Assembly (NCBI RefSeq): GCF_030296835.1
Contig: NZ_AP027922.1
Location: 682,001 to 746,000, forward strand
DNA: 64,000 nucleotides
Direction: 5' to 3'
Source of the DNA: Pseudoalteromonas sp. MM1
GTDB lineage: Bacteria > Pseudomonadota > Gammaproteobacteria > Enterobacterales > Alteromonadaceae
In this document: positions 1-64,000 of the stretch, piece after piece
Numbering within the stretch: position 1 is the first letter of the stretch
Layout of the letters: each line of letters begins with the position of its first letter
Program-made: the position numbers and the translations under genes
Notes under the pieces: generated by a model
What the model was told of the DNA's origin: nothing
Database searches by the model: none
Seen by the model: only the letters and a program-made list of their open reading frames with translations

Positions 1-12
1 CGAGGAAATAAC

Positions 13-945
13 ATGAATTTTGTAAAATCGAGCTTATGCGTTGCTTTAGTAAGTGGTTTATCTTTTAGTGCGCTTGCAGACGTTGATGTATACGGTAAAG
101 CTAATGTTACTGTGCAATCGTCTGATGATGGTGAAGGGTCTTTCACTGAAATTAAAAGTAATGCATCTCGCTTTGGCCTAAAAGGATCTGAAAAGATTAC
201 TGATGGATTAGAAGCAGTTTATAAGTTTGAGTTTCAAGTTGATGTATCTGATGCTGACTCGAAAGGTGATAATGACGACAATATTTCTGCACGTAACCAG
301 TACGTAGGTTTAAAAGGTGCCTATGGTCAAGTTGTTGTGGGTCGTAACGATACAGCGCTTAAACAATCACAAGGTAAGTTAGATTTATTTAATGACCTTG
401 AAGGCGATATTAAAAATGTTTTTAAAGGTGAAAACCGCTTAGGTGATTCGATCACTTATACATCTAAAAGCTACGAAGGCTTTAAAGTACTTGCTACATT
501 TATTGCCGAAGACGATGTAGATGCAGATAACGGTTATTCAATGGCAGTGACCTACGGTGACTCAGCGCTTAAAAAGAGTGCGGTATACGCCTCGGTTGCA
601 GCTGATAGCGAAGTAAATGGTTACGATGTAGTACGTGCGTCAATTCAAGGTAAAGTAGAGAGCTTTAAATTAGGCGCTATGTACCAAACTCAAGAAAAAG
701 TAGACGGTAGCGCAGAAGCAGACGGCTATTTATTAAACGCAGCCTACAGCATGGGTAAAAACACATTTAAAGTGCAATATCAAGCAATGGACTTTGATGA
801 CAGTGATGACAAAACGGCAGTTTCTGTAGGTGTTGATCATAAATTAAATAAAAACATTAAAGTATTTGGTTTTTACTCAAGCTTCGATATGGACAACAAT
901 GTTGACCAAGACTACGTTGGCCTAGGTATAGAATACAAGTTTTAA
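13..945 (+). CDS. Outer-membrane porin (Gram-negative porin superfamily)
   Basis: This is a 310-residue trimeric-porin-type beta-barrel that lets small hydrophilic solutes cross the outer membrane. Residues 1-22 form a signal peptide ending in SALA, and the mature protein begins DVDVYGKANV, the usual first strand of this family. The body is rich in short alternating strands and acidic loops (for example SDADSKGDNDD), and the chain ends in an aromatic residue (EYKF), the outer-membrane insertion signature. The length is slightly below the usual 330-380 residues, so loops may be short. A GAGGA ribosome binding site lies just upstream, and a strong terminator follows, so the gene is probably monocistronic. 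The substrate cannot be predicted. Confidence 0.88.
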   Translation: MNFVKSSLCVALVSGLSFSALADVDVYGKANVTVQSSDDGEGSFTEIKSNASRFGLKGSEKITDGLEAVYKFEFQVDVSDADSKGDNDDNISARNQYVGLKGAYGQVVVGRNDTALKQSQGKLDLFNDLEGDIKNVFKGENRLGDSITYTSKSYEGFKVLATFIAEDDVDADNGYSMAVTYGDSALKKSAVYASVAADSEVNGYDVVRASIQGKVESFKLGAMYQTQEKVDGSAEADGYLLNAAYSMGKNTFKVQYQAMDFDDSDDKTAVSVGVDHKLNKNIKVFGFYSSFDMDNNVDQDYVGLGIEYKF

Positions 946-970
946 GCGTTGCTTAAACACTCCCTTTATT

Positions 971-1000
971 AACCGCGCTCTGATGAGCGCGGTTTTTTTT
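971..1000 (+). terminator. Rho-independent terminator after the porin gene
   Basis: A ten-base stem (AACCGCGCTC with GAGCGCGGTT) closes a TGAT loop and runs into eight T residues. Confidence 0.9.
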
Positions 1001-1015
1001 CTTTAAATTATTTAC

Positions 1016-1172
1016 TTACCCGCCCATAATAGACCCTCATTTGGAATGGGGTGAAATTCCTCAACTATTCCCGTAACTGTAATTAGCACCAGGCTTTAAG
1101 TCAGATACAAATGAAACATATCAATCAGCTTGAGAAGTGCTAGATTGGTATACTTTTTTAACGGGCGGGTAA
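1016..1172 (+). promoter_or_regulatory. Cobalamin (adenosylcobalamin) riboswitch
   Basis: The leader carries the conserved B12-aptamer blocks in order: GGGGTGAAATTCC at 1048, CCCGTAACTGTAA at about 1070 and AAGTCAGATAC at about 1098. A ten-base closing stem can form between TTACCCGCCC (1016-1025) and GGGCGGGTAA (1163-1172). Downstream, AGTGAGT (1213-1219) can pair with ACTCACT (1235-1241), enclosing the AAGG ribosome binding site. An alternative pairing of TGCACTA (1188-1194) with the 1212-1222 segment would release it. This suggests translational control of btuD, which is an inference. The genes that follow are B12 uptake and salvage genes, which supports the call. Confidence 0.9.
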
Positions 1173-1242
1173 ACTCATTTTTATTGATGCACTAGCTTTT
1201 TAGCTTTGTGTTAGTGAGTGCACGCTTTCTAAGGACTCACTT

Positions 1243-2052
1243 TTGCAAACTACGTTAGCGCCAAATACACCCTTGTTAAATGTTAAAAATGTGTCGTGGG
1301 AAGTCGATAACCGCGTCATTTTAAATAATATTAATTTACGCATAGCTAAGGGTAAGTTTGTTGGCTTAATTGGCCCAAATGGGGCGGGTAAGTCGAGTCT
1401 ACTGCGCTGTTTGTATCGCTTTAATAAACCCACCGTTGGTAACGTTACCTTTAATCAGCAGGATATTTGGCAGCTTAAAAATGAAGACTACGCAAAATAT
1501 GTTGCTGTGGTGCTACAAGAAACACCTGCGCAATTTAACCTCACATTATTTGATGTGGTTGCCCTTGGGCTTACGCCCCATAAATCTTTATTTAGCGCCA
1601 CCACCCACAACGATAAACAAAAAATAACACAGGCTATAAAAACCGTAGGACTTGAGCACCAGTGTAAGCAAAATTTTGAGTCGCTTTCGGGGGGCGAAAA
1701 GCAGCGTGCGTTGATTGCCCGCGCCATAGTGCAGCAACCGCAATTACTCATCATGGATGAGCCAACCAGTCATTTAGACGTTAAATACCAAATACAAGTG
1801 ATGGAACTGGCAAAATCGCTAGGGGTCACTGTGTTTGCCTCATTTCATGATTTAAATTTAGCGGCCGCTATGTGCGATGAGCTGGTGGTTATTAATAAAG
1901 GCAAAATAACACATACAGGCTCGCCTGCGCAGGTACTTAGTGAGGACATGCTAGCAGATATTTTTGGGGTATGTGCGCGCGTAACTTGCCATCCACAGCG
2001 CACAGAAAAAGGCCAAACTATCCCTCATATAACTTACTTTTATGGCTATTAA
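1243..2052 (+). CDS. btuD: Cobalamin ABC transporter ATP-binding protein
   Basis: This is the ATPase subunit of a vitamin B12/iron-siderophore-type importer, acting at the cytoplasmic face of the BtuC permease. Visible motifs are Walker A GPNGAGKS (residues 44-51), the ABC signature LSGGE (148-152) and Walker B LLIMDEP (168-174), followed by the H-loop in SFHDLN. The 269-residue length is typical. The start is TTG: AAGGA lies seven bases before it and no ATG occurs nearby in frame. The gene sits directly behind a B12 riboswitch and four bases before btuC, so cobalamin rather than heme or siderophore is the likely substrate. Confidence 0.88.
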   Translation: MQTTLAPNTPLLNVKNVSWEVDNRVILNNINLRIAKGKFVGLIGPNGAGKSSLLRCLYRFNKPTVGNVTFNQQDIWQLKNEDYAKYVAVVLQETPAQFNLTLFDVVALGLTPHKSLFSATTHNDKQKITQAIKTVGLEHQCKQNFESLSGGEKQRALIARAIVQQPQLLIMDEPTSHLDVKYQIQVMELAKSLGVTVFASFHDLNLAAAMCDELVVINKGKITHTGSPAQVLSEDMLADIFGVCARVTCHPQRTEKGQTIPHITYFYGY

Positions 2053-2056
2053 TTAA

Positions 2057-3061
2057 ATGGATATAACAAAAATAAACCAGTGGACAATATTTATAGCAGC
2101 CCTATTAATTGCACTGCTCAGCTTTTTTAGTGCACTGAGTTTTGGCGCCGCAGATACGCCGCTAAGTGATGTGCTCAAAGGGATTTTATCAGCAGGAGAG
2201 GGCTCGTTTAACGCGCGTATTATTTATGAGCTTAGATTACCCCGTACCTTACTTGCTTTTATGGCGGGCGCAGGTTTGGCTATAGCAGGGCTTATTTTAC
2301 AAACGGTTACCCGTAACCCGCTTGCTGATCCGTATTTATTTGGCATATCGTCAGGCGCGTCGTTTGGGGTAGTGCTGCTTATGGCTGTTGCGGGTATTAG
2401 TGCTGGGTTTATGTTATCGGCTGCGGCCTTATTAGGGAGCTTTTTAGCAATGGGTTTATTGATACTTATTGCTGGGCGGCAAAAAAGCTCGCAAGTAGAG
2501 TCTATGTTGCTAGCGGGGGTGGCACTGTCATTTTTATTTAGCGCATTTACAAGTTTATTGTTGTATTGGAGCGACCCGCAAGCAGTGGCTGGTATTTTGT
2601 TTTGGACGTTAGGTAGCTTTGCCCGCGCACAATGGACCACGTTATGGTTGCCATGCGTGGTTATAGTGGTGTGCATTAGCTTTATGCTGAGCTTTAAACG
2701 ACAGTTAAATGCGCTATTACTTGGCGATGAAAGCGCGATAACGCTTGGCGTGCGTGTGCACCGTTTTAGAATTTTAATGTTGGTATTGAGCTCATTAATA
2801 ACGGCTGTGCTGGTGGCCTTATGTGGCGGTATTGGTTTTGTAGGTTTAATGGTGCCGCACATAGTGCGCTTTTTTATATCTCAGGGCAGTACCGCTGGCT
2901 TACTAATTACCAGCTTAGTGGGTGGCACGTTTATGGTGTGGGTCGATGTGCTTTCGCGCTCATTACTTAAAAACCAAGAGCTCCCTGTAGGGGTGATTAC
3001 AGCAGCTATGGGTAGCGTATTTTTTTTAAGCTTACTCTTTTTTAAAAAAACAAAGGCATAG
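2057..3061 (+). CDS. btuC: Cobalamin ABC transporter permease
   Basis: This FecCD-family permease forms the inner-membrane channel for cobalamin together with BtuD. The 334 residues contain about ten hydrophobic helices. The family block [19 protein letters not shown] is followed by [16 protein letters not shown], and [12 protein letters not shown] near residue 270 is the conserved cytoplasmic loop that contacts the ATPase. The gene starts four bases after btuD and ends one base into the possible GTG start of cobQ, so the genes are tightly coupled. The family also covers iron-siderophore permeases; the riboswitch and the cobQ/cobO neighbours decide for B12. Confidence 0.9.
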
Positions 3062-3066
3062 TGCTG

Positions 3067-4551
3067 ATGAAAACCTTAATGATTCAAGGCACGACGTCAG
3101 ATGCCGGAAAAAGCACTTTAGTCGCTGCGCTTTGCAGAGTGTTTGCAAAGCGAGGCGCAAAGGTTGCGCCTTTTAAACCGCAAAATATGGCGCTTAATAG
3201 CGCGGTTACAAAAGAGGGCGGAGAAATAGGCCGTGCGCAAGCTTTGCAAGCCATAGCCGCTAAAGTAGATCCTCAAAACGACTTTAACCCCATATTGCTC
3301 AAACCAAATAGTGATACGGGAGCGCAAGTCATTGTACATGGAAAAGCCATTAGTAATATGGAGGCAGGGGCATATCATAATTATAAACAGGTTGCGATGG
3401 ATGCAGTGCTTGCCTCGCATAAACGCTTAGCTAAACAGTTTGATTTATTATTGGTTGAGGGCGCAGGCAGCCCTGCAGAAATAAACCTGCGCGAAAACGA
3501 CATTGCCAATATGGGTTACGCAGAAGCGGTAGATTGCCCTGTCATTATTATTGCCGATATAGACAAAGGCGGTGTGTTCGCGCATTTAGTGGGTACATTA
3601 GCGCTGCTAAGCGAATCCGAGCAAGCGCGCGTAAAAGGCTTTGTTATAAACCGTTTTAGAGGCGATATAAGTTTACTGCAAAGCGGGCTTGATTGGCTTG
3701 AGTGCTATACAAAAAAACCAGTGCTTGGAGTACTGCCCTATTTACATGATTTAGCCCTTGATGCTGAAGATGCCGTTGCTATAGATAACAAGGTGACGAC
3801 TGCCACTATTAATATAGCCGTGCTTTTATTGCCGCATATTAGTAACCACACCGATTTTGATGCATTACGGCTGCACCCAAATATTAATATCAATTATGTA
3901 CGCCACACACACGTGATCCCACCAGTTGATCTGATTATTATTCCTGGCAGTAAAAACGTGCTGGGCGATTTAAGCTTTGTAAAAAGTGAAGGCTGGGATA
4001 CGCAAATCCAGCGCCACATACGTTATGGCGGTAAAGTGTTGGGTGTATGTGGCGGCATGCAAATGTTAGGCAAAAGCATTGCTGATCCGATGGGAGTGGA
4101 ATCGTCATTAAAGCGTGTTAAAGGCCTTGGATTAAGTGACTTTGATACCACTCTTAGCACACAAAAAGTACTTACTAAAGTAACCGCAACTATGCAGTTA
4201 AATGATAATAAAACCCCCTGTAGTGGTTACGAAATACATGCGGGCATTAGTGAAGGCGCAGCACTTAATAAGCCATTTTTAATGTTTAACGCGCACCCTA
4301 ATGGATTTGTAAGCGATGGTTTTATTAGTGATGACAATGCCATTGCTGGTACTTATTTACACGGCTTGTTTGATGAAGCCAACGCCACATCGCAAATTTT
4401 AAACTGGGTAAAACCAGAGGTCGTAATAAAGCCCATTAGTATTGCTAAGCACCGCGAACAGCAGTTAGAACGCTTAGCCACTATGTGTGAGACACACTTA
4501 AACATACAACATATTATATCGATTTATGAAGGACACAATAATGACAGATAA
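3067..4551 (+). CDS. cobQ: Cobyric acid synthase
   Basis: CobQ/CbiP amidates the b, d, e and g side chains of adenosyl-cobyrinate a,c-diamide using glutamine and ATP, giving cobyric acid. The N-terminal P-loop-like dethiobiotin-synthetase fold is visible ([11 protein letters not shown] near residues 7-17). The C-terminal half is a class I glutamine amidotransferase with its nucleophile in [10 protein letters not shown] (Cys near 327) and a late His in YLHGLF. I prefer the ATG at 3067 because AAGG lies about ten bases upstream; a GTG at 3061 is also in frame. The gene overlaps cobO. It belongs to the riboswitch-led B12 operon and would act in assembly or salvage. Confidence 0.92.
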
Positions 4552-5140
4552 AAGCAACGATAAGCACCAGCAGCGCCAGCAAAAAGTAAAAGAACAGGTA
4601 GATGCGCGTGTGGCCGCAGCGCAAGAAGTAAAAGGTATATTTCAAGTAATTACAGGAAATGGTAAAGGTAAATCAACCTCGGGCTTTGGTGTGGTTGCAC
4701 GTTGTGTTGGTCATGGTAAAAAAGCTGCTGTGTGTCAGTTTATTAAAGGCACATGGGAGTGTGGAGAGCGTAACTTATTACAAGGCGCAGGGGTTGAATT
4801 TGCCGTGATGAATACAGGGTTTACGTGGGATACGCAAAACAAAGAAGCCGACACCGCAGCCGCGCAAGCAACATGGCAAGAGGCAAAGCGTATGCTGGCC
4901 GATAGCAGTATTGATTTGGTATTACTTGATGAGCTTACCTACATGGTGACCTACGGTTATATTGATTTAGACGAGGTAGTAAGCGCGCTAAATAATCGCC
5001 CTCCCATGCAGTCGGTTATTATTACAGGTCGTGCAGCGCATCGCACGTTAACTGACCTTGCCGATACGGTAAGCGAAGTGCGTAATGTTAAACATGCCTT
5101 CGATTCAGGTATTAAGGCGCTTGAAGGATTTGATTACTAA
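4541..5140 (+). CDS. cobO: Cob(I)yrinic acid a,c-diamide adenosyltransferase
   Basis: CobO/BtuR (CobA-type) transfers the 5'-deoxyadenosyl group of ATP to cobalt(I) corrinoids. The protein has the family P-loop [12 protein letters not shown] near residue 40 and a Walker-B-like VLLDEL. The ATG at 4541 is chosen because GAAGGA lies at 4528-4533; an upstream in-frame ATG at 4526 lies in front of that site and is unlikely. This gives 199 residues, the normal size. It overlaps the end of cobQ by 11 bases and its stop shares one base with the btuF start, so translation is probably coupled. Confidence 0.93.
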
Positions 5141-6000
5141 TGTACAACGCGTTTTTTGCTGCACTACTGTTTTTGTGTTTAGGGGGCAATGCTGCAGCGA
5201 GTGATACAACTACACAAGATAAACTACGTGTTGTTGCACTGGCTCCCCACATAGTAGAAAACCTATTTGCTATAGGTGCGGGGGGTAATATTGTTGGCAC
5301 TGTTGATTACGCCGATTACCCAATTGAAGCTAAAAGTATAGAGCGGATTGGAGGTTACTATGGTATTTCCCTTGAGAAATTATTAGCGCTAAAACCTGAT
5401 TTAGTGATTGCGTGGAAAAGCGGTAATCAAAGTGAAGATTTAGAGCAAATAAAGCGCCTAGGTATAAATGTTCACTTAAGTAACCCAACCACAATAGAGA
5501 GCTTGGCTAATGAGCTAATTACACTTGGCCAGCTTACTGGGTATGTTGAGCAAAGTCAGCAGGTAGCAGCAAACTTTACAAAAAGGTTAGCTGCAATTAA
5601 ACAGCGCTACCATAGTAAAGAGCCGCTAAGTGGTTTTTATCAGCTTTGGGCTGAGCCCATGATGACAGTAAATAATAAAACTTGGATAAACCAGCTTATT
5701 GAGATTTGCCAAGTAAGCAATGTATTTGCACACAGCCCAACCGACTACCCGCAAATAAGTATTGAAAACGTGGTGATTAAAAAACCACAGATTATTATTA
5801 TTCCTGATGAACACGCCGATAAGCCACAACCTAAAATTAATTGGCAAAAATGGCCAGAAGTTCCCGCTGTAAAACACAATCAATTTGTACGTGTAAATGC
5901 TGACTTACTGCATAGATTTTCGCCGCGCATGCTAGATGGCTTGGCTAATATGTGTGATAAAATAGATGCATCACGCAAACAAATTAAGAGTATACAATGA
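5140..6000 (+). CDS. btuF: Periplasmic cobalamin-binding protein (BtuF-like)
   Basis: This is the solute-binding component that would deliver cobalamin to BtuCD. Residues 1-20 are a signal peptide ending in NAAA. The mature protein has the helical-backbone metal/B12-receptor fold: [18 protein letters not shown], then [31 protein letters not shown] and, later, a second lobe ending in the LDGLANMC helix. Its 286 residues are close to E. coli BtuF. It overlaps cobO by one base and ung by four (ATGA). Other class III binding proteins (siderophore, hemin) look alike; operon context supports B12. Confidence 0.87.
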
Positions 6001-6659
6001 GCGATTGGTCAGCCTTTTTAGAATATGAATTACAGCAGCCTTATATGCAGCAAACGTTAGATTATGTCGCAAAGCGCCGCGAAGAAGGGGTTGCTATTTA
6101 CCCGCCAGAGTCACAAGTATTTAGCGCCTTTGAAGCTACAGCCCTTAACAATATTCGCGTGGTTATTTTAGGCCAAGACCCATACCACGGAGAAGGCCAA
6201 GCCCATGGTTTATGTTTTTCTGTGTTGCCAGAGGTTAAAAAGTTACCGCCGTCGCTAAAAAATATGTACAAGGAATTGGCAACGGATATTCCCGGTTTTG
6301 ACATACCAGAGCATGGTTACTTACAAAACTGGGCTGAGCAGGGCGTGTTTTTACTCAATACCGTACTCACGGTTGAGCAAGGCCAAGCCCACTCACATAA
6401 GCATTTAGGGTGGGAGCAATTTACCGATAGCGTGATAGCTCATATAAATGCACACTGCAAAGGGGTCGTGTTTATTTTATGGGGCGCTCATGCACAAAAA
6501 AAAGGTAAAAATATTAACAGCGCTCGCCATCATATTTTAAAAGGGCCGCACCCATCACCGCTTTCTGCGCATCGTGGTTTTTTTGGTTGTAAGCACTTTT
6601 CACAAACAAATGAATTATTACAAGCCCAAGGCGATAAGCCCATTAATTGGCAGGTTTAA
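5997..6659 (+). CDS. ung: Uracil-DNA glycosylase
   Basis: Ung removes uracil from DNA as the first step of base excision repair. The family-1 signatures are intact: the water-activating motif [18 protein letters not shown] and the DNA-intercalation motif [13 protein letters not shown]. At 220 residues it is full length. It starts inside the btuF stop codon (ATGA), so it is probably translationally coupled to the B12 operon. That is an unusual place for a repair gene, and no separate promoter is obvious because the upstream sequence is all coding. Confidence 0.97.
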
Positions 6660-6670
6660 TTGATATAGTA

Positions 6671-6698
6671 AAAAGGCTTTCATACGTGAAAGCCTTTT
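6671..6698. terminator. Bidirectional terminator between ung and the DUF3545 gene
   Basis: AAAAGGCTTTCA pairs with TGAAAGCCTTTT around a TACG loop. Short T runs occur on both strands, which fits the convergent genes on either side. Confidence 0.7.
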
Positions 6699-6720
6699 GA
6701 TTAGTTGATGTGTATTAAAA

Positions 6721-6909
6721 TTAAAAATCTAGCTCATCAATTTCAATACTGTCTGTAAAAAAGTCTAACTCCTGTAGTTCTTTACGTAACCGTTGTTTGT
6801 CTTTTATGGCCTCAATCTCGCGCCACTTTCTTTTTTTATTCTTTTGAGAGGTTTTTCTTGTTGTATCAGGACCTTCTAATATCTCTAATATATCGTTTAG
6901 GCTATCCAT
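6721..6909 (-). CDS. Small DUF3545-family protein
   Basis: This is a 62-residue highly charged protein. The core KKRKWREIEAIKDKQRLRKEL matches my recollection of the DUF3545 family of small proteins in marine gammaproteobacteria; its function is unknown. The N-terminus (MDSLNDILEILEG) and the C-terminus are acidic and flank a basic helical centre, suggesting a nucleic-acid or protein contact; that is inference. The ribosome binding site GGAGATAGTC precedes the ATG. It is convergent with ung. Confidence 0.75.
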   Translation of the reverse strand: MDSLNDILEILEGPDTTRKTSQKNKKRKWREIEAIKDKQRLRKELQELDFFTDSIEIDELDF

Positions 6910-7156
6910 GACTATCTCCTATTGATTTTAGTGAACCTCGAGAATACCTATACCACAGGCCTAGCTAAAATAGAATAAAAAAGTGACGAATTTGTTACAG
7001 GTATGTGATGCATTGATGAAGTTTAATACTAACTTTCTTTAATGGCCGCGCTATTTTGAGATACGAAGAATAAATAAAAAACACTAAAAGCTAGTGCTTG
7101 CAATGACACTTGCTGTGGCAGGTTAGTTTAAAGCAGAAGCGATTATATTAAAGGCA

Positions 7157-7183
7157 CAAAAAAACGCCGCAGGTGCGGCGTTT
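7157..7183 (-). terminator. Rho-independent terminator after tal
   Basis: On the minus strand AAACGCCGC and GCGGCGTTT pair around ACCT and run into a T tract. Confidence 0.88.
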
Positions 7184-7202
7184 AATAAATAATTAGCGCG
7201 TA

Positions 7203-8153
7203 TTACATAGCTTTAAAACGTGCTTCTAGCTGCTCTTGTGCATCTGCGAATGAGCGAATACCCTCAGCTAGTTTTTCAGTTGCCATTGCATCTTGGTTAT
7301 GTAACCAACGGAACTGCGATTCAGTAAGTGGAGCAGGCTTTGGCTCTTTAGGAATATCACTTTGCAGTAAGTATTCTTCTGCGCCTTCTAAATTGCCTAA
7401 ATCTTCAAGTAGGTTAGGGCTAATTGTTAGCTTGTCACAACCTGTAAGTGCAATAATTTCGCCGGTATTACGGAAGCTTGCGCCCATAACAACGGTTTTG
7501 TAATCATGGCGTTTATAAAACTCAAAAATGCTACGTACAGATTGAACACCTGGATCTTGTAGCGGGTCGGTTGGTTTTTCCATACCATTTGCTACGTGCC
7601 AATCTAAAATACGGCCAACAAATGGCGAGATTAAAAATACATTTGCATCAGCACATGCACGTGCTTGAGCATCGCTAAATAATAAAGTCAGGTTACATTT
7701 AGTCCCTTCTTTTTCTAGCTGTTCGGCCGCTTTAATACCTTCCCATGTAGACGCAACTTTGATTAAAATTTTGTCTTTGCTTACACCTTCTTTTTCATAA
7801 AGGCTAAGCAGGGTATGTGCTTTATCAATAGTTGCTTGGGTGTCGAATGATAAACGAGCATCTACTTCAGTAGAAATATAACCAGGTACAATTTCGCTAA
7901 TTTCTTTACCAATTAATACGGCAAAGTAGTCACATGCAAGTTCAAGCTGTTTAGCTGCATCTTGCTCTGTTTCTTTTGCATAGCTCCAAGCTTTATCTAA
8001 ATAAGGCTTGTAAGCTTCAATCTCGCTCGCTTTTAATAAAAGCGACGGGTTTGTGGTTGCATCTTCTGGTTGATGCTTTTTGATCGCTTCAATATCGCCA
8101 GTGTCGGCTACGATAGATGAATGTTGTTTTAGCCTTTGTAGAGCGCTAGTCAT
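7203..8153 (-). CDS. tal: Transaldolase
   Basis: Transaldolase moves a dihydroxyacetone unit between sedoheptulose 7-phosphate and glyceraldehyde 3-phosphate in the non-oxidative pentose phosphate pathway. The Schiff-base lysine is Lys132 in [11 protein letters not shown], at the same number as in E. coli TalB, and [12 protein letters not shown] near residue 31 is the family signature. Its 316 residues match the classical TalA/B subfamily. GAGGAAGGC precedes the start. The gene stands alone, transcribed away from yaaA, with its own terminator. Confidence 0.97.
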
Positions 8154-8407
8154 TTGCCTTCCTCATTCCAAGCAAGTTAAAAGAAAATCTAAACTACCTT
8201 AATATAAGTATTCAATACTGCAACAGTGTGACAATGCTTGATAGGTCTTATGTCCTTATCAATAGAAAAACGACGATGCATGATTTATTAAGGTAGGATT
8301 TAGGCCATTGCGATTAATTTTCAATGGTATTTTATAAACAAAACGTGCTTTTCGTCTCATTTAATGTTGAAATTGACATTAAATAAATTACAAGTCAATA
8401 GCTAACT

Positions 8408-9187
8408 ATGATCACTGTTATTTCACCAGCAAAAAATCTTGATTACGAAACGCCACCCGCAACAGATAAGTTCACTCAACCTGAATTACTAGAGCACAGC
8501 GAAGAGCTCATGAAAGTATGCCGTGAACTAACTCCAGCGCAAATTGGCAGCCTAATGAAAATTAGCGATAAGCTAGCAGGGCTTAACGCTGCGCGCTTTA
8601 GCGAATGGTCGCAACCATTTACGCAAAGTAATGCTAAACAAGCGGTGCTAGCCTTTAACGGCGATGTGTACGGTGGTTTAGATGCCGCAACACTTACTGC
8701 AGCCAACCTCGATTATGCGCAAAGCCATTTACGTATACTTTCAGGTTTATACGGTTTATTAAAACCACTTGATTTAATGCAAGCCTACCGCCTCGAAATG
8801 GGCACCAAGCTTGATAACCCTCGCGGTAAAAACTTGTATGAATTTTGGGGCAGTATTATTGCTAATAAATTAAACGAGGAACTAAAAGCGCAAGACGCAC
8901 AATACCTCGTTAATCTTGCTTCAAATGAGTACTTTAAAGCAGTAGATAAAAAAGCGCTTAATGCACAAATTATTACGCCGCATTTTAAAGATTGTAAAAA
9001 TGGTCAATATAAAGTAATTAGCTTTTACGCTAAAAAAGCACGCGGCATGATGGCCCGTTACATCATAGAAAACCAAGTAACGCAGCTTAGCCAATTAAAA
9101 GAGTTTAGTGTGGCGGGTTATTACTTTAGTCCTGAAGCAACCACTAAAGATCTTGAGCCTGTATTTATGCGCGACGAACAAAATTAA
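8408..9187 (+). CDS. yaaA: Peroxide stress protein YaaA (DUF328/UPF0246)
   Basis: YaaA limits intracellular iron damage during hydrogen peroxide stress in E. coli. The 259-residue protein shows the family start [14 protein letters not shown] and the core blocks [35 protein letters not shown] and [14 protein letters not shown]. No transmembrane segments are present. It is divergent from tal with about 250 bases between them and ends in a strong terminator. As in E. coli it lies close to a transaldolase gene (talB-yaaA neighbourhood), which supports orthology. Confidence 0.95.
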
Positions 9188-9215
9188 GCGTTTATACTCA
9201 GCAAACAATGAGTTA

Positions 9216-9243
9216 AAAAGCCATGCAATGCATGGCTTTTTTT
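9216..9243 (+). terminator. Rho-independent terminator after yaaA
   Basis: AGCCATGC pairs with GCATGGCT around AAT, flanked by A and T runs. Confidence 0.9.
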
Positions 9244-9310
9244 ATGCTGGCGCTAAACTTGCTAACTTCACCTACTATTAATGAGATAAAAAATAGATAG
9301 GTGTAAAAAT

Positions 9311-10267
9311 ATGATCAGTATTCCTTCAGTTGGCGAAGCCGAAAAGCTCATCGAAGAAAAACTCGGTGGGTGGTTTGATGTCGTTATTAGCCACATCCCA
9401 AACTTTATTGTGGCCGTGGTGATAGCCATTGTATTTTCAATAATAGCGCGCTTTGCCGGTCAGCTGATGAAAAACCTATTAAGGCGTTCACTCGACTCAA
9501 AACAAATAGCCGACCTAATGGCCTCTATTTTTAAGGTCATTGTGTTATGTGTGGGCCTATTTATCGCTTTAGATTTTATGGGGTTAAAAGGCACAGTTAC
9601 ATCGTTACTAGCGGGTGCGGGTATTGTGGGTTTAGCTATTGGCTTTGCTTTTCAAGACATGACCGAGAACTTAATTGCCGGTATTGCTATGGGAATACGC
9701 AAGCCATTTAAAGCGGGTGATGTAATTGAAACCGACGATGTATTTGGCTCGGTACATTCTATAAACCTGCGTAACACGCTAATAGAGAGCTTTTACGGGC
9801 AGTTAATACTGGTACCTAACAAGGTATTATTTAGAAATGTGTTAAAAAACTACACCACGTTAGGCGTTAGACGAATAGAAGTACCGGTGGGTATTTCATA
9901 CGGCGACGACATTGAAAAAGCCAAAGAAGTTATCGTTGATAAAATTAACGAGTTTGACTTTGTAATACGTAAAGATGAAACCGCTGTGTACGCAGAAGGT
10001 TTTGGCGACAGTAGCATTAATTTACTGGTGTGGTTTTGGATAAAATACCCAGGCGAGCCAGACTTTATGACAGTACGTCACAAGGGCGTAGTGGCCGTTA
10101 AACAAGCACTTGATGCTGCAGATATTAGTATTCCATTCCCAATACGTACGTTAGATTTTGGCATTAAAGGCGGTGAAAAGCTCGATGCCATGATAAGCGA
10201 TAAAATAAACCAGCAGTCAGCAAATAAAGAGGGTGATAATAATACTGATGCAAGCCAAGGTGAGTAA
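9311..10267 (+). CDS. Small-conductance mechanosensitive channel (MscS family)
   Basis: This inner-membrane channel should open under membrane tension to release solutes during hypo-osmotic shock. Three hydrophobic helices occupy about residues 25-115. The third is the glycine/alanine-rich pore helix (LLAGAGIVGLAIGFAFQDMTENLIAGI), which leads into KPFKAGDVIE, the start of the cytoplasmic beta domain. The vestibule follows, and the acidic tail after residue 290 (GDNNTDASQGE) resembles none I know. Its 318 residues are slightly longer than E. coli MscS (286). It is monocistronic by position. Confidence 0.92.
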   Translation: MISIPSVGEAEKLIEEKLGGWFDVVISHIPNFIVAVVIAIVFSIIARFAGQLMKNLLRRSLDSKQIADLMASIFKVIVLCVGLFIALDFMGLKGTVTSLLAGAGIVGLAIGFAFQDMTENLIAGIAMGIRKPFKAGDVIETDDVFGSVHSINLRNTLIESFYGQLILVPNKVLFRNVLKNYTTLGVRRIEVPVGISYGDDIEKAKEVIVDKINEFDFVIRKDETAVYAEGFGDSSINLLVWFWIKYPGEPDFMTVRHKGVVAVKQALDAADISIPFPIRTLDFGIKGGEKLDAMISDKINQQSANKEGDNNTDASQGE

Positions 10268-10429
10268 ATAATTTAAAACTCACAACGCAAAAGCATTGGG
10301 AAATAGTTACCGACTATCAGCGCGTTTTTACAAAGTAAAAGCGCGGTGATATATACCATTAATTAAGTCGTTTTAAAATGTTGATTGATATTTAACCTTT
10401 CGTACTTTAAATTTAACACTTTAAAAATA

Positions 10430-11179
10430 ATGGATTATTTTAATGAGCTCCTTTTCTTCAAGCGCAAAAAACACCTACTTAAATATTATAATCATCATCC
10501 TAAAGAAGTTGGTTCACAACTTTATATTAGGAATAAACAATATTACGACTCAAAAGGTTTTACCTCTACAGACTGCATCACTTATGCATTGAATGTAATG
10601 TCTGCTGCGTTTTCAGAGGTAGGCAATAGTGAGGCTAAAAATACGATTTGGAAAAAGGGACACAGTGGTATTATTACAGCTCAATATTTAGTGAGTAACC
10701 TCGGTTGGGAAACCGTTTATATTAATGCTGATATTAATCACCCCGCAGATGGCGAAAATAAACACCCTTTGGCATATTTGCAGCAAGTTAAAAGGGATGG
10801 TAAATACTATAATGTCCCTGTTCATCATGCTCTGACGAATTATCGCCCAACTGATAAAGAATCGGCTCAGGAGCAAGGTTTGTGGAAGATCTATAAATCA
10901 AGAGGTTTAAAAGTAGGCCCAACAACACTTAATATAGTTGACTATAACACCATGAGAAAAGTTCCTTTTGGATTCGGCGTTTCAAATGGTGGTATGCATA
11001 CATGGCTTTTTTCTGAAGGATATGTTTATGAAGTTCATTGGGATGGTATTGGTGCTAGCCTTTACGAAAAAACACCTTTGAATTTATTTAACTGGTTATC
11101 TGGTGTTATTATTGTACCAAAAGATTCATCAGGATTATTAAAATCACTACCACAAGTGGCTCGGCATTTACATGAATAA
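10430..11179 (+). CDS. Unrecognised protein with Cys/His hydrolase-like pattern
   Basis: I do not recognise this 249-residue protein. It has no signal peptide. A cysteine in a helix-like block (STDCITYALNVM, near residue 45-55), followed much later by GGMHTWLF and YEVHWDG, resembles the Cys...His order of NlpC/P60-like or papain-like hydrolases. A DxNHP stretch (ADINHPADG) lies between. This is pattern reading, not a family match. I start at the ATG at 10430 because the upstream TTG at 10385 adds only an AT-rich extension; neither has a strong ribosome binding site. It overlaps the next gene, a lipoprotein, by eight bases, an arrangement that fits a secreted amidase-type toxin with a periplasmic immunity partner. 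Base composition is more AT-rich than the neighbours, which hints at transfer. Confidence 0.55.
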   Translation: MDYFNELLFFKRKKHLLKYYNHHPKEVGSQLYIRNKQYYDSKGFTSTDCITYALNVMSAAFSEVGNSEAKNTIWKKGHSGIITAQYLVSNLGWETVYINADINHPADGENKHPLAYLQQVKRDGKYYNVPVHHALTNYRPTDKESAQEQGLWKIYKSRGLKVGPTTLNIVDYNTMRKVPFGFGVSNGGMHTWLFSEGYVYEVHWDGIGASLYEKTPLNLFNWLSGVIIVPKDSSGLLKSLPQVARHLHE

Positions 11180-11879
11180 AAAAAGCATAACTCATTGCTC
11201 TATCATTTTATTTATTTTAAGTTTTATTATAGGCTGCAATCCATTAAATAATACTCAGCAAGATAATACTAAAGAGCTTAATAAACGGTATGGTTTAAGT
11301 TATCAATTAACAGTTGAAAACAATAACGCAGGAATTACTTTTTTTGATCGCGATAATAATTTTATATCCAAGCTAACTTTACCCGATGAAAGTGCATACG
11401 TGAGAAGAAAAGAGTTATTAGAATTTTGCGATGAAGACAACTCTTTATGTCCGGATATGAAGCCTGAAAGTAGTTTAGTTAGTTGGTCGCCAGGTGGTGA
11501 TTTTTTAGCCGTTTTTGCAGGGGACACCCAAGGTTTTTGGTTTGTACCAACTATTGAAATAACCAAGTCTGCATTTAATGAAAGGCATATACTCAAGATT
11601 GGACTTCATCAAACAACTAACCGCTTTAATATCGGTTTGTTTCATCAAACCGGAGGGTGGTTGAATAACGAACAATATGTTTTTTCTGCAGGTATAAGTG
11701 GTGACAATTTTGTTTATAAGTTCAACACAAAAACAAAGGAACTTAAGGGTTTTCCTTTTGAGCTAAATGAAGGCTCTACAGTGAGCAATTTTGAAGAAGT
11801 GTTTGTAGATAGTTATTATTCGCAAAAAAATAGTTTTAAAATAAGTGATGTGGCTAAACAACTAGAAGAATTAAAATAA
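11172..11879 (+). CDS. Putative lipoprotein of unknown function, partner of the preceding gene
   Basis: The protein has 235 residues. The N-terminus MNKKSITHCSIILFILSFIIGC is a lipoprotein signal with the acylated Cys at residue 22, so the product should sit in a membrane facing the periplasm. The mature part has a WD-like or beta-propeller flavour (SLVSWSPGGDFLAVFAGDTQGFWFVP) but is too short for a full propeller. It overlaps the upstream Cys/His protein by eight bases and is therefore co-translated. An immunity role is possible but is inference from context only. No family was recognised. Confidence 0.6.
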   Translation: MNKKSITHCSIILFILSFIIGCNPLNNTQQDNTKELNKRYGLSYQLTVENNNAGITFFDRDNNFISKLTLPDESAYVRRKELLEFCDEDNSLCPDMKPESSLVSWSPGGDFLAVFAGDTQGFWFVPTIEITKSAFNERHILKIGLHQTTNRFNIGLFHQTGGWLNNEQYVFSAGISGDNFVYKFNTKTKELKGFPFELNEGSTVSNFEEVFVDSYYSQKNSFKISDVAKQLEELK

Positions 11880-11914
11880 AAAGCGCCGCTTGTGTTGGAG
11901 TAACAAGCAGCGCT
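11878..11914 (-). terminator. Terminator for the BON-domain gene (minus strand)
   Basis: AGCGCTGCTTGT pairs with ACAAGCGGCGCT on the minus strand with one mismatch and ends in TTTTT. The same hairpin may also stop the convergent plus-strand lipoprotein gene. Confidence 0.75.
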
Positions 11915-11940
11915 GAGAAATAAGTTAGGAAAAAGGTATA

Positions 11941-12261
11941 TTAAATAACACTAATTTTATTACGGATGATTTTAACGCCATCCATGTTTTCTAAAAACTT
12001 TTGCGCAAGTGCACGTTGAAAACCTGTTTGCGCTTCACCGTATAAATCTACTTCACCGTCTTCTACCTGCACGCGAATATCGTTTAATGCTAAATTTGGG
12101 TTAGTGCGTAACGTATTGGTGATTGTTTGTTGTAAGTTAGGTTGAGTAGCCACACTGCTTACTACGGCTAAGTTAGTTGCTGCACTTACTTTTGTAGCGC
12201 AAGCTAATAAAAATAAACAACAAAATGATACTAAAGCGATAGTTAACTTAAAGCGGTTCAT
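11941..12261 (-). CDS. BON-domain lipoprotein
   Basis: This is a 106-residue secreted protein with one BON domain, a phospholipid-binding or envelope-associated module. The signal sequence ends in FLLAC with Cys21 as the likely lipid-attachment site; the following ATKVSA could instead be a signal peptidase I site. The BON core is visible in LRTNPNLALNDIRVQVEDGEVDLYGEA, then ALAQKFLENMDGVKIIRNKISV. It resembles a half-size OsmY/DolP-type protein. It is followed by its own terminator. The role is unknown beyond envelope maintenance. Confidence 0.85.
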   Translation of the reverse strand: MNRFKLTIALVSFCCLFLLACATKVSAATNLAVVSSVATQPNLQQTITNTLRTNPNLALNDIRVQVEDGEVDLYGEAQTGFQRALAQKFLENMDGVKIIRNKISVI

Positions 12262-12450
12262 AACTTTATCCTTACATTACGGTTAATAGTGCAGCAATTA
12301 TTAGCTGAGTTACTTTCTCAGTTACAATTTCGATGCCAATTTTAATCTATTGAAATGTAAAGGTATTTTGTTAAGTGGAATTTCAGGTGGGCAATAATTA
12401 CATTTTAATGGGAATGAGTTACATGCTTGGGTTACATTTGTAACAGGTAC

Positions 12451-12478
12451 AAATAAGCCGGCAATTGCCGGCTTATTT
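12451..12478 (-). terminator. Hairpin terminator after srmB
   Basis: AAATAAGCCGGC pairs with GCCGGCTTATTT around AATT. The T run is short, so efficiency is uncertain. Confidence 0.6.
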
Positions 12479-12491
12479 AGGGGGTAGGGGG

Positions 12492-13721
12492 TTATTTCTT
12501 TTTATTTTTAGCTTTGGCTTTTTTCTTAGCTTTCATCTTTACAGGGTCTTTACGCTTTTTAGCGGGTGGCTTAGCCTCTTTATGCTGTGGCTCAAGCCCT
12601 TTAATTATACGGCGCTTAAGCTTTTGCTCTGTGTAGCGTTCAACCTTGTATAAAATACCAATGTCGTGTGCTTCAACAAGCGATATTGCAATCCCTTTTT
12701 TACCAGCACGGCCAGTACGGCCAATACGATGTACATAAACATCGGCAGTGCGTGGCATATCAAAGTTAATTACGTGGCTAATGTCAGAAACGTCAATACC
12801 ACGGGCCGCAACGTCGGTTGCTATTAATATGCGCGTTTTACCACTGTGAAAGTTTTCCATGGCTTTCATGCGCTTATCTTGCGGCATTTCTCCACGTAGC
12901 CATGCTGCTTTTACACCATTATTAGTAAGCTCACCAATAAGTGTTTCTAGGCGCTCACGGGTTTTAACAAATACAATGGCTTTACTTACGTCTGGGCCAT
13001 TTAAGGTATTTACTAAAAGCTCTAGTTTGTGGTGGTAGTCATCAGCAAGGTGAACCCACTGGTGAATTTTTGCTTTTTCTTTACGCGATGATTCCGCCTC
13101 AAGTAACGCTGGGTCGTTTAAAATACGCTCTGCAAATAACTCAACGCTATCGCCTTCTAAAGTCGCAGAGAATAAAAAGCACTGACGACGGTTTTTAGCT
13201 TCGTCACATATGCGCAGCATTTCTTTTCTAAAGCCCATGTCTAACATGCGGTCAGCTTCATCAAGAATAAGCATTTCTACGTTTTCAGCATGGAAATTTT
13301 CGGTTTCAAGGTATTCCATTAAACGCCCTGGTGTGGCGATTAAAATATCGTTATTGTTTTCAAAAATTTCTTTGTGGGTGCCGTAGTTTATACCACCTGT
13401 TACTACACCAATTTTAAGGTGAGTGCCTTTAGCAAGCAGTTCACATTGCTCATGAATTTGATAAGCCAGTTCACGGGTTGGGGTCATTATTAACACACGT
13501 GCAAAACCTGGGTCGCGACGCGGAAAATCCATTAAATATTGAATAGCCGGAATTAAAAATGCCGCCGTTTTACCTGTGCCAGTAGGTGCTGATGCTAAAA
13601 TATCGCGACCTTGCAGCGCTTCAGGAATAGCTTGTTGTTGAATGCTGGTTGGTGTCTCGTAGCCCATTTTATCAATGGCGTTGAGTAGTTTAGTATCAAG
13701 ATCAAATTCAGAAAATTGCAT
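12492..13721 (-). CDS. srmB: DEAD-box ATP-dependent RNA helicase SrmB
   Basis: SrmB unwinds RNA during early assembly of the large ribosomal subunit and in the cold. Motifs run in order: Q-motif GYETPTSIQQQAIP, motif I APTGTGKT, motif II DEAD in LILDEADRMLD, motif III SAT and motif VI HRIGRTGRAG. A lysine-rich tail (KKRKDPVKMKAKKKAKAKNKKK region) probably binds rRNA. I start at the ATG at 13721 (MQFSEFDLD), which aligns with SrmB; an in-frame upstream start at 13754 would overlap the intergenic promoter region. It is divergent from trmN6, the same arrangement as srmB/yfiC in E. coli, which fixes the assignment among the many DEAD-box paralogues. Confidence 0.92.
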   Translation of the reverse strand: MQFSEFDLDTKLLNAIDKMGYETPTSIQQQAIPEALQGRDILASAPTGTGKTAAFLIPAIQYLMDFPRRDPGFARVLIMTPTRELAYQIHEQCELLAKGTHLKIGVVTGGINYGTHKEIFENNNDILIATPGRLMEYLETENFHAENVEMLILDEADRMLDMGFRKEMLRICDEAKNRRQCFLFSATLEGDSVELFAERILNDPALLEAESSRKEKAKIHQWVHLADDYHHKLELLVNTLNGPDVSKAIVFVKTRERLETLIGELTNNGVKAAWLRGEMPQDKRMKAMENFHSGKTRILIATDVAARGIDVSDISHVINFDMPRTADVYVHRIGRTGRAGKKGIAISLVEAHDIGILYKVERYTEQKLKRRIIKGLEPQHKEAKPPAKKRKDPVKMKAKKKAKAKNKKK

Positions 13722-13797
13722 AGAGTGTCTAAAATAAGGGACAATTACCTGCAATTATACGCGCTATACGCCAGTTGGTGAATGAAAAGGTGAAAAA

Positions 13798-14496
13798 ATG
13801 TCAGGGTTTACGTTTAAACAATTTAAGGTTGAGCACGATAAGTGCGCCATGAAAGTCTCAACCGATGGCATTTTACTTGGCGCTTGGGCTAATTTAAGTG
13901 ATGCAAAGTCACTACTCGATATAGGCACAGGTACCGGTTTACTCGCACTTATGTGTAAACAGCGCCAACCGGCACTTAGTATAACTGCTGTTGAAATTGA
14001 TGAAGCAGCTTACAAGCAAGCACAACAAAATATAGCCTCTAGTCCGTGGCCAAATATCACAGTAAAGCACACCACTATTCAAACGTTTAAACAGGCGCTG
14101 CCATTTGATATTGTGATATCTAACCCCCCTTATTTTAACCACAGCTTAAAAGGGCTAAGCGATGCCCGTAACACCGCACGCCATACCGATGGTTTAAGTT
14201 TTGACGAGTTAATAAATGCCTATATGCGTTTAAGCCATAAGCATTCGTGTTTTAACGTAATTTTACCCACCACAGAGGCGGACATATTTATTGAATTGGC
14301 AAAACAAAACGGGCTTTATTTAAACGCGCACTGCCAAGTAAAAACCACACCAAGTAAAGCATTTAGCCGCAGTTTAATGCGCTTTAGCTTAGTAAACACT
14401 TTACCTGAGCTTACCTCCCTATGCATAAAAGATGAAAACAATCGCTACAGCGATGATTATATTGCGTTATGCAAAGCGTTTTACTTGAAGATGTAA
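13798..14496 (+). CDS. trmN6: tRNA1(Val) (adenine-37-N6)-methyltransferase
   Basis: The product (YfiC in E. coli) should methylate A37 of tRNA1-Val using S-adenosylmethionine. The Rossmann SAM motif LDIGTGTGLLALM (near residue 41) and the N6-adenine motif SNPPYF (near residue 110) are both intact. At 232 residues it is close to E. coli YfiC. It is divergent from srmB across a 76-base gap, as in enterics. The SrmB/YfiC synteny makes this assignment stronger than generic HemK-like methyltransferase annotation. Confidence 0.93.
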   Translation: MSGFTFKQFKVEHDKCAMKVSTDGILLGAWANLSDAKSLLDIGTGTGLLALMCKQRQPALSITAVEIDEAAYKQAQQNIASSPWPNITVKHTTIQTFKQALPFDIVISNPPYFNHSLKGLSDARNTARHTDGLSFDELINAYMRLSHKHSCFNVILPTTEADIFIELAKQNGLYLNAHCQVKTTPSKAFSRSLMRFSLVNTLPELTSLCIKDENNRYSDDYIALCKAFYLKM

Positions 14497-14547
14497 TGTT
14501 AAAACTACTCTTGCTATGATAATAAAAAATTTTGTAGGAATTTAAAA

Positions 14548-14994
14548 ATGAAAGGAATGAACAAGCTAGGGTTTCTAACTACACTCGCTGCGGCTTTATT
14601 TTTAAGCCAAGGTGCGCTTGCAAACATGACTCCTGTTGGGCTTTGGAAAACCATAGATGAAGACACCAACGAATCTAAATCGTACGTACGTATTACTCAA
14701 AACGATAAGGTGTTAAGTGGTAAAGTTGAGACTATTTTAGACCCTGCTAAACAAACCGGTATTTGTAAAGAGTGCGATGGCGCATTAAAAGATCAGCCTA
14801 TTTTAGGGATGACTATTATCACTGACGTTAAGCCAGAAGGTGATGGCGTGTGGGGCGATGGTGAAATACTTGACCCTACAAATGGTAAAACCTATACCGT
14901 GCAACTAACGCCACAAAACAACGGTAAAACGTTAGAAGTACGTGGCTATATTGGCTTTTTTTACCGTAACCAATATTGGGAGCGCATAGAGTAG
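14548..14994 (+). CDS. Secreted DUF2147-family protein
   Basis: This is a 148-residue exported protein. The signal peptide ends in GALA (residues 1-25). The mature region begins NMTPVGLWKTIDEDTNESKSYVRI, typical of DUF2147, a small beta-rich domain of unknown function often near envelope or stress genes. The GEILDPTNGKTYTVQL and LEVRGYIGFFYRNQYWER blocks complete the family pattern. A Cys pair in GICKECDG could form a disulfide. TAGGA lies before the ATG. The gene ends two bases before the convergent LysR gene. Confidence 0.87.
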   Translation: MKGMNKLGFLTTLAAALFLSQGALANMTPVGLWKTIDEDTNESKSYVRITQNDKVLSGKVETILDPAKQTGICKECDGALKDQPILGMTIITDVKPEGDGVWGDGEILDPTNGKTYTVQLTPQNNGKTLEVRGYIGFFYRNQYWERIE

Positions 14995-14996
14995 CG

Positions 14997-15911
14997 TTAC
15001 TCGCTTGCTGTTTTTAAAAATTCGCGTTTAAGCCACGCTCGTAATGCGCTTACTTGTGGGTGATTAAGCATGGCGTGGCTTGTTGCAAAATAAAACTGCT
15101 GATGCGGATTTACAATGCTTTGGCCAATTTGCGTGAGCATGCCGTGCTTAATATCGTCGCATACAAATTGTTTGTGGGTGACCAAAACGCCAAGCTGGCG
15201 CATAGCGGCTTGCGTTGCTTGCACTGAAATATTAAAGGTTAAGTTATTATGCTGCTTAGGCTGCGCTAAATTATTGGCCTCGCACCATGTTTGCCAATCG
15301 TTTTGCCTACGTGGGTTGGTAACGTAGATTGCTTTAAAACGCTGCAGCAAATTTTGCGCGGTTAATTCATCTTTATTTAATCCAACTAAAAGTTGTGGGT
15401 TACACACTAAAATTAACTGATCGTCGGCTAGCTTTTCACAGTGATATTTTTGCCACTGATCGGGCTGACCATGAATAATCGCTGCATCAATCCCTTCGCG
15501 ATCTAAATCAAATTCTCCCACCAAGTTAGAAATACGGATGTCACTATTTGGCGAAATGCGCTGAAAATCAGCCACCCTAGGGATCCACCAGTGCAGAGCT
15601 AGCGAGTTAACCATATTGAGTGTTAAATAGGTTGGCTCATTCGCTGTGTTATTTGCCTCTTGGCTGGCAGCTAAAATTTCAGCCATGGCTGGGGCTATGC
15701 GTTTGTAATAGCGCTCACCTACAGGGTTGAGTTCAACGCGGCGACCAATACGATTAAAAAGTGGCGTATTCAGTTGTAACTCTAAAGCTTTAATTGACTG
15801 ACTTATTGCAGAGTGACTAATACTTAGCTGCTCAGCCGCGAGCACCATGCTGCCAGTTTCGGCAACAGCTATAAACGTATAGAGAGATTTTAACGGCGCT
15901 GATTTAATCAT
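14997..15911 (-). CDS. LysR-family transcriptional regulator
   Basis: This 304-residue regulator has an N-terminal winged helix-turn-helix (LYTFIAVAETGSMVLAAEQLSISHSAISQSIKAL split over residues 10-45) and a C-terminal effector-binding domain of the periplasmic-binding fold. The recognition region SHSAISQSIKALE and FNRIGRRVELN resemble the GcvA group. It faces away from the drug/metabolite exporter gene at 16100, so that gene is the likely target by the usual LysR divergent logic; this is inference. The effector is unknown. Confidence 0.9.
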   Translation of the reverse strand: MIKSAPLKSLYTFIAVAETGSMVLAAEQLSISHSAISQSIKALELQLNTPLFNRIGRRVELNPVGERYYKRIAPAMAEILAASQEANNTANEPTYLTLNMVNSLALHWWIPRVADFQRISPNSDIRISNLVGEFDLDREGIDAAIIHGQPDQWQKYHCEKLADDQLILVCNPQLLVGLNKDELTAQNLLQRFKAIYVTNPRRQNDWQTWCEANNLAQPKQHNNLTFNISVQATQAAMRQLGVLVTHKQFVCDDIKHGMLTQIGQSIVNPHQQFYFATSHAMLNHPQVSALRAWLKREFLKTASE

Positions 15912-16099
15912 AGGATACTTATTAACAGTTTAGTTTTACTTACAGGTTAGTTTAGTATTATTCGCTTTTATATTTATAAAGTACACGTAAAATTAGCACC
16001 ATAAAAGCACATAGTAATTTTAAAAAAATAATAAATAGATTAAAAAAATTAAGCTTTTAAATCAGTTTTTATTAATTTTTTATTCAAAGGATAACCGCG
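15912..16099. promoter_or_regulatory. Divergent promoter region, LysR gene and EamA exporter
   Basis: This very AT-rich intergenic region of 188 bases separates the two divergent genes. It probably carries both promoters and LysR-type operators, but I could not define a T-N11-A site with confidence. Confidence 0.4.
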
Positions 16100-17047
16100 G
16101 TGACGTTAAATTCTCGTGCTAGTGTGTTTATGCTGCTCTCTACATTTACCTTGGCGTTAAATAGCTTTATAGCCAAGTTACTTACCGATTACTTTAGCAC
16201 CAGCGAAGTGGTTTTTTTACGGGTGTTTTTACCCGCGATTATTATGCTGGCTTTGGCGGCGGGTATTAAATGGCAACTGCCTAATAAATCAGCATGGCGA
16301 ACCTTTGCTATTCGCGCAATTTTTATAGTGCTGTGCCAAAACTGCTTTTTAGTGGCGCTAAATACTTTAACGCTGGTGGAGGCGGTTATTTTATTTAGCA
16401 CTGGGCCGTTATTTATACCGCTAATAGAGCGAGTACTTTTTAAAACAAAACTAAATTGGTTATTGCTGCCTACAATGGCGCTGATGTTTACAGGCGTTAT
16501 TATTCAAAACATTCATAGCGATGGCATACAGTGGCGCTGGAGCTTATTAATTGGTTTAGGTGCAGGTATTTTTAATGCCTGTTCGCAAATTACCTTATTT
16601 AGAGCAAGTAAAATTAATCTCCCCATGATGGTAATAAACGGTTGGAGTTTTACGCTGGCCGCCATTTTTATGGTGCCGGTATTGATGTTTTCTTCCGGTG
16701 AGGCAAGCTTTTACCAAGGCTTTGCAATCGATATAAGCAATTACAGTTTATTACTGATGGTGGCATTAATTGGGTTTTCGACCGCTGCGACGCAGTTTTT
16801 TAGAGGTAAAGCGTATCGCTTAGCAAGCTCTAACTCGCAGCTAGCACCGCTTATTTATTCTAACTTATTATTTGCGTTGTTATTTCAGCTAATTTTTTAC
16901 GATACAACGTTAAGTCTATCGCAAGTAATAGGCTCAGCGCTTATTGTTCTGGCATGTATTATCAATACCTTTGCGCCTAATTGGCTATTGCAAAGGCAAG
17001 CAAAAATACGTGAAAAAAAGTGCGCTAAAAAACTGAGTTATTTGTAA
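16100..17047 (+). CDS. EamA-family (drug/metabolite exporter) membrane protein
   Basis: This 315-residue inner-membrane protein has about ten predicted helices in two EamA repeats (DMT superfamily). Characteristic pieces are STFTLALNSFIAKLL at helix 1 and the loop EVVFLRVFLPAIIM; the second repeat starts near GLGAGIFNACSQITLF. The tail RQAKIREKKCAKKL is basic and cytoplasmic. The start is GTG with AAAGGATAACC upstream; there is no better ATG. Substrates in this superfamily include amino acids, purines and drugs, and none can be chosen here. It is divergent from a LysR gene that may control it. Confidence 0.85.
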   Translation: MTLNSRASVFMLLSTFTLALNSFIAKLLTDYFSTSEVVFLRVFLPAIIMLALAAGIKWQLPNKSAWRTFAIRAIFIVLCQNCFLVALNTLTLVEAVILFSTGPLFIPLIERVLFKTKLNWLLLPTMALMFTGVIIQNIHSDGIQWRWSLLIGLGAGIFNACSQITLFRASKINLPMMVINGWSFTLAAIFMVPVLMFSSGEASFYQGFAIDISNYSLLLMVALIGFSTAATQFFRGKAYRLASSNSQLAPLIYSNLLFALLFQLIFYDTTLSLSQVIGSALIVLACIINTFAPNWLLQRQAKIREKKCAKKLSYL

Positions 17048-17053
17048 TGCGCT

Positions 17054-17074
17054 GGCCTAAACATGGTTTAGGCC
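17054..17074. terminator. Hairpin between convergent exporter and fldB genes
   Basis: GGCCTAAAC pairs with GTTTAGGCC around ATG. There is no strong T tract on either strand, so termination is only likely. Confidence 0.5.
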
Positions 17075-17081
17075 AAGCTCG

Positions 17082-17603
17082 TTATAGTGTTTCGCTATAC
17101 TCTGTCATTATTTGTTCAACCCAGCTGGCTATGCGCTCATCGCTTAGCTCGTATTGGCTGTCTTCATCAAGCGCGAGCCCTACAAAATGTTTGCCATCGG
17201 GAGTGAGCGCTTTTGACGCTTCAAACTCGTAGTTTTCATCGTTTGGCCAAAAACCAAGTTGCGTAAACGACTGAGTATTTATTTCATCGTGAAGCATACC
17301 AAGTGCGTCTTGAAACCATTGTCCGTAACCTTGTTGGTCGCCCATGCCAAATAAAGCAATGGTTTTACCATTTAGGTTTACATCTTTAATGTCGTCCCAC
17401 TTAGACTCCCAGTCTTCTTGTATTTCACCAAAATCCCATGTTGAAATACCAAAGATGATAAAGTCGTACTGCTCTGCATTTTTTAGTGGTTCGTCTTTAA
17501 TATTGTGTAAGGTCACTACATCGGCGCCAATAAGGTCGCGAATTTTTTCTGCTGCCATCTCTGTGTAGCATGTAGTAGAGCCAAAAAATAAACCAATCTG
17601 CAT
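17082..17603 (-). CDS. fldB: Flavodoxin, FldB type
   Basis: This FMN-binding electron-transfer protein has 173 residues. The phosphate-binding loop is GSTTCYTE near residues 8-15 and the isoalloxazine loops include [14 protein letters not shown] and [12 protein letters not shown]. The long-chain insertion and the block [11 protein letters not shown] match FldB rather than FldA. The ATG at 17603 (MQIGLFFGS) aligns with E. coli FldB; a GTG 12 bases upstream is an alternative. It is divergent from xerD, reproducing the E. coli fldB-xerD-dsbC-recJ order. Confidence 0.93.
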
Positions 17604-17709
17604 CGTATTTATCACTGTGTAATTGCCTGTTATGATAGGGCGCAGTTTACCGTAAGGTATTTTTAATTGATACCTTCTACCGTGGGTATTACCAACATGA
17701 GATCACAAC

Positions 17710-18636
17710 GTGACAACGCTACCTGACGATTTACCTGAGCAAAATACCGAGCTAAACAGTAATAGCGACTTTTTAGAAACTTTTTTAGATAGCTTGTATT
17801 TAGAACAAGGTGTAAGCGAAAATACTTTAAGTGCGTATCGCAGCGACCTAGATAAGTTTTGCCAATTTTTTAAAGGCGATAACTTAATGACGGTAACCAG
17901 CTTAGATATAGAAAGTTACCTAGCGCACCGCGTAGATTTAGGGCTAAAACCACGTAGCACCGCACGCAGCATAAGTGCTTTAAAGCGGTTTTATCAGTAT
18001 TTTGTACGTGAAAAACGTATCGCAAGCTCACCGCTTGAAAACATTGCTCAACCAAAAGCAGGTCAATCGCTACCTAAAACGCTCTCAGAGGCTGAAGTAG
18101 AAGCATTATTGAGTGCGCCAAATATTGAAGAGCCCATGGGGCTGCGCGATAAAGCCATGCTAGAGTTACTTTATGCAACAGGCTTACGTGTAACCGAACT
18201 TGTAGGGCTGCGTATGGAGCAAATTAACTTGCGCCAGTCGGTTGTGTTTGTAAAAGGTAAAGGCAACAAAGAGCGCTTAGTGCCGCTTGGCGAAGAAGCC
18301 ATGTACTGGCTTGAGCAGTTTTTAAAAGGTGGGCGTGCGCAAATGATAAAACACGCCACCGATTTTGTGTTTCCGTCAAAACGTGGTGTAGGCATGACCC
18401 GACAAACCTTTTGGCATCGTATTAAACACTATGCTATTTTGGCGTGTATTGAGTCAGATTTATCGCCGCATACATTGCGTCATGCCTTTGCAACACATTT
18501 ACTTAATCATGGTGCCGACTTAAGAGTAGTGCAGATGATGTTAGGGCACAGTGACTTATCGACAACACAAATTTATACCCATGTTGCCAATGAGCGATTA
18601 AAATCGGTACACTCAGAGCATCATCCGCGCGCTTAA
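17710..18636 (+). CDS. xerD: Site-specific tyrosine recombinase XerD
   Basis: XerD works with XerC at dif to resolve chromosome dimers under FtsK control. The catalytic residues are present: Arg in ATGLRVTEL, Lys in GKGNKERLVPL, the HxxR box SPHTLRHAFATHLLNHGADLR (split here), His in LGHSDLSTTQ and the nucleophile Tyr in QIYTH. The ending EHHPRA is typical of XerD. The start is GTG, giving 308 residues, ten more than E. coli; the N-terminal acidic extension (LPDDLPEQNTELNSN) may be real or the start may lie further in. It is followed closely by dsbC. Confidence 0.95.
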   Translation: MTTLPDDLPEQNTELNSNSDFLETFLDSLYLEQGVSENTLSAYRSDLDKFCQFFKGDNLMTVTSLDIESYLAHRVDLGLKPRSTARSISALKRFYQYFVREKRIASSPLENIAQPKAGQSLPKTLSEAEVEALLSAPNIEEPMGLRDKAMLELLYATGLRVTELVGLRMEQINLRQSVVFVKGKGNKERLVPLGEEAMYWLEQFLKGGRAQMIKHATDFVFPSKRGVGMTRQTFWHRIKHYAILACIESDLSPHTLRHAFATHLLNHGADLRVVQMMLGHSDLSTTQIYTHVANERLKSVHSEHHPRA

Positions 18637-18696
18637 TATGAAATTTATTATCAGCTTAGCGGTCAATTTAGTATGTATTATTAGATAGAGAAAATT

Positions 18697-19425
18697 ATGA
18701 AAAAATTAATGTTAGCAAGTGCAATGTTGTGCACAAGTATGAGTGCATTTGCAAATGGCGTAGCCACAACGCCAGATGCTAATGATCCTATTGTTACTAA
18801 ATTTGCCACGTTAGGTGTAACCGTTAAGCAAATAAACCCAAGCCCAGTAGCCGGTTTAAAAGAGTTAATTACAAACAAAGGTGTACTTTACGCCAGCCCA
18901 GATGGCCAGTTCTTAATGCAAGGCACATTGATTGATTTAAACAACCGTAGCAACTTAACCGAGCAAGCGCTAAATGGTGTACGTGTTGAAGGCATTAAAG
19001 AATATGAAGACTCAATGATTGTTTATAAAGCGCCAAACGAAAAACACCAAATTACCGTGTTTACCGATATTAGCTGTGGCTATTGTCGTAAATTACACCG
19101 CGAATTAGACGACTTGCTTGATGCAGGCATTACTGTGCGCTACTTGGCGTTTCCGCGTGGTGGGCTGCAAGGTTCAGGCTATGCCGACTTAATGAATGTA
19201 TGGTGTGCACGCGACCAACAAGAAGCACTAACAGAGGCTAAGTCAGGCGAAGATACAAAAGTGGTTGCCGGTTGTAGTGCGCCAGTAGCCGAGCATTACC
19301 AGCTAGGCCAAAGCTTTGGTATTAGCGGTACGCCAGCCATTATTTTAGAAGACGGTACAATGATCCCAGGCTACCAGCCTGCCGCCGCATTAAGTGCAGC
19401 GCTTGAGGCAAACAAAGCGTCTTAA
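18697..19425 (+). CDS. dsbC: Thiol:disulfide interchange protein DsbC
   Basis: This periplasmic disulfide isomerase corrects wrong cysteine pairings. The signal peptide spans residues 1-20 (ending AFA). An N-terminal dimerisation domain is followed by a thioredoxin-like domain with the active site Cys127-Gly-Tyr-Cys130 (ISCGYCRKL), and GTP in SGTPAIIL supplies the cis-proline. Two more cysteines in WCARDQ and AGCSAP match the structural disulfide. Its 242 residues are normal. It lies between xerD and recJ exactly as in E. coli and is followed by a terminator. Confidence 0.95.
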   Translation: MKKLMLASAMLCTSMSAFANGVATTPDANDPIVTKFATLGVTVKQINPSPVAGLKELITNKGVLYASPDGQFLMQGTLIDLNNRSNLTEQALNGVRVEGIKEYEDSMIVYKAPNEKHQITVFTDISCGYCRKLHRELDDLLDAGITVRYLAFPRGGLQGSGYADLMNVWCARDQQEALTEAKSGEDTKVVAGCSAPVAEHYQLGQSFGISGTPAIILEDGTMIPGYQPAAALSAALEANKAS

Positions 19426-19444
19426 TAAGGCGCTTGCGTTTATT

Positions 19445-19468
19445 AAAAGGCCGTAATGGCCTTTTTTT
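19445..19468 (+). terminator. Rho-independent terminator after dsbC
   Basis: AAAAGGCC pairs with GGCCTTTT around GTAAT and runs on in T. Confidence 0.88.
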
Positions 19469-19502
19469 GTTTTTTATTTTGAATTTATAAGTAAACCTCA
19501 GC

Positions 19503-21224
19503 ATGAAAAAACTGATCATTGCGCGCGAAAAAGTAGACGATTCTTACCTGCCAAACGATCTGCACCCTGTTATTAAGCAAATTTATGCCACACGTAACGT
19601 GCAAAATGCACACGAGCTAAATAATAGTGCAGCCACCCTAATCGACTTTAAACTGTTTAAAGATATCGACAAAGCCACCGAGCTATTAATTGATGCGCTG
19701 AATGCACAAAGTCGCATTTTAATTGTTGGCGACTTCGATGCCGATGGCGCAACCAGTACTGCCACCTTAATGCAAGGCTTGGCCATGTTTGGCTTTAACA
19801 ACTTAGACTACCTAGTACCAGATAGATTTAGTTTAGGTTATGGCTTAAGCCCAGCGCTTGCAGAGCAAATTGTAGATATAAAGCCAGAGCTGGTTATTAC
19901 GGTAGATAACGGTATTTCGTGTATTGCAGGAATAGATATATTAAAAAAAGTGGGCATTAAAGTGCTGGTTACTGATCACCACTTACAAGGCGAGCAGCTC
20001 CCTAATGCCGATGCAATTGTTAACCCAAATCGCCACGATTGTAGTTTTCCATCAAAATCTATTGCCGGTGTAGGCGTTGCTTTTTACTTGCTTATAGCCC
20101 TTAGAAGCACGTTGCGTGAGCAAGGACACTTTGAAAACCACGCTATGCCAAACTTGGCCGACCTACTTGATATAGTTGCCCTTGGCACTGTAGCCGATGT
20201 CGTTGCGCTTGATGCAAATAACCGCACTTTAGTGCACCAAGGTTTAGCACGTATTCGCAGTGGTAAAACACGCCCAGGTATAACGGCACTTATTGAAGTG
20301 GCTAACCGAAACGCAGCACGATTAAGCGCCAGTGACTTTGGTTTTTCGCTTGCGCCGCGTTTAAATGCCGCAGGGCGATTAGACGATATGAGCTTAGGCA
20401 TAGCGTGTTTGCTAAGTAATGATATAAACCAAGCCAGGCGCATTGCCAGTGAGCTTGATAGCTTAAACCATGCACGGCGTGAAATAGAGCAGGGCATGCA
20501 AGCCGAGGCGCAAGCTGTACTTGATAGACTCGCCTTTAACGACGACAACATTCCCGATGCTATTTGTTTATACCAAGAGGATTGGCACCAAGGTGTTATT
20601 GGTATTTTAGCGGGCCGCTTAAAAGAAAAGTACCACCGCCCAACTGTTATTTTTGCTGGTGGCGAAAACGGTGAAATAAAAGGTTCGTGCCGCTCAATTG
20701 AGGGGCTACACATGCGCGACCTACTCGAAGGGCTAAATACCACCGACCCGCACTTAATTAATAAATTTGGCGGCCACGCCATGGCGGCAGGCTTGAGTAT
20801 TAATGAGCAAAATTTTAATGACTTTAAAAATGCGTTTGATGCCGCTGTAAGCGCGCAGTTAAGCGAAGAAAGTAAACGCTGTATTGTATTTACCGACGGC
20901 GAGCTGCCAAACGAGTGCTTTACAATGGACTTTGCCCAACTATTAAAGCAATCAGGCCCGTGGGGGCAGCAATTTCCTGAGCCGGTATTTGAGCACACCT
21001 TTGAAGTTATTCAACAGCGTATAGTAGGCGAAAAACACTTAAAGCTGGTGCTTAAACATCAATCTGGGCGATTAGTTGACGCTATTGCCTTTGGCATTGA
21101 TGTAAAAGCATGGCCCGACACCGAAGCTCGTTTTGTTAAAGTGGCGTATCAGCTCGACATAAACGAATTTAGAGGCAAGTTTAGCCTGCAATTAATAGTA
21201 AGAGAGCTTGAAAAAGTGCATTAA
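19503..21224 (+). CDS. recJ: Single-stranded-DNA-specific exonuclease RecJ
   Basis: RecJ is the 5'-3' single-strand exonuclease of the RecF pathway, mismatch repair and base excision repair. The DHH phosphoesterase motifs are in place: VGDFDADGATST near residue 77, TVDNGIS, VTDHHLQG and, in the DHHA1 half, KFGGHAMAAGLSI. The C-terminal OB-fold follows. The 573 residues match the family. It is separated from dsbC by a terminator and from prfB by about 140 bases, so it has its own promoter, although gene order with both is conserved. Confidence 0.96.
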   Translation: MKKLIIAREKVDDSYLPNDLHPVIKQIYATRNVQNAHELNNSAATLIDFKLFKDIDKATELLIDALNAQSRILIVGDFDADGATSTATLMQGLAMFGFNNLDYLVPDRFSLGYGLSPALAEQIVDIKPELVITVDNGISCIAGIDILKKVGIKVLVTDHHLQGEQLPNADAIVNPNRHDCSFPSKSIAGVGVAFYLLIALRSTLREQGHFENHAMPNLADLLDIVALGTVADVVALDANNRTLVHQGLARIRSGKTRPGITALIEVANRNAARLSASDFGFSLAPRLNAAGRLDDMSLGIACLLSNDINQARRIASELDSLNHARREIEQGMQAEAQAVLDRLAFNDDNIPDAICLYQEDWHQGVIGILAGRLKEKYHRPTVIFAGGENGEIKGSCRSIEGLHMRDLLEGLNTTDPHLINKFGGHAMAAGLSINEQNFNDFKNAFDAAVSAQLSEESKRCIVFTDGELPNECFTMDFAQLLKQSGPWGQQFPEPVFEHTFEVIQQRIVGEKHLKLVLKHQSGRLVDAIAFGIDVKAWPDTEARFVKVAYQLDINEFRGKFSLQLIVRELEKVH

Positions 21225-21368
21225 AAAATATGCACAATGCATGCATAAAAGGCTAATAAAGCGCGCGGTTTTTTGTTAAAATCGGGCGTTTTTATCATTT
21301 GACGATAATTTATTGCGTTTAGTGCTAATTTTAGCGCGCAATAATCTAGCCATTTTGGAGTAATGTAC

Positions 21369-22467
21369 ATGTTTGAAGTGAATCCTGTGATTAATCAAAT
21401 CAAGGAAATTCGCGAACGTACTGAACTGCTTCGGGGGTACCTTTGACTACGCTCACAAACAAGAGCGCCTAGAAGAAGTAAACGCCGAACTTGAAGATTC
21501 AGCCGTATGGAATGAACCTGAGCGCGCACAAGCACTTGGCCGTGAAAAATCAGCCTTAGAGGCCGTTGTTGAGACAATCGACAACCTAGTAGCCGGTGCT
21601 GACGACGTAGAAGGTTTATTAGAGCTTGCAGTAGAAGCAGAAGACGAAGACACGTTTGTTGAAGCGCAAACCGAACTTGAAGGCTTAAATAAACAGCTTG
21701 AGGGTCTAGAGTTTCGTCGTATGTTTTCGGGCTCTCACGATGCAAACGACGCTTACCTTGATTTACAGTCGGGGTCGGGCGGTACTGAAGCGCAAGACTG
21801 GTGTAACATGTTATTACGCATGTATTTACGCTGGGGCGAAGCTAAAGGCTTTAAAGTTGAGCTAGTAGAAGCAACTGACGGCGATGTAGCCGGCATTAAA
21901 GGTGCAACAGTACGCTTTGTGGGCGAATACGCATACGGTTGGCTGCGCACAGAAACAGGGGTACACCGTTTAGTACGTAAAAGCCCATTTGACTCAAGTG
22001 GTCGTCGTCATACTTCGTTTGCTTCTGCGTTTGTTTACCCAGAAGTAGATGACAATATTGAAATTGATATTAATCCGGCTGACTTGCGTATAGACGTTTA
22101 CCGTGCATCGGGCGCGGGTGGTCAGCACGTTAATACCACCGAGTCGGCAGTACGTATTACTCACGTACCGACCAACACGGTTGTACAGTGTCAAAATGAG
22201 CGCTCGCAACACAAAAATAAAGCCCAAGCAATGAAGCAGTTAAAAGCAAAATTATTTGAGCTTGAACTTCAGCAGCAAAATGCTGAAAAGCAATCGCAAG
22301 AAGACGCAAAATCGGATATTGGCTGGGGAAGCCAAATTCGTTCTTACGTACTTGATGATGCACGTATTAAAGATTTACGAACTGGCGTTGAAAACCGTAA
22401 TACGCAATCGGTACTTGACGGCAACCTAGACAAATTTATTGAAGCCAGCCTAAAATCTGGCTTATAA
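21369..22467 (+). CDS. prfB: Peptide chain release factor 2, with programmed +1 frameshift
   Basis: RF2 ends translation at UGA and UAA. Codons 1-25 run from the ATG at 21369 to an in-frame TGA at 21444. The slippery site CTT TGA C is preceded by the internal Shine-Dalgarno-like CGGGGG, so +1 slippage fuses to the frame starting at GAC 21445. The full product has 365 residues, the same as E. coli RF2. The recognition tripeptide SPF ([11 protein letters not shown]) and the catalytic GGQ (GAGGQHVN) are intact. The residue before SGAGGQ is Ala, the more active bacterial form, not the Thr of E. coli K-12. The gene is autoregulated by the frameshift. It is followed 26 bases later by lysS. Confidence 0.97.
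21431..21447 (+). promoter_or_regulatory. prfB programmed frameshift site
   Basis: TCGGGGGTACCTTTGAC contains a Shine-Dalgarno-like GGGGG three bases before CTT TGA C. Low RF2 favours +1 slippage at CUU, the classical autoregulation. Confidence 0.95.
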
Positions 22468-22493
22468 CCACCAAGCTAAAAAAGAGCTAAAAA

Positions 22494-24029
22494 ATGACTG
22501 ATCAAATCCAAGACGAAAATAAGTTAATCGCTGAGCGTCGCGGCAAATTAGACGCTATTCGCGAAAATTGCCCAGCCAACGGTCATCCTAATCAGTTCCG
22601 TCGTGAACATTACACGGCTGATTTACAGGCTGAGTTTGGTGATAAGAGTAAAGAAGAGCTGGTAGAGCTTGCGCACGTTGTATCAATTGCTGGCCGTATT
22701 TTAGCTAAGCGTGGTCCTTTTATGGCCATTCAAGATATGAAAGGCCGCGTTCAAGCTTACGCATCTAAAGATGTGCAAAAAGATTTAAAAGCAAAATATG
22801 GTCAACTAGATATTGGCGATATTATTGGTGTTAAAGGCGCACTTAATAAATCAGGTAAAGGCGATTTATACGTAGAAATGACTGAGTACGAACTACTTAC
22901 TAAGTCACTACGCCCATTACCAGAGAAGTTTCATGGCTTATCAGATCAGGAAACTAAGTACCGCCAACGTTATGTTGATTTAATTACTAACGAAGCAACG
23001 CGTGAAACATTCCGTATTCGTTCACAAGTAGTTGAAGGCATTCGTCGCTTTTTAGCAGAGCGCGACTTTATGGAAGTAGAAACGCCAATGCTACAGGTTA
23101 TTCCTGGCGGTGCATCTGCGCGTCCGTTTGTGACCCACCATAACGCACTTGATATAGACATGTACTTACGTATAGCGCCTGAGCTTTACCTTAAGCGTTT
23201 AGTGGTAGGTGGTTTTGACCGCGTATTTGAAATTAACCGTAACTTCCGTAACGAAGGGTTATCAACTCGTCACAACCCAGAATTCACTATGATTGAGTTC
23301 TACCAAGCGTACGCTGATTACATCGATTTAATGAACATCACCGAAGACATGCTACGTACAGTTGCAACTAACGTTTTAGGTAGCCCAATCGTTGTTAATA
23401 CAACGAAAGACGAAAACGGCGAAGTTATCGACTCAGTAGAGTACGACTTTGGCAAACCGTTTGAGCGCCTAAGCATGGCTGATGCTATCTTAAAATATAA
23501 CCCTGAGTTTGATGCTGCGGTATTTAATGACCCAGAAAACCACTTTGAAGAATTAAAAGCGTACGCTAAACAAGTGCACGTTAAAATTCCTGATAATTGT
23601 GTATGGGGCCCAGGTAAGTTTTTATGTGAAATATTTGAAGAAACGGCTGAGCACATGCTTATCCAACCTACATTTATTACAGGCTACCCGTGGGAAGTAT
23701 CGCCACTTGCGCGCCGTAACGACGAAAACCCATTTGTTACCGACCGCTTTGAATTTTTTGTTGGCGGACGTGAGCTTGCAAATGGCTTCTCGGAGCTTAA
23801 CGATGCACAAGATCAAGCAGAGCGCTTTACTCGCCAAGTTGAAGAAAAAGACGCCGGCGATGATGAAGCAATGCACTACGATGAAGACTACATACGCGCA
23901 CTAGAGTACGGCTTACCGCCTACTGCCGGTGAAGGTATTGGTATTGACCGCTTAGTAATGTTATTTACTGATTCACCAACCATTAAAGATGTTATTTTGT
24001 TCCCGCATATGCGCCCACAAGCTGACTAA
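22494..24029 (+). CDS. lysS: Lysyl-tRNA synthetase, class II
   Basis: This enzyme charges tRNA-Lys. It has an N-terminal OB-fold anticodon-binding domain (residues about 60-160) and a class II catalytic core. Motif 1 is visible in [20 protein letters not shown], motif 2 in [14 protein letters not shown] and motif 3 in [11 protein letters not shown]. The ending [11 protein letters not shown] is typical. Its 511 residues match E. coli LysS (505). It sits directly behind prfB as in enterics and ends in a strong terminator. Confidence 0.97.
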
Positions 24030-24053
24030 GTTTAAATTAACAAAATAAACACT

Positions 24054-24084
24054 AAAAACGCCGCTAAATTTTAGCGGCGTTTTT
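24054..24084 (+). terminator. Rho-independent terminator after lysS
   Basis: AACGCCGCTAAA pairs with TTTAGCGGCGTT and is flanked by A and T runs. Confidence 0.92.
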
Positions 24085-24398
24085 GTATGAGTATAAAAAT
24101 AAGCGCCAATGCAGTAAAAGTTGGCGAGTAAACTGCTTTATAAAACAGACGAAAGAGAGGATAAGATTGTTCTCTTTTTAATTAATTAGTACTAAACTAA
24201 ATTTTAAAGCTAGTTATTAGTACTTATTAATAGTTAATTCAGATTAGGTTATTTAATGTAGCTTTGTTTTAAATAATCTTAATGACAGTGCTATAACGTA
24301 ATTTTATGACTGTTTTTTAAACATTATGTTGTATTTATGTAAAAAACTTAGCTAGAATACGCCAAAATTTTGAGCTGGGTCAAAATAGCACGCTAAAT
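24085..24398. other. AT-rich intergenic region with no recognised gene
   Basis: These 314 bases after lysS are rich in TTAAT and TTTTAA words. I see no convincing reading frame, tRNA or hairpin terminator. They may hold the promoter of the following small gene. Confidence 0.5.
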
Positions 24399-24611
24399 AT
24401 GAATTCTCAAATGGACTTAGAATATAATATGAAAGACAACCGAGTTGACGAATCGTCAGAAACCGATACAACAGAGCAAAAGCGACAAGCATATTACCGA
24501 GCCTGTATTGCAGAGTTTCAGCAATTAGGTTACCAAGAGCAATATTTAGCGCAGCTAAAAGATGATTTAGTGCCTTTAATGGGCGTTAACCCGCAAGACA
24601 AAAACATTTAA
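24399..24611 (+). CDS. Small protein of unknown function
   Basis: This is a possible 70-residue protein with an acidic N-terminus (RVDESSETDTTEQK) and a helical C-terminus (YRACIAEFQQLGYQEQYLAQLKDDLVPLMG). No signal peptide or membrane segment is seen. ATGs at 24399, 24411 and 24429 are in frame; none has a clear ribosome binding site, so the start is open. I do not recognise the family. The regular amphipathic pattern of the second half suggests a real product. Confidence 0.5.
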   Translation: MNSQMDLEYNMKDNRVDESSETDTTEQKRQAYYRACIAEFQQLGYQEQYLAQLKDDLVPLMGVNPQDKNI

Positions 24612-24697
24612 ATCGTATACTTTTCAAACCAATTATATAATTAATGCCTACTTATGCGCGTTCTCTAACCAGATAGTCATTTTTGACATAAAAGTGT

Positions 24698-24726
24698 TTG
24701 ACATATTTTCTGAAATCTTTATTATA
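24698..24726 (+). promoter_or_regulatory. Sigma-70 promoter of the tRNA array
   Basis: A consensus TTGACA (24698-24703) is followed after 17 bases by ATTATA and then CGCCCC. The GC-rich discriminator resembles stringently controlled stable-RNA promoters. It lies just before tRNA-Ser. Confidence 0.75.
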
Positions 24727-24739
24727 CGCCCCACAAGAC

Positions 24740-24832
24740 GGAGAGGTGTCCGAGTGGCCGAAGGAGCTCCCCTGCTAAGGGAGTATAGAGTTTGTAGCTC
24801 TATCGAGGGTTCGAATCCCTCCTTCTCCACCA
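24740..24832 (+). tRNA. tRNA-Ser (anticodon GCU)
   Basis: This is a class II tRNA of 93 bases including CCA. The acceptor stem is GGAGAGG with CTTCTCC, discriminator A, and CCA is encoded. The anticodon loop CTGCTAA reads GCU. The long variable arm (GAGTATAGAGTTTGTAGCTCTATC region) and GGTTCGAATCC T-arm are present. It leads the array. Confidence 0.96.
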
Positions 24833-24867
24833 TTTCTTTTAATGGCAAGTCTTGTAAAGTAAAGATT

Positions 24868-24944
24868 GGGCGCATAGCTCAGCTGGATAGAGTACCTGGC
24901 TACGAACCAGGCGGTCGGAGGTTCGAATCCTCCTGCGCCCACCA
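24868..24944 (+). tRNA. tRNA-Arg (anticodon ACG), copy 1
   Basis: This 77-base cloverleaf has acceptor GGGCGCA/TGCGCCC, anticodon loop CTACGAA (ACG, wobble A normally converted to inosine) and encoded CCA. It is identical to copies 2-4. Confidence 0.97.
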
Positions 24945-24954
24945 CTCTTTACAC

Positions 24955-24977
24955 ACTCTGCTTAGAGTATAAATAAG
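24955..24977 (+). repeat. tRNA-array spacer repeat, copy 1
   Basis: This 23-base unit, ACTCTGCTTAGAGTATAAATA plus AG, also occurs at 25057, 25180, 25280 and, with changes, 25499. ACTCT and AGAGT pair around a GCTT tetraloop, which may be a processing signal; TATAAA could also act as a -10 element. Confidence 0.85.
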
Positions 24978-25048
24978 TTGAAGTGTTTGGTTTGTAACCA
25001 AATCGGTCGGAGGTTCATTCTTACAAGATACGTCCTGCTTTCAACACT
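24978..25048 (+). pseudogene. Decayed tRNA-Arg copy 1
   Basis: The segment keeps CGGTCGGAGGTTC of the variable and T arms but has an insertion (ATTCTTACAAGATACG) in the T loop. It has lost the 5' acceptor strand and the ACG anticodon loop, so it cannot fold as a functional tRNA. Confidence 0.75.
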
Positions 25049-25056
25049 TTTTACAG

Positions 25057-25079
25057 ACTCTGCTTAGAGTATAAATAAG
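25057..25079 (+). repeat. tRNA-array spacer repeat, copy 2
   Basis: This is the same 23-base unit as at 24955, located before tRNA-Arg copy 2. Confidence 0.85.
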
Positions 25080-25092
25080 CAACAGTAAAAGT

Positions 25093-25169
25093 GGGCGCAT
25101 AGCTCAGCTGGATAGAGTACCTGGCTACGAACCAGGCGGTCGGAGGTTCGAATCCTCCTGCGCCCACCA
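25093..25169 (+). tRNA. tRNA-Arg (anticodon ACG), copy 2
   Basis: It is identical in sequence to copy 1, 77 bases with encoded CCA. Confidence 0.97.
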
Positions 25170-25179
25170 CTTTTACATC

Positions 25180-25202
25180 ACTCTGCTTAGAGTATAAATA
25201 AG
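25180..25202 (+). repeat. tRNA-array spacer repeat, copy 3
   Basis: This is the 23-base unit with the ACTCT/AGAGT stem, located before the second decayed tRNA. Confidence 0.85.
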
Positions 25203-25271
25203 TATAAAGTGTTGGCTAAAGCCAAGCGGTCGGAGGTTCATTCTTAGAAGTTACGTCCTACGCACATCACT
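25203..25271 (+). pseudogene. Decayed tRNA-Arg copy 2
   Basis: GCGGTCGGAGGTTC is kept, followed by the same kind of T-loop insertion (ATTCTTAGAAGTTACG) as in copy 1. The anticodon region is shortened (TTGGCTAAAGCCAA) and lacks ACG. Confidence 0.75.
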
Positions 25272-25279
25272 TTTACAGC

Positions 25280-25302
25280 ACTCTGCTTAGAGTATAAATA
25301 AG
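25280..25302 (+). repeat. tRNA-array spacer repeat, copy 4
   Basis: This is the 23-base unit before tRNA-Arg copy 3. Confidence 0.85.
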
Positions 25303-25316
25303 TTAAAAATGAAAGT

Positions 25317-25393
25317 GGGCGCATAGCTCAGCTGGATAGAGTACCTGGCTACGAACCAGGCGGTCGGAGGTTCGAATCCTCCTGCGCCCACCA
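25317..25393 (+). tRNA. tRNA-Arg (anticodon ACG), copy 3
   Basis: It is identical to copies 1 and 2 and is followed at once by a terminator. Confidence 0.97.
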
Positions 25394-25407
25394 CTTTCAT
25401 AAATAAG

Positions 25408-25430
25408 CCGACATAAGCGTCGGTTTTTTT
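25408..25430 (+). terminator. Terminator after tRNA-Arg copy 3
   Basis: CCGAC pairs with GTCGG around ATAAGC, followed by seven T residues. The same terminator recurs at 25626 and 25762. Confidence 0.9.
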
Positions 25431-25498
25431 GTGTTTAAAATAATACATAAGTTAAGCTCACTTTTTAAAATGTGTACTTAATATTGGTTATTTTAGAA

Positions 25499-25521
25499 AC
25501 TCAACTTAGAGTATAAATAAG
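25499..25521 (+). repeat. tRNA-array spacer repeat, copy 5 (diverged)
   Basis: ACTCAACTTAGAGTATAAATA plus AG differs from the other copies in the loop and in one stem base. Confidence 0.75.
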
Positions 25522-25534
25522 AAAAAATGAAAGT

Positions 25535-25611
25535 GGGCGCATAGCTCAGCTGGATAGAGTACCTGGCTACGAACCAGGCGGTCGGAGGTTCGAATCCTCC
25601 TGCGCCCACCA
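25535..25611 (+). tRNA. tRNA-Arg (anticodon ACG), copy 4
   Basis: It is identical to the other three copies and lies beyond the first terminator, so it needs its own promoter or read-through. Confidence 0.97.
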
Positions 25612-25625
25612 CTTTCATATATAAG

Positions 25626-25648
25626 CCGACATAAGCGTCGGTTTTTTT
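25626..25648 (+). terminator. Terminator after tRNA-Arg copy 4
   Basis: This has the same CCGAC/GTCGG hairpin and T run as at 25408. Confidence 0.9.
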
Positions 25649-25670
25649 GTGCCTGAAATAAAGTAAAGCA

Positions 25671-25747
25671 TGTATTTAGATAAAGTACCTTACTGCGAAT
25701 CAAGCAGTCTGAGGTTCACTCTTAGAAGAGACGTCCTGCGCCCATCA
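25671..25747 (+). pseudogene. Decayed tRNA-Arg copy 3
   Basis: The segment keeps AAGTACCTTACTGCGAAT (D/anticodon region) and GAGGTTC, carries the shared T-loop insertion (ACTCTTAGAAGAGACG), and ends in GCGCCCATCA, close to the normal 3' end. The 5' acceptor strand is lost. Confidence 0.75.
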
Positions 25748-25761
25748 CTTTCATAGATAAG

Positions 25762-25784
25762 CCGACATAAGCGTCGGTTTTTTT
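25762..25784 (+). terminator. Terminator after the third decayed tRNA
   Basis: This is the third copy of the CCGAC/GTCGG hairpin with T run, showing that tRNA and terminator were duplicated together. Confidence 0.85.
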
Positions 25785-25807
25785 GTGCCTGAAATTTGAG
25801 AAAGTTT

Positions 25808-25835
25808 TCAGTTTTCAGTTTTCAGTTAAGCCAAA
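25808..25835. repeat. Short tandem repeat CAGTTTT
   Basis: Three near-perfect copies of a seven-base unit (CAGTTTT, CAGTTTT, CAGTTAA) lie between the tRNA array and the next gene. The function is unknown. Confidence 0.6.
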
Positions 25836-25861
25836 GAAACACCCCTGTTAAAAATTTCAGC

Positions 25862-25934
25862 GTAGACGCAGAGCTTGCTCGCGTGAGAAGCGCAGCTTCT
25901 AATTACTTATTACAAATACCCAAAACCATTTACG
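25862..25934. repeat. Intergenic palindromic repeat, copy A
   Basis: This element of about 48 well-conserved bases begins GTAGACGCAGAGCTTGCTC, with similarity extending to about 73 bases. It is repeated at 26002. It contains two inverted repeats: GAGC/GCTC and GAAGC/GCTTC. Confidence 0.8.
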
Positions 25935-26001
25935 AGTGATGCTCGTCGCGCCAGCAAGCTGAGCGCCTACGGGTGAACCTTAAACTCTGAGTTAAATTAT
26001 T

Positions 26002-26075
26002 GTAGACGCAGAACTTGTTCGCGTGAGAAGCGCAGTTTCTAATTACTTACGTATCTACTCAAAAACCATTCACTG
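26002..26075. repeat. Intergenic palindromic repeat, copy B
   Basis: This is the second copy of the element at 25862, with three changes in the 48-base core. Two of the changes (GAAC/GTTC) keep the first inverted repeat paired; the third leaves a G-T pair in the second. Confidence 0.8.
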
Positions 26076-26130
26076 CTCTTTAACTTAAGCTGTGGTATTT
26101 TAAACACCTTGTTTAAAAGGATCTTGCTGT

Positions 26131-27306
26131 ATGTTTAAAGCCGTATTTATCACCTTTGTATTTCTATTTAGCAGCTTATTTAATGTGAGCGCAAAGCAAA
26201 GCGAAGCGCAAAATACCCCCGTGGTTGGCGCTGCGCAGTTCGCACATTATTTACCGCAGTTAAAAAACAAACGTGTTGGCCTTGTGGTAAACCAAACATC
26301 ACTTGTTGCAAACACGCATTTAGTCGATGCCTTACTCACTAAAAATATAAATATAACCAAAATTTTTGCACCTGAGCATGGCTTTAGAGGCGATCACGAT
26401 GCCGGTGCCCATGTTAAAAATGCAGTTGATAGCAAAACCGGTATCCCGCTTATTTCTATTTATGGCAAAAACAAAAAGCCAAGTGCAGAGGCGCTTAGTA
26501 ATGTAGATGTTATTATTTTTGATATACAAGATGTGGGTGTACGCTTTTATACCTACATAAGTTCTATGCATTACATGATGGAAGCTGCAGCCGAGCAAGG
26601 TACTGAGTTTATTGTGCTTGATAGGCCAAACCCCAATATTGCTTACGTTGATGGGCCAATACTTGAGCGCGAATTTAAATCGTTTGTAGGCATGCACCCA
26701 GTACCTGTGCTGCACGGTATGACGGTAGGTGAGCTTGCTAGAATGATCAAAGGCGAAAGCTGGATCAATAAAGCGGCTGATTTAAAGCTTGCTGTGATCC
26801 CGGTTGATCATTACACGCGCTCAACATCCTACAGTTTACCTGTAAAACCCAGCCCTAATTTACCGAACGATCAATCAATTGCGCTTTACCCGTCGCTGTG
26901 CTTTTTTGAGGCAACACCTATAAGTATTGGCAGAGGCACCGACTTTGCGTTTCAGGTAATTGGCTACTCGCCCGTTGCGCTTGGAGATTTTAGTTTTACA
27001 CCACGATCTATTAAAGGCGCGGCAGCAAACCCTAAATTTAAAAATACCCCTGTAAAAGGGCTCGATTTACGCACGGAAAATGCGCATGGGCTTAATTTAA
27101 GTTACTTAATAACGGCTTATAATCAATTATCTAAAAATAATATTACCTTTTTTGAACGCGCTGATTTTATGGATAAACTAGCTGGCACTAATAAGTTACG
27201 TTTAGCTATTGAAGCAGGGCAATCAGAGGCACAAATAAAACAAAGTTGGCAGCAAGGGCTTAAAGCATTTAAAAAGCAACGAGCGCCATATTTACTGTAC
27301 AACTAA
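26131..27306 (+). CDS. namZ: Exo-beta-N-acetylmuramidase, NamZ/DUF1343 family
   Basis: The family is known to release N-acetylmuramic acid from the non-reducing end of peptidoglycan fragments. The protein has 391 residues with a signal peptide (residues 1-21, ending VSA), so it is periplasmic or secreted. Family blocks include KRVGLVVNQTSLV, IFAPEHGFRGDHDAGA, VIFDIQDVGVRFYTYIS and the late SIGRGTDFAFQVIG. AAAAGGATC precedes the ATG. It lies nine bases before a serine hydrolase lipoprotein gene, an arrangement that suggests joint action on cell-wall fragments. The exact substrate is inferred from the family. Confidence 0.88.
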   Translation: MFKAVFITFVFLFSSLFNVSAKQSEAQNTPVVGAAQFAHYLPQLKNKRVGLVVNQTSLVANTHLVDALLTKNINITKIFAPEHGFRGDHDAGAHVKNAVDSKTGIPLISIYGKNKKPSAEALSNVDVIIFDIQDVGVRFYTYISSMHYMMEAAAEQGTEFIVLDRPNPNIAYVDGPILEREFKSFVGMHPVPVLHGMTVGELARMIKGESWINKAADLKLAVIPVDHYTRSTSYSLPVKPSPNLPNDQSIALYPSLCFFEATPISIGRGTDFAFQVIGYSPVALGDFSFTPRSIKGAAANPKFKNTPVKGLDLRTENAHGLNLSYLITAYNQLSKNNITFFERADFMDKLAGTNKLRLAIEAGQSEAQIKQSWQQGLKAFKKQRAPYLLYN

Positions 27307-27315
27307 GGGTTATAA

Positions 27316-28977
27316 ATGGCGTTAGTAATAAATACAAAAATAAGCACTTATTTAAAAGCCGCTTTAGTCGCACTTATAGGCCTTATACTTGCAGCGTGTA
27401 GCAGCAACAAGGCTAATGACTTTACAGCGAGTGAGCTTAAGCAAAGTAAATTAGTAACGCTTCCAAACGCACAAGTCGTGGTTACTTTTCCTGAAGCTAA
27501 CCCAAGTAGTCGTGAATACGTAAATAACCGGGGTACTTTTAAAGCGTACAAAGGGCGAGGGCAGTTATTAATTCAAAATAATAACGCGATAAGCGCCGAT
27601 ATATTTATTAATAACCAAAAGCTTAATATTACCAGCCAACTAGCCGAGAATACTTTATACGAGTATTCGCTCGCAAGGCGCACTCATAACGGGGTAAACA
27701 CATTTAAAGTTGAAAATATTAAGCCTAAAGGCGCAAGCCTTACTTTACGCTTTGAGTTTCCCACGTTAAATACCGCTGCGCAAAGTAATATAGACTTTAG
27801 CCAAGTAGATGCCCTGATTGAAGAAGACGTAAAAGCAGGTTTTCCAGGGGCAGTATTAGCCGTTGTAAAAAGTGGCGAACTCATAAAGCTTAGCGCCTAT
27901 GGCGATGCCAAGCAGTACCAACAAAGTGACTTAATGCTACTACGCCCAGAGCCAATGCAAACACACACTTTGTTTGATTTAGCGTCGAACACTAAAATAT
28001 TCGCCACTAACTTTGCCCTTATGAAACTAGTAAGCGAAGGGCTTTTAAATATAAACAAGCCCGTGCAAAGTTATTTGCCCGAATACAAAGGCGATGGGCG
28101 AGAGCTGCGCACAGTAAAAGATTTACTCACGCATACAGCGGGTTACCCGCCGGTGTTCGACTTTCATCGTAAAAGTGCTAAAAACGGCGATGCGTATTTT
28201 TCGCAAAACAGCCAAACCACTAAGCAGTTGTTACTTACACAAGTACCGCTAAGTAATAAATACCCCGCACAAGCGCTTTACTCAGATATTGATTACATGA
28301 TTTTAGGCGTACTGGTCGAGCGCATAACCAAGCAACCACTCGATGACTACCTAGAGCAACACATTTACGCCCCACTTAAACTAACCAATACGGTATTTAA
28401 CCCACTTAAAAAGGGCTTTGAACGCGCTGAATTTGCAGCTACCGAGCTTAGCGGTAATACCCGCGATGGGCGTATTGAGTTTGATAATATTCGCACCAAT
28501 GTTTTGCAAGGCGAAGTGCACGACGAGCGGGCATTTTACTCGTTTGATGGCGTAGCAGGGCATGCGGGTTTATTTAGTAATGCGCCCGATTTAGCGGTGC
28601 TTTGCCAAGTGCTATTAAACCAAGGTGGTTTAGGCAATACCCAGTTGTTTAGCGCATCAACCTTAGCGCAGTTTTTAACGCCACAATTAAACAACGAAAC
28701 CTACGGCCTTGGTTTCAGGCTTGCCGGTAACAATCAAGCTAGGCGTTGGCACTTTGGCCCTTACGCAAGTGCACAAGCGTATGGCCACACCGGATGGACG
28801 GGCACAGTTACTGTAATAGATCCAACCTACGATTTAGCCATTATTTTATTGACCAATGCGCGCCATACACCAATAAAAGGTACCCAAAAACATTACCAAT
28901 TTTTGGGCAAACAATACGAGACCGCGCAATATGGCTCGGTAGTATCGCTTATTTACGAAGCACTACTAAATCAATAA
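27316..28977 (+). CDS. Serine hydrolase lipoprotein (beta-lactamase/penicillin-binding-protein fold)
   Basis: This is a 553-residue lipoprotein: the signal ends in LILAAC with Cys28 acylated. Residues about 60-150 look like a beta-rich accessory domain. The catalytic domain follows with SxxK in LASNTKIFA, a Tyr-containing second motif in YSDIDYM, and HTG in GHTGWTGT in place of KTG. This pattern fits the class C/esterase-like family (PF00144). It is encoded directly behind namZ, so a peptidase or amidase role on muropeptide-derived material is plausible. True beta-lactamase activity cannot be assumed. Confidence 0.87.
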   Translation: MALVINTKISTYLKAALVALIGLILAACSSNKANDFTASELKQSKLVTLPNAQVVVTFPEANPSSREYVNNRGTFKAYKGRGQLLIQNNNAISADIFINNQKLNITSQLAENTLYEYSLARRTHNGVNTFKVENIKPKGASLTLRFEFPTLNTAAQSNIDFSQVDALIEEDVKAGFPGAVLAVVKSGELIKLSAYGDAKQYQQSDLMLLRPEPMQTHTLFDLASNTKIFATNFALMKLVSEGLLNINKPVQSYLPEYKGDGRELRTVKDLLTHTAGYPPVFDFHRKSAKNGDAYFSQNSQTTKQLLLTQVPLSNKYPAQALYSDIDYMILGVLVERITKQPLDDYLEQHIYAPLKLTNTVFNPLKKGFERAEFAATELSGNTRDGRIEFDNIRTNVLQGEVHDERAFYSFDGVAGHAGLFSNAPDLAVLCQVLLNQGGLGNTQLFSASTLAQFLTPQLNNETYGLGFRLAGNNQARRWHFGPYASAQAYGHTGWTGTVTVIDPTYDLAIILLTNARHTPIKGTQKHYQFLGKQYETAQYGSVVSLIYEALLNQ

Positions 28978-29163
28978 ATTATCGTTTAGGTTAAAACGGC
29001 CTAAGTGCAGTGCCTTAAGTGATTTATTTGCAGGTGACTTAACTAAGCCAATCTATTAAGCTAAGCGGTTTACAAATTCAGGCCATATTTTTAAAACGGC
29101 CTGCAAAATAAGCGTTTCAACGTGAATAAGCGAACGCACTTCGCTATTAATAAAGGTTAATTT

Positions 29164-30540
29164 ATGTCTTGGTATTCTATATTACCGCCACTCATTGCTA
29201 TCGCCATCGTGTTTTGGCGCAAAGAAGTAATAATGGCACTTTTGGTGGCCGTGGCTTCATCAGAACTTTTACTCGCAATACAAGGCGAGGGTAATACCTT
29301 ATTTGCTACATTTTTAAATACCATTGAGCGCATAATATCGGTAGCCAGCTCGCCTGGTAACACCCGCATTTTAATATTTAGTATCATGATTGGTGCTTTG
29401 CTGGCCTACATACGCGAATCGGGCGGCGTAGCAGCCACCGTAAATATGCTAATGAACAAAGGCATTGCAAAAAGTAAGCGCCAAGTTGGCTTTTTAACCA
29501 TGTTTACTGGCATCGCAGTATTTATAGAATCAAACCTAAGTGTACTAACCTCAGGTATTGTATCGCGCGGCCTGTTCGATAAATTTAAAATGAGCCGAGC
29601 ACGCCTTGCTTACATTATTGATAGCACCAGTGCACCAGTATGTATTTTAATACTGCTTAACGGCTGGGGCGCATTTGTGCTGGGGTTACTTGGCAATTAT
29701 GAGCTAAGCGAATCGGCAGTTTCTATTTTATGGGGCAGCGTAGGATATAACTTTTACGCCATTATCACCTTAGTCATTGTGTTTTACACCATCGCGTTTG
29801 ATAAAGTACACGGCCCAATGAAAGAAGCCGAGCAAAAGCTAGAGCTGCAAAAAACCGACCTAAAAGAAGAAGTAAAAGGCTCTAAAGCGCGCTTTATGCT
29901 AGTGCCACTGCTTACCTTAATTGTAAGCATGGTAGGCTTTATGTTTTACACTGGTAACGGAGTATTAGCAGAAGGGAGCGGCTCTAAATCTGTTTTATAC
30001 GCAACGGTGCTTGCCATTATTGTTGCCTACATTTTAATGATCAGCTCACGCCAATTTACTCACCATCAATTAGTAGACACCGGCTTTAAAGGCATGGGCG
30101 AGCTATTACCATTGGTGAGCATTGTATTACTTTCACTTACACTGGGCGCAAGCTTAAAAGAGCTAGGCACCGGCGTATTTGTCGCATCGCTAGTAGGCGA
30201 CTATTTACCAATTTATTTAATTGTACCTGTGCTGTTTTTAACAGGCGCGGTTATGTCGTTTACTACGGGTACATCGTGGGGCACATTTGCCATACTCATT
30301 CCTATTGGCGTACCACTTATTCAAGAGCTTGGCCTACCGCCATCATTGGTAGTCGGCGCTATTTTGGGTGGTGGCATATTTGGCGATCACTGCTCGCCTA
30401 TATCCGACACCAGCGCCGTATCGGCACTCGCCTCGGGTTGTGACTTACTCACCCACGTTAAAACGCAGCTACCGTACGCGCTATTTGGCGGCGCACTCAC
30501 GTTTATAGCGTACTTAGTAACAAGTATCATTGTGTTATAA
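29164..30540 (+). CDS. NhaC-family membrane transporter
   Basis: This 458-residue inner-membrane protein has about 11-12 helices and is annotated in the family as a Na+/H+ antiporter. Recognisable blocks are FIESNLSVLTSGIVSRGL, DSTSAPVCILILLNGWGAF, TTGTSWGTFAILIPIGVP and GGGIFGDHCSPISDTS. AAAGGTTAA precedes the start. Its place 186 bases behind namZ and the serine hydrolase suggests that it may instead take up an amino sugar or peptide released from cell wall. That is inference; ion antiport is equally possible. Confidence 0.85.
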   Translation: MSWYSILPPLIAIAIVFWRKEVIMALLVAVASSELLLAIQGEGNTLFATFLNTIERIISVASSPGNTRILIFSIMIGALLAYIRESGGVAATVNMLMNKGIAKSKRQVGFLTMFTGIAVFIESNLSVLTSGIVSRGLFDKFKMSRARLAYIIDSTSAPVCILILLNGWGAFVLGLLGNYELSESAVSILWGSVGYNFYAIITLVIVFYTIAFDKVHGPMKEAEQKLELQKTDLKEEVKGSKARFMLVPLLTLIVSMVGFMFYTGNGVLAEGSGSKSVLYATVLAIIVAYILMISSRQFTHHQLVDTGFKGMGELLPLVSIVLLSLTLGASLKELGTGVFVASLVGDYLPIYLIVPVLFLTGAVMSFTTGTSWGTFAILIPIGVPLIQELGLPPSLVVGAILGGGIFGDHCSPISDTSAVSALASGCDLLTHVKTQLPYALFGGALTFIAYLVTSIIVL

Positions 30541-30573
30541 ACACATTTTAAAATAAGTCACTTTCAAACATTC

Positions 30574-30600
30574 AAAAGCCTGCTTAATCGCAGGCTTTTT
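30574..30600 (+). terminator. Terminator after the NhaC-family gene
   Basis: AAAAGCCTGC and GCAGGCTTTTT pair around TTAATC. It is almost identical to the terminator at 33625. Confidence 0.9.
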
Positions 30601-30629
30601 AATATTATACAATGCTTAATTAAACTGAA

Positions 30630-30673
30630 ATTATAGATGAATATCAGTTTATTAATATTATAGATGAATATCA
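30630..30673. repeat. Direct repeat ATTATAGATGAATATCA (two copies)
   Basis: A 17-base unit at 30630 and 30657 lies upstream of the LysM gene promoter. It could be a regulatory site or a trace of insertion. Confidence 0.65.
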
Positions 30674-30693
30674 TCCAATAGAGTTAAGCTAAA

Positions 30694-30722
30694 TTGACAT
30701 GGTGGGTTTGTCCTCGTATATT
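30694..30722 (+). promoter_or_regulatory. Sigma-70 promoter upstream of the LysM pseudogene
   Basis: TTGACA (30694-30699) and TATATT (30717-30722) are separated by exactly 17 bases. Confidence 0.7.
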
Positions 30723-30760
30723 TATGCCCATAATGGAATTTAAATATATTAGGAATAAAA

Positions 30761-31782
30761 ATGGTAAAGGAATACATTGTAAAAAAGGTGATACATTATG
30801 GGATATATCTTCTAAACACTTAGGGTCTCCAATGGAATGGCCTAGGTTATGGAAGTTTAATAACTGAAAAGAAGTTGTGGCTATTACTAATAAGCCTATA
30901 ACTAATCCCGACCTAATTTATCCAGGGCAAAAAATACTCATACCTTCTTTAGATATTTCTCAAATTAAAATCAAGCAAAATGCCAGAGCATTTAATACAG
31001 TTAATGAGTCTTCACAAAAACAACTCCCTAAAGTCACTTCGCCAATTTCATTAAGCTATAAGTTAGATGATATAAGACAACCTCCAATTGTACTCCCTAA
31101 TGCTATAGTGGAAATTAAAATGACAGGTAATATTGTTTTATCTAGTGTAGATAAATATCCTGTTAATTACGTAGTTAACGATAAAAAATTAGAGGCGACG
31201 GTAACATCTCAAGCTAATAAAGCTTTTGGAGCATTAATTAGTGAAACAAAATTAGCTTTCGACGAAAAAACTAAAAAGTTAACGCTTGGAACTAATATTG
31301 TCTCTAAGAGTACTACTCCAAACAGCCCAACTACATCACTGGGAATTGAAGTCACATCAAATTCACCAATACAAAAATTAAAATATGAAGTGCAGCTCCC
31401 TCAATTAAAAGGAAAAATTAATCAATTTAACTATATAGCTGAAAAAGTGTCGTTTGTTTTAGAAGTAACATTTACGGGCTCAGATGGTAAAAGTGCTAGA
31501 GAACATAACCCTGACAGTAGTGTATGGGATAAGCCTTTAGCTATAGGACTATTTGCTGGAGCTACATTAATTGTTATTGGTACTTTAGTAGAAGATTACG
31601 TCACATTAGGTGCAGGAGTCGCTGATGATCCCGCTGGTTTTGCTGCAGCTGCAGGGATGACCGCGAGGGGAGTTGTATTATGGGGTTCTGCTAGAGCAGT
31701 AGTTATTCCCGCTGTATTACCCGCAGTTGTTAGATTTAGCACTTCTATAGTCCCAGTCGCAACACTTAGACACGCCCATTAA
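30761..31782 (+). pseudogene. LysM-domain protein, broken by a frameshift and an in-frame TGA
   Basis: From the ATG at 30761 (AGGAA lies six bases before it) the sequence reads MVKEYIVKK, but a run of six A where seven are needed then shifts the frame. The next frame continues a textbook LysM (GDTLWDISSKHLGSP), meets TGA at 30865, and resumes as NPDLIYPGQKILIP. Two lesions thus split the peptidoglycan-binding domain. An open frame from a GTG at 30877 gives 301 residues. The remainder is a beta-rich region (residues about 80-210) and a hydrophobic, Gly/Ala-rich C-terminal part with two or three membrane-like stretches. The function of the rest is unknown; LysM plus a membrane-active tail recalls secreted toxins, which is only a guess. 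The frameshift, the stop or both could be sequencing errors, but two independent ones are less likely. Confidence 0.75.
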
Positions 31783-31796
31783 AAGAGGTTTATTTA

Positions 31797-32654
31797 GTGA
31801 GAATATTTTCAATTGTTTTTTTATTTTTTCTCAGTGGATGTACTTACTTAGAAAGTGCATCAGAACAAGCTAAGCGCTTAGGTAAAACATACCAACTAGA
31901 TATCCGAGCTGGCGATACTCGTTTATTTTTCCCTGAACAATTTTTAGGTGTTGGAGGCAATCCGCCTACACTTGAAATGGAAAGCACTTCTTTGGAGGAT
32001 TCTTCAGAGTCACTTGATGGTATTGAAACCGCGTTGGAGGTTTATCCTGAAGGCTTTGTTTCCAAATTTATTAATGCTATTTATATTTCAGGACCTATGC
32101 TTATAGAGGGGGCTGAAGCGGGGGGAACATATTCAAGAAATTTTATAATATTATCAAATATCTCAGATAAGAACGGTACTAACTTCAATTATGAAAATTC
32201 GTTACGGGGAGTTCATCACGAGCTTAGTTCTTTAATTTATTTACGCTCCCCTTTTGTTAATCTTGCATGGCAAGGTCTGTTGCCTGAAAGTTGGAGTCCT
32301 GCTTCCTCGAATTATGAGGCTTTAACGCAAGATAGAAGTATAGGGCCTGATTATGAAAATGGATTTTTATCTACCTACGGTAAAACTAATATTGAGAACG
32401 ACTTTAATATTTTCGCCGAATTTGCTTTTTCTGAGCCTGAAAAGCTACGAGACCTTGCAGCTAAGTATCCAACTATAGCTAAAAAGCTGAGTGTACTTAT
32501 TACTGCATATAAGCAGGTTCTTCCTGAATATCAGCAGGGCTTCGAAGAGTATTTCACTAATACGGGTTTAAGCGATGTTGCTATAAAACCTGATAATGTA
32601 GAGATTACAATCCACAGTGATTTTAGTAATATTAAGCCTCAAATAATTCACTAA
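31797..32654 (+). CDS. Lipoprotein with degenerate zincin-like motif
   Basis: The protein has 285 residues. The GTG start is followed by a lipoprotein signal, FLFFLSGC, with Cys15 acylated. A block GVHHELSSLIYLRSP is followed about 50 residues later by YGKTNIENDFNIFAE. The order HE..., then Y-x-x-x-N-x-E-x-D-F-x-x-F-A-E resembles gluzincin-type metallopeptidases, but the HExxH motif is HExxS here, so it may be catalytically altered or dead. It lies 14 bases behind the LysM pseudogene and should have been co-transcribed with it. I recognise no family with confidence. Confidence 0.6.
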   Translation: MRIFSIVFLFFLSGCTYLESASEQAKRLGKTYQLDIRAGDTRLFFPEQFLGVGGNPPTLEMESTSLEDSSESLDGIETALEVYPEGFVSKFINAIYISGPMLIEGAEAGGTYSRNFIILSNISDKNGTNFNYENSLRGVHHELSSLIYLRSPFVNLAWQGLLPESWSPASSNYEALTQDRSIGPDYENGFLSTYGKTNIENDFNIFAEFAFSEPEKLRDLAAKYPTIAKKLSVLITAYKQVLPEYQQGFEEYFTNTGLSDVAIKPDNVEITIHSDFSNIKPQIIH

Positions 32655-32855
32655 GTAAATTTAGTAAAGGGCTTATGTTTTACATATAGTCATGGTTCAT
32701 ACTTAAGATACTCCTCTGTTAAAGAAGCATAAATCGAATACTCTGAAGCAGCTTGTTATGTACCTTAAATCATTGTAATAGTAACTGTCTGGATTTCTCT
32801 ACGTAACTTTAAATGATATGATTTCACCAATTAAATAATAAATAAGGACATTTTT

Positions 32856-33566
32856 ATGGATATTATGATTGGTCAGCAAGCTCTTAAAAAGAAAAATCAG
32901 CTAACTCAGTTATCAGAGCGAGCAATCGGTCGAGATTTCAAAGAGCAAGCAGCATTAGCTATACAAATGACTCAATGCAGTGCAGCTGTTTATAGGAGGT
33001 TACAGCGCACTTACAAATCAACTGTAACGCCACGAGATGAAAAAAGAGTTAAAGCCGGAGGCTTGAGTACACAGTCAGTAACTTTTTCCACAAGTAATAA
33101 TAGCCAAAAATCTTTTAATAGCCTACTACCTGCAATGCGTGGAGGGAGAGCCGCACCAACTAATACTTCCAAAACATCCAATGATGTTGCCGTTGCTTCT
33201 AATCAACCACAAGCAGTTAATTTGTTAGCTTTATTACACCCTGTAATAAGCAGTGATATTATGAAAACAGGTAACGCAGTAGAAAAAACAGCTACTATAT
33301 TAGGACTGGTCACAACTACAGTTGGTTTTGTTGTTCCTGGAGGTGGAGCCGTATCCTCTATTGTTAGTTGGGTAGGCAGTGGCGCTACTTATTCAGGTTT
33401 CACTATGTCAAGAATACGTCCTGATGCGCCGGATAGAGCCTATCATCAATTAACTAACTACATTACGTGTTTAGCGGCTTGGAATAAAAAAGCGTGTGAG
33501 TTAATCGATATAGCTGATCCAAATGGACAATGGACTTTTCGGGATATTGAAAACGGATTCTCATAG
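32856..33566 (+). CDS. Protein of unknown function with central glycine-rich hydrophobic segment
   Basis: The protein has 236 residues and no signal peptide. The N-terminal third is polar and helical, and the middle (about 75-125) is a Ser/Asn/Pro-rich linker. Residues about 150-185 (TATILGLVTTTVGFVVPGGGAV and SSIVSWVGSGATYSG) form a glycine-rich hydrophobic hairpin, such as is seen in pore-forming or membrane-inserting proteins. The C-terminus is soluble with two Cys. I do not recognise it. It ends shortly before a terminator and shares the AT-rich composition of the preceding two genes. AAGGACA precedes the ATG. Confidence 0.6.
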   Translation: MDIMIGQQALKKKNQLTQLSERAIGRDFKEQAALAIQMTQCSAAVYRRLQRTYKSTVTPRDEKRVKAGGLSTQSVTFSTSNNSQKSFNSLLPAMRGGRAAPTNTSKTSNDVAVASNQPQAVNLLALLHPVISSDIMKTGNAVEKTATILGLVTTTVGFVVPGGGAVSSIVSWVGSGATYSGFTMSRIRPDAPDRAYHQLTNYITCLAAWNKKACELIDIADPNGQWTFRDIENGFS

Positions 33567-33624
33567 AGTTAAGGCTGAAAAGACAGTTTTAAATATTTTA
33601 TGAGGGGACTCTACTAAATATACG

Positions 33625-33651
33625 AAAGCCTGCTTAATTGCAGGCTTTTTT
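33625..33651 (+). terminator. Terminator closing the 30.6-33.6 kb accessory segment
   Basis: AAAGCCTGC and GCAGGCTTT pair around TTAATT and run into T. One loop base differs from the terminator at 30574. Confidence 0.9.
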
Positions 33652-33776
33652 GTTTTAAATATGCAGTTAAGTACCCGTATTTATATTTTTTAGGTTATTG
33701 TATGGCATGAGCTTTAAGCTTTTTAATAGCTATAAATTCTTACTTTTTAACTTATACAAGGCTGTAAACCCACACT

Positions 33777-35519
33777 ATGTTTGTAATAGATAATATCATT
33801 CTTGTTAGTGCCATTTTAATTTTACTAGGGGTTATCTCGAGTAAGCTATCTGCGCGCGTTGGCTTACCCGTGCTGGTGCTATTTTTACTGGTGGGCATGC
33901 TTGCAGGTGAAGACGGTATTGCCGGCATATCATTCGATAACGCAGAGGCTGCGCATGCTCTGGGCACCCTAGCACTGGCTATTATTCTATTTGATGGTGG
34001 GCTACAAACGCCAACCAGTTCAATTAAACAAGTGTGGAAACCTGCTTCGGCTTTAGCAACGGTCGGGGTGCTTTTAACGGCTGTAATTACCGGCCTTGTC
34101 GCCACTTATATTTTAGACTTACCCGTATTACAAGGCGTTTTACTGGGCGCTATTGTGGGCTCTACAGATGCCGCTGCCGTATTTGCACTTTTACGAAGCG
34201 CCGGTATTCACTTAAATAAAAAACTTAAATCAACCCTTGAAATAGAAAGCGCCTCGAACGACCCAATGGCTATTTTTTTAACGGTTGGTTTGCTCGAAAT
34301 GCTAGTGAACAACATGCCAATAGGGCTGGGTTTACTGCAGTTATTTGCCCAGCAAATGGGTGTAGGCGCCGTTTGTGGGTTTTTAATTGGTAAGGTGTCG
34401 GTGTGGTTTATTAATCGAATAAAATTAAATGCATCAGGTTTGTATTTAGTAATGGTAACCGCATTTGGGCTGCTTTCTTTTGGCCTTTCTGCAACGCTTG
34501 GCGGCAGTGGCTTTTTAGCTGTATTTATAACAGGCGTTATTTTAGGTAACAGTAAATTTGTATATAAACGCGGCATTTTTCTGTTTCACGATGGTTTAGC
34601 GTGGCTTGGGCAAATAACCATGTTTGTTGTGTTAGGGCTTTTAATTAACCCCTCGTCTTTGGTTGATGTATGGCTAGAAGGGTTACTGATTGCACTGGCA
34701 CTTATTTTTGTTGCTCGCCCACTAGCGGTAGCGCCAATTTTAAAATTATTTGGCTTTAATAATCGCGAAACTTTATTTGTATCTTGGGTGGGGCTAAGAG
34801 GCTCTGTGCCGATTATTTTAGCTATATTCCCACTGTTGTTTGGCCTTTCAGGGGCGGAGCTTATTTTTAATGTGGTTTTTTTCGTGGTGTTAATCTCGGC
34901 CACGTTGCAAGGCTCAACTATGCCTTGGATGGCTAAAAAGTTAAGTTTAATAGAGCCGCCACCCGATTTAGCAGCTGCAACGCTCGAAATTACCGCCTTA
35001 AATGATATTGATATAGAAATTGTAGAGTACACGTTAAGTGAGGTTTCTCGGGTTTCTGGGCGCAGTTTGTCACATGCTGCGCTACCAGAAAGTGTAGTTG
35101 TAGCCATGATCACACGAGGGCCATCAATCATACCGCCACGCGGCTCAACTAAATTAAAACCAAACGATCATTTATTTGTTGTTTTAAAACCCGCTAACAG
35201 ACCTTTTGTTGATTTAGTTTTTACAGCAACCGATAAAACAAACCACCAAGACAGTCACTTAGCGCGCAACGAACTTAAAGTGAAAGGGGTTACGCTAGTA
35301 GGCGATATATTTTACTCATATCACATGAAAATAGACGCCCCTGAGGGCATAAGCTTGGAAGAGGTGATCAACCAAAAGCTTTCAGGAGAAATCAGTAAAG
35401 GCTCAATTGTGGTTATTGGTAATGTTCAACTACGCGTTATAACAATGGTACATACACGTATAGTGACCATCGGCTTAAAATACTTACACAATCCAGAACA
35501 ACGACTTTTAAAGCAGTAG
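33777..35519 (+). CDS. cvrA: K+/H+ antiporter, CvrA/NhaP2 family
   Basis: This cation/proton antiporter has 580 residues. About 12 hydrophobic helices occupy residues 1-390, with family blocks FLLVGMLAGEDG, LFDGGLQTP, GAIVGSTDAAAVFALLR and ASNDPMAIFLTV. The cytoplasmic part contains a TrkA-C-like segment (SLSHAALPESVVVAMITRG) and a C-terminal CorC-HlyC-like domain, matching NhaP2/CvrA, which exports K+ at high internal levels. Its start is weakly marked. The gene separates the accessory segment upstream from the reverse transcriptase downstream. Confidence 0.92.
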   Translation: MFVIDNIILVSAILILLGVISSKLSARVGLPVLVLFLLVGMLAGEDGIAGISFDNAEAAHALGTLALAIILFDGGLQTPTSSIKQVWKPASALATVGVLLTAVITGLVATYILDLPVLQGVLLGAIVGSTDAAAVFALLRSAGIHLNKKLKSTLEIESASNDPMAIFLTVGLLEMLVNNMPIGLGLLQLFAQQMGVGAVCGFLIGKVSVWFINRIKLNASGLYLVMVTAFGLLSFGLSATLGGSGFLAVFITGVILGNSKFVYKRGIFLFHDGLAWLGQITMFVVLGLLINPSSLVDVWLEGLLIALALIFVARPLAVAPILKLFGFNNRETLFVSWVGLRGSVPIILAIFPLLFGLSGAELIFNVVFFVVLISATLQGSTMPWMAKKLSLIEPPPDLAAATLEITALNDIDIEIVEYTLSEVSRVSGRSLSHAALPESVVVAMITRGPSIIPPRGSTKLKPNDHLFVVLKPANRPFVDLVFTATDKTNHQDSHLARNELKVKGVTLVGDIFYSYHMKIDAPEGISLEEVINQKLSGEISKGSIVVIGNVQLRVITMVHTRIVTIGLKYLHNPEQRLLKQ

Positions 35520-35744
35520 CCATTACCAATGATTTATAAGATATTAGCGAAGTAGATTGGGTTGAGTGACACGAAACCCAACGAAAACTAGCGGTAGCCT
35601 CTAAAAACTATATCATTGGGCGTGCTGGCACAATGATAATCATGCGATTTTTCTAAGCAGCAATTGACGACTATGAAGCTAAGAAATTTCTGTCTTAGGC
35701 GGTTTCAGGTAAACTAACTATATGAAATATACAAAGGAATGTTT
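35520..35744. other. Region upstream of the reverse transcriptase gene
   Basis: These 225 bases contain a seven-base inverted repeat (TTGGGTT 35557-35563 with AACCCAA 35575-35581) of a kind I recall as dispersed in gammaproteobacteria. One frame reads like a coding remnant (ETQRKLAVASKNYIIGRAG, ending at a TAA near 35655), with a TGA just before it. The segment could also encode a structured template RNA for the downstream enzyme, but I cannot show this. AAAGG at 35733 is the ribosome binding site of the next gene. Confidence 0.4.
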
Positions 35745-37400
35745 ATGAGCCAGATTTTTGGTGATACAGATGATAAAAGGGCTTTATATGAGGCTCTCAC
35801 TAGATACAACTATTTTCCAAATCAACGAGCTAATATAGGTGAGTTACCACCGAGTCTTGATACAAGGCAATTTACGCCAGAAGTAGCTGAAGAGATTGCT
35901 AAACTTGAAGAGATAAGAGGTAGGCGTAAATCTGGCTACGACTTAGTTGAATATAAAGCGACAAGATATAATAATGTGCCTAGAGTACTGGGGCTTGTCC
36001 ATCCTAAAGGATATTCATTACTAGTAAAGTGTATACATGACAACTGGGAACATCTGAAATGTGTTACTGAGAACGAAAATAGTATAATTAAGCCTGAGTT
36101 TCACCAAAGTGAAAAGCGATTGGTTGTAATGAATTATGAAGAGCCATTCGTAAAAATTAGTCGATCGCATAGCTCTTCTTTTGCAAAGCGATATAGAGTG
36201 CATGCAGATATAGCTAACTGCTTTAATAGTATTTATTCTCACTCAATTGCATGGGCTGGTGTTGGTATCCAGGAGGCTAAAACTCAGCAAGATGATAAAC
36301 GCACTTGGTTTAATGCTTTAGATATGTACCAATGTAAAACTAAGCGTAATGAAACTCAGGGAATACCAATAGGTTCGGCAGCTTCTAGTATTGTGAGCGA
36401 GTTAATCTTAGGAAAAATTGATGGAGCCTTAAAAAGTAAAGGTTATGTGTTCCATAGATACATTGACGATTATACTTGCTATTGCGTGACTAGCGAGGAC
36501 GCTCAAAACTTCATTCAAGATTTAGCCAACTCTCTCGCTATTTATAAGTTAACACTAAACTTAAAGAAAACATCAATAATAGAATTACCAGCAGCTTTTG
36601 AAGATGAGTGGGTGCTAGATTTAAAAAGTGCATTACCAAGCCGTTTAGGTAGCGCAGGAGAAAACGAGCCAAAAATTTCTGCTGACGAAGCACTTACGTT
36701 TTTAAATAAAGCTATTGGAATTAATAAAAGTACGCCAGATGGAAGTGTATTAAAGTATGCAATATCATTAATCATTAATTACTTAGATGAAGATGCTAAT
36801 GTAAGTTTATTGGAAGCTCTTTTGAACCTTGCTTGGCATTATCCAGTTTTACTTCCATTATTTGACAAATTATTAGGCAAAGTAGAGATAAATGCAGGGA
36901 TTTTCGAGCAACAATTAAATGTAATAATACAAGAAAATGCTGATAAGTTCAGGTCTGATGGCATGTCTTGGCCTCTCCATACAATGTTAACTAATAACGT
37001 CATACCAAAAAAGGAAACTGCTGAAAAGGTCATTGCGAGTGGTGATTGCGTCGCAATTACTTTGCTACTAGAGATGCATGACTTCAACGCAATGATAGTT
37101 GAATTTGCGAATACTATAATTGCTGGTGATGATAACTATGAAAAAGATAGTTATTGGCTATTACTTTATCAATTATATCTAAAAGACCTGTTAATTGATG
37201 AACCTTATACTGACAAGGTATTTCGTTGTTTAAAAAAACATAAGGTTAATTTTATACCCCGAAATACGAAAACTAAAGCTGAAATAAACTGTGATAAAAT
37301 TCAAAGTGAAATGACATCAAATGCGTTAAAAACCGTATTTTCAGAAGTGACTATACCTGCTGTAAACAAAAATCCAGATGAAGATTCGGCTGTCTTCTAG
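35745..37400 (+). CDS. Reverse transcriptase of the Abi/UG (defense-associated) class
   Basis: This RNA-directed DNA polymerase of 551 residues starts at the ATG at 35745 (AAAGG seven bases upstream; an ATG at 35739 is too close to it). Motif A is ADIANCFNSIYSHSIAWA (catalytic Asp155), motif B QGIPIGSAASSIVSEL (from 205) and motif C Y239-I-D-D. LNLKKTSIIELP completes the palm. The phrase PKGYSLLVKCIHDNW before the palm and FNSIYSHSIAWA are features I associate with Abi/unknown-group reverse transcriptases, including anti-phage DRT proteins, not with group II introns or retrons. Residues about 300-551 are all-helical and unrecognised, as in AbiA/AbiK-type proteins. It stands alone between an antiporter gene and an anti-sigma gene, and no partner was seen. 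The subtype cannot be assigned by eye. Confidence 0.82.
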   Translation: MSQIFGDTDDKRALYEALTRYNYFPNQRANIGELPPSLDTRQFTPEVAEEIAKLEEIRGRRKSGYDLVEYKATRYNNVPRVLGLVHPKGYSLLVKCIHDNWEHLKCVTENENSIIKPEFHQSEKRLVVMNYEEPFVKISRSHSSSFAKRYRVHADIANCFNSIYSHSIAWAGVGIQEAKTQQDDKRTWFNALDMYQCKTKRNETQGIPIGSAASSIVSELILGKIDGALKSKGYVFHRYIDDYTCYCVTSEDAQNFIQDLANSLAIYKLTLNLKKTSIIELPAAFEDEWVLDLKSALPSRLGSAGENEPKISADEALTFLNKAIGINKSTPDGSVLKYAISLIINYLDEDANVSLLEALLNLAWHYPVLLPLFDKLLGKVEINAGIFEQQLNVIIQENADKFRSDGMSWPLHTMLTNNVIPKKETAEKVIASGDCVAITLLLEMHDFNAMIVEFANTIIAGDDNYEKDSYWLLLYQLYLKDLLIDEPYTDKVFRCLKKHKVNFIPRNTKTKAEINCDKIQSEMTSNALKTVFSEVTIPAVNKNPDEDSAVF

Positions 37401-37551
37401 TTTTTATAGAGTATTATTTAAAGCTTTTGTTAATGAAGGTGAATAAAGTTAGCTATGTAGTGATTTTTCCTCTGTGCAGTGCGAAGCGCCTCTGTGTTCT
37501 CGGTGGTAATATTTATCTAAATTACCACCAACATTAACTGAGCTAAACCAC
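37401..37551. other. Intergenic region after the reverse transcriptase
   Basis: The segment includes CTCTGTGCAGTGCGAAGCGCCTCTGTG-like repeated CTCTGTG words (not written further), seen here twice, and no gene. No clear terminator was found. Confidence 0.35.
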
Positions 37552-38175
37552 CTAAGCCCCACAACTCCTAACCCCAACTCCCGCATGTTTTAGCGCTATT
37601 ATCTGCCCTTTACCGTTATGTGCCATAGCGAGCATATCACCGGTATTTATATTACTTTCTACCGCGTGCCTTCCCTTTAAATCACTTAAGAGCGACTGCT
37701 TAATTTGTACCAGTACTTCGTCATTACAGCTGGCTATGTACCAGTCGTTATCGACCTTTACGAGCGTGCCGTATTCTATGTGGCGTTGTTGGTGTAAGCG
37801 CAGGTTATTAGCATGTTGCGTGTCGAGTGCATGTTTTTGCTCGGTAATGGCACTTGTATAACTGCCCGATGGGGTTATTTCGTGGGTTTTAATAATTGGG
37901 AAGTCGTGAATGTCTATAGTCTTAAATGAGCTGTTAAGCACGGTTTTTGGCGCGTGGTTAATACCATTGCTGCTATCAAACACAATAAATGCGAACACGC
38001 TCAGTGCACAGGCGAGGCTGGCAAGTTGTAGTGTAAAGCCGAACTTTTTAGGCTTTGTGCGTGTGGCTTTATTAAGTAACGCTTTTTGCTGCGAAGCAGT
38101 GAGCGCAGTGCGTGCTTTTCGCTCTTTATAGTGTTGTGTGAGCTTTTGGTCAAACTGCTCATCAGGCTTGTTCAT
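37552..38175 (-). CDS. Putative anti-sigma factor (membrane protein)
   Basis: The protein has 207 residues. A charged cytoplasmic N-terminus (about 1-48) is followed by one transmembrane helix (LQLASLACALSVFAFIVF) and a periplasmic domain of about 130 residues with two Cys (ASCNDE and VRSCGA). It overlaps the ECF sigma gene by 14 bases, the usual sigma/anti-sigma arrangement, which is the main support; the sequence itself is not a recognisable zinc anti-sigma. The N-terminal helix ARTALTASQQKALLNKA would contact the sigma factor. It is probably released by envelope signals, which is inference. Confidence 0.7.
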   Translation of the reverse strand: MNKPDEQFDQKLTQHYKERKARTALTASQQKALLNKATRTKPKKFGFTLQLASLACALSVFAFIVFDSSNGINHAPKTVLNSSFKTIDIHDFPIIKTHEITPSGSYTSAITEQKHALDTQHANNLRLHQQRHIEYGTLVKVDNDWYIASCNDEVLVQIKQSLLSDLKGRHAVESNINTGDMLAMAHNGKGQIIALKHAGVGVRSCGA

Positions 38176-38716
38176 TGTTTGCTCCTAATAAACGTTTAAG
38201 GTTTTGTTTGGCGTAGCGCAAGCGTGTTTTTACGTTCTCATGGTTGCTTTGGGTTATAAGCGCTATGTCGGCAAGGCTAAAGCCTTCTTGTTGTAAGGTA
38301 ATGGCTTCGCGCTGTACAAAGCTTAGTTGTTTAAGTGCATTATCGAATGCTTGGTAACTTATATTGCTTTGCTCATTTTGCTGCGCGGGTAGATGAGTGT
38401 TTTCGTCAAGTTCTACAAAGCGCTGCTGTTTGCGGTATTCGTCTACTAATGTGTTGCGCGCAAGTTTAAATAACCAGGCTTTTGGCGTGGTTTGCGCTTG
38501 GTAAAGGTGGCGTTTTTCGATTACCTTTAGCCACGTTTGTTGGCTTACGTCGTATGCTAAATGTGTATTAGATTGCGTTACTAGGTAGTGATATAAATCG
38601 TTACTGTATAAGGCAATAAGCTGCTCTAAGTGACGATTGTCGCCACTTTTTGCGTAACTTGCCATGCAATCCTTGCTTGGCGTTTCAAATAACCATGATT
38701 TAATACTAAGTAGCAT
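38162..38716 (-). CDS. ECF-type RNA polymerase sigma factor
   Basis: This extracytoplasmic-function sigma factor has 184 residues. Region 2 (LIALYSNDLYHYLV through TTPKAWLFKLARNTLVDEYRKQ) and region 4 (LSFVQREAITLQQEGFSLADIALITQSNHENVKTRLRYAKQNL, split here) are both present with a short linker. It lies 14 bases behind a tonB gene and overlaps the anti-sigma gene. The set may respond to an outer-membrane or TonB-linked signal. No target promoter motif was found. Confidence 0.9.
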   Translation of the reverse strand: MLLSIKSWLFETPSKDCMASYAKSGDNRHLEQLIALYSNDLYHYLVTQSNTHLAYDVSQQTWLKVIEKRHLYQAQTTPKAWLFKLARNTLVDEYRKQQRFVELDENTHLPAQQNEQSNISYQAFDNALKQLSFVQREAITLQQEGFSLADIALITQSNHENVKTRLRYAKQNLKRLLGANNEQA

Positions 38717-38730
38717 AGGCGTTTAGTCCG

Positions 38731-39366
38731 TTAAATAGAGTTATCTAATTTAAAATCGAGCTGTACGGTTTGACCTGTTTGTAATTGTGCCACACCTTCA
38801 ATTACTTTGGGGCGATATTTCCAGCGTTTAATGGCTCTTATTGCTTCGCGGTCAAAGGTGCGTTTTGGCTCTGCGTTAATCACTACTGGGTTTATTACTT
38901 CGCCGGTGGGCGAAATGCTAAAGCTAAGTTGTACCCAACCTTCAATGCCATCGCGAGCAGCAGACGTTGGGTATTTAGGGTTTATGCGTACTATGGGCGT
39001 TGCATCTCCCGTAGGGCGGTTAATGGTGCTATTGATATCATCACCAAAATCGTCAATAGTGACCGGCATTACTTCGTTTATAGCAATTACAGGGTCGTTT
39101 GCGGTATCTATTGGTGGTGCCTTAGGCGGTGTTTTTGGTACCGGCGGTGGCGGCTGTATTTTTGGTTTTTGATTTACTTGTGAATCCTCTGGGACTTGAA
39201 AAATCTCTACAATAATATCGCCGCCGGGTTTAATAGGTGCGCGCTGCTCGCCAGATATTAAATATTGCATAAACGCAAAAGCCGCAAAGGTCATTACTGC
39301 GCCGCCAATTACGGCGGTTGATGTTTTAATAAATGCTGAGTTATTGGGTACTTCAAGTGTGTGCAT
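38731..39366 (-). CDS. tonB: TonB-family energy transducer
   Basis: TonB couples the proton gradient to outer-membrane receptors. The protein has 211 residues. There is one N-terminal membrane anchor (TAVIGGAVMTFAAFAFMQYL), then a proline-rich spacer (PKIQPPPPVPKTPPKAPP), then the C-terminal TonB domain with YPTSAARDGIEGWVQLSF and FDREAIRAIKRWKYRPK. The His in the anchor helix of classical TonB is not seen, which is common in this marine TonB2-like group. It heads a probable operon with the ECF sigma and anti-sigma genes. No exbB/exbD are nearby, so they must be elsewhere. Confidence 0.9.
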   Translation of the reverse strand: MHTLEVPNNSAFIKTSTAVIGGAVMTFAAFAFMQYLISGEQRAPIKPGGDIIVEIFQVPEDSQVNQKPKIQPPPPVPKTPPKAPPIDTANDPVIAINEVMPVTIDDFGDDINSTINRPTGDATPIVRINPKYPTSAARDGIEGWVQLSFSISPTGEVINPVVINAEPKRTFDREAIRAIKRWKYRPKVIEGVAQLQTGQTVQLDFKLDNSI

Positions 39367-39511
39367 AAGCCGCTCCGAGTAAACTTATTTGGGTTATTTA
39401 AAAGCTATAACGGGGGGCAAATCAAAAAGGGGTTAAATAGTTTTATAAAAATTGCGGGGTTTAGTTACAATAGCGTTTTGTATTCTTTTACTTATAAATT
39501 TTTAGGCTGTT

Positions 39512-40018
39512 ATGCAACTCATACAAATAGATAAAGCACGTTACCGCAAGCATTTAAATCGGGTAATTGCAGGTTGTGCGGCGGGTTTGGCTGTTGGCAG
39601 CTTGGCGATATCGCAAACATTAATTGCGCTATTTCCTGATGAAAGCGGGAGCCATTTTCATTGGAATTTAACCGGTGTTGTTATAACCAGTTTAGCCATT
39701 GGCTGGCTGTTAAATAAATACCGTACCCATAGTTTTATGACCGAAGTAGTGTACGTGTGGGAGCTAAAACAAGCGCTTAATAAAATAACCCGCAAAATGC
39801 CAAAGCTAAAAGCGGCAGGGCGCGAGGGCAATGCCGATGCACTGTTAGCGATTCATTATAGTTATGCGGGCTCGCGGCTTTTATGGCAGCTTGACGATAA
39901 CACCATCACCATGGACGAGTTAGCTATAAAACAAGCAGAGCTTGATAGTGTGGCAGCCAAGTATAACCTGACTTTAAATGCCGATGACTATAATGAGTCT
40001 ATATTAAAACAGTTTTAA
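39512..40018 (+). CDS. DUF3087-family membrane protein
   Basis: This 168-residue protein of the uncharacterised DUF3087 family has two transmembrane helices at the N-terminus (VIAGCAAGLAVGSLAISQTL and LTGVVITSLAIGWLL), then a soluble helical domain with ALLAIHYSYAGSRLLWQLDDNT. It is divergent from tonB and 24 bases before a phosphatase gene, likely co-transcribed with it. The function is unknown. Confidence 0.82.
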   Translation: MQLIQIDKARYRKHLNRVIAGCAAGLAVGSLAISQTLIALFPDESGSHFHWNLTGVVITSLAIGWLLNKYRTHSFMTEVVYVWELKQALNKITRKMPKLKAAGREGNADALLAIHYSYAGSRLLWQLDDNTITMDELAIKQAELDSVAAKYNLTLNADDYNESILKQF

Positions 40019-40042
40019 GCCTAGGGTGCTAAAGGAGCCTTT

Positions 40043-40492
40043 ATGAAAAAAGTACTTATAGTGTGTTTAGGTAATATTTGCCGCTCGCCAACAGCAGAGG
40101 CGGTGTTAAAAGCGCGCGCTAAAAAATTAGGTGTAGAGGTAAAAGTAGACTCGGCAGGGACTATTGGTTATCACGAAGGTAAAACACCAGATAGCCGTTC
40201 AATGGCTGCGGGGGAAAAACGCGGTTATAGCTTTAAAGGAATTTTTTCGCGCCCAGTGCGCAGCAGCGATTTTACTGAGTTTGATTTAATTTTAGCAGCC
40301 GACACACAAAATTTAGCTGACTTAAAAGCAAAGTGCCCAGCGCATTTACATTACAAGCTGGCATTGTTTTTAGAATACGGCGAGCAAAGCCAAAGCGCCA
40401 TACCCGACCCATACTACGGCGGCGATGACGGCTTTGAAAATGTGCTCGATTTAATAGAAGCCGCCAGCGATAAAATACTCGCAAAGCTTTGA
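40043..40492 (+). CDS. Low-molecular-weight protein-tyrosine-phosphatase
   Basis: The protein has 149 residues. The phosphate-binding loop Cys8-LGNIC-Arg14-S is at the N-terminus and the general-acid motif DPYYGGDDGFENV is near residue 119, both exactly placed for this family. Such enzymes act on tyrosine kinases of capsule export or on arginine phosphate; no kinase or polysaccharide genes are nearby, so a housekeeping role is likely. AAAGGAGCC is a strong ribosome binding site. Confidence 0.95.
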   Translation: MKKVLIVCLGNICRSPTAEAVLKARAKKLGVEVKVDSAGTIGYHEGKTPDSRSMAAGEKRGYSFKGIFSRPVRSSDFTEFDLILAADTQNLADLKAKCPAHLHYKLALFLEYGEQSQSAIPDPYYGGDDGFENVLDLIEAASDKILAKL

Positions 40493-40537
40493 ATAAAACT
40501 ACCTGAACAAAAAAGACGCGATTTAATACCTTGCGTG

Positions 40538-41650
40538 TTATCTGGCTATTTTAAAGTCGAGCTGTACTTGTGTACTTGCAACTACAGGTTGGCCGTTTTC
40601 AAATTTTGGTGCATAACGCCATTTTTTAAGTGCGCTAAGTGCCGACCTTTCAAACTCTTTACCCCCTTGTGAGCTAACTACCTCTGGGTTTTTAACAAAG
40701 CCTGCGGTATCTACGTCAAATTCAACAACCACTATGCCGTCTCGCATTTGGCGCGCTTTGTTTTGTGGGTACTCAGGGTTTTCACGGTATATGGGTGTTT
40801 GCTCTTGTGTTTCTTTCCACGGCACCATTTTAGCAATTGCTAAACAATGCTTGGTGGCTTGCTCACTTTGACCCGTTTTTTCGTAAAGGTTAACAAGCTT
40901 TGAGTGCGCAGTAAGCTCAGCGCTGTGATCAAAGCTTAAGTTGTTATCAAATACCGATACAACATGGTTTAGTCGTTCAATGGCTTCATTGTATTTTTTC
41001 TTACCTTGAGCAAACGACGCCATTAAAAAGTCGGCTTTAATGCGCTCTACGGTGTTGTTGTCTAGGTTATTACGGTAGTAGTCATCGGCTTGGTTAAGCA
41101 GTGTTTTAGCTTTATGGTATTTTTTATGAGCAAATTTTTTGGCTAGCAATGAGGCTGCTTCAAACTGCATGTCGGCAACAAATTTAGGGTTGTTTTGCGC
41201 TTTAGCTATTTTAATAACACGGTCGTAATCGTTATCTGCTTGATAGGCTGAGTCAGTGTTTTCTGCTTTGCCAATTAGCGCATCGATTGTTTCTATTGCA
41301 TTTTCACCGTGGTTACTTGCCAGTATTGAATAGGCTTGCGAGTACAGCTCGTAACGCATTTCGGTTACATTTTTTTTGCTGCTTATTGTGCGTGGCGCTG
41401 TAATTGCTTTGGCATAATTAATAGCAAGGCTTGCGGTGTTATCACTTTTGTCACCATAAAACAAAAGCCCCGTAGTGTAGGCTAGTTTGGCAGCTTGCTC
41501 TATATTTTCTTCTTTTTTTACAGCCGTTAAATAACTTTGGTATGCATCAGAAAAGGCAGCTTTATCATCGTTTACTTGGCTTGCTTTGGTCTGGCTTGCA
41601 AAAGCCGTAAAGGTTAATCCTATTACTAAGGCGAGGTGTTGTGCTTTCAT
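40538..41650 (-). CDS. Secreted protein with helical repeats and C-terminal TonB domain
   Basis: The 370-residue protein has an N-terminal signal peptide ending in ASQTKA (residues 1-23) rather than a membrane anchor with a proline-rich spacer. About 250 residues of helical, TPR-like repeats follow (blocks such as AAKLAYTTGLLFYGD and EATKHCLAIAKMVPW). The last 85 residues are a TonB C-terminal domain (YPQNKARQMRDGIVVVEFDVD to LSALKKWRYAPKFENGQP, split here). Lacking the anchor, it cannot transduce energy like TonB itself; it may scaffold receptors in the periplasm. It is convergent with the phosphatase gene. Confidence 0.8.
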   Translation of the reverse strand: MKAQHLALVIGLTFTAFASQTKASQVNDDKAAFSDAYQSYLTAVKKEENIEQAAKLAYTTGLLFYGDKSDNTASLAINYAKAITAPRTISSKKNVTEMRYELYSQAYSILASNHGENAIETIDALIGKAENTDSAYQADNDYDRVIKIAKAQNNPKFVADMQFEAASLLAKKFAHKKYHKAKTLLNQADDYYRNNLDNNTVERIKADFLMASFAQGKKKYNEAIERLNHVVSVFDNNLSFDHSAELTAHSKLVNLYEKTGQSEQATKHCLAIAKMVPWKETQEQTPIYRENPEYPQNKARQMRDGIVVVEFDVDTAGFVKNPEVVSSQGGKEFERSALSALKKWRYAPKFENGQPVVASTQVQLDFKIAR

Positions 41651-41979
41651 AATAATCCCTATTAGTGTTCAATCTAGAAACAAAATACCACAAGTGAGAA
41701 TAGTAGTCATTATTGTTTATGCGCTTTGCTTTTACATTAATAAGCTCAAAACACAATTGTGAAGTAAATTTAAAATAGCAAAGCAGAGTGTGGTTGTCAC
41801 CTTTTTAGGTAAGTGCAGTGGCTGTTCAAAGCGGTATTTTTATTACGAGTAAATATTGAAAACAGTGGCTGCCGTCGCCATATATTTGCCATAAACTATG
41901 TTGTACTACGATCTAAATTTAAACGTTTGTGATATTATCACCTCATGGTGTCGTAGTTATTTAATTATTTGGATTTGTC

Positions 41980-42603
41980 GTGGCGCAAGTAAGAGCAAGA
42001 GCCCAGCTAAATGTTGGCAAAAATAGTGATATTCCCGCAGAGATAGTGTCTTTTAGTGGCTTAAAAGACGGCCAAGAACACGTTGCGTTTGTATTTAATA
42101 ATGCTGATGTAAATCAAAATGTGCCGCTTATTCGCATGCACTCTGAGTGTTTAACCGGTGATGTGTTTCATTCATCGCGTTGCGATTGCGGCGAGCAGCT
42201 AAACGAATGTATTGAAATGATGCACGAACAAGGCGGCGTGTTATTGTATTTACGCCAAGAAGGCCGTGGCATTGGTTTATATAATAAAATTGACGCTTAC
42301 GTGCTGCAATCACAAGGTATGAACACCTACGAGGCTAACAATCACTTAGGCTTTGCTGATGACTTACGTGATTTTTCGGATGCGGTATTAATGCTTAACG
42401 CACTTAATTTAAACCACGTTAAATTAATGACCAATAACCCTAAAAAGCTTAATGCATTAAAAGATGCGGGCATTGAAGTAGACACGGTTATTGGCACCCA
42501 TGCGCACATTAAAGCAGGCCTTACAGGTAACAAAGCGTACCTAGAGACCAAAATAAAACATGGCGCGCATATGTTAGATATTAAAAAAATTAAAAAACCT
42601 TAA
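41980..42603 (+). CDS. ribA: GTP cyclohydrolase II
   Basis: RibA opens GTP to 2,5-diamino-6-ribosylamino-pyrimidinone phosphate, the first step of riboflavin synthesis. Zinc ligands are in [18 protein letters not shown], followed by [15 protein letters not shown] and the late [12 protein letters not shown]. At 207 residues it is the stand-alone form, not fused to RibB. The start is GTG with TTGGA upstream. No FMN riboswitch is seen in the preceding 300 bases. A terminator follows. Confidence 0.96.
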
Positions 42604-42637
42604 CTATTTAATCATGTAGTGTCTGTTAATCCCCCCT

Positions 42638-42664
42638 CACGCCAAGTTATACTTGGCGTGTTTT
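42638..42664 (+). terminator. Rho-independent terminator after ribA
   Basis: CACGCCAAGT pairs with ACTTGGCGTG around TAT and is followed by TTTT. Confidence 0.85.
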
Positions 42665-42683
42665 GTTTAATCTAAGAGCCAGT

Positions 42684-43472
42684 ATGTCTAACGAGTTACG
42701 AATTTTTAAAGCCGATGCCGGGCTAAAGTGGTTTAAAGCCGGTTGGCATATTTTTAAAACCCAGCCATTTACCTTTGTAGTTATGCATTTATTAATAGGC
42801 ATAGTGGGCTTACTGTCGTTATTTTTACCTTTACTGCAAGTTGTTGCAGCTCTTGCTACGCCTTTTTTAACCGCTGGTTTTTATCAAGCGGTACTTAGCA
42901 AGCAGCAAGGCGGTAAAATTATGCTGGCCGACATACTTAAACCTTTTAGCGCAAAAGGTAACCGTTTAGGGCTGCTACGTTTAGCGCTTTACCAAATGGG
43001 AGCGGGTATTTTAATGGCCTTGTTAGCCAATAGCTTATTTGCTGATGCCGTGGCTATTATGAGCCAAGAGGGGCTTGATCCTAACATTGCGCTTGAGCAA
43101 ACCTTAAATAGTATTTCGAGCGCAAGTGTAGTGCTATTTTTAGTGGCAATGGCGGTGTATTTAATGGCGTTTGCTTACGCGGTACCGCTGATTTATTTTA
43201 GTAAAGAAAAACGCATTTTAACGGCGCTTAAAAATTCGTTACTGGTTTTTTATCATAACCTGTTCGCATTGAGTGTTTTTGGTATTATTTGTGCGTTATT
43301 TATGGCGCTTTCTATGTTCTTATCGTTCTTACCGCTGTTGATTTTAATGCCAATTTGCTACATTAGTTTCTTTGTATCTTATCAGGCTATTTTTATGCCA
43401 GTTGTACCGCCAAGTGGCGATAGTAATGTTAAACCACTTAGCAGTGAACAAAGCGGGCGCTTTGACGCTTAA
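42684..43472 (+). CDS. BPSS1780-family membrane protein
   Basis: This 262-residue integral membrane protein has about six helices in three pairs: after a cytoplasmic start (GLKWFKAGWHIFKTQPFTF) come PFTFVVMHLLIGIVGLLSLF, then LGLLRLALYQMGAGILMALL and further pairs. The N-terminal pattern matches the uncharacterised BPSS1780 family. The ATG at 42684 is chosen since the earlier in-frame TTG (42663) lies in the ribA terminator. It ends one base into recX, so the two are coupled. Confidence 0.8.
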   Translation: MSNELRIFKADAGLKWFKAGWHIFKTQPFTFVVMHLLIGIVGLLSLFLPLLQVVAALATPFLTAGFYQAVLSKQQGGKIMLADILKPFSAKGNRLGLLRLALYQMGAGILMALLANSLFADAVAIMSQEGLDPNIALEQTLNSISSASVVLFLVAMAVYLMAFAYAVPLIYFSKEKRILTALKNSLLVFYHNLFALSVFGIICALFMALSMFLSFLPLLILMPICYISFFVSYQAIFMPVVPPSGDSNVKPLSSEQSGRFDA

Positions 43473-43924
43473 TGGATGATAAGTTAAAACAAAAACTCAA
43501 AAACTATGTACTGTGGTTACTTGGGCGCCAAGAGTATTCGCGCCGCGAGTTAACCTTTAAGCTTCAACAAAAAGAAGCCAGCGATGAGTTTATAGAAACC
43601 CTGCTTAATTGGTGCGAAGAGCACAATTTTATTAACGAGCAACGCTATTGCGAAGGGTTTGTCAGAAAACACATTTTTAAAGGCCATGGCTTAAAGCGCA
43701 TTCAAAGCGAAGCCATAGGCAAAGGGATTGACCGTTCACTACTTGAAAGAGTGGTTGAAGAGCTTGAAATAGACTGGTTTGAGCTTGCGCAGGAAGCGTA
43801 CAACAAAAAGTATTCCACTACACCGGCAAACCTCGAGTACAAAGATAAAGCCAAGCGCGTGCGCTACTTAATGTACCGAGGATTTAGCTACGATGAAATT
43901 GATTTTGCAATGCAAGCACAGTAA
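43472..43924 (+). CDS. recX: Regulatory protein RecX
   Basis: RecX modulates RecA filaments and limits recombinase and SOS activity. The 150-residue protein shows the tandem three-helix repeats: WLLGRQEYSRRELTFKL, then FINEQRYCEGFVRKHIFKGHGLKRI and the last YLMYRGFSYDEIDFAM. It begins at the final base of the preceding membrane-protein gene and lies 19 bases before alaS. recA, which usually precedes recX, is not in this window. Confidence 0.92.
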   Translation: MDDKLKQKLKNYVLWLLGRQEYSRRELTFKLQQKEASDEFIETLLNWCEEHNFINEQRYCEGFVRKHIFKGHGLKRIQSEAIGKGIDRSLLERVVEELEIDWFELAQEAYNKKYSTTPANLEYKDKAKRVRYLMYRGFSYDEIDFAMQAQ

Positions 43925-43943
43925 ATACAGGTGAGATTTTCAC

Positions 43944-46544
43944 ATGCAGCACATGACTACGGCACAACTTAGGCAACAGTTTTTAGACTTTTTTGCCAGC
44001 AAACAGCACCAAATTGTCCAATCGGCTTCACTTATTCCGGGTAACGATGCCACCTTGTTATTTAACAATGCGGGTATGGTTCCTTTTAAGGATGTGTTTT
44101 TAGGCGCAGAGACTCGCCCTTACACGCGTGCTACAAGTGCACAGCGTTGTGTGCGTGCTGGTGGTAAACATAACGATTTAGAAAACGTAGGTTACACAGC
44201 GCGTCATCATACATTTTTTGAAATGCTAGGTAACTTTAGTTTTGGCGATTACTTTAAACAAGACGCTATTAAGTTTGCGTGGGAGTTTTTAACTGAGGTT
44301 GTTAAATTACCACAAGAAAAACTACTTGTTACTATTTACCACGACGATGAAGATGCATTTGGCTTTTGGCACAACGATATTGGCCTAAGCGAAGATCGTA
44401 TTATTCGTATTGCTACCTCAGATAACTTTTGGTCAATGGGTGATACTGGCCCGTGTGGCCCATGTTCTGAAATATTTTACGATCACGGTGAGCACATTTG
44501 GGGTGGTCCTCCGGGCTCGCCTGAAGAAGATGGCGACCGCTTTATCGAAATTTGGAACCTAGTATTTATGCAGTACAACCGTCAAAGCGACGGTACTATG
44601 GAGCCACTGCCTAAACAATCTGTTGATACAGGTATGGGCCTTGAGCGTATTGCTGCCATTTTACAAGGTGTGCATTCAAACTACGAAATCGACTTGTTTC
44701 AAGGCTTAATTGCAGCTGCGGCAAGCGTAACTAACGCACAAGACATGAACGATAAGTCACTTCGCGTAGTGGCTGATCATATTCGTTCGTGTGCGTTTTT
44801 AATTTCTGATGGTGTTATGCCATCAAACGAAGGCCGTGGTTATGTACTTCGTCGTATTATTCGCCGTGCTGTTCGCCATGGTAACAAGCTTGGTGCACAA
44901 GGCGCGTTTTTCTACAAATTAGTAGCTGCGCTTATTGAGCAAATGGGCCAAGCCTATCCAGAGCTTGCAAAGCAGCAAGAGATTATCGAAAAAGTACTAC
45001 GCATCGAAGAAGAGCAATTTGGTAAAACACTTGAGCGTGGCTTAGCTATTTTAGAAGAAAGCCTAAGCGAGCTTAAAGGCGATGTTATTCCTGGTGACTT
45101 AGTATTTAAGCTATACGACACCTATGGTTTCCCGGCTGACTTAACAGCCGATGTAGCCCGTGAGCGCCAAATGACAATAGACCATGCAGGCTTTGAAGAG
45201 TGCATGGCTGTACAGCGTAAAACAGCGCAACAAGCTGGTAAGTTTGGTGCAGATTACAACGAGCAATTAAAATCAGAAAAACACACTGAGTTTAAAGGCT
45301 ACGACAGCACACATCACAGCGCTACAGTAGTAGAAGTGTTTACAAATGGTGAGTCGGTTTCTATTTTAGAAGACGGCCAACAAGGCATTGTTGTACTTAA
45401 CCATACGCCATTTTACGCTGAATCGGGCGGTCAAACAGGCGATACTGGTACCATTACTGTTGCAGGTGGCGAGTTTAGTGTAACTAACACTACTAAGTTG
45501 GGTAATGCTTTTGCACACCACGGTACTGTACAAGGGCGCATTGCAGTTAACGACAAAGTAGATGCAACTATTGATGATGCACGCCGTGAACGCATTAAAA
45601 AAAATCACACAGCTACGCATATTTTACACGAAGCACTGCGCCAATTATTAGGTGAACACGTAAGCCAAAAAGGCTCGCTGGTTGAACCTGAACGCTTACG
45701 TTTTGACTTCTCGCACTTTGAAGCCGTCACTAAAGATGAGCTACGTGAAATTGAGCGTGTAGTTAACGATGAAATTCGTCGTAACTTTGCCCTGAACACT
45801 GAGCTTATGGCGATTGATGATGCTAAGGCAAAAGGGGCTATGGCGCTGTTTGGCGAAAAGTACGACGATGAAGTACGCGTAGTAACCATTGGCGATTACT
45901 CAATTGAGCTATGTGGTGGTACGCACGTAGAGCGCGCAGGCGATATTGGTTTATTCAAAATTGTATCTGAAAGCGGTATTGCTGCAGGCGTTCGCCGTAT
46001 TGAAGCGGTAACCGGGGCAGATGCAGTAGCCTATGTGAGCGAGCAAGAAAAACAACTTAACGATGTAGCGGCGTTGGTAAAAGGTGATAGCGCATCGGTA
46101 CTTGAAAAAGTAACAGCGCTTCTTGAAAAGTCTAAAGGCCTGGAAAAGCAAATTGCACAGCTTAACGATAAACTAGCCAGTGCAGCGGGTGCGTCTTTAC
46201 TTGATTCGATTGTTGAAATTAATGGCGTTAAGCTATTAGTGGCAAACGTTGAAGGAACTGAATCTAAAGCGCTTCGTGGCATGGTTGATGACCTTAAAAA
46301 CAAGATTGGCTCAGGTGTTATTGCACTTGGCGTTGCCAGTGGAGAGAAAGTGAGCTTAATTGCCGGTGTAACGAAAGATTTAACCGGTAAAGTTAAAGCC
46401 GGTGAGCTTGTGAACCACATGGCTTCTCAAGTAGGCGGTAAAGGGGGCGGTCGTCCTGATATGGCGCAAGCGGGTGGTTCACAGCCTGAAAACTTAAACG
46501 CCGCGCTTGATAGCGTAACAGCTTGGGTAACAGAGAAAGTTTAA
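43944..46544 (+). CDS. alaS: Alanyl-tRNA synthetase
   Basis: The class II synthetase of 866 residues charges tRNA-Ala and edits mischarged Ser and Gly. The catalytic domain shows [15 protein letters not shown] and [11 protein letters not shown]. The editing domain has the zinc ligands HTATHILH (near 553-560) and [11 protein letters not shown]. The C-terminal coiled-coil/C-Ala region ends with [22 protein letters not shown] lies before the ATG at 43944; a second ATG is nine bases later. It is followed six bases later by lysC. Confidence 0.97.
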
Positions 46545-46550
46545 GCTTAC

Positions 46551-47768
46551 GTGGCACTTATTGTCCAAAAGTTTGGCGGCACTTCGGTTGGCTCTATTGA
46601 GCGAATAGAAGCGGTCGCCGACCTTGTTGTTAAAACTAAGCAGCAAGGGCATCAAGTGGTTGTGGTTCTTTCGGCCATGTCGGGAGAAACCAACCGCTTA
46701 ATTAACCTCGCGAAACAAATAGATACTCGCCCGAGTAGCCGAGAATTAGACGTACTTATTAGCACAGGAGAACAGGTTTCTGTTTCGCTCCTTGCTATGG
46801 CTATTATAAAGCGTGGCCATTCAGCTGTAAGCCTACTAGCCGATCAGGTTAATATTCAAACCGATAACATGTTTGGTAAAGCCCGTATTGAAGAGGTTGC
46901 TGCGACGCGTTTAAAGCATGAGCTTGAGCATAATCGGATTGCGATTATTGCCGGTTTTCAGGGGCGCGATGTAGAGGGCAATATTACAACCCTTGGACGC
47001 GGTGGCACCGATACCTCTGCGGTAGAAATTGCCGCGGCGATAAAAGCCGACGAATGTCAGATCTATACCGACGTTGATGGCGTATACACTACAGATCCTC
47101 GTGTGGAACCAAACGCACAACGAATGCACCATGTAACGTTTTGCGAAATGCTAGAGCTGGCAAGCTTAGGCGCAAAAGTATTGCATATTCGTGCTGTTGA
47201 GTCGGCAGGCAGGCATAAAATGCCGCTAAGGGTGCTTTCGAGTTTTAAGCCCGATGAAGGAACGCTAATAAGTTTTGAGGAGAGCGATATGCCAACTAAG
47301 GTTGTGTCGGGGATTGCGTTTAATCGTGACGAATGCTTGATAAAGGTACATGGCGTACCATACTGTGTTCATTCTCTTACAAAAATTTTGAAACTTTTTG
47401 CAGAAAATGGCATCGAAATAGATATGATTAGTCAAGTTAATCATAACTTTGAAAAAATAGACTATGCTTTTACTGTGCATTCAAATGACTATTTGCAAGC
47501 ACACGATTTACTCACTCAACAACAGGTAAATCTGCAGGCTGATAGCATTTCTAGTGATACAACAGTTGCAAAAGTGTCGGCTGTTGGTATAGGAATGAAG
47601 TCTCACAGCGGTGTAGCGCATCAATTTTTTGATGCATTGGCGCAAGAAGGCATACACATAGTTTTAGTATCGACGTCTGAAATCAAGGTATCGGTTTTAA
47701 TAGACGAGAAGTATTTAGAACTAGCAGTAAGAGCGTTACACTCAGAATTTTTAACAGAAAATGGATAG
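46551..47768 (+). CDS. lysC: Aspartate kinase, monofunctional
   Basis: Aspartokinase makes aspartyl phosphate for lysine, threonine, methionine and diaminopimelate. The 405-residue protein starts at a GTG (MALIVQKFGGTSVG) and has an amino-acid-kinase domain (VVLSAMSGETNRL, then FQGRDVEGNITTLGRGGTDT) and two ACT domains near residues 265-400. The length and start resemble the Pseudomonas-type single-chain enzyme, which is feedback inhibited by lysine and threonine. It lies six bases behind alaS, so the E. coli lysC riboswitch arrangement is absent. csrA follows. Confidence 0.95.
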   Translation: MALIVQKFGGTSVGSIERIEAVADLVVKTKQQGHQVVVVLSAMSGETNRLINLAKQIDTRPSSRELDVLISTGEQVSVSLLAMAIIKRGHSAVSLLADQVNIQTDNMFGKARIEEVAATRLKHELEHNRIAIIAGFQGRDVEGNITTLGRGGTDTSAVEIAAAIKADECQIYTDVDGVYTTDPRVEPNAQRMHHVTFCEMLELASLGAKVLHIRAVESAGRHKMPLRVLSSFKPDEGTLISFEESDMPTKVVSGIAFNRDECLIKVHGVPYCVHSLTKILKLFAENGIEIDMISQVNHNFEKIDYAFTVHSNDYLQAHDLLTQQQVNLQADSISSDTTVAKVSAVGIGMKSHSGVAHQFFDALAQEGIHIVLVSTSEIKVSVLIDEKYLELAVRALHSEFLTENG

Positions 47769-47857
47769 TTTGGGAGTTTTTACTTACTTTTCAATCAATT
47801 TTTCATTAAAATGGTCAAGCGGAATCTTATAATTTATTGGAACATGGGAGCAAGAGA

Positions 47858-48049
47858 ATGCTAATACTAACTCGTAGAGTAGGTGAAACCCTAATGATTG
47901 GTGACGAAGTAACTGTTACTGTATTAGGTGTTAAAGGAAATCAAGTTCGAATTGGTGTTAACGCACCTAAAGACGTTTCAGTGCATCGTGAAGAGATTTA
48001 CATGCGTATACAAGCTGAAAAGTCTAACCCTAATCCGGGCAATGCTTAA
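47858..48049 (+). CDS. csrA: Carbon storage regulator CsrA
   Basis: CsrA is a dimeric RNA-binding protein that represses translation at GGA motifs. The 63 residues run [20 protein letters not shown] and continue to [16 protein letters not shown], nearly identical to E. coli CsrA over the first 55. The ATG at 47858 is used (GGGAGCAAGAG upstream); the longer in-frame start at 47837 would add residues not found in the family. It has its own terminator. The upstream gap of 89 bases probably holds a promoter. Confidence 0.97.
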
Positions 48050-48090
48050 TCAACACGTATACTTAGCTGAGTAATGCACTTAGCTATACC

Positions 48091-48117
48091 AAAAGCCACT
48101 CACTGAGTGGCTTTTTT
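48091..48117 (+). terminator. Rho-independent terminator after csrA
   Basis: AAAAGCCACTCA pairs with TGAGTGGCTTTT and ends in T. It overlaps the last codons of the convergent gene. Confidence 0.9.
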
Positions 48118-48567
48118 GTTTATAAAGTCGCGCATCTCTTCGGTTAATACACTGCTAGAAATATATTGCATACCTTTATTATGGTGCACTAAGTAGCCAC
48201 GGTTGGTTTTTATAATATGGGTTATTTCTGCCCACTTAAATGTATGGCTTTTATAGTGGTTCTCGGTGCTAATAGCGTCATCGGTAAACGAAAGAGTAAC
48301 CGTTGATCCCGAAGCACGGCTAAGCATTTGGCGCGTAACCCACCAAGGCCTGCGGTAATAAAAGGCAACGCATTCTAATACACCCAGCATTATTAAAAAT
48401 GTACCTAGGTAATGATCGTCCATAGCGTAAATACTAATTAAACCTAAGCACACCAGTAATGCCAGCAAAAAGTATTTTGGCTTTGCTGCTTTACTGTAAG
48501 AGTGGGACTCGTCAAAGCATTCGTAGTAGTAGGGTTTATCAAGTGTGTAAGTGGTGGTGAGTGCCAT
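48100..48567 (-). CDS. Membrane protein with YcxB-like C-terminal domain
   Basis: The 155-residue protein has two transmembrane helices ([18 protein letters not shown] and YLGTFLIMLGVLECVAFYY) followed by a soluble domain with the YcxB-like pattern VTLSFTDDAISTENHYKSHTFKWAEITHIIKT (split). The family is unannotated in function. It is convergent with csrA, its 3' end lying within the csrA terminator. Confidence 0.75.
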   Translation of the reverse strand: MALTTTYTLDKPYYYECFDESHSYSKAAKPKYFLLALLVCLGLISIYAMDDHYLGTFLIMLGVLECVAFYYRRPWWVTRQMLSRASGSTVTLSFTDDAISTENHYKSHTFKWAEITHIIKTNRGYLVHHNKGMQYISSSVLTEEMRDFINKKATQ

Positions 48568-48681
48568 AATTGCTAATAAGTAATGGTTTTCGCTATTTTA
48601 ACAAGCTAGCGTAAAAATCACACCCGTTAATGTAGGCTATGCATTATAAGCGTTAGAGGCCACTTTTTTATAAGCACACAA

Positions 48682-48708
48682 AAAAACGGCTTATTAAAAG
48701 CCGTTTTT
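48682..48708 (-). terminator. Bidirectional terminator after the small lipoprotein gene
   Basis: AAAAACGGCTT pairs with AAGCCGTTTTT around ATTAA, with A and T runs on either side. Confidence 0.85.
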
Positions 48709-48723
48709 ACGTTACCAAACAGA

Positions 48724-48915
48724 TTAACAGTTAGTTTCTTCTGCGTTAACCCCTTCTTTTACATTTTCACATGCATCTTCAACAGAGTTTTGCACGTCAG
48801 TTACTGCTTCATCAATACGCTCACCTGCTTCTTCTCCATGGTTGTCTTCACAACCCATCATAAAGAAACCTGCAAATACGGCGATTAGTGCTGCTTTTAA
48901 AGTTGTTGAGTTCAT
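48724..48915 (-). CDS. Small acidic lipoprotein
   Basis: This is a 63-residue lipoprotein: the signal ends in FFMMGC with Cys22 acylated. The mature part is acidic and helical (EEAGERIDEAVTDVQNSVEDACENVKEGV) and has two further Cys. It resembles small stress-related lipoproteins with YtxH/CsbD-like helices but matches no named family that I can be sure of. AAGGAATT precedes the ATG. It is next to the DUF1328 gene, often found with such small envelope proteins. Confidence 0.75.
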   Translation of the reverse strand: MNSTTLKAALIAVFAGFFMMGCEDNHGEEAGERIDEAVTDVQNSVEDACENVKEGVNAEETNC

Positions 48916-48967
48916 AATGTAATTCCTTGTATATGTTGATTGTTTAGTGTTTTAAGTATGTTAGTAG

Positions 48968-49141
48968 CTACCTAGGCGATTTACCGCGCAGCGCACCTGA
49001 AACTAAAGAAATCACTAAAAGTACTAAAAAGATAAAGAATATAATTTTTGCTATACCAGCTGCGGCACCTGCGATACCACCAAAACCTAACACTGCAGCG
49101 ATTAAAGCAATAACTAAAAATGTAATTGTCCAGCGTAACAT
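48968..49141 (-). CDS. DUF1328-family small membrane protein (YtjA-like)
   Basis: The 57-residue protein begins [19 protein letters not shown] and has two hydrophobic helices joined by a glycine-rich turn ([14 protein letters not shown]). The ending [12 protein letters not shown] is positively charged. This is the pattern of DUF1328 (YtjA), which is of unknown function and often stress induced. GGAGAAAACA precedes the ATG. Confidence 0.88.
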
Positions 49142-49351
49142 TGTTTTCTCCTTGGTTATTAAATTCGTTCGAGAGTAATAATGCTAGTTGCGTGCCAGAG
49201 TTTAATTTTATTAATTTTCAATACGTTATGGTTTTTTGAGCGGAAGTTGTAAATTTAGAATTGGTAAGTTTTACGTTTAACGATGTAACTTATTCACACT
49301 ATTGTAAAGAGAGTAAAAAATAAATATTTTTTGTGCATTTCTTTATTAGCC

Positions 49352-49364
49352 TTGGTAAGACCAA
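49352..49364. promoter_or_regulatory. Palindrome TTGGTAAGACCAA, PdhR/LldR-like operator
   Basis: The sequence matches the TTGGT-N3-ACCAA core of GntR/FadR-subfamily regulators such as PdhR. It lies about 305 bases before oadG. Confidence 0.55.
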
Positions 49365-49551
49365 TTTACATTTTGACCCAAACTGATTTTTTACCTGCCG
49401 TTTAACTTACTATTTTTTATGGTTTTTAAGTTTTTTTGAGTTTAACCATATAACCTTTGCCTATAACGGTTATTTTTATCATCTATATCTAAGCCAATTT
49501 AACCCTGTATTAGCTATGTTAACTATTGTGACTGTATGTTAGTTTAATTTT

Positions 49552-49568
49552 AATTGGTTTTACCAATT
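49552..49568. promoter_or_regulatory. Palindrome AATTGGTTTTACCAATT, PdhR/LldR-like operator
   Basis: Seven-base arms pair perfectly around TTT. It overlaps the TTGACA at 49567, so a bound repressor would cover a promoter. Its centre is about 202 bases from that of the site at 49352. Confidence 0.6.
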
Positions 49569-49668
49569 GACAGATAGTAGACAAAGTTAAAAGTTTTGTT
49601 ATTATTCGGTGAATAATTATTTAAATAAAGCGGTTTTTTATACCGCTATATAGTGCAGGGGGAGAAAA

Positions 49669-49914
49669 ATGGATATAGGAGCTGTACTCACAACCGCAGG
49701 TAGCTTGATGCTTACGGGCATGGTGGGCGTGTTTGTATTTCTTTCAATATTGATTGGTGCTGTGTCACTCATGTCTAACTTGGTTGCTCGTTTTGACGAG
49801 GCTGAAGTTGCAATACCGGTTAAATCACCATCTTTAAAATCTCAAGGTGTGCCTAACGAGCACATCGCTGCTATTAGTGCTGCCATTGCTCAGTACAAAT
49901 CAAATAATAAATAA
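49669..49914 (+). CDS. oadG: Oxaloacetate decarboxylase gamma subunit
   Basis: OadG is the small membrane subunit that assembles the Na+-pumping complex. The 81 residues have one N-terminal helix (GSLMLTGMVGVFVFLSILIG) and a soluble tail ending HIAAISAAIAQYKSNNK, which is typical. It is read with oadA (nine-base gap) and oadB behind it. Confidence 0.9.
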   Translation: MDIGAVLTTAGSLMLTGMVGVFVFLSILIGAVSLMSNLVARFDEAEVAIPVKSPSLKSQGVPNEHIAAISAAIAQYKSNNK

Positions 49915-49923
49915 GAGGCACAC

Positions 49924-51702
49924 ATGGCTAAATTAAAATTAACAGAACTTGTTTTACGCGATGCTCATCAGTCACTACTTGCAACCCGTATGCGCTTAGA
50001 TGACATGCTACCTATTGCTAGCAAACTTGATGATGCCGGTTATTGGTCTATTGAGTCGTGGGGCGGCGCTACGTTTGACTCGTGTATTCGTTATTTAGGT
50101 GAAGACCCTTGGGAGCGTATTCGTGCCCTTAAAAAAGCAATGCCCAATACTAAACAGCAAATGCTATTACGCGGGCAAAATTTATTGGGTTACCGTCACT
50201 ATGCCGATGACGTGGTAGAAAAGTTTGTAGAGCGTGCCCATAAAAATGGTGTAGATGTATTTCGTATTTTTGATGCCATGAATGATGTACGTAATTTAGA
50301 AACTGCAATTAAAGCGGCTGTAAAAGTAGGTGCCCACGCGCAAGGCACTATTTCTTATACGGTAAGCCCAGTGCACACCCTTGAGATGTGGTTAACTCTT
50401 GCTAAACAGCTTGAAGATTTAGGTTGTCACTCAATTTGTATTAAAGATATGGCAGGCTTATTAAAACCATACGATGCAGAGCAACTTATTAAAGGCCTAA
50501 AAGAAACCGTCTCTATCCCTATTGCTATGCAGTGTCATGCAACCACTGGCTTAAGTACAGCGACATATCAAAAAGCCATAGATGCAGGTATTGATATGCT
50601 TGATACCGCTATCTCTTCAATGAGTATGACTTACGGTCATTCAGCTACAGAAACCATTGTAGCGATTGTTGAAGGCACGGCTCGCGATACCGAACTTGAT
50701 TTAAATCAGCTAGAAGAAATAGCCGCTTATTTTAGAGATGTACGTAAAAAGTACGCTGCCTTTGAGGGGAGCCTTAAAGGTGTTGATGGCCGTATTTTAC
50801 TCGCGCAGGTGCCAGGTGGCATGTTAACCAACATGGAAAACCAACTTAAAGAGCAAGGCGCAGCAGATAAGCTAAATGAAGTATTACTTGAAATTCCGCG
50901 CGTGCGTGAAGATTTAGGTTTTATCCCGCTAGTTACTCCAACATCGCAAATTGTAGGTACTCAAGCGGTATTAAATGTGCTAACGGGTGAGCGTTATAAA
51001 ACAATTACCAAAGAAACCGCCGGTGTTTTAAAAGGCGAGTATGGTTTAACACCCGCACCTATGAACAAAGAGCTGCAAGAGCGAGTGCTTGATGGTCAGG
51101 ATGTAATTACATGTCGCCCTGCAGATAACATAGCCCCAGAGCTTGCGTCGCTTGAAGCTGAGCTACAAAAAGAAGCGCAAGAACAAGGTTTAACACTTGC
51201 TGATGAACAAATAGATGACGTGCTTACTTATGCGCTATTCCCACAAGTTGGCCTTAAATTTATTAAAAACCGTAACAACCCCGATGCCTTTGAAGCCGTG
51301 CCAAGCGCTGATGACTCAAACGCCAAGCCAGCTGCCAAACCTGCAAGTAACAAAGGGGTTAGCGCTGAGCAATACAGCGTTAAAGTTGACGGAAAAGTTT
51401 ACGATGTTGTGGTTGCGCAAGGTGGTGAGCTTAAAGAGGTTGTGCTTAAAGATTCTGAGCATTTACCGCAATCAGCATCGGTTGCCTCAGGTGAAACACT
51501 AAATGCACCACTGGCAGGTAATATTTTTAAAGTCAAAGTAAAAGCAGGCCAAGCCGTAAATGAAGGCGATGTGGTTGTGATTATGGAAGCGATGAAAATG
51601 GAGACCGAAGTTCGTGCAATGCACTCAGGCACTGTTGCCGAAGTTTTAGTATCTGAAGGTGATGCTGTGACAACGGGCGACGCAATTATAGCGATGGCGT
51701 AG
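49924..51702 (+). CDS. oadA: Oxaloacetate decarboxylase alpha subunit (biotin enzyme)
   Basis: The alpha subunit transfers the carboxyl group of oxaloacetate to biotin. The carboxyltransferase TIM barrel starts [19 protein letters not shown], with [19 protein letters not shown] and the metal-binding region [11 protein letters not shown] Pro/Ala-rich linker (KPAAKPASN) precedes the C-terminal biotinyl domain with the attachment lysine in [12 protein letters not shown]. Its 592 residues are normal. The complex decarboxylates oxaloacetate to pyruvate while exporting Na+. Confidence 0.95.
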
Positions 51703-51713
51703 GAGTAGCTTTA

Positions 51714-52844
51714 ATGGAAGGTCTTTTAAACCTTTGGCATGCTACCGGCATTGCTAACTTTACGTTTCCTGGCTTGATAATGATTGCTGTAGGCTGTTTA
51801 TTATTGTTTTTAGCAATATCTAAAAACTTTGAGCCACTGCTTTTATTGCCAATTGGCTTTGGCGCGATATTAACTAATATTCCTGTTGCAGGGCTCTCAG
51901 AGCCTGGTGGGCTTTTGTACTCAGTTTACTATGTGGGTATTGATACCGGTATTTTTCCGCTATTAATATTTATGGGGGTTGGCGCGCTGACTGACTTTAG
52001 TGCGCTAATAGCAAATCCTCGCATGTTGTTACTAGGGGCGGCAGCTCAGTTTGGTATTTTTGCGACCTTATTTGGCGCAATTTTACTTAACTTTATTCCG
52101 GGTTTTGAGTTTACGCTTCAAGATGCATCGGCTATTGCGATTATTGGTGGTGCTGATGGTCCAACGGCGATATTTTTAGCATCAAAGCTTGCCCCTGATT
52201 TGCTAGGTGCAATAGCCGTGGCTGCATATTCATATATGGCACTTGTGCCAATTATTCAGCCGCCAATTATGCGTGCTCTCACAACGCCAGAAGAGCGCCA
52301 AATTAAAATGCCAGAGCTGCGTAAAGTGTCTAAAAAGGAAAAAATTATTTTTCCACTTATGGTGCTTACTGCAACAGCAATGTTTTTACCCGCAGCAATA
52401 CCGCTAGTAGGTATGTTTTGTTTGGGTAATTTAATGCGTGAGTCGGGTGTTGTAGATAGGCTGAGTAACAGTGCTCAAAACGAAATTATTAATATAACGA
52501 CTATATTTTTAGGGTTGGCGGTTGGCTCTAAGCTTGCTGCAGATGACTTTTTAACAGTAGAAACTATTGGTATTTTAGTACTGGGTGCGCTGGCTTTTGC
52601 TATTGGTACAGCATCGGGTGTGTTTATGGCAAAAGGCCTTAACAAGCTTTCTAAAACACCTATTAACCCTTTAATTGGTGCTGCGGGTGTATCGGCAGTA
52701 CCGATGGCGGCGCGTGTAGTTAACAAAGTTGGGCTTGAGAATAACCCACATAACTTTTTACTTATGCATGCTATGGGGCCAAACGTAGCTGGGGTACTAG
52801 GGAGTGCCGTAGCCGCGGGTATATTACTGGCGCTTGTTGGCTAG
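51714..52844 (+). CDS. oadB: Oxaloacetate decarboxylase beta subunit (Na+ pump)
   Basis: The beta subunit is the membrane carboxybiotin decarboxylase that moves Na+. The 376 residues have about nine to eleven helices. The family signatures [17 protein letters not shown], with the Na+-site aspartate, and [23 protein letters not shown] are intact. GGAG lies before the ATG. It is the last gene of oadGAB and ends in a terminator. Confidence 0.95.
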
Positions 52845-52869
52845 TATTTAGGATTTAATCCAACCGATT

Positions 52870-52893
52870 AGCGCAGTTTACTGCGCTTTTTTT
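52870..52893 (+). terminator. Rho-independent terminator after oadB
   Basis: AGCGCAG pairs with CTGCGCT around TTTA and is followed by a T run. Confidence 0.9.
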
Positions 52894-52982
52894 ATGCCTA
52901 TAAAACAGTGCATATTAAAGTTTGTTTGCAACCGTGTTTTTGTTTACAGTGAGGGCTATGCACACTAATAAGGATAGTCACC

Positions 52983-53954
52983 ATGCTTAACACCCCTTTG
53001 GCAAAATATTTACCTCATGTTAGTAGACTCGTTTTTGGCTGTATGGGCCTAGGCGGCGGTTGGAATAAAGACGCCATAACTAAAGAGCATTTAAAACAAA
53101 CTCACGAGTGTATTGATGCAGCCATAGCTGGCGGTATTAATTTTTTTGATCACGCCGATATTTATACCTTTGGCAAAGCCGAGCAGGTATTTGGCCAAGC
53201 ACTTGGTGAGCGACCAGAGCTGCGTGAGCACATGTATATTCAATCTAAATGCGGTATACGCTTTGAAGATGATAAAGGCCCTAAGCGTTATGACTTTTCG
53301 GCTAAATGGATTGAAGAGTCAGTTGAAGGCTCACTTAAGCGTTTAAACACCGATTACCTCGATGTGCTTATGCTTCATCGCCCTGATCCGCTAATGGAAG
53401 TAGAAGAAATAGCACAAGTGTTTAGCTGCCTACAAGAAAGCGGCAAAGTACGTAATTTTGCGGTATCAAACATGCAGCAGCATCAAATGAACTTTTTACA
53501 ACATGCCCTCGATATGCCTATTGTGGCTAACCAAATTGAAGCAAGTTTACAAAAACACCAATTTGTTGATGAAGGCGTGTATGCCGGTAATGCAGACGGA
53601 AAAGACCTTAACTTTACACCGGGTAGTATTGAGTATTGCCGCCACTTTGATATTCAAATACAAAGCTGGGGAAGTTTATGCCAAGGGCTATATACAGGTG
53701 GCAATTTAACAAATGCATCGCAAGCTGATATTAACACCAGCATACTAGTCAATAAGCTTGCTGCACTTTACGATACCACACCAGAGGCAATTGTTTTAGC
53801 TTGGTTATTACGCCACCCTGCAATGATACAGCCTATTATTGGCACAACGAACGTTGAGCGTATTACAGCCTCATGCGATGCCCTAAACGTGCAGTTGAGT
53901 CGCGAGCATTGGTATGCATTGTATGTAAGTGCCAAAGGCCATGAGTTACCATAA
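52983..53954 (+). CDS. Aldo/keto reductase family oxidoreductase (YdhF-like)
   Basis: This NADPH-dependent reductase has 323 residues in a TIM barrel. The catalytic Asp/Tyr block is NFFDHADIYTFGKAEQVFG and the catalytic Lys lies in YIQSKCGI. YLDVLMLHRPDPLMEVEEIA and the C-terminal cofactor segment PIIGTTNVERI match the YdhF/auxiliary AKR subfamily. AAGGATAG precedes the ATG. It is probably co-transcribed with the small membrane peptide that follows. The substrate is unknown. Confidence 0.9.
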   Translation: MLNTPLAKYLPHVSRLVFGCMGLGGGWNKDAITKEHLKQTHECIDAAIAGGINFFDHADIYTFGKAEQVFGQALGERPELREHMYIQSKCGIRFEDDKGPKRYDFSAKWIEESVEGSLKRLNTDYLDVLMLHRPDPLMEVEEIAQVFSCLQESGKVRNFAVSNMQQHQMNFLQHALDMPIVANQIEASLQKHQFVDEGVYAGNADGKDLNFTPGSIEYCRHFDIQIQSWGSLCQGLYTGGNLTNASQADINTSILVNKLAALYDTTPEAIVLAWLLRHPAMIQPIIGTTNVERITASCDALNVQLSREHWYALYVSAKGHELP

Positions 53955-53967
53955 ATAAGGTTTAGGA

Positions 53968-54144
53968 ATGAATATATTTGTTATTTTAATTAGCTTGTTT
54001 ATCGCTCTAGCGGTGCTTATACCCTTGCTTGAAAAATACCAAGGTAAAATGGGGTTGGATGGCGCAACTAAATACAGCAAATATATTTGGCCGCTGGTTA
54101 TGGTTTCTTTAGTCGTACAGCTTATTTATGTACTGATGTATTAA
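53968..54144 (+). CDS. Two-helix membrane peptide of unknown function
   Basis: This is a 58-residue protein with two hydrophobic helices (MNIFVILISLFIALAVLIPL and YIWPLVMVSLVVQLIYVLMY) joined by a polar loop (EKYQGKMGLDGATKYSK). TTTAGGA lies just before the ATG. It starts 13 bases after the aldo/keto reductase gene and is followed by a terminator. I do not recognise the family, but the organisation makes a real gene likely. Confidence 0.7.
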   Translation: MNIFVILISLFIALAVLIPLLEKYQGKMGLDGATKYSKYIWPLVMVSLVVQLIYVLMY

Positions 54145-54163
54145 TGGTTTATAGCGTATACAA

Positions 54164-54198
54164 AAAAGCCTTTGCAGGGTAAACCTGCAAAGGCTTTT
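54164..54198. terminator. Bidirectional terminator between convergent genes
   Basis: AAAAGCCTTTGCAGG pairs with CCTGCAAAGGCTTTT around GTAAA; A and T runs serve both strands. Confidence 0.92.
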
Positions 54199-54219
54199 AT
54201 ATTATCTATAACTTATACA

Positions 54220-55533
54220 TTACTTAAGTGCTAGCTGTAGTTCGCGATTGCGTTCAAGCTGTGCAATAAAGTTTTCAGCTATAGGTTTAAACTTTGCAAG
54301 TTCAGAGCGTGGTAATGGCTCAGACTTAGGTAACTTAACGGTTTTAGGATTACGGTGTACACCATTTACTAAAAACTCGTAGTGTAAGTGTGCGCCTGTT
54401 ACACGACCAGTAGAGCCCACGGTACCAATTTTGTCACCTTGTTTAACTTTTTGGCCTGTTTTAACCAGCTTTTTGTTAAGGTGTAAGTACTTAGTTACAT
54501 ACTGCGTGCCATGGCTAATAAATACGTAGTTACCATTGTACTTACTGTAACCTGCTTTAATTACTTTACCGTTACCCGAGGCTACAACAGGTGTGCCTGT
54601 GCGTGCTGCGTAATCAATACCTCGGTGCGCTTTTACTTGCCCTGTAACTGGGTGTAAGCGACGAGGGTTAAAGCTAGAACTAATATATTTAAAGTTTACC
54701 GGCGCACGTAAAAATGCTTTTTTCATGCTGCGCCCTTCAGGCGTATAAAAATTTCCGTCGGTATGGCGAATAGCTGCATAACGCTGGCCTTGGTTTATAA
54801 ATTCTGCAGCAATAATTTTACCTGTGCCAATAAATTCGCCATCAACATAATGCGACTCATAAATTAGTCCAAATTGATCGCCCTTGCGAATATCATTGGC
54901 AAAATCTACATCCCAACCAAATATATCAGCAAAGTTCATTATTTGACGCTCGCTTAAACCTGCAGCAATTGCTGAGGTCCAAAAGCTGCTAGAAATTTCA
55001 CCACCGGCTGTTTTGCTCAATGTTTCTATTTCTTTGCTATCTATTGAGGTGTCGTAATTCCCTTCGTCATTTAGGGTAACAAACAAAGTATCTGTTTTTG
55101 AAATAACATAACGAAGCTGCGCTAAGTCACCGTTCTCTGCTGTTGCAAAACTGAGTATTTCACCTGGGTGAATTTTAGTTAGTTTGCGTGTTTCAGCATT
55201 GGTGTTTATTAGCTTGTGAAGTGTTTGCGCTGAAAAACCAGCACGCTTGAAGATAATTGCTAAATTATCGCCGTTTTTAACTTGATGATCGACTAAGTCG
55301 TATTCTGGCAGCTTTTCTGCTGCTTCTGGTGAATTTAATTCAGTTAATTTTTCGTTGTCTTCAACTTTAACTTGTAACTCGTAACGCTTACCAATTTCTA
55401 GTGCATTTGCACTATTGTCTTTGGATGCAGTCGCTTTTTCTGAAGGAAGAAAGGCTAAGCCAACAATAGCAGAAACCAAACCAAGAATAAGCAATTTGTG
55501 TTTTTTGGGAAGCGTGTTAACCACGTGAACCAT
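54220..55533 (-). CDS. mepM: Murein DD-endopeptidase, M23 family (MepM-like)
   Basis: This zinc metallopeptidase of 437 residues should cut peptidoglycan cross-links to allow wall growth. An N-terminal membrane anchor (KLLILGLVSAIVGLAFLP) is followed by a LysM/OapA-like domain (YDLVDHQVKNGDNLAIIFKRAG, split). The M23 domain has the HxxxD motif in HRGIDYAARTGTPVVASGNG and the HxH motif in GAHLHYEF. It matches E. coli MepM in layout. It is divergent from tyrS across a 379-base gap. Confidence 0.92.
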   Translation of the reverse strand: MVHVVNTLPKKHKLLILGLVSAIVGLAFLPSEKATASKDNSANALEIGKRYELQVKVEDNEKLTELNSPEAAEKLPEYDLVDHQVKNGDNLAIIFKRAGFSAQTLHKLINTNAETRKLTKIHPGEILSFATAENGDLAQLRYVISKTDTLFVTLNDEGNYDTSIDSKEIETLSKTAGGEISSSFWTSAIAAGLSERQIMNFADIFGWDVDFANDIRKGDQFGLIYESHYVDGEFIGTGKIIAAEFINQGQRYAAIRHTDGNFYTPEGRSMKKAFLRAPVNFKYISSSFNPRRLHPVTGQVKAHRGIDYAARTGTPVVASGNGKVIKAGYSKYNGNYVFISHGTQYVTKYLHLNKKLVKTGQKVKQGDKIGTVGSTGRVTGAHLHYEFLVNGVHRNPKTVKLPKSEPLPRSELAKFKPIAENFIAQLERNRELQLALK

Positions 55534-55912
55534 AACGTGCCTTTTCTGCTGTCGTGAAAATAAAATGGATATTAATGCAGGATATACGTAATAAGGTACG
55601 AATACTAGTAAATAAAGCTAAAAGCCCCGCAAATGTTAGTAAAATGACAATTTATAGTTGTTTAAGTTTATCGATTTAAACTGCTACTAAAGTGCGCTAA
55701 AATCGGCTTTTAAACACCATTTCTAATTGCCTAACACAGTGAGACTAAACTTATTGAGTTTAGTTGCATTATTCGCATAAAAAATTGTTTTAATTAGGTA
55801 GAAATTTGTTATGTTAGCAACATAAGTGCTTTTGGTTTAAATCTGTTTTAAACCCTTATGTAGCAAGTCATCTAGTTGCCCCTTCGTTGGCAGAATTTTG
55901 GAGTAATACACA
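55534..55912. promoter_or_regulatory. Divergent region between mepM-like gene and tyrS
   Basis: These 379 bases are AT-rich. They contain small hairpins, for example ACTAAAC (about 55742) with GTTTAGT (about 55757), and GGTTTAAA with TTTAAACC before tyrS. There is no recognisable T-box, riboswitch or gene. Promoters for both neighbours must lie here. Confidence 0.45.
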
Positions 55913-57112
55913 GTGGATTTACAAACCGCTCTAGCAGAGATAAAACGCGGTGCAGAAGAGATATTAATTGAAGATGAATTAGTTGAAAAACTAAAGTCGG
56001 GCAAAAAGCTAAAAATTAAAGCGGGTTTCGATCCTACCGCGCCAGATTTACATTTAGGCCACACTGTACTAATTAACAAAATGAAAACCTTTCAAGATTT
56101 AGGTCATGAGGTAATTTTCTTAATTGGTGACTTTACCGGCATGATTGGTGACCCAACAGGCAAAAATGTAACGCGTAAACCACTGACTCGTGAAGATGTA
56201 CTTGCTAATGCTGAGACTTATAAAGAGCAAGTTTTTAAGATTTTAGACCCAGCTAAAACAACGGTTGCCTTTAACTCTCAGTGGATGGAAAACCTCGGCG
56301 CCGCAGGTATGATCAAACTTGCAGCTAATCAAACTGTAGCGCGTATGCTAGAGCGTGACGACTTTAAAAAGCGTTACGGCAGTGGTCAGCCAATTGCCAT
56401 TCACGAATTTTTATACCCACTAGTACAAGGTTGGGATTCGGTAGCACTTGAGTCAGACGTAGAGCTTGGTGGAACCGATCAACGTTTTAACCTGTTAATG
56501 GGTCGCGAGCTTCAAAAAGTAGAAGGCCAAAAACCGCAAACAGTACTCATGATGCCATTACTTGAAGGCACTGACGGCGTTCAAAAAATGTCTAAGTCGC
56601 TAGGTAATTACATTGGTATTACTGATGCGCCAAACGATATGTTTGGTAAAGTAATGTCGATTAGCGATGTACTTATGTGGCGCTACTACGATTTACTAAG
56701 CAGCTTATCAATCGAAGAAATTGCAGCGCAAAAGCAACGGGTAGAGCAGGGCACTAACCCGCGTGATATTAAAATTGAACTGGCGAAAGAGTTAATTGCA
56801 CGTTTTCACAGTGAAGAAGATGCACAAGCTGCACATGACGATTTTATCAAACGTTTTCAGAAAAAAGCGCTGCCAGATGAAATCCCTGAGCTGACAATCA
56901 CCATTGCAGATGAGGGTATTTTAATTGCTAACTTACTTAAAGAAGCTAATTTAGTAGCCAGTACCTCTGAAGCTATGCGCATGATTAAGCAAGGTGCAGT
57001 AAAACTTAACGGTGAAGATAAAATCACTGATACAAAACTTGAAGTAGCGAAAGGCACGACGGCTATTTACCAAGTAGGTAAACGTAAGTTTGCAAACATT
57101 ACTGTAGCGTAA
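55913..57112 (+). CDS. tyrS: Tyrosyl-tRNA synthetase
   Basis: The class I synthetase of 399 residues charges tRNA-Tyr. The HIGH-like motif is HLGHT in [14 protein letters not shown] and KMSKS is intact in [14 protein letters not shown]-terminal S4 RNA-binding domain follows ([19 protein letters not shown]). The form with KMSKS and S4, about 400 residues long, is the TyrRS type common in marine gammaproteobacteria rather than the E. coli type. The start is GTG with GGAG nine bases upstream. Confidence 0.96.
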
Positions 57113-57128
57113 GCGCAGTTAAAACGAC

Positions 57129-57154
57129 AAAAACCAGCTTAGGCTGGTTTTTTT
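57129..57154 (+). terminator. Rho-independent terminator after tyrS
   Basis: AAACCAGC pairs with GCTGGTTT around TTAG and is followed by a T run. Confidence 0.9.
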
Positions 57155-57172
57155 GTGCCTGTATTTTGGCTG

Positions 57173-58117
57173 CTAAATCAGCTTTAATATCTCAATACTG
57201 ATAATAACTAATAGCCAAAGTGCACGTGCTTGATTTAATCTATTTATGATCACAGGGAGGTCTTCGGGTTTGGGCAGTCTCTCGGCCCCAATACGCATTT
57301 TATTAAAACGCTTACCAAAATAAACTGCAGGGCCGCCCAGTTGTACGCCAAGAGAGGCCGAGCACGTACTTAAAACCCACCCGGTATTTGTTTGATAAAA
57401 GTGTCTGCCATAGTGCTTTATGTAATGCATGCTTTGTTTACTGGCTTTACTTGCGGCAATGGTTAATGCAAGTAAGCGTACGGGGATAAATTCGATTACA
57501 AATAAAAGTATTTTCAGCGGTTTCAAAAAGTGGCTATTAGGTGAGATATCGGCGCGCCACGCTTGCTGCATTAAAGTGAGTAGCCGATACGCTAAGGCGG
57601 CAATTGGCCCAAGTAATAAAAATATAAATATAACGGTAAAGTAATTGCGAGCAGTTCGTAAAATTAAGCTTTCAATTAAGGCTTTAATTATACCTGGCGC
57701 TGAGAGCTTGTTTACTTCTCTGGCAAGCAATGGCTTTACGAGCTCTCGCGCGGTAGATTTTTGGTTTTGTTTTACTAACTTTGCAACACGTAGTGCTTTT
57801 TTTTCAATTGCTGTGCTTTCAAGGCACAAATATAAAATAAGACCTGCGAGCAGCTCAGGATAAAAGGCAAATTCAAGCAGTAACACAATAATAATAAGAA
57901 TAACGCTTAAAACTAGCGAACTGGCAAGAGTGGCGGCTAAATAAAGGTAGCTTTTAGGTTCACTTGGTTTATAAACCCGTTTTCCTATCGCACTAAAAAC
58001 AGCGGTTAATACTGTATTTGGGTGATACCAGTTTTTTAACGGAAAAAAGCGCTCAGCAATGAGCGCTACAAAAAAGGCAATAAAGTCCAAATGGTTTTGA
58101 ACAATATTGCTTAGCAT
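57173..58117 (-). CDS. cbiB: Adenosylcobinamide-phosphate synthase-like protein (CbiB/CobD family)
   Basis: The family joins aminopropanol phosphate to cobyric acid in the membrane. The 314-residue protein has five or so hydrophobic helices and the family pattern AERFFPLKNWYHPNTVL, an arginine-rich helix region and the C-terminal LGVQLGGPAVYFGKRF. Conservation is looser than in classical CbiB, so a related role (the CobD/CbiB-like group in marine bacteria) cannot be excluded. It follows mtnN with no intergenic base, so it is co-translated. It links functionally to cobQ/cobO at the other end of the window. Confidence 0.82.
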   Translation of the reverse strand: MLSNIVQNHLDFIAFFVALIAERFFPLKNWYHPNTVLTAVFSAIGKRVYKPSEPKSYLYLAATLASSLVLSVILIIIVLLLEFAFYPELLAGLILYLCLESTAIEKKALRVAKLVKQNQKSTARELVKPLLAREVNKLSAPGIIKALIESLILRTARNYFTVIFIFLLLGPIAALAYRLLTLMQQAWRADISPNSHFLKPLKILLFVIEFIPVRLLALTIAASKASKQSMHYIKHYGRHFYQTNTGWVLSTCSASLGVQLGGPAVYFGKRFNKMRIGAERLPKPEDLPVIINRLNQARALWLLVIISIEILKLI

Positions 58118-58825
58118 TTACAGCGTAACTTTTGTTAGTTTTTCCAATAATGCAACAACCATTTTAGATGAGTTGATTGATGCCGTTTCTAGGTATTCTT
58201 CAAATGATTGCGGTGACTCTTTACCGGCAATATCAGACATAGAACGAATAACCACAAATGGGGTATTTAGTGCATAACACGTTTGTGCAATAGATGCGCC
58301 TTCCATCTCTACCGCAAGCATTGTAGGGAAGTCACTGCGTGCTTTATCTATACGTACTGGGTCACACATAAATGAATCACCCGTACAAATTAAACCGACT
58401 AAGGTTTTTACTTCGCTGATTTGGGCAATAGTTTGCTCGGCAGCTTCAACAAGTTTTGGGTGTGCGGCAAAGCCTGCAGGCATTTGTGGAACTTGGCCAA
58501 TTTCGTAACCAAAAGCAGTTACATCTACATCGTGATGACGTACTTCTGAAGAAATAACCACATCGCCAACACTCAATGAGGGATCAAAACCACCGGCAGA
58601 GCCTGTGTTAATAACGCAATCAGGATTAAAGTTATCAATTAATAACGTAGTTGCAATAGTTGATGCCACTTTACCAATACCCGATTGTACAAGCGTTACA
58701 GTATTACCTGCTAATTCGCCGGTGTAAAAAGTAAACCCTGCTTTAGTTAGCACTTGTGGGTTTTGCATTGCTTCACGTAAAATTTTAACTTCTGGCTCCA
58801 TTGCGCCAATAATACCAACATTCAT
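58118..58825 (-). CDS. mtnN: 5'-methylthioadenosine/S-adenosylhomocysteine nucleosidase
   Basis: MtnN (Pfs) splits adenine from methylthioadenosine, S-adenosylhomocysteine and 5'-deoxyadenosine, feeding methionine salvage and autoinducer-2 synthesis. The 235 residues start [16 protein letters not shown] at 58825 (AGGAATC upstream; the longer frame to 58885 has no support). The active-site blocks [17 protein letters not shown] and [11 protein letters not shown] and the acid Asp in RSMSDIAG are intact. It is followed directly by cbiB. In E. coli the same gene is followed by btuF, so the B12 link at this locus recurs. Confidence 0.96.
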
Positions 58826-58884
58826 AGTGTTTGATTCCTGAGTTTGAATACGTAGATTATACGTGAAGTTAGCAATAAAAAACA

Positions 58885-58913
58885 AAAAAGCGAGCTGTTT
58901 TACGGCTCGCTTT
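58885..58913 (-). terminator. Terminator after the DUF2726 gene
   Basis: On the minus strand AAAGCGAGCC pairs with GCTCGCTTT and ends in T. Confidence 0.82.
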
Positions 58914-58944
58914 AAATACTTTTAGGAGAGTATTTAATTCTATT

Positions 58945-59538
58945 TTAAATTTCGGCTAACGCAGTGGTTTGTGCTTTAGCTTGAGAAGGTGACAATACCG
59001 CAGGTTTGCTTACGCGATTACGAGTAGGGCGAGGAGACTGCACGGCAGGCTTGCCTATTTTAAACATAATTGCATCGCGTACCTCAGAAGGGCGGTAGCC
59101 TGATTTTACTTTCATACGAATATGTGGAATGCCAGCTGACTCTAAAGCACCGTTTACAAACCAGTCGCGCTGCGCTTTGTGACCATCTTTATTTGCGTTG
59201 TTAACTAAATCGACTGCAGCCACTATCGTCATTTTTTCTTTATCAACCAGCACAAAATCGAGTTGCTTATTTTTAGCTTTAGCTAAAGCAGCACGTTTTG
59301 ATTTAGCAGAGAGCCCTTGCTTACAGTCGATTACATCGATGAGTTTGACGCGGCTCACAATTTTATATTGATCGCCTACCGCACGCTCTAAAAGATTTAA
59401 AAATGCACCCTCAACCTGTGTAAATACGGTTTGTTTGCGGGTAAAAGGATAGGGATTGCCGCCATTATCACTAAATTTTGACGCAACCACAGAGGCCCCA
59501 ACCACTAATACTAAAATTGATAATAAAGCGAATTCCAT
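58945..59538 (-). CDS. DUF2726-family protein with N-terminal membrane anchor
   Basis: The 197-residue protein has an N-terminal hydrophobic helix (FALLSILVLVVGASVVASKF) followed by a restriction-endonuclease-like DUF2726 domain: FTQVEGAFLNLLERAV, KNKQLDFVLVDKEKMTIVAAVDL and the later AGIPHIRMKVKSGY. The ATG at 59538 has GGAGTTACC upstream; the longer frame to 59583 lacks one. The order E...DFVLVD...VAAVDL resembles the PD-(D/E)XK core, but nuclease activity is unproven. The C-terminal tail is basic and Pro/Arg rich. Confidence 0.82.
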   Translation of the reverse strand: MEFALLSILVLVVGASVVASKFSDNGGNPYPFTRKQTVFTQVEGAFLNLLERAVGDQYKIVSRVKLIDVIDCKQGLSAKSKRAALAKAKNKQLDFVLVDKEKMTIVAAVDLVNNANKDGHKAQRDWFVNGALESAGIPHIRMKVKSGYRPSEVRDAIMFKIGKPAVQSPRPTRNRVSKPAVLSPSQAKAQTTALAEI

Positions 59539-59653
59539 ACGGTAACTCCATAACAACAAATTGACACTGCTCATGTAAAGCAATTTACGTGCCTAAAAGG
59601 TTTGTGTTATGCGTTAATTACCGTATATGTTTAGTATTAATGTAATGCGGCTG

Positions 59654-60574
59654 TTAGGCTTTGTAGCCACCCTCAATACCTTTGACGGCAATAGCAACAG
59701 CATCGTGAGCATGCAATGACTCGTAATGATTGATTTGTAGCCAGTAATCACTAAAGTTATCGTTTTCAAGAACTGCTTTAATTTTACGTGCTGCATCTTC
59801 ACAAAACATCAAATTTTGACCGTTAAGGCGGGCAAATTCTTGCTCATCTTCACGTTTTACTGCCGCTTGTACAGGTGTTTTTAGCTCAGCTTCTAATGTA
59901 TCAATTAAATTGACTACATCAAATTCACTAATCGTGTTATCTAGCTTTACTTTAACGTTGGCAATTGAACGCTGTGAGTGAGGCGTTGCCACAATACCCT
60001 GCGTTGTGCCTAGCCATGCTAAAACGTCTTTTTGATTAAGTGTTTCTTGGTTAAATTTTTCGCTAAACGCATTTTGAATGAGTTGGCGAGCAAGTGCTGC
60101 AGAGCACGGGCAAGTAGATGAATAAGTTACATCAACACTTAGCTCGTAGCTAATTACGCTATTTTCAATTGTGCTGGTTAGGGTAATTGGGTAGCTTTTC
60201 CAACCTGCTTTACCACTTAATAACGACTTACGACGCAGTGGTAACTCAAATTTAAATTCTATTTGGGCTTTGTCACTTAACCCTTTATGGCTGGTAATAA
60301 AAGTATCGAGTGCTTGAGCTAAAGTGTGTGGGTTAACTTGTTGCTCTGTTGAGAGTAAATCAAGCGCCAAAAATAGACGCGACATATGAATGCCTTTAGC
60401 GTCTTCTTTATGCAAATTAACAAAGGCACGCGCTTTTGCATTAACGGTAACGGGAGCTAAATCTTTCGATTCAAAAATAAATGGCAGTTCTATTTCGCCC
60501 ATACCAACCCAGTCTAACTTACCTGTTTGTAAGGCGGGAGCCGTATCAGCTATATCGGGCATATTGGTTTGCAT
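59654..60574 (-). CDS. folE2: GTP cyclohydrolase I, type IB
   Basis: FolE2 makes 7,8-dihydroneopterin triphosphate from GTP for folate and queuosine synthesis and can use metals other than zinc. The 306-residue tunnelling-fold protein has the catalytic Cys block [14 protein letters not shown] near residue 155 and the family terminus [18 protein letters not shown]. In many bacteria folE2 is a Zur-regulated spare for folE; no clear Zur box was found in the 226 bases upstream, so this may be the main enzyme. Confidence 0.93.
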
Positions 60575-60800
60575 GTGCGCTACTCGTTATTGGTCATAAT
60601 AAAGCGCAGCATTTTACACTAAATAATTTATTGCTGAAATGATGAGTTTAACAAGTAGGCAAAAGTAAACATGAAAATTTTCTGTTTTTGTCGCACAAGA
60701 TGAATATAGCTAATAGAAAAATGCTAAGATCTGCTGCAAAATGCGTTTGACTATTAATAGGCACTTTTTATTTATGCCTAGTAACGAGATACACTGACCT
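60575..60800. promoter_or_regulatory. Divergent region between folE2 and arcB
   Basis: These 226 bases carry the promoters of both genes. I saw no convincing operator. Confidence 0.4.
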
Positions 60801-63119
60801 ATGACCGATTCTTCTTTGAGCCCTTGGGCTCGAGTACTTTCTAGTTTAATAACTCGCTTTGGTGAGTTAAAAACCGCGGCAATGTGCTACGCGCTTTTAT
60901 TAGGCGTGTCGCTTATATTGTCGAGTATGTTTTATTATGTGGCACTCGGTGAGGTTAATTTAGTTGATATTTTAGCAGTGGTATTTTTTACTGCGGTTGT
61001 ATCTCCGTTTATGATCAGTATTTTACTCAACTCGATTAGACAATTAGATGCCTCATATGCTTATTTAGACAGCGCAACAAAACAAGAAAAGCTTTTAAAC
61101 CAAACATTAAAAGATAATATCAACCGCCTCAACATTGAAATAGATGAGCGAAAAATGGCGTTTCATGCCAAGCATCGCGCCATTGAAGAGCTGCGCCGCG
61201 AAATAGCAGAGCGTAAAAAAACACAACAAGAACTTGCTCAGCAAGGCATGCTCCTTCGCTCTATTGTCGACTCTTCCCCCGATTTATTTTATTACCGAGA
61301 TAACAACGGCGTGTTTGCCGGCTGTAATAAAATGTTTGAAGAGGTTATGGGTAAAACCAGCGCTGAACTAATTGGTAAAACAGTGGAGCAGATTTTCCCA
61401 AGCTACTTTTTAGCAGAGGTACTCAGAACCGATAAACAAGTAGAGCAAACGCATCAAGCGCTGACAATTGATGTTGAATACATGGTAAATGGTGAAAACC
61501 GTTGGTTTGAGCTGCGTAAATTACCGTTTATAAACGATCAAGGTGACTACATAGGATTGCTTGCATTTGGCCGTGATATAACCAGCCGTAAAGAAGCAGC
61601 ACAAGCGCTTGAAACAGCCTATAAGGATAAAGGTAAGTTTATAGCAACGCTTAGCCATGAGCTGCGCACGCCATTAAATGGCATTGTAGGCTTAACCCGA
61701 ATGCTACTTGATACAGAGCTTAATAAGCAGCAACGCAGTTGGTGTAATACGGTGTTTTCGAGCGCTGAAACCTTAGGTAATATTTTTAACGATATTATAG
61801 ACTTAGACAAAATAGACCGAGAGCAGTTAGATATAGCAACCGACTCTATTAACGTTTCCGACTTTATTAATGATGTAGTTAATTTTGCCGGTTTAATTGC
61901 TGAGCAAAAAGAGCTTGAGTTTTCAATTGAGCGAAATGGCATATTAGATGTTTATGCGTTACTAGACCCAACGCGTCTACGCCAAGTGGTATGGAACTTA
62001 ATTAATAATGCCGTTAAGTTTACCCAGCAAGGAGAGGTAAAGCTCACCTGTAGCCGTGAAGAGCGAAGCGATGGCCCTTGGCTTGAACTTAAAATATCAG
62101 ACACAGGGCAGGGGATCCCAGAGGATCAACTCTCGCGTATTTTTGATATGTATTATAAAGCTCCAGATCTAAGCGGTAAAAATGCGATTGGCTCAGGCAT
62201 TGGTTTAGCCGTTACCAAAGCGTTAGTCAATGCAATGAAAGGTACTATTTCTGTAACCAGCACAGAAGGTGAAGGCAGTTGCTTTACAGTAAATATACCG
62301 CTTAGCTTATGTGTAGCGCCTACTGAACAAAGCTATGCAGGTAGAGGTTTATATATTTTACTTGTAGAGGATGTGCCATTAAATGCCGAAATTGCGACTA
62401 ATTTGTTAGAGCAGCGTGGCCATGAGGTGATTTGGGCCGAAACCGGTGAAGATGCACTTTCGTTTGTAGAAACCGAAGACGAGCTTGATTTAGTACTACT
62501 TGATATGCAACTGCCCGATATAAATGGTGATGAAGTGGCAAGACAAATACGTGCCGATAGCCACTTTGATAAATTACCTATTGTTGCGCTTACAGCGAAT
62601 GTACGTAGCGCCGAAGAAGACCTAGAAGGTATTTCGGTGCAAGGGGCGCTTGCTAAACCCATTAATACAATAAAGCTTGATAAGATGCTCGCTGATTTGT
62701 TTGATATTCAACAAAGTGAATCAGACAAGCCACTGCTAACGGTAAGTAAAGAAGCGCTTGAGAGCATTAATGCAAGTGTGCTTGATGTTGAAACTATTGA
62801 AGACTTTGTAAACTCTATGGGGCTTGAAGTATTTAAGCGCAGCAGTGGTTTGTTTGAAAAACTAAACCCGCAATATCAGCAAGAGCTGCAAAGCGCGTTA
62901 AACGAAAACGATAGGGAAGAGTACAAATCGGTGGCGCATAAGCTTAAAGGTGCGGCGGGATCTGTAGGATTAAACGACGTACAGTTACATGCTAAAAAGA
63001 TGGAACACGGTGCGCTTGATGAATCAGATGAGGTACTAAAAGAATGGTTAGATATATTGGCAGATAAAATAAATGAAGGACAAAGTGCCCTTCATTCTTT
63101 TTTACAATTATTAGAGTAA
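60801..63119 (+). CDS. arcB: Aerobic respiration control hybrid sensor kinase ArcB
   Basis: ArcB senses the redox state of the quinone pool and phosphorylates ArcA. The 772-residue chain has two transmembrane helices (near residues 25-45 and 60-80), a coiled coil (about 90-150), a PAS domain (SIVDSSPDLFYYRDNNGVFAG, split), and a histidine kinase core with His286 in SHELRTPLNG. A receiver domain follows (Asp568 in LLLDMQLPD), then a C-terminal HPt domain (His713 in AHKLKGAAGSVG). This is the full E. coli-type phosphorelay, unlike the split ArcS/HptA system of Shewanella. It is convergent with arcA. Confidence 0.95.
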   Translation: MTDSSLSPWARVLSSLITRFGELKTAAMCYALLLGVSLILSSMFYYVALGEVNLVDILAVVFFTAVVSPFMISILLNSIRQLDASYAYLDSATKQEKLLNQTLKDNINRLNIEIDERKMAFHAKHRAIEELRREIAERKKTQQELAQQGMLLRSIVDSSPDLFYYRDNNGVFAGCNKMFEEVMGKTSAELIGKTVEQIFPSYFLAEVLRTDKQVEQTHQALTIDVEYMVNGENRWFELRKLPFINDQGDYIGLLAFGRDITSRKEAAQALETAYKDKGKFIATLSHELRTPLNGIVGLTRMLLDTELNKQQRSWCNTVFSSAETLGNIFNDIIDLDKIDREQLDIATDSINVSDFINDVVNFAGLIAEQKELEFSIERNGILDVYALLDPTRLRQVVWNLINNAVKFTQQGEVKLTCSREERSDGPWLELKISDTGQGIPEDQLSRIFDMYYKAPDLSGKNAIGSGIGLAVTKALVNAMKGTISVTSTEGEGSCFTVNIPLSLCVAPTEQSYAGRGLYILLVEDVPLNAEIATNLLEQRGHEVIWAETGEDALSFVETEDELDLVLLDMQLPDINGDEVARQIRADSHFDKLPIVALTANVRSAEEDLEGISVQGALAKPINTIKLDKMLADLFDIQQSESDKPLLTVSKEALESINASVLDVETIEDFVNSMGLEVFKRSSGLFEKLNPQYQQELQSALNENDREEYKSVAHKLKGAAGSVGLNDVQLHAKKMEHGALDESDEVLKEWLDILADKINEGQSALHSFLQLLE

Positions 63120-63134
63120 GCGATTTACTCTAAT
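63111..63134. terminator. Hairpin between convergent arcB and arcA
   Basis: TTAGAGTAA pairs with TTACTCTAA around GCGAT. T runs are short on both strands. Confidence 0.55.
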
Positions 63135-63850
63135 TAAGCGTCGATTTTACCAATAAAGCGGTAACCTTCACCATGGATGGTGCTGATTAGCTCAGAAGTA
63201 GAATTATCACTTTCAAAGTGCTTACGAATACGACGAATCGTTACATCTACTGTACGGTCATTAGCACGAAGCTCACGGCCAGTCATATGCTTAATAAGTT
63301 GCTCACGGCTAAAAATACGGCCAGGAGAATCAAGCATTAAACGCAGCGCGCGGTATTCACCTTTAGGTAGGCGCTTAGCATCACCATTTGGTGACGTTAA
63401 ACAACGGCTGTTTTCATCAAGTTCCCAACCGTTAAATGTAATTACGCCGTTGGTTTCTAGCACTGACTCTTCGCCACCTAGCGCTGTACGAGTAATTAAG
63501 TTGCGAGCGCGTATAGTCAATTCACGAGGATTAAAAGGTTTAGTGATGTAATCATCAGCACCAATTTCTAAACCTAAAATACGGTCAACATCGTTATCAC
63601 GGCCGGTTAAAAAGATTAAACCGACTTTACGTTTTTGGCGTAATTCACGTGCTAAAATCAGCCCGTTTTTACCCGGTAGGTTGATGTCCATAACTACAAG
63701 ATTGACGTCATCATTATTTGTAAGCTTGTCATGCATATCATCGCCATCAATGGCTTCAATAACTTTGTAACCTTCAGCTTCAAATAAACTAACGAGGTTT
63801 AGTCGAGTTACGTCTTCATCCTCTACGATTAGAATGACTGGCGTTTGCAT
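63134..63850 (-). CDS. arcA: Two-component response regulator ArcA
   Basis: ArcA represses aerobic metabolism and activates fermentation and microaerobic genes when phosphorylated. The 238 residues comprise a receiver domain with Asp55 in [12 protein letters not shown] and Lys in [11 protein letters not shown], and an OmpR-type winged helix near residues 135-235 ([13 protein letters not shown] and [16 protein letters not shown]). Length and motifs match E. coli ArcA. AAAAGG precedes the ATG. Its partner arcB ends just beyond on the other strand. Confidence 0.96.
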
Positions 63851-64000
63851 TATTAATTAACCTTTTTGGAATATTTTATTTACAAAAAATCGAATATTAA
63901 CTAAATAATTCGATTACTAGAGATTATAGGATTATACCCAAATGTTAACAAGAAAAAACAAGTTGGATAAAAATAAAACAGTAGGGGTGTTCCAAACTAA

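Follow-up and report, generated by a model that had tools for sequence, protein, structure and literature searches.

An intact DRT4 (UG15) reverse transcriptase gene, probable exchangeable defence cargo beside a sigma/anti-sigma gene pair in Pseudoalteromonas

Introduction

Pseudoalteromonas sp. MM1 carries an intact open reading frame of 551 residues (35745..37400, forward strand; coordinates are those of the window, the whole 64,000-nucleotide stretch of contig NZ_AP027922.1 that was analysed) whose product is, by its sequence, its profile matches and an AlphaFold2 model, a DRT4 (UG15) reverse transcriptase. We hold with strong confidence that this gene constitutes a working single-gene abortive-infection system of the DRT4 class, carried as exchangeable cargo beside a sigma/anti-sigma pair. 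A preliminary description of the locus had proposed an anti-phage reverse transcriptase of the Abi/unknown-group type, distinct from retron and group II enzymes. Both the class and the function appear to be right, since NCBIfam and PADLOC profiles, the structure match and the palm tree all give DRT4; these results narrow the class to DRT4/UG15 and, through it, support a role in defence.

The primary description of DRT4 is reportedly that of Wang et al. 2026. A commentary and a review describe DRT4 as acting through one gene, whose product synthesises random single-stranded DNA with no template and uses a conserved tyrosine as primer; the 3' end of this DNA is protected from exonuclease by ORF55, a phage protein, leading to the accumulation of toxic single-stranded DNA (PMC13213688; PMC13314766). 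In extracts of a further report, class-1 UG reverse transcriptases are described as fusions of a reverse transcriptase with a helical alpha-repeat domain, and DRT4 is counted among the hexameric enzymes (PMC13174585). AbiK and Abi-P2, as presented in part of another source, combine a reverse transcriptase-like domain with a helical one and carry out template-independent, tyrosine-primed DNA synthesis (PMC9508834).

Results

Reading frame, start codon and conservation

The longest open reading frame at the drt4 locus begins at ATG 35739 and encodes 553 residues. A putative ribosome-binding sequence, AAAGGA (35733..35738, forward strand), lies six bases ahead of the ATG at 35745, yet directly abuts the one at 35739, and among the first 11 homologues displayed, 8 either start at the equivalent of 35745 or are without residues ahead of that point; a longer start has been deposited for 4 of the 12 displayed homologue rows (P0001, P0003, P0006 and P0007). 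Because of this spacing and of the homologue starts, ATG 35745 looks the better of the two. Numbered from it, the sequence and the homologue alignment place the catalytic Asp155 codon at 36207..36209, the QGIPIG motif at residues 206-211 and the YIDD motif at residues 239-242 (36459..36470; all on the forward strand), so that the motifs listed as intact in the preliminary description are each found where it had put them. Scans for promoters (8 found, 7.9 expected from shuffled sequence) and terminators (1 found, 1.1 expected) gave no excess.

Homology searches recovered 443 proteins at E <= 0.001 among 7998 scored, and dN/dS against three same-genus orthologues is 0.081-0.136, the dS of one of these, that of genome G067, being near saturation at 2.2. 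The frame is thus no chance one, and the gene is under purifying selection. An alignment of the query with 116 of the 120 homologues listed (of the 443; P0004, P0005, P0019 and P0021 were omitted) shows D155, D241 and D242 to be invariant in 117/117 rows. Of the candidates for the priming tyrosine, Tyr131, Tyr164 and Tyr475 are likewise tyrosine in every one of these rows and Tyr23 and Tyr243 in 116 of them, while positions 65, 70 and 75, tyrosine in the query, are each phenylalanine in some. The orthologue in G031 (L047:1768-3348, forward strand) changes frame near its C-terminus, at about residue 517 and beyond the conserved core, and therefore has a different tail.

Assignment to the DRT4 class

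The NCBIfam Drt4 equivalog NF041749 matches residues 15-505 of the 553-residue translation with 694.3 bits, above its cut-off of 450. Among the best 25 of 67 PADLOC families, Drt4 scores 758.8 bits, followed at a distance by Drt6 (288.9), UG30 (181.6) and AbiK (126.6); membership of DRT6 (UG12) was rejected on this difference. The encoded protein also matches the Pfam RVT_1 palm, a domain that it would share with group II intron, retron and diversity-generating reverse transcriptases. That it belongs to one of these three is nevertheless extremely improbable, being contradicted by both the profile scores and the fold: the group II reverse transcriptase/maturase equivalog reaches 55.5 bits where its cut-off is 300, and the St85-family model, the sole retron model among the NCBIfam listings at E <= 1, reaches 36.5 bits against 235.

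A palm tree of 27 rows places the query apart from group II enzymes, on a starred branch (99/97) that it shares with three further DRT4 rows; support is lower at the forks that unite 8 and 10 such rows (82/99 and 80/76, respectively). The labels Drt4, Drt6, AbiP2, Drt3b, Drt8, RT-Cas1 and UG17 in this tree rest either on PADLOC scans or on the model by which the locus was detected, one row (L080) was labelled Drt4 by us from its sequence, L081 was left without a label, and the group II label is our own reading of a PADLOC general reverse transcriptase model and of known motifs. The reverse transcriptase loci L004, L008, L018, L020-L022, L024, L025 and L027-L031 were not used.

Predicted fold

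The AlphaFold2 model of the protein is confident (mean pLDDT 90.0) and predicts a reverse transcriptase domain followed by a helical domain with the DRT4 fold. It superposes on the solved DRT4 structure 9vdo at 1.7 Å over 490 residues with 45% identity. The C-terminal half is all-helical, as had been proposed, with helices between residues 288 and 531 (36606..37337, forward strand); the alignment to 9l9s extends up to residue 531, and the last 20 or so residues, beyond the aligned part, are disordered in the model. The preliminary description had not recognised this half, which corresponds to the helical domain found in AbiK, DRT4 and DRT6.

The solved DRT4/UG15 enzymes (PDB 9vdo, 9vdv, 9l9s, 9ltm and 21ou) share with the query the fold, the catalytic residues, homology over the whole length and, apparently, the single-gene arrangement, and differ from it in sequence, with 45% identity over 490 residues. 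DRT6/UG12 (PDB 9wy8) stands further away at 22% identity. AbiK and Abi-P2 (PDB 7r06 and 7r08) resemble the query in having a reverse transcriptase-like and a helical domain, but are only 18-19% identical to it; the priming residue of AbiK is Tyr44.

Genomic neighbourhood

To the left of drt4 lies an antiporter of the sodium/proton-exchanger family with a TrkA_C domain (33777..35519, forward strand; Pfam PF00999 and PF02080). To its right, on the reverse strand, are a presumed anti-sigma factor (37552..38175), which has no Pfam match and is named from its position beside the sigma gene, and a member of the sigma-70 family that has only regions 2 and 4 (38162..38716; PF04542 and PF08281), by inference of the ECF type. 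The preliminary description had the gene standing alone between core genes. It does appear to be a single gene, as DRT4 systems are, but the antiporter is patchy, its 3' end being matched at the DNA level in 8 of 79 genomes including this one, and the site holds exchangeable cargo. No tRNA gene is present in 28000-44000, and no integrase showed up among the proteins scanned.

Just past the antiporter, a palindromic intergenic motif (TTGGGTTGAGTGACACGAAACCCAA) occupies 35555-35582 and recurs at the corresponding point in G031 and G007. Further upstream, between a 458-residue transporter-like gene and the antiporter, three open reading frames of 301, 285 and 236 residues (30877-33566) have no Pfam match at E <= 0.05; relatives of the 285-residue one occur in G070 and G015.

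No partner gene is apparent among the neighbours of drt4 from open reading frames and Pfam matches. Around the gene no Rfam family was matched, which is in keeping with a system that lacks a non-coding RNA; an RNA within drt4 itself or outside the Rfam families would escape such a search. Similarity to G070 upstream of drt4 extends over about 35 bases only.

Occupants of the slot across the genus

The slot beside the anti-sigma gene (35520-37551 in the window) was read in 26 of 72 same-genus genomes, including this one (equivalents at loci L040-L048 and L086-L101); the sample is not random, because genomes were chosen by flank similarity or by carriage of drt4. A defence gene or a candidate for one occupies the slot in 14 of the 26. 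DRT4 is found in four (MM1, G031, G070 and G067), and a KAP NTPase matching the PADLOC candidate PDC-S20 in five (G037, G008, G010, G046 and G057). Of these KAP genes, that of G008 is interrupted, and that of G010 stands apart from the full anti-sigma gene, with a partial copy of the latter and a chemotaxis-receptor-like gene in between. The remaining occupants are NACHT and RelA-like genes in G038 (by Pfam, with PADLOC matches only weak), in G032 a set of three genes, one of which we take to be sce7726, that includes a RES-domain protein, in G019 a UG17 reverse transcriptase with a SLATT partner, in G020 a type IV retron reverse transcriptase with a 2TM partner, and in G005 a dGTPase with BstA. 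G007 was considered as an empty site and rejected: reading its sequence by eye, the first KAP codons persist ahead of the anti-sigma gene and nothing else of the KAP gene remains, so that it represents a relic rather than a virgin site. In G052 an NTPase of 816 residues, whose defence matches are weak, lies about 850 bases away.

Other slots hold genes without PADLOC recognition. A 265-residue gene in G049 (L089:946-1743, forward strand) and a 278-residue gene in G015 (L086:878-1714, reverse strand) directly adjoin the anti-sigma gene and by this position are possible new defence genes. G006, G012 and G025 each have a gene of about 250 residues, with no PADLOC match in the two of the three that were scanned. 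The slot gap of G001, G030, G060 and G068 contains no open reading frame of at least 110 residues, and that of G026 stops at a contig end. Near the slot of G015, a protein matching Pfam TseH, a type VI secretion effector (L086:2408-3049, forward strand), is followed by a lipoprotein-like frame of 117 residues.

Gain, loss and exchange

The drt4 gene is absent from most relatives, where other genes stand in the same slot: it was found at 74-89% identity in 3 of 118, each time with the anti-sigma gene adjoining. A distant DRT4 (38% identity) lies elsewhere on its contig in G020. In G038 a split DRT4/DRT6-like gene in two frames is present elsewhere in the genome (L008 and L022; G038:C35:136793-138020). 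G037 and G008 have the most similar antiporter over a long match (about 97% DNA identity), yet carry the KAP gene in the slot. G+C falls to 33-37% within drt4, and the dS of drt4 against G031 and G070 (0.504 and 0.605) is somewhat below the 0.675-0.969 of the flanking genes in those pairs, a difference that fits both recent gain and long residence with exchange and does not separate them. From the patchy drt4, the KAP genes beside the most similar antiporters, the drop in G+C and the lower dS, we read this as a fixed site whose cargo has probably been exchanged, whichever way the last swap went. Searches by tblastn at E <= 1e-30 found nothing in 50,697 phage records and a single match in 72,556 plasmid records, at 60.6% identity on a 1.3-Mb replicon of Pseudoalteromonas piscicida, in a part for which the record has no annotated features.

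A gene that has fallen silent or been co-opted for another cellular role might be suspected here, as this genome has no other defence gene at the site or among its neighbours. The intact frame and motifs and the dN/dS values speak against this, as do the patchy presence of drt4 and the occurrence of other defence genes at its position, and we regard it as very improbable.

Discussion

By homology to the characterised DRT4 enzymes, the encoded protein would form a hexamer, which we consider very likely, and would start DNA on a tyrosine of its own. It would then polymerise random single-stranded DNA with neither a template nor a non-coding RNA; that its product is of this random, template-free kind is likely, if slightly less so. 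In the uninfected cell an exonuclease would clear the DNA. Upon infection a phage DNA-binding protein, which is the probable trigger though held with less assurance than the chemistry, would protect the 3' end, and the accumulating single-stranded DNA would arrest growth and so limit the spread of phage.

The trigger and phage range may differ from those of the solved DRT4 enzymes, given the 45% identity. The same distance from the studied DRT4 leaves some room for an enzyme of this family with a protein-set, non-random product or with a trigger unlike ORF55, and DRT3b, another class-1 enzyme, is described in extracts of one report as yielding an ordered repeat without a nucleic acid template (PMC13174585). 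Against the Drt3b profile, though, the query scores 110 bits, compared with 759 for Drt4, and the class-defining match is DRT4 throughout; we therefore judge such a departure from random, ORF55-like-triggered synthesis improbable.

The gene itself is a clear, intact DRT4, and the chemistry of its family, template-free and self-primed DNA synthesis, has already been described. What this analysis adds is the site, at which other defence genes occupy the same slot in several related bacteria. We lean towards the view that the position directly 3' of the sigma/anti-sigma pair is a hotspot for defence genes throughout the genus, without a tRNA or a seen integrase, in which recombination between conserved flanks exchanges small modules of one to three genes, with DRT4 and the KAP NTPase as the two recurrent occupants and unrecognised genes such as those of G049 (265 residues) and G015 (278 residues) as candidate new defence genes. 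The sigma/anti-sigma pair may thus serve as a marker of defence cargo in the genus and could guide a search for new defence genes by position.
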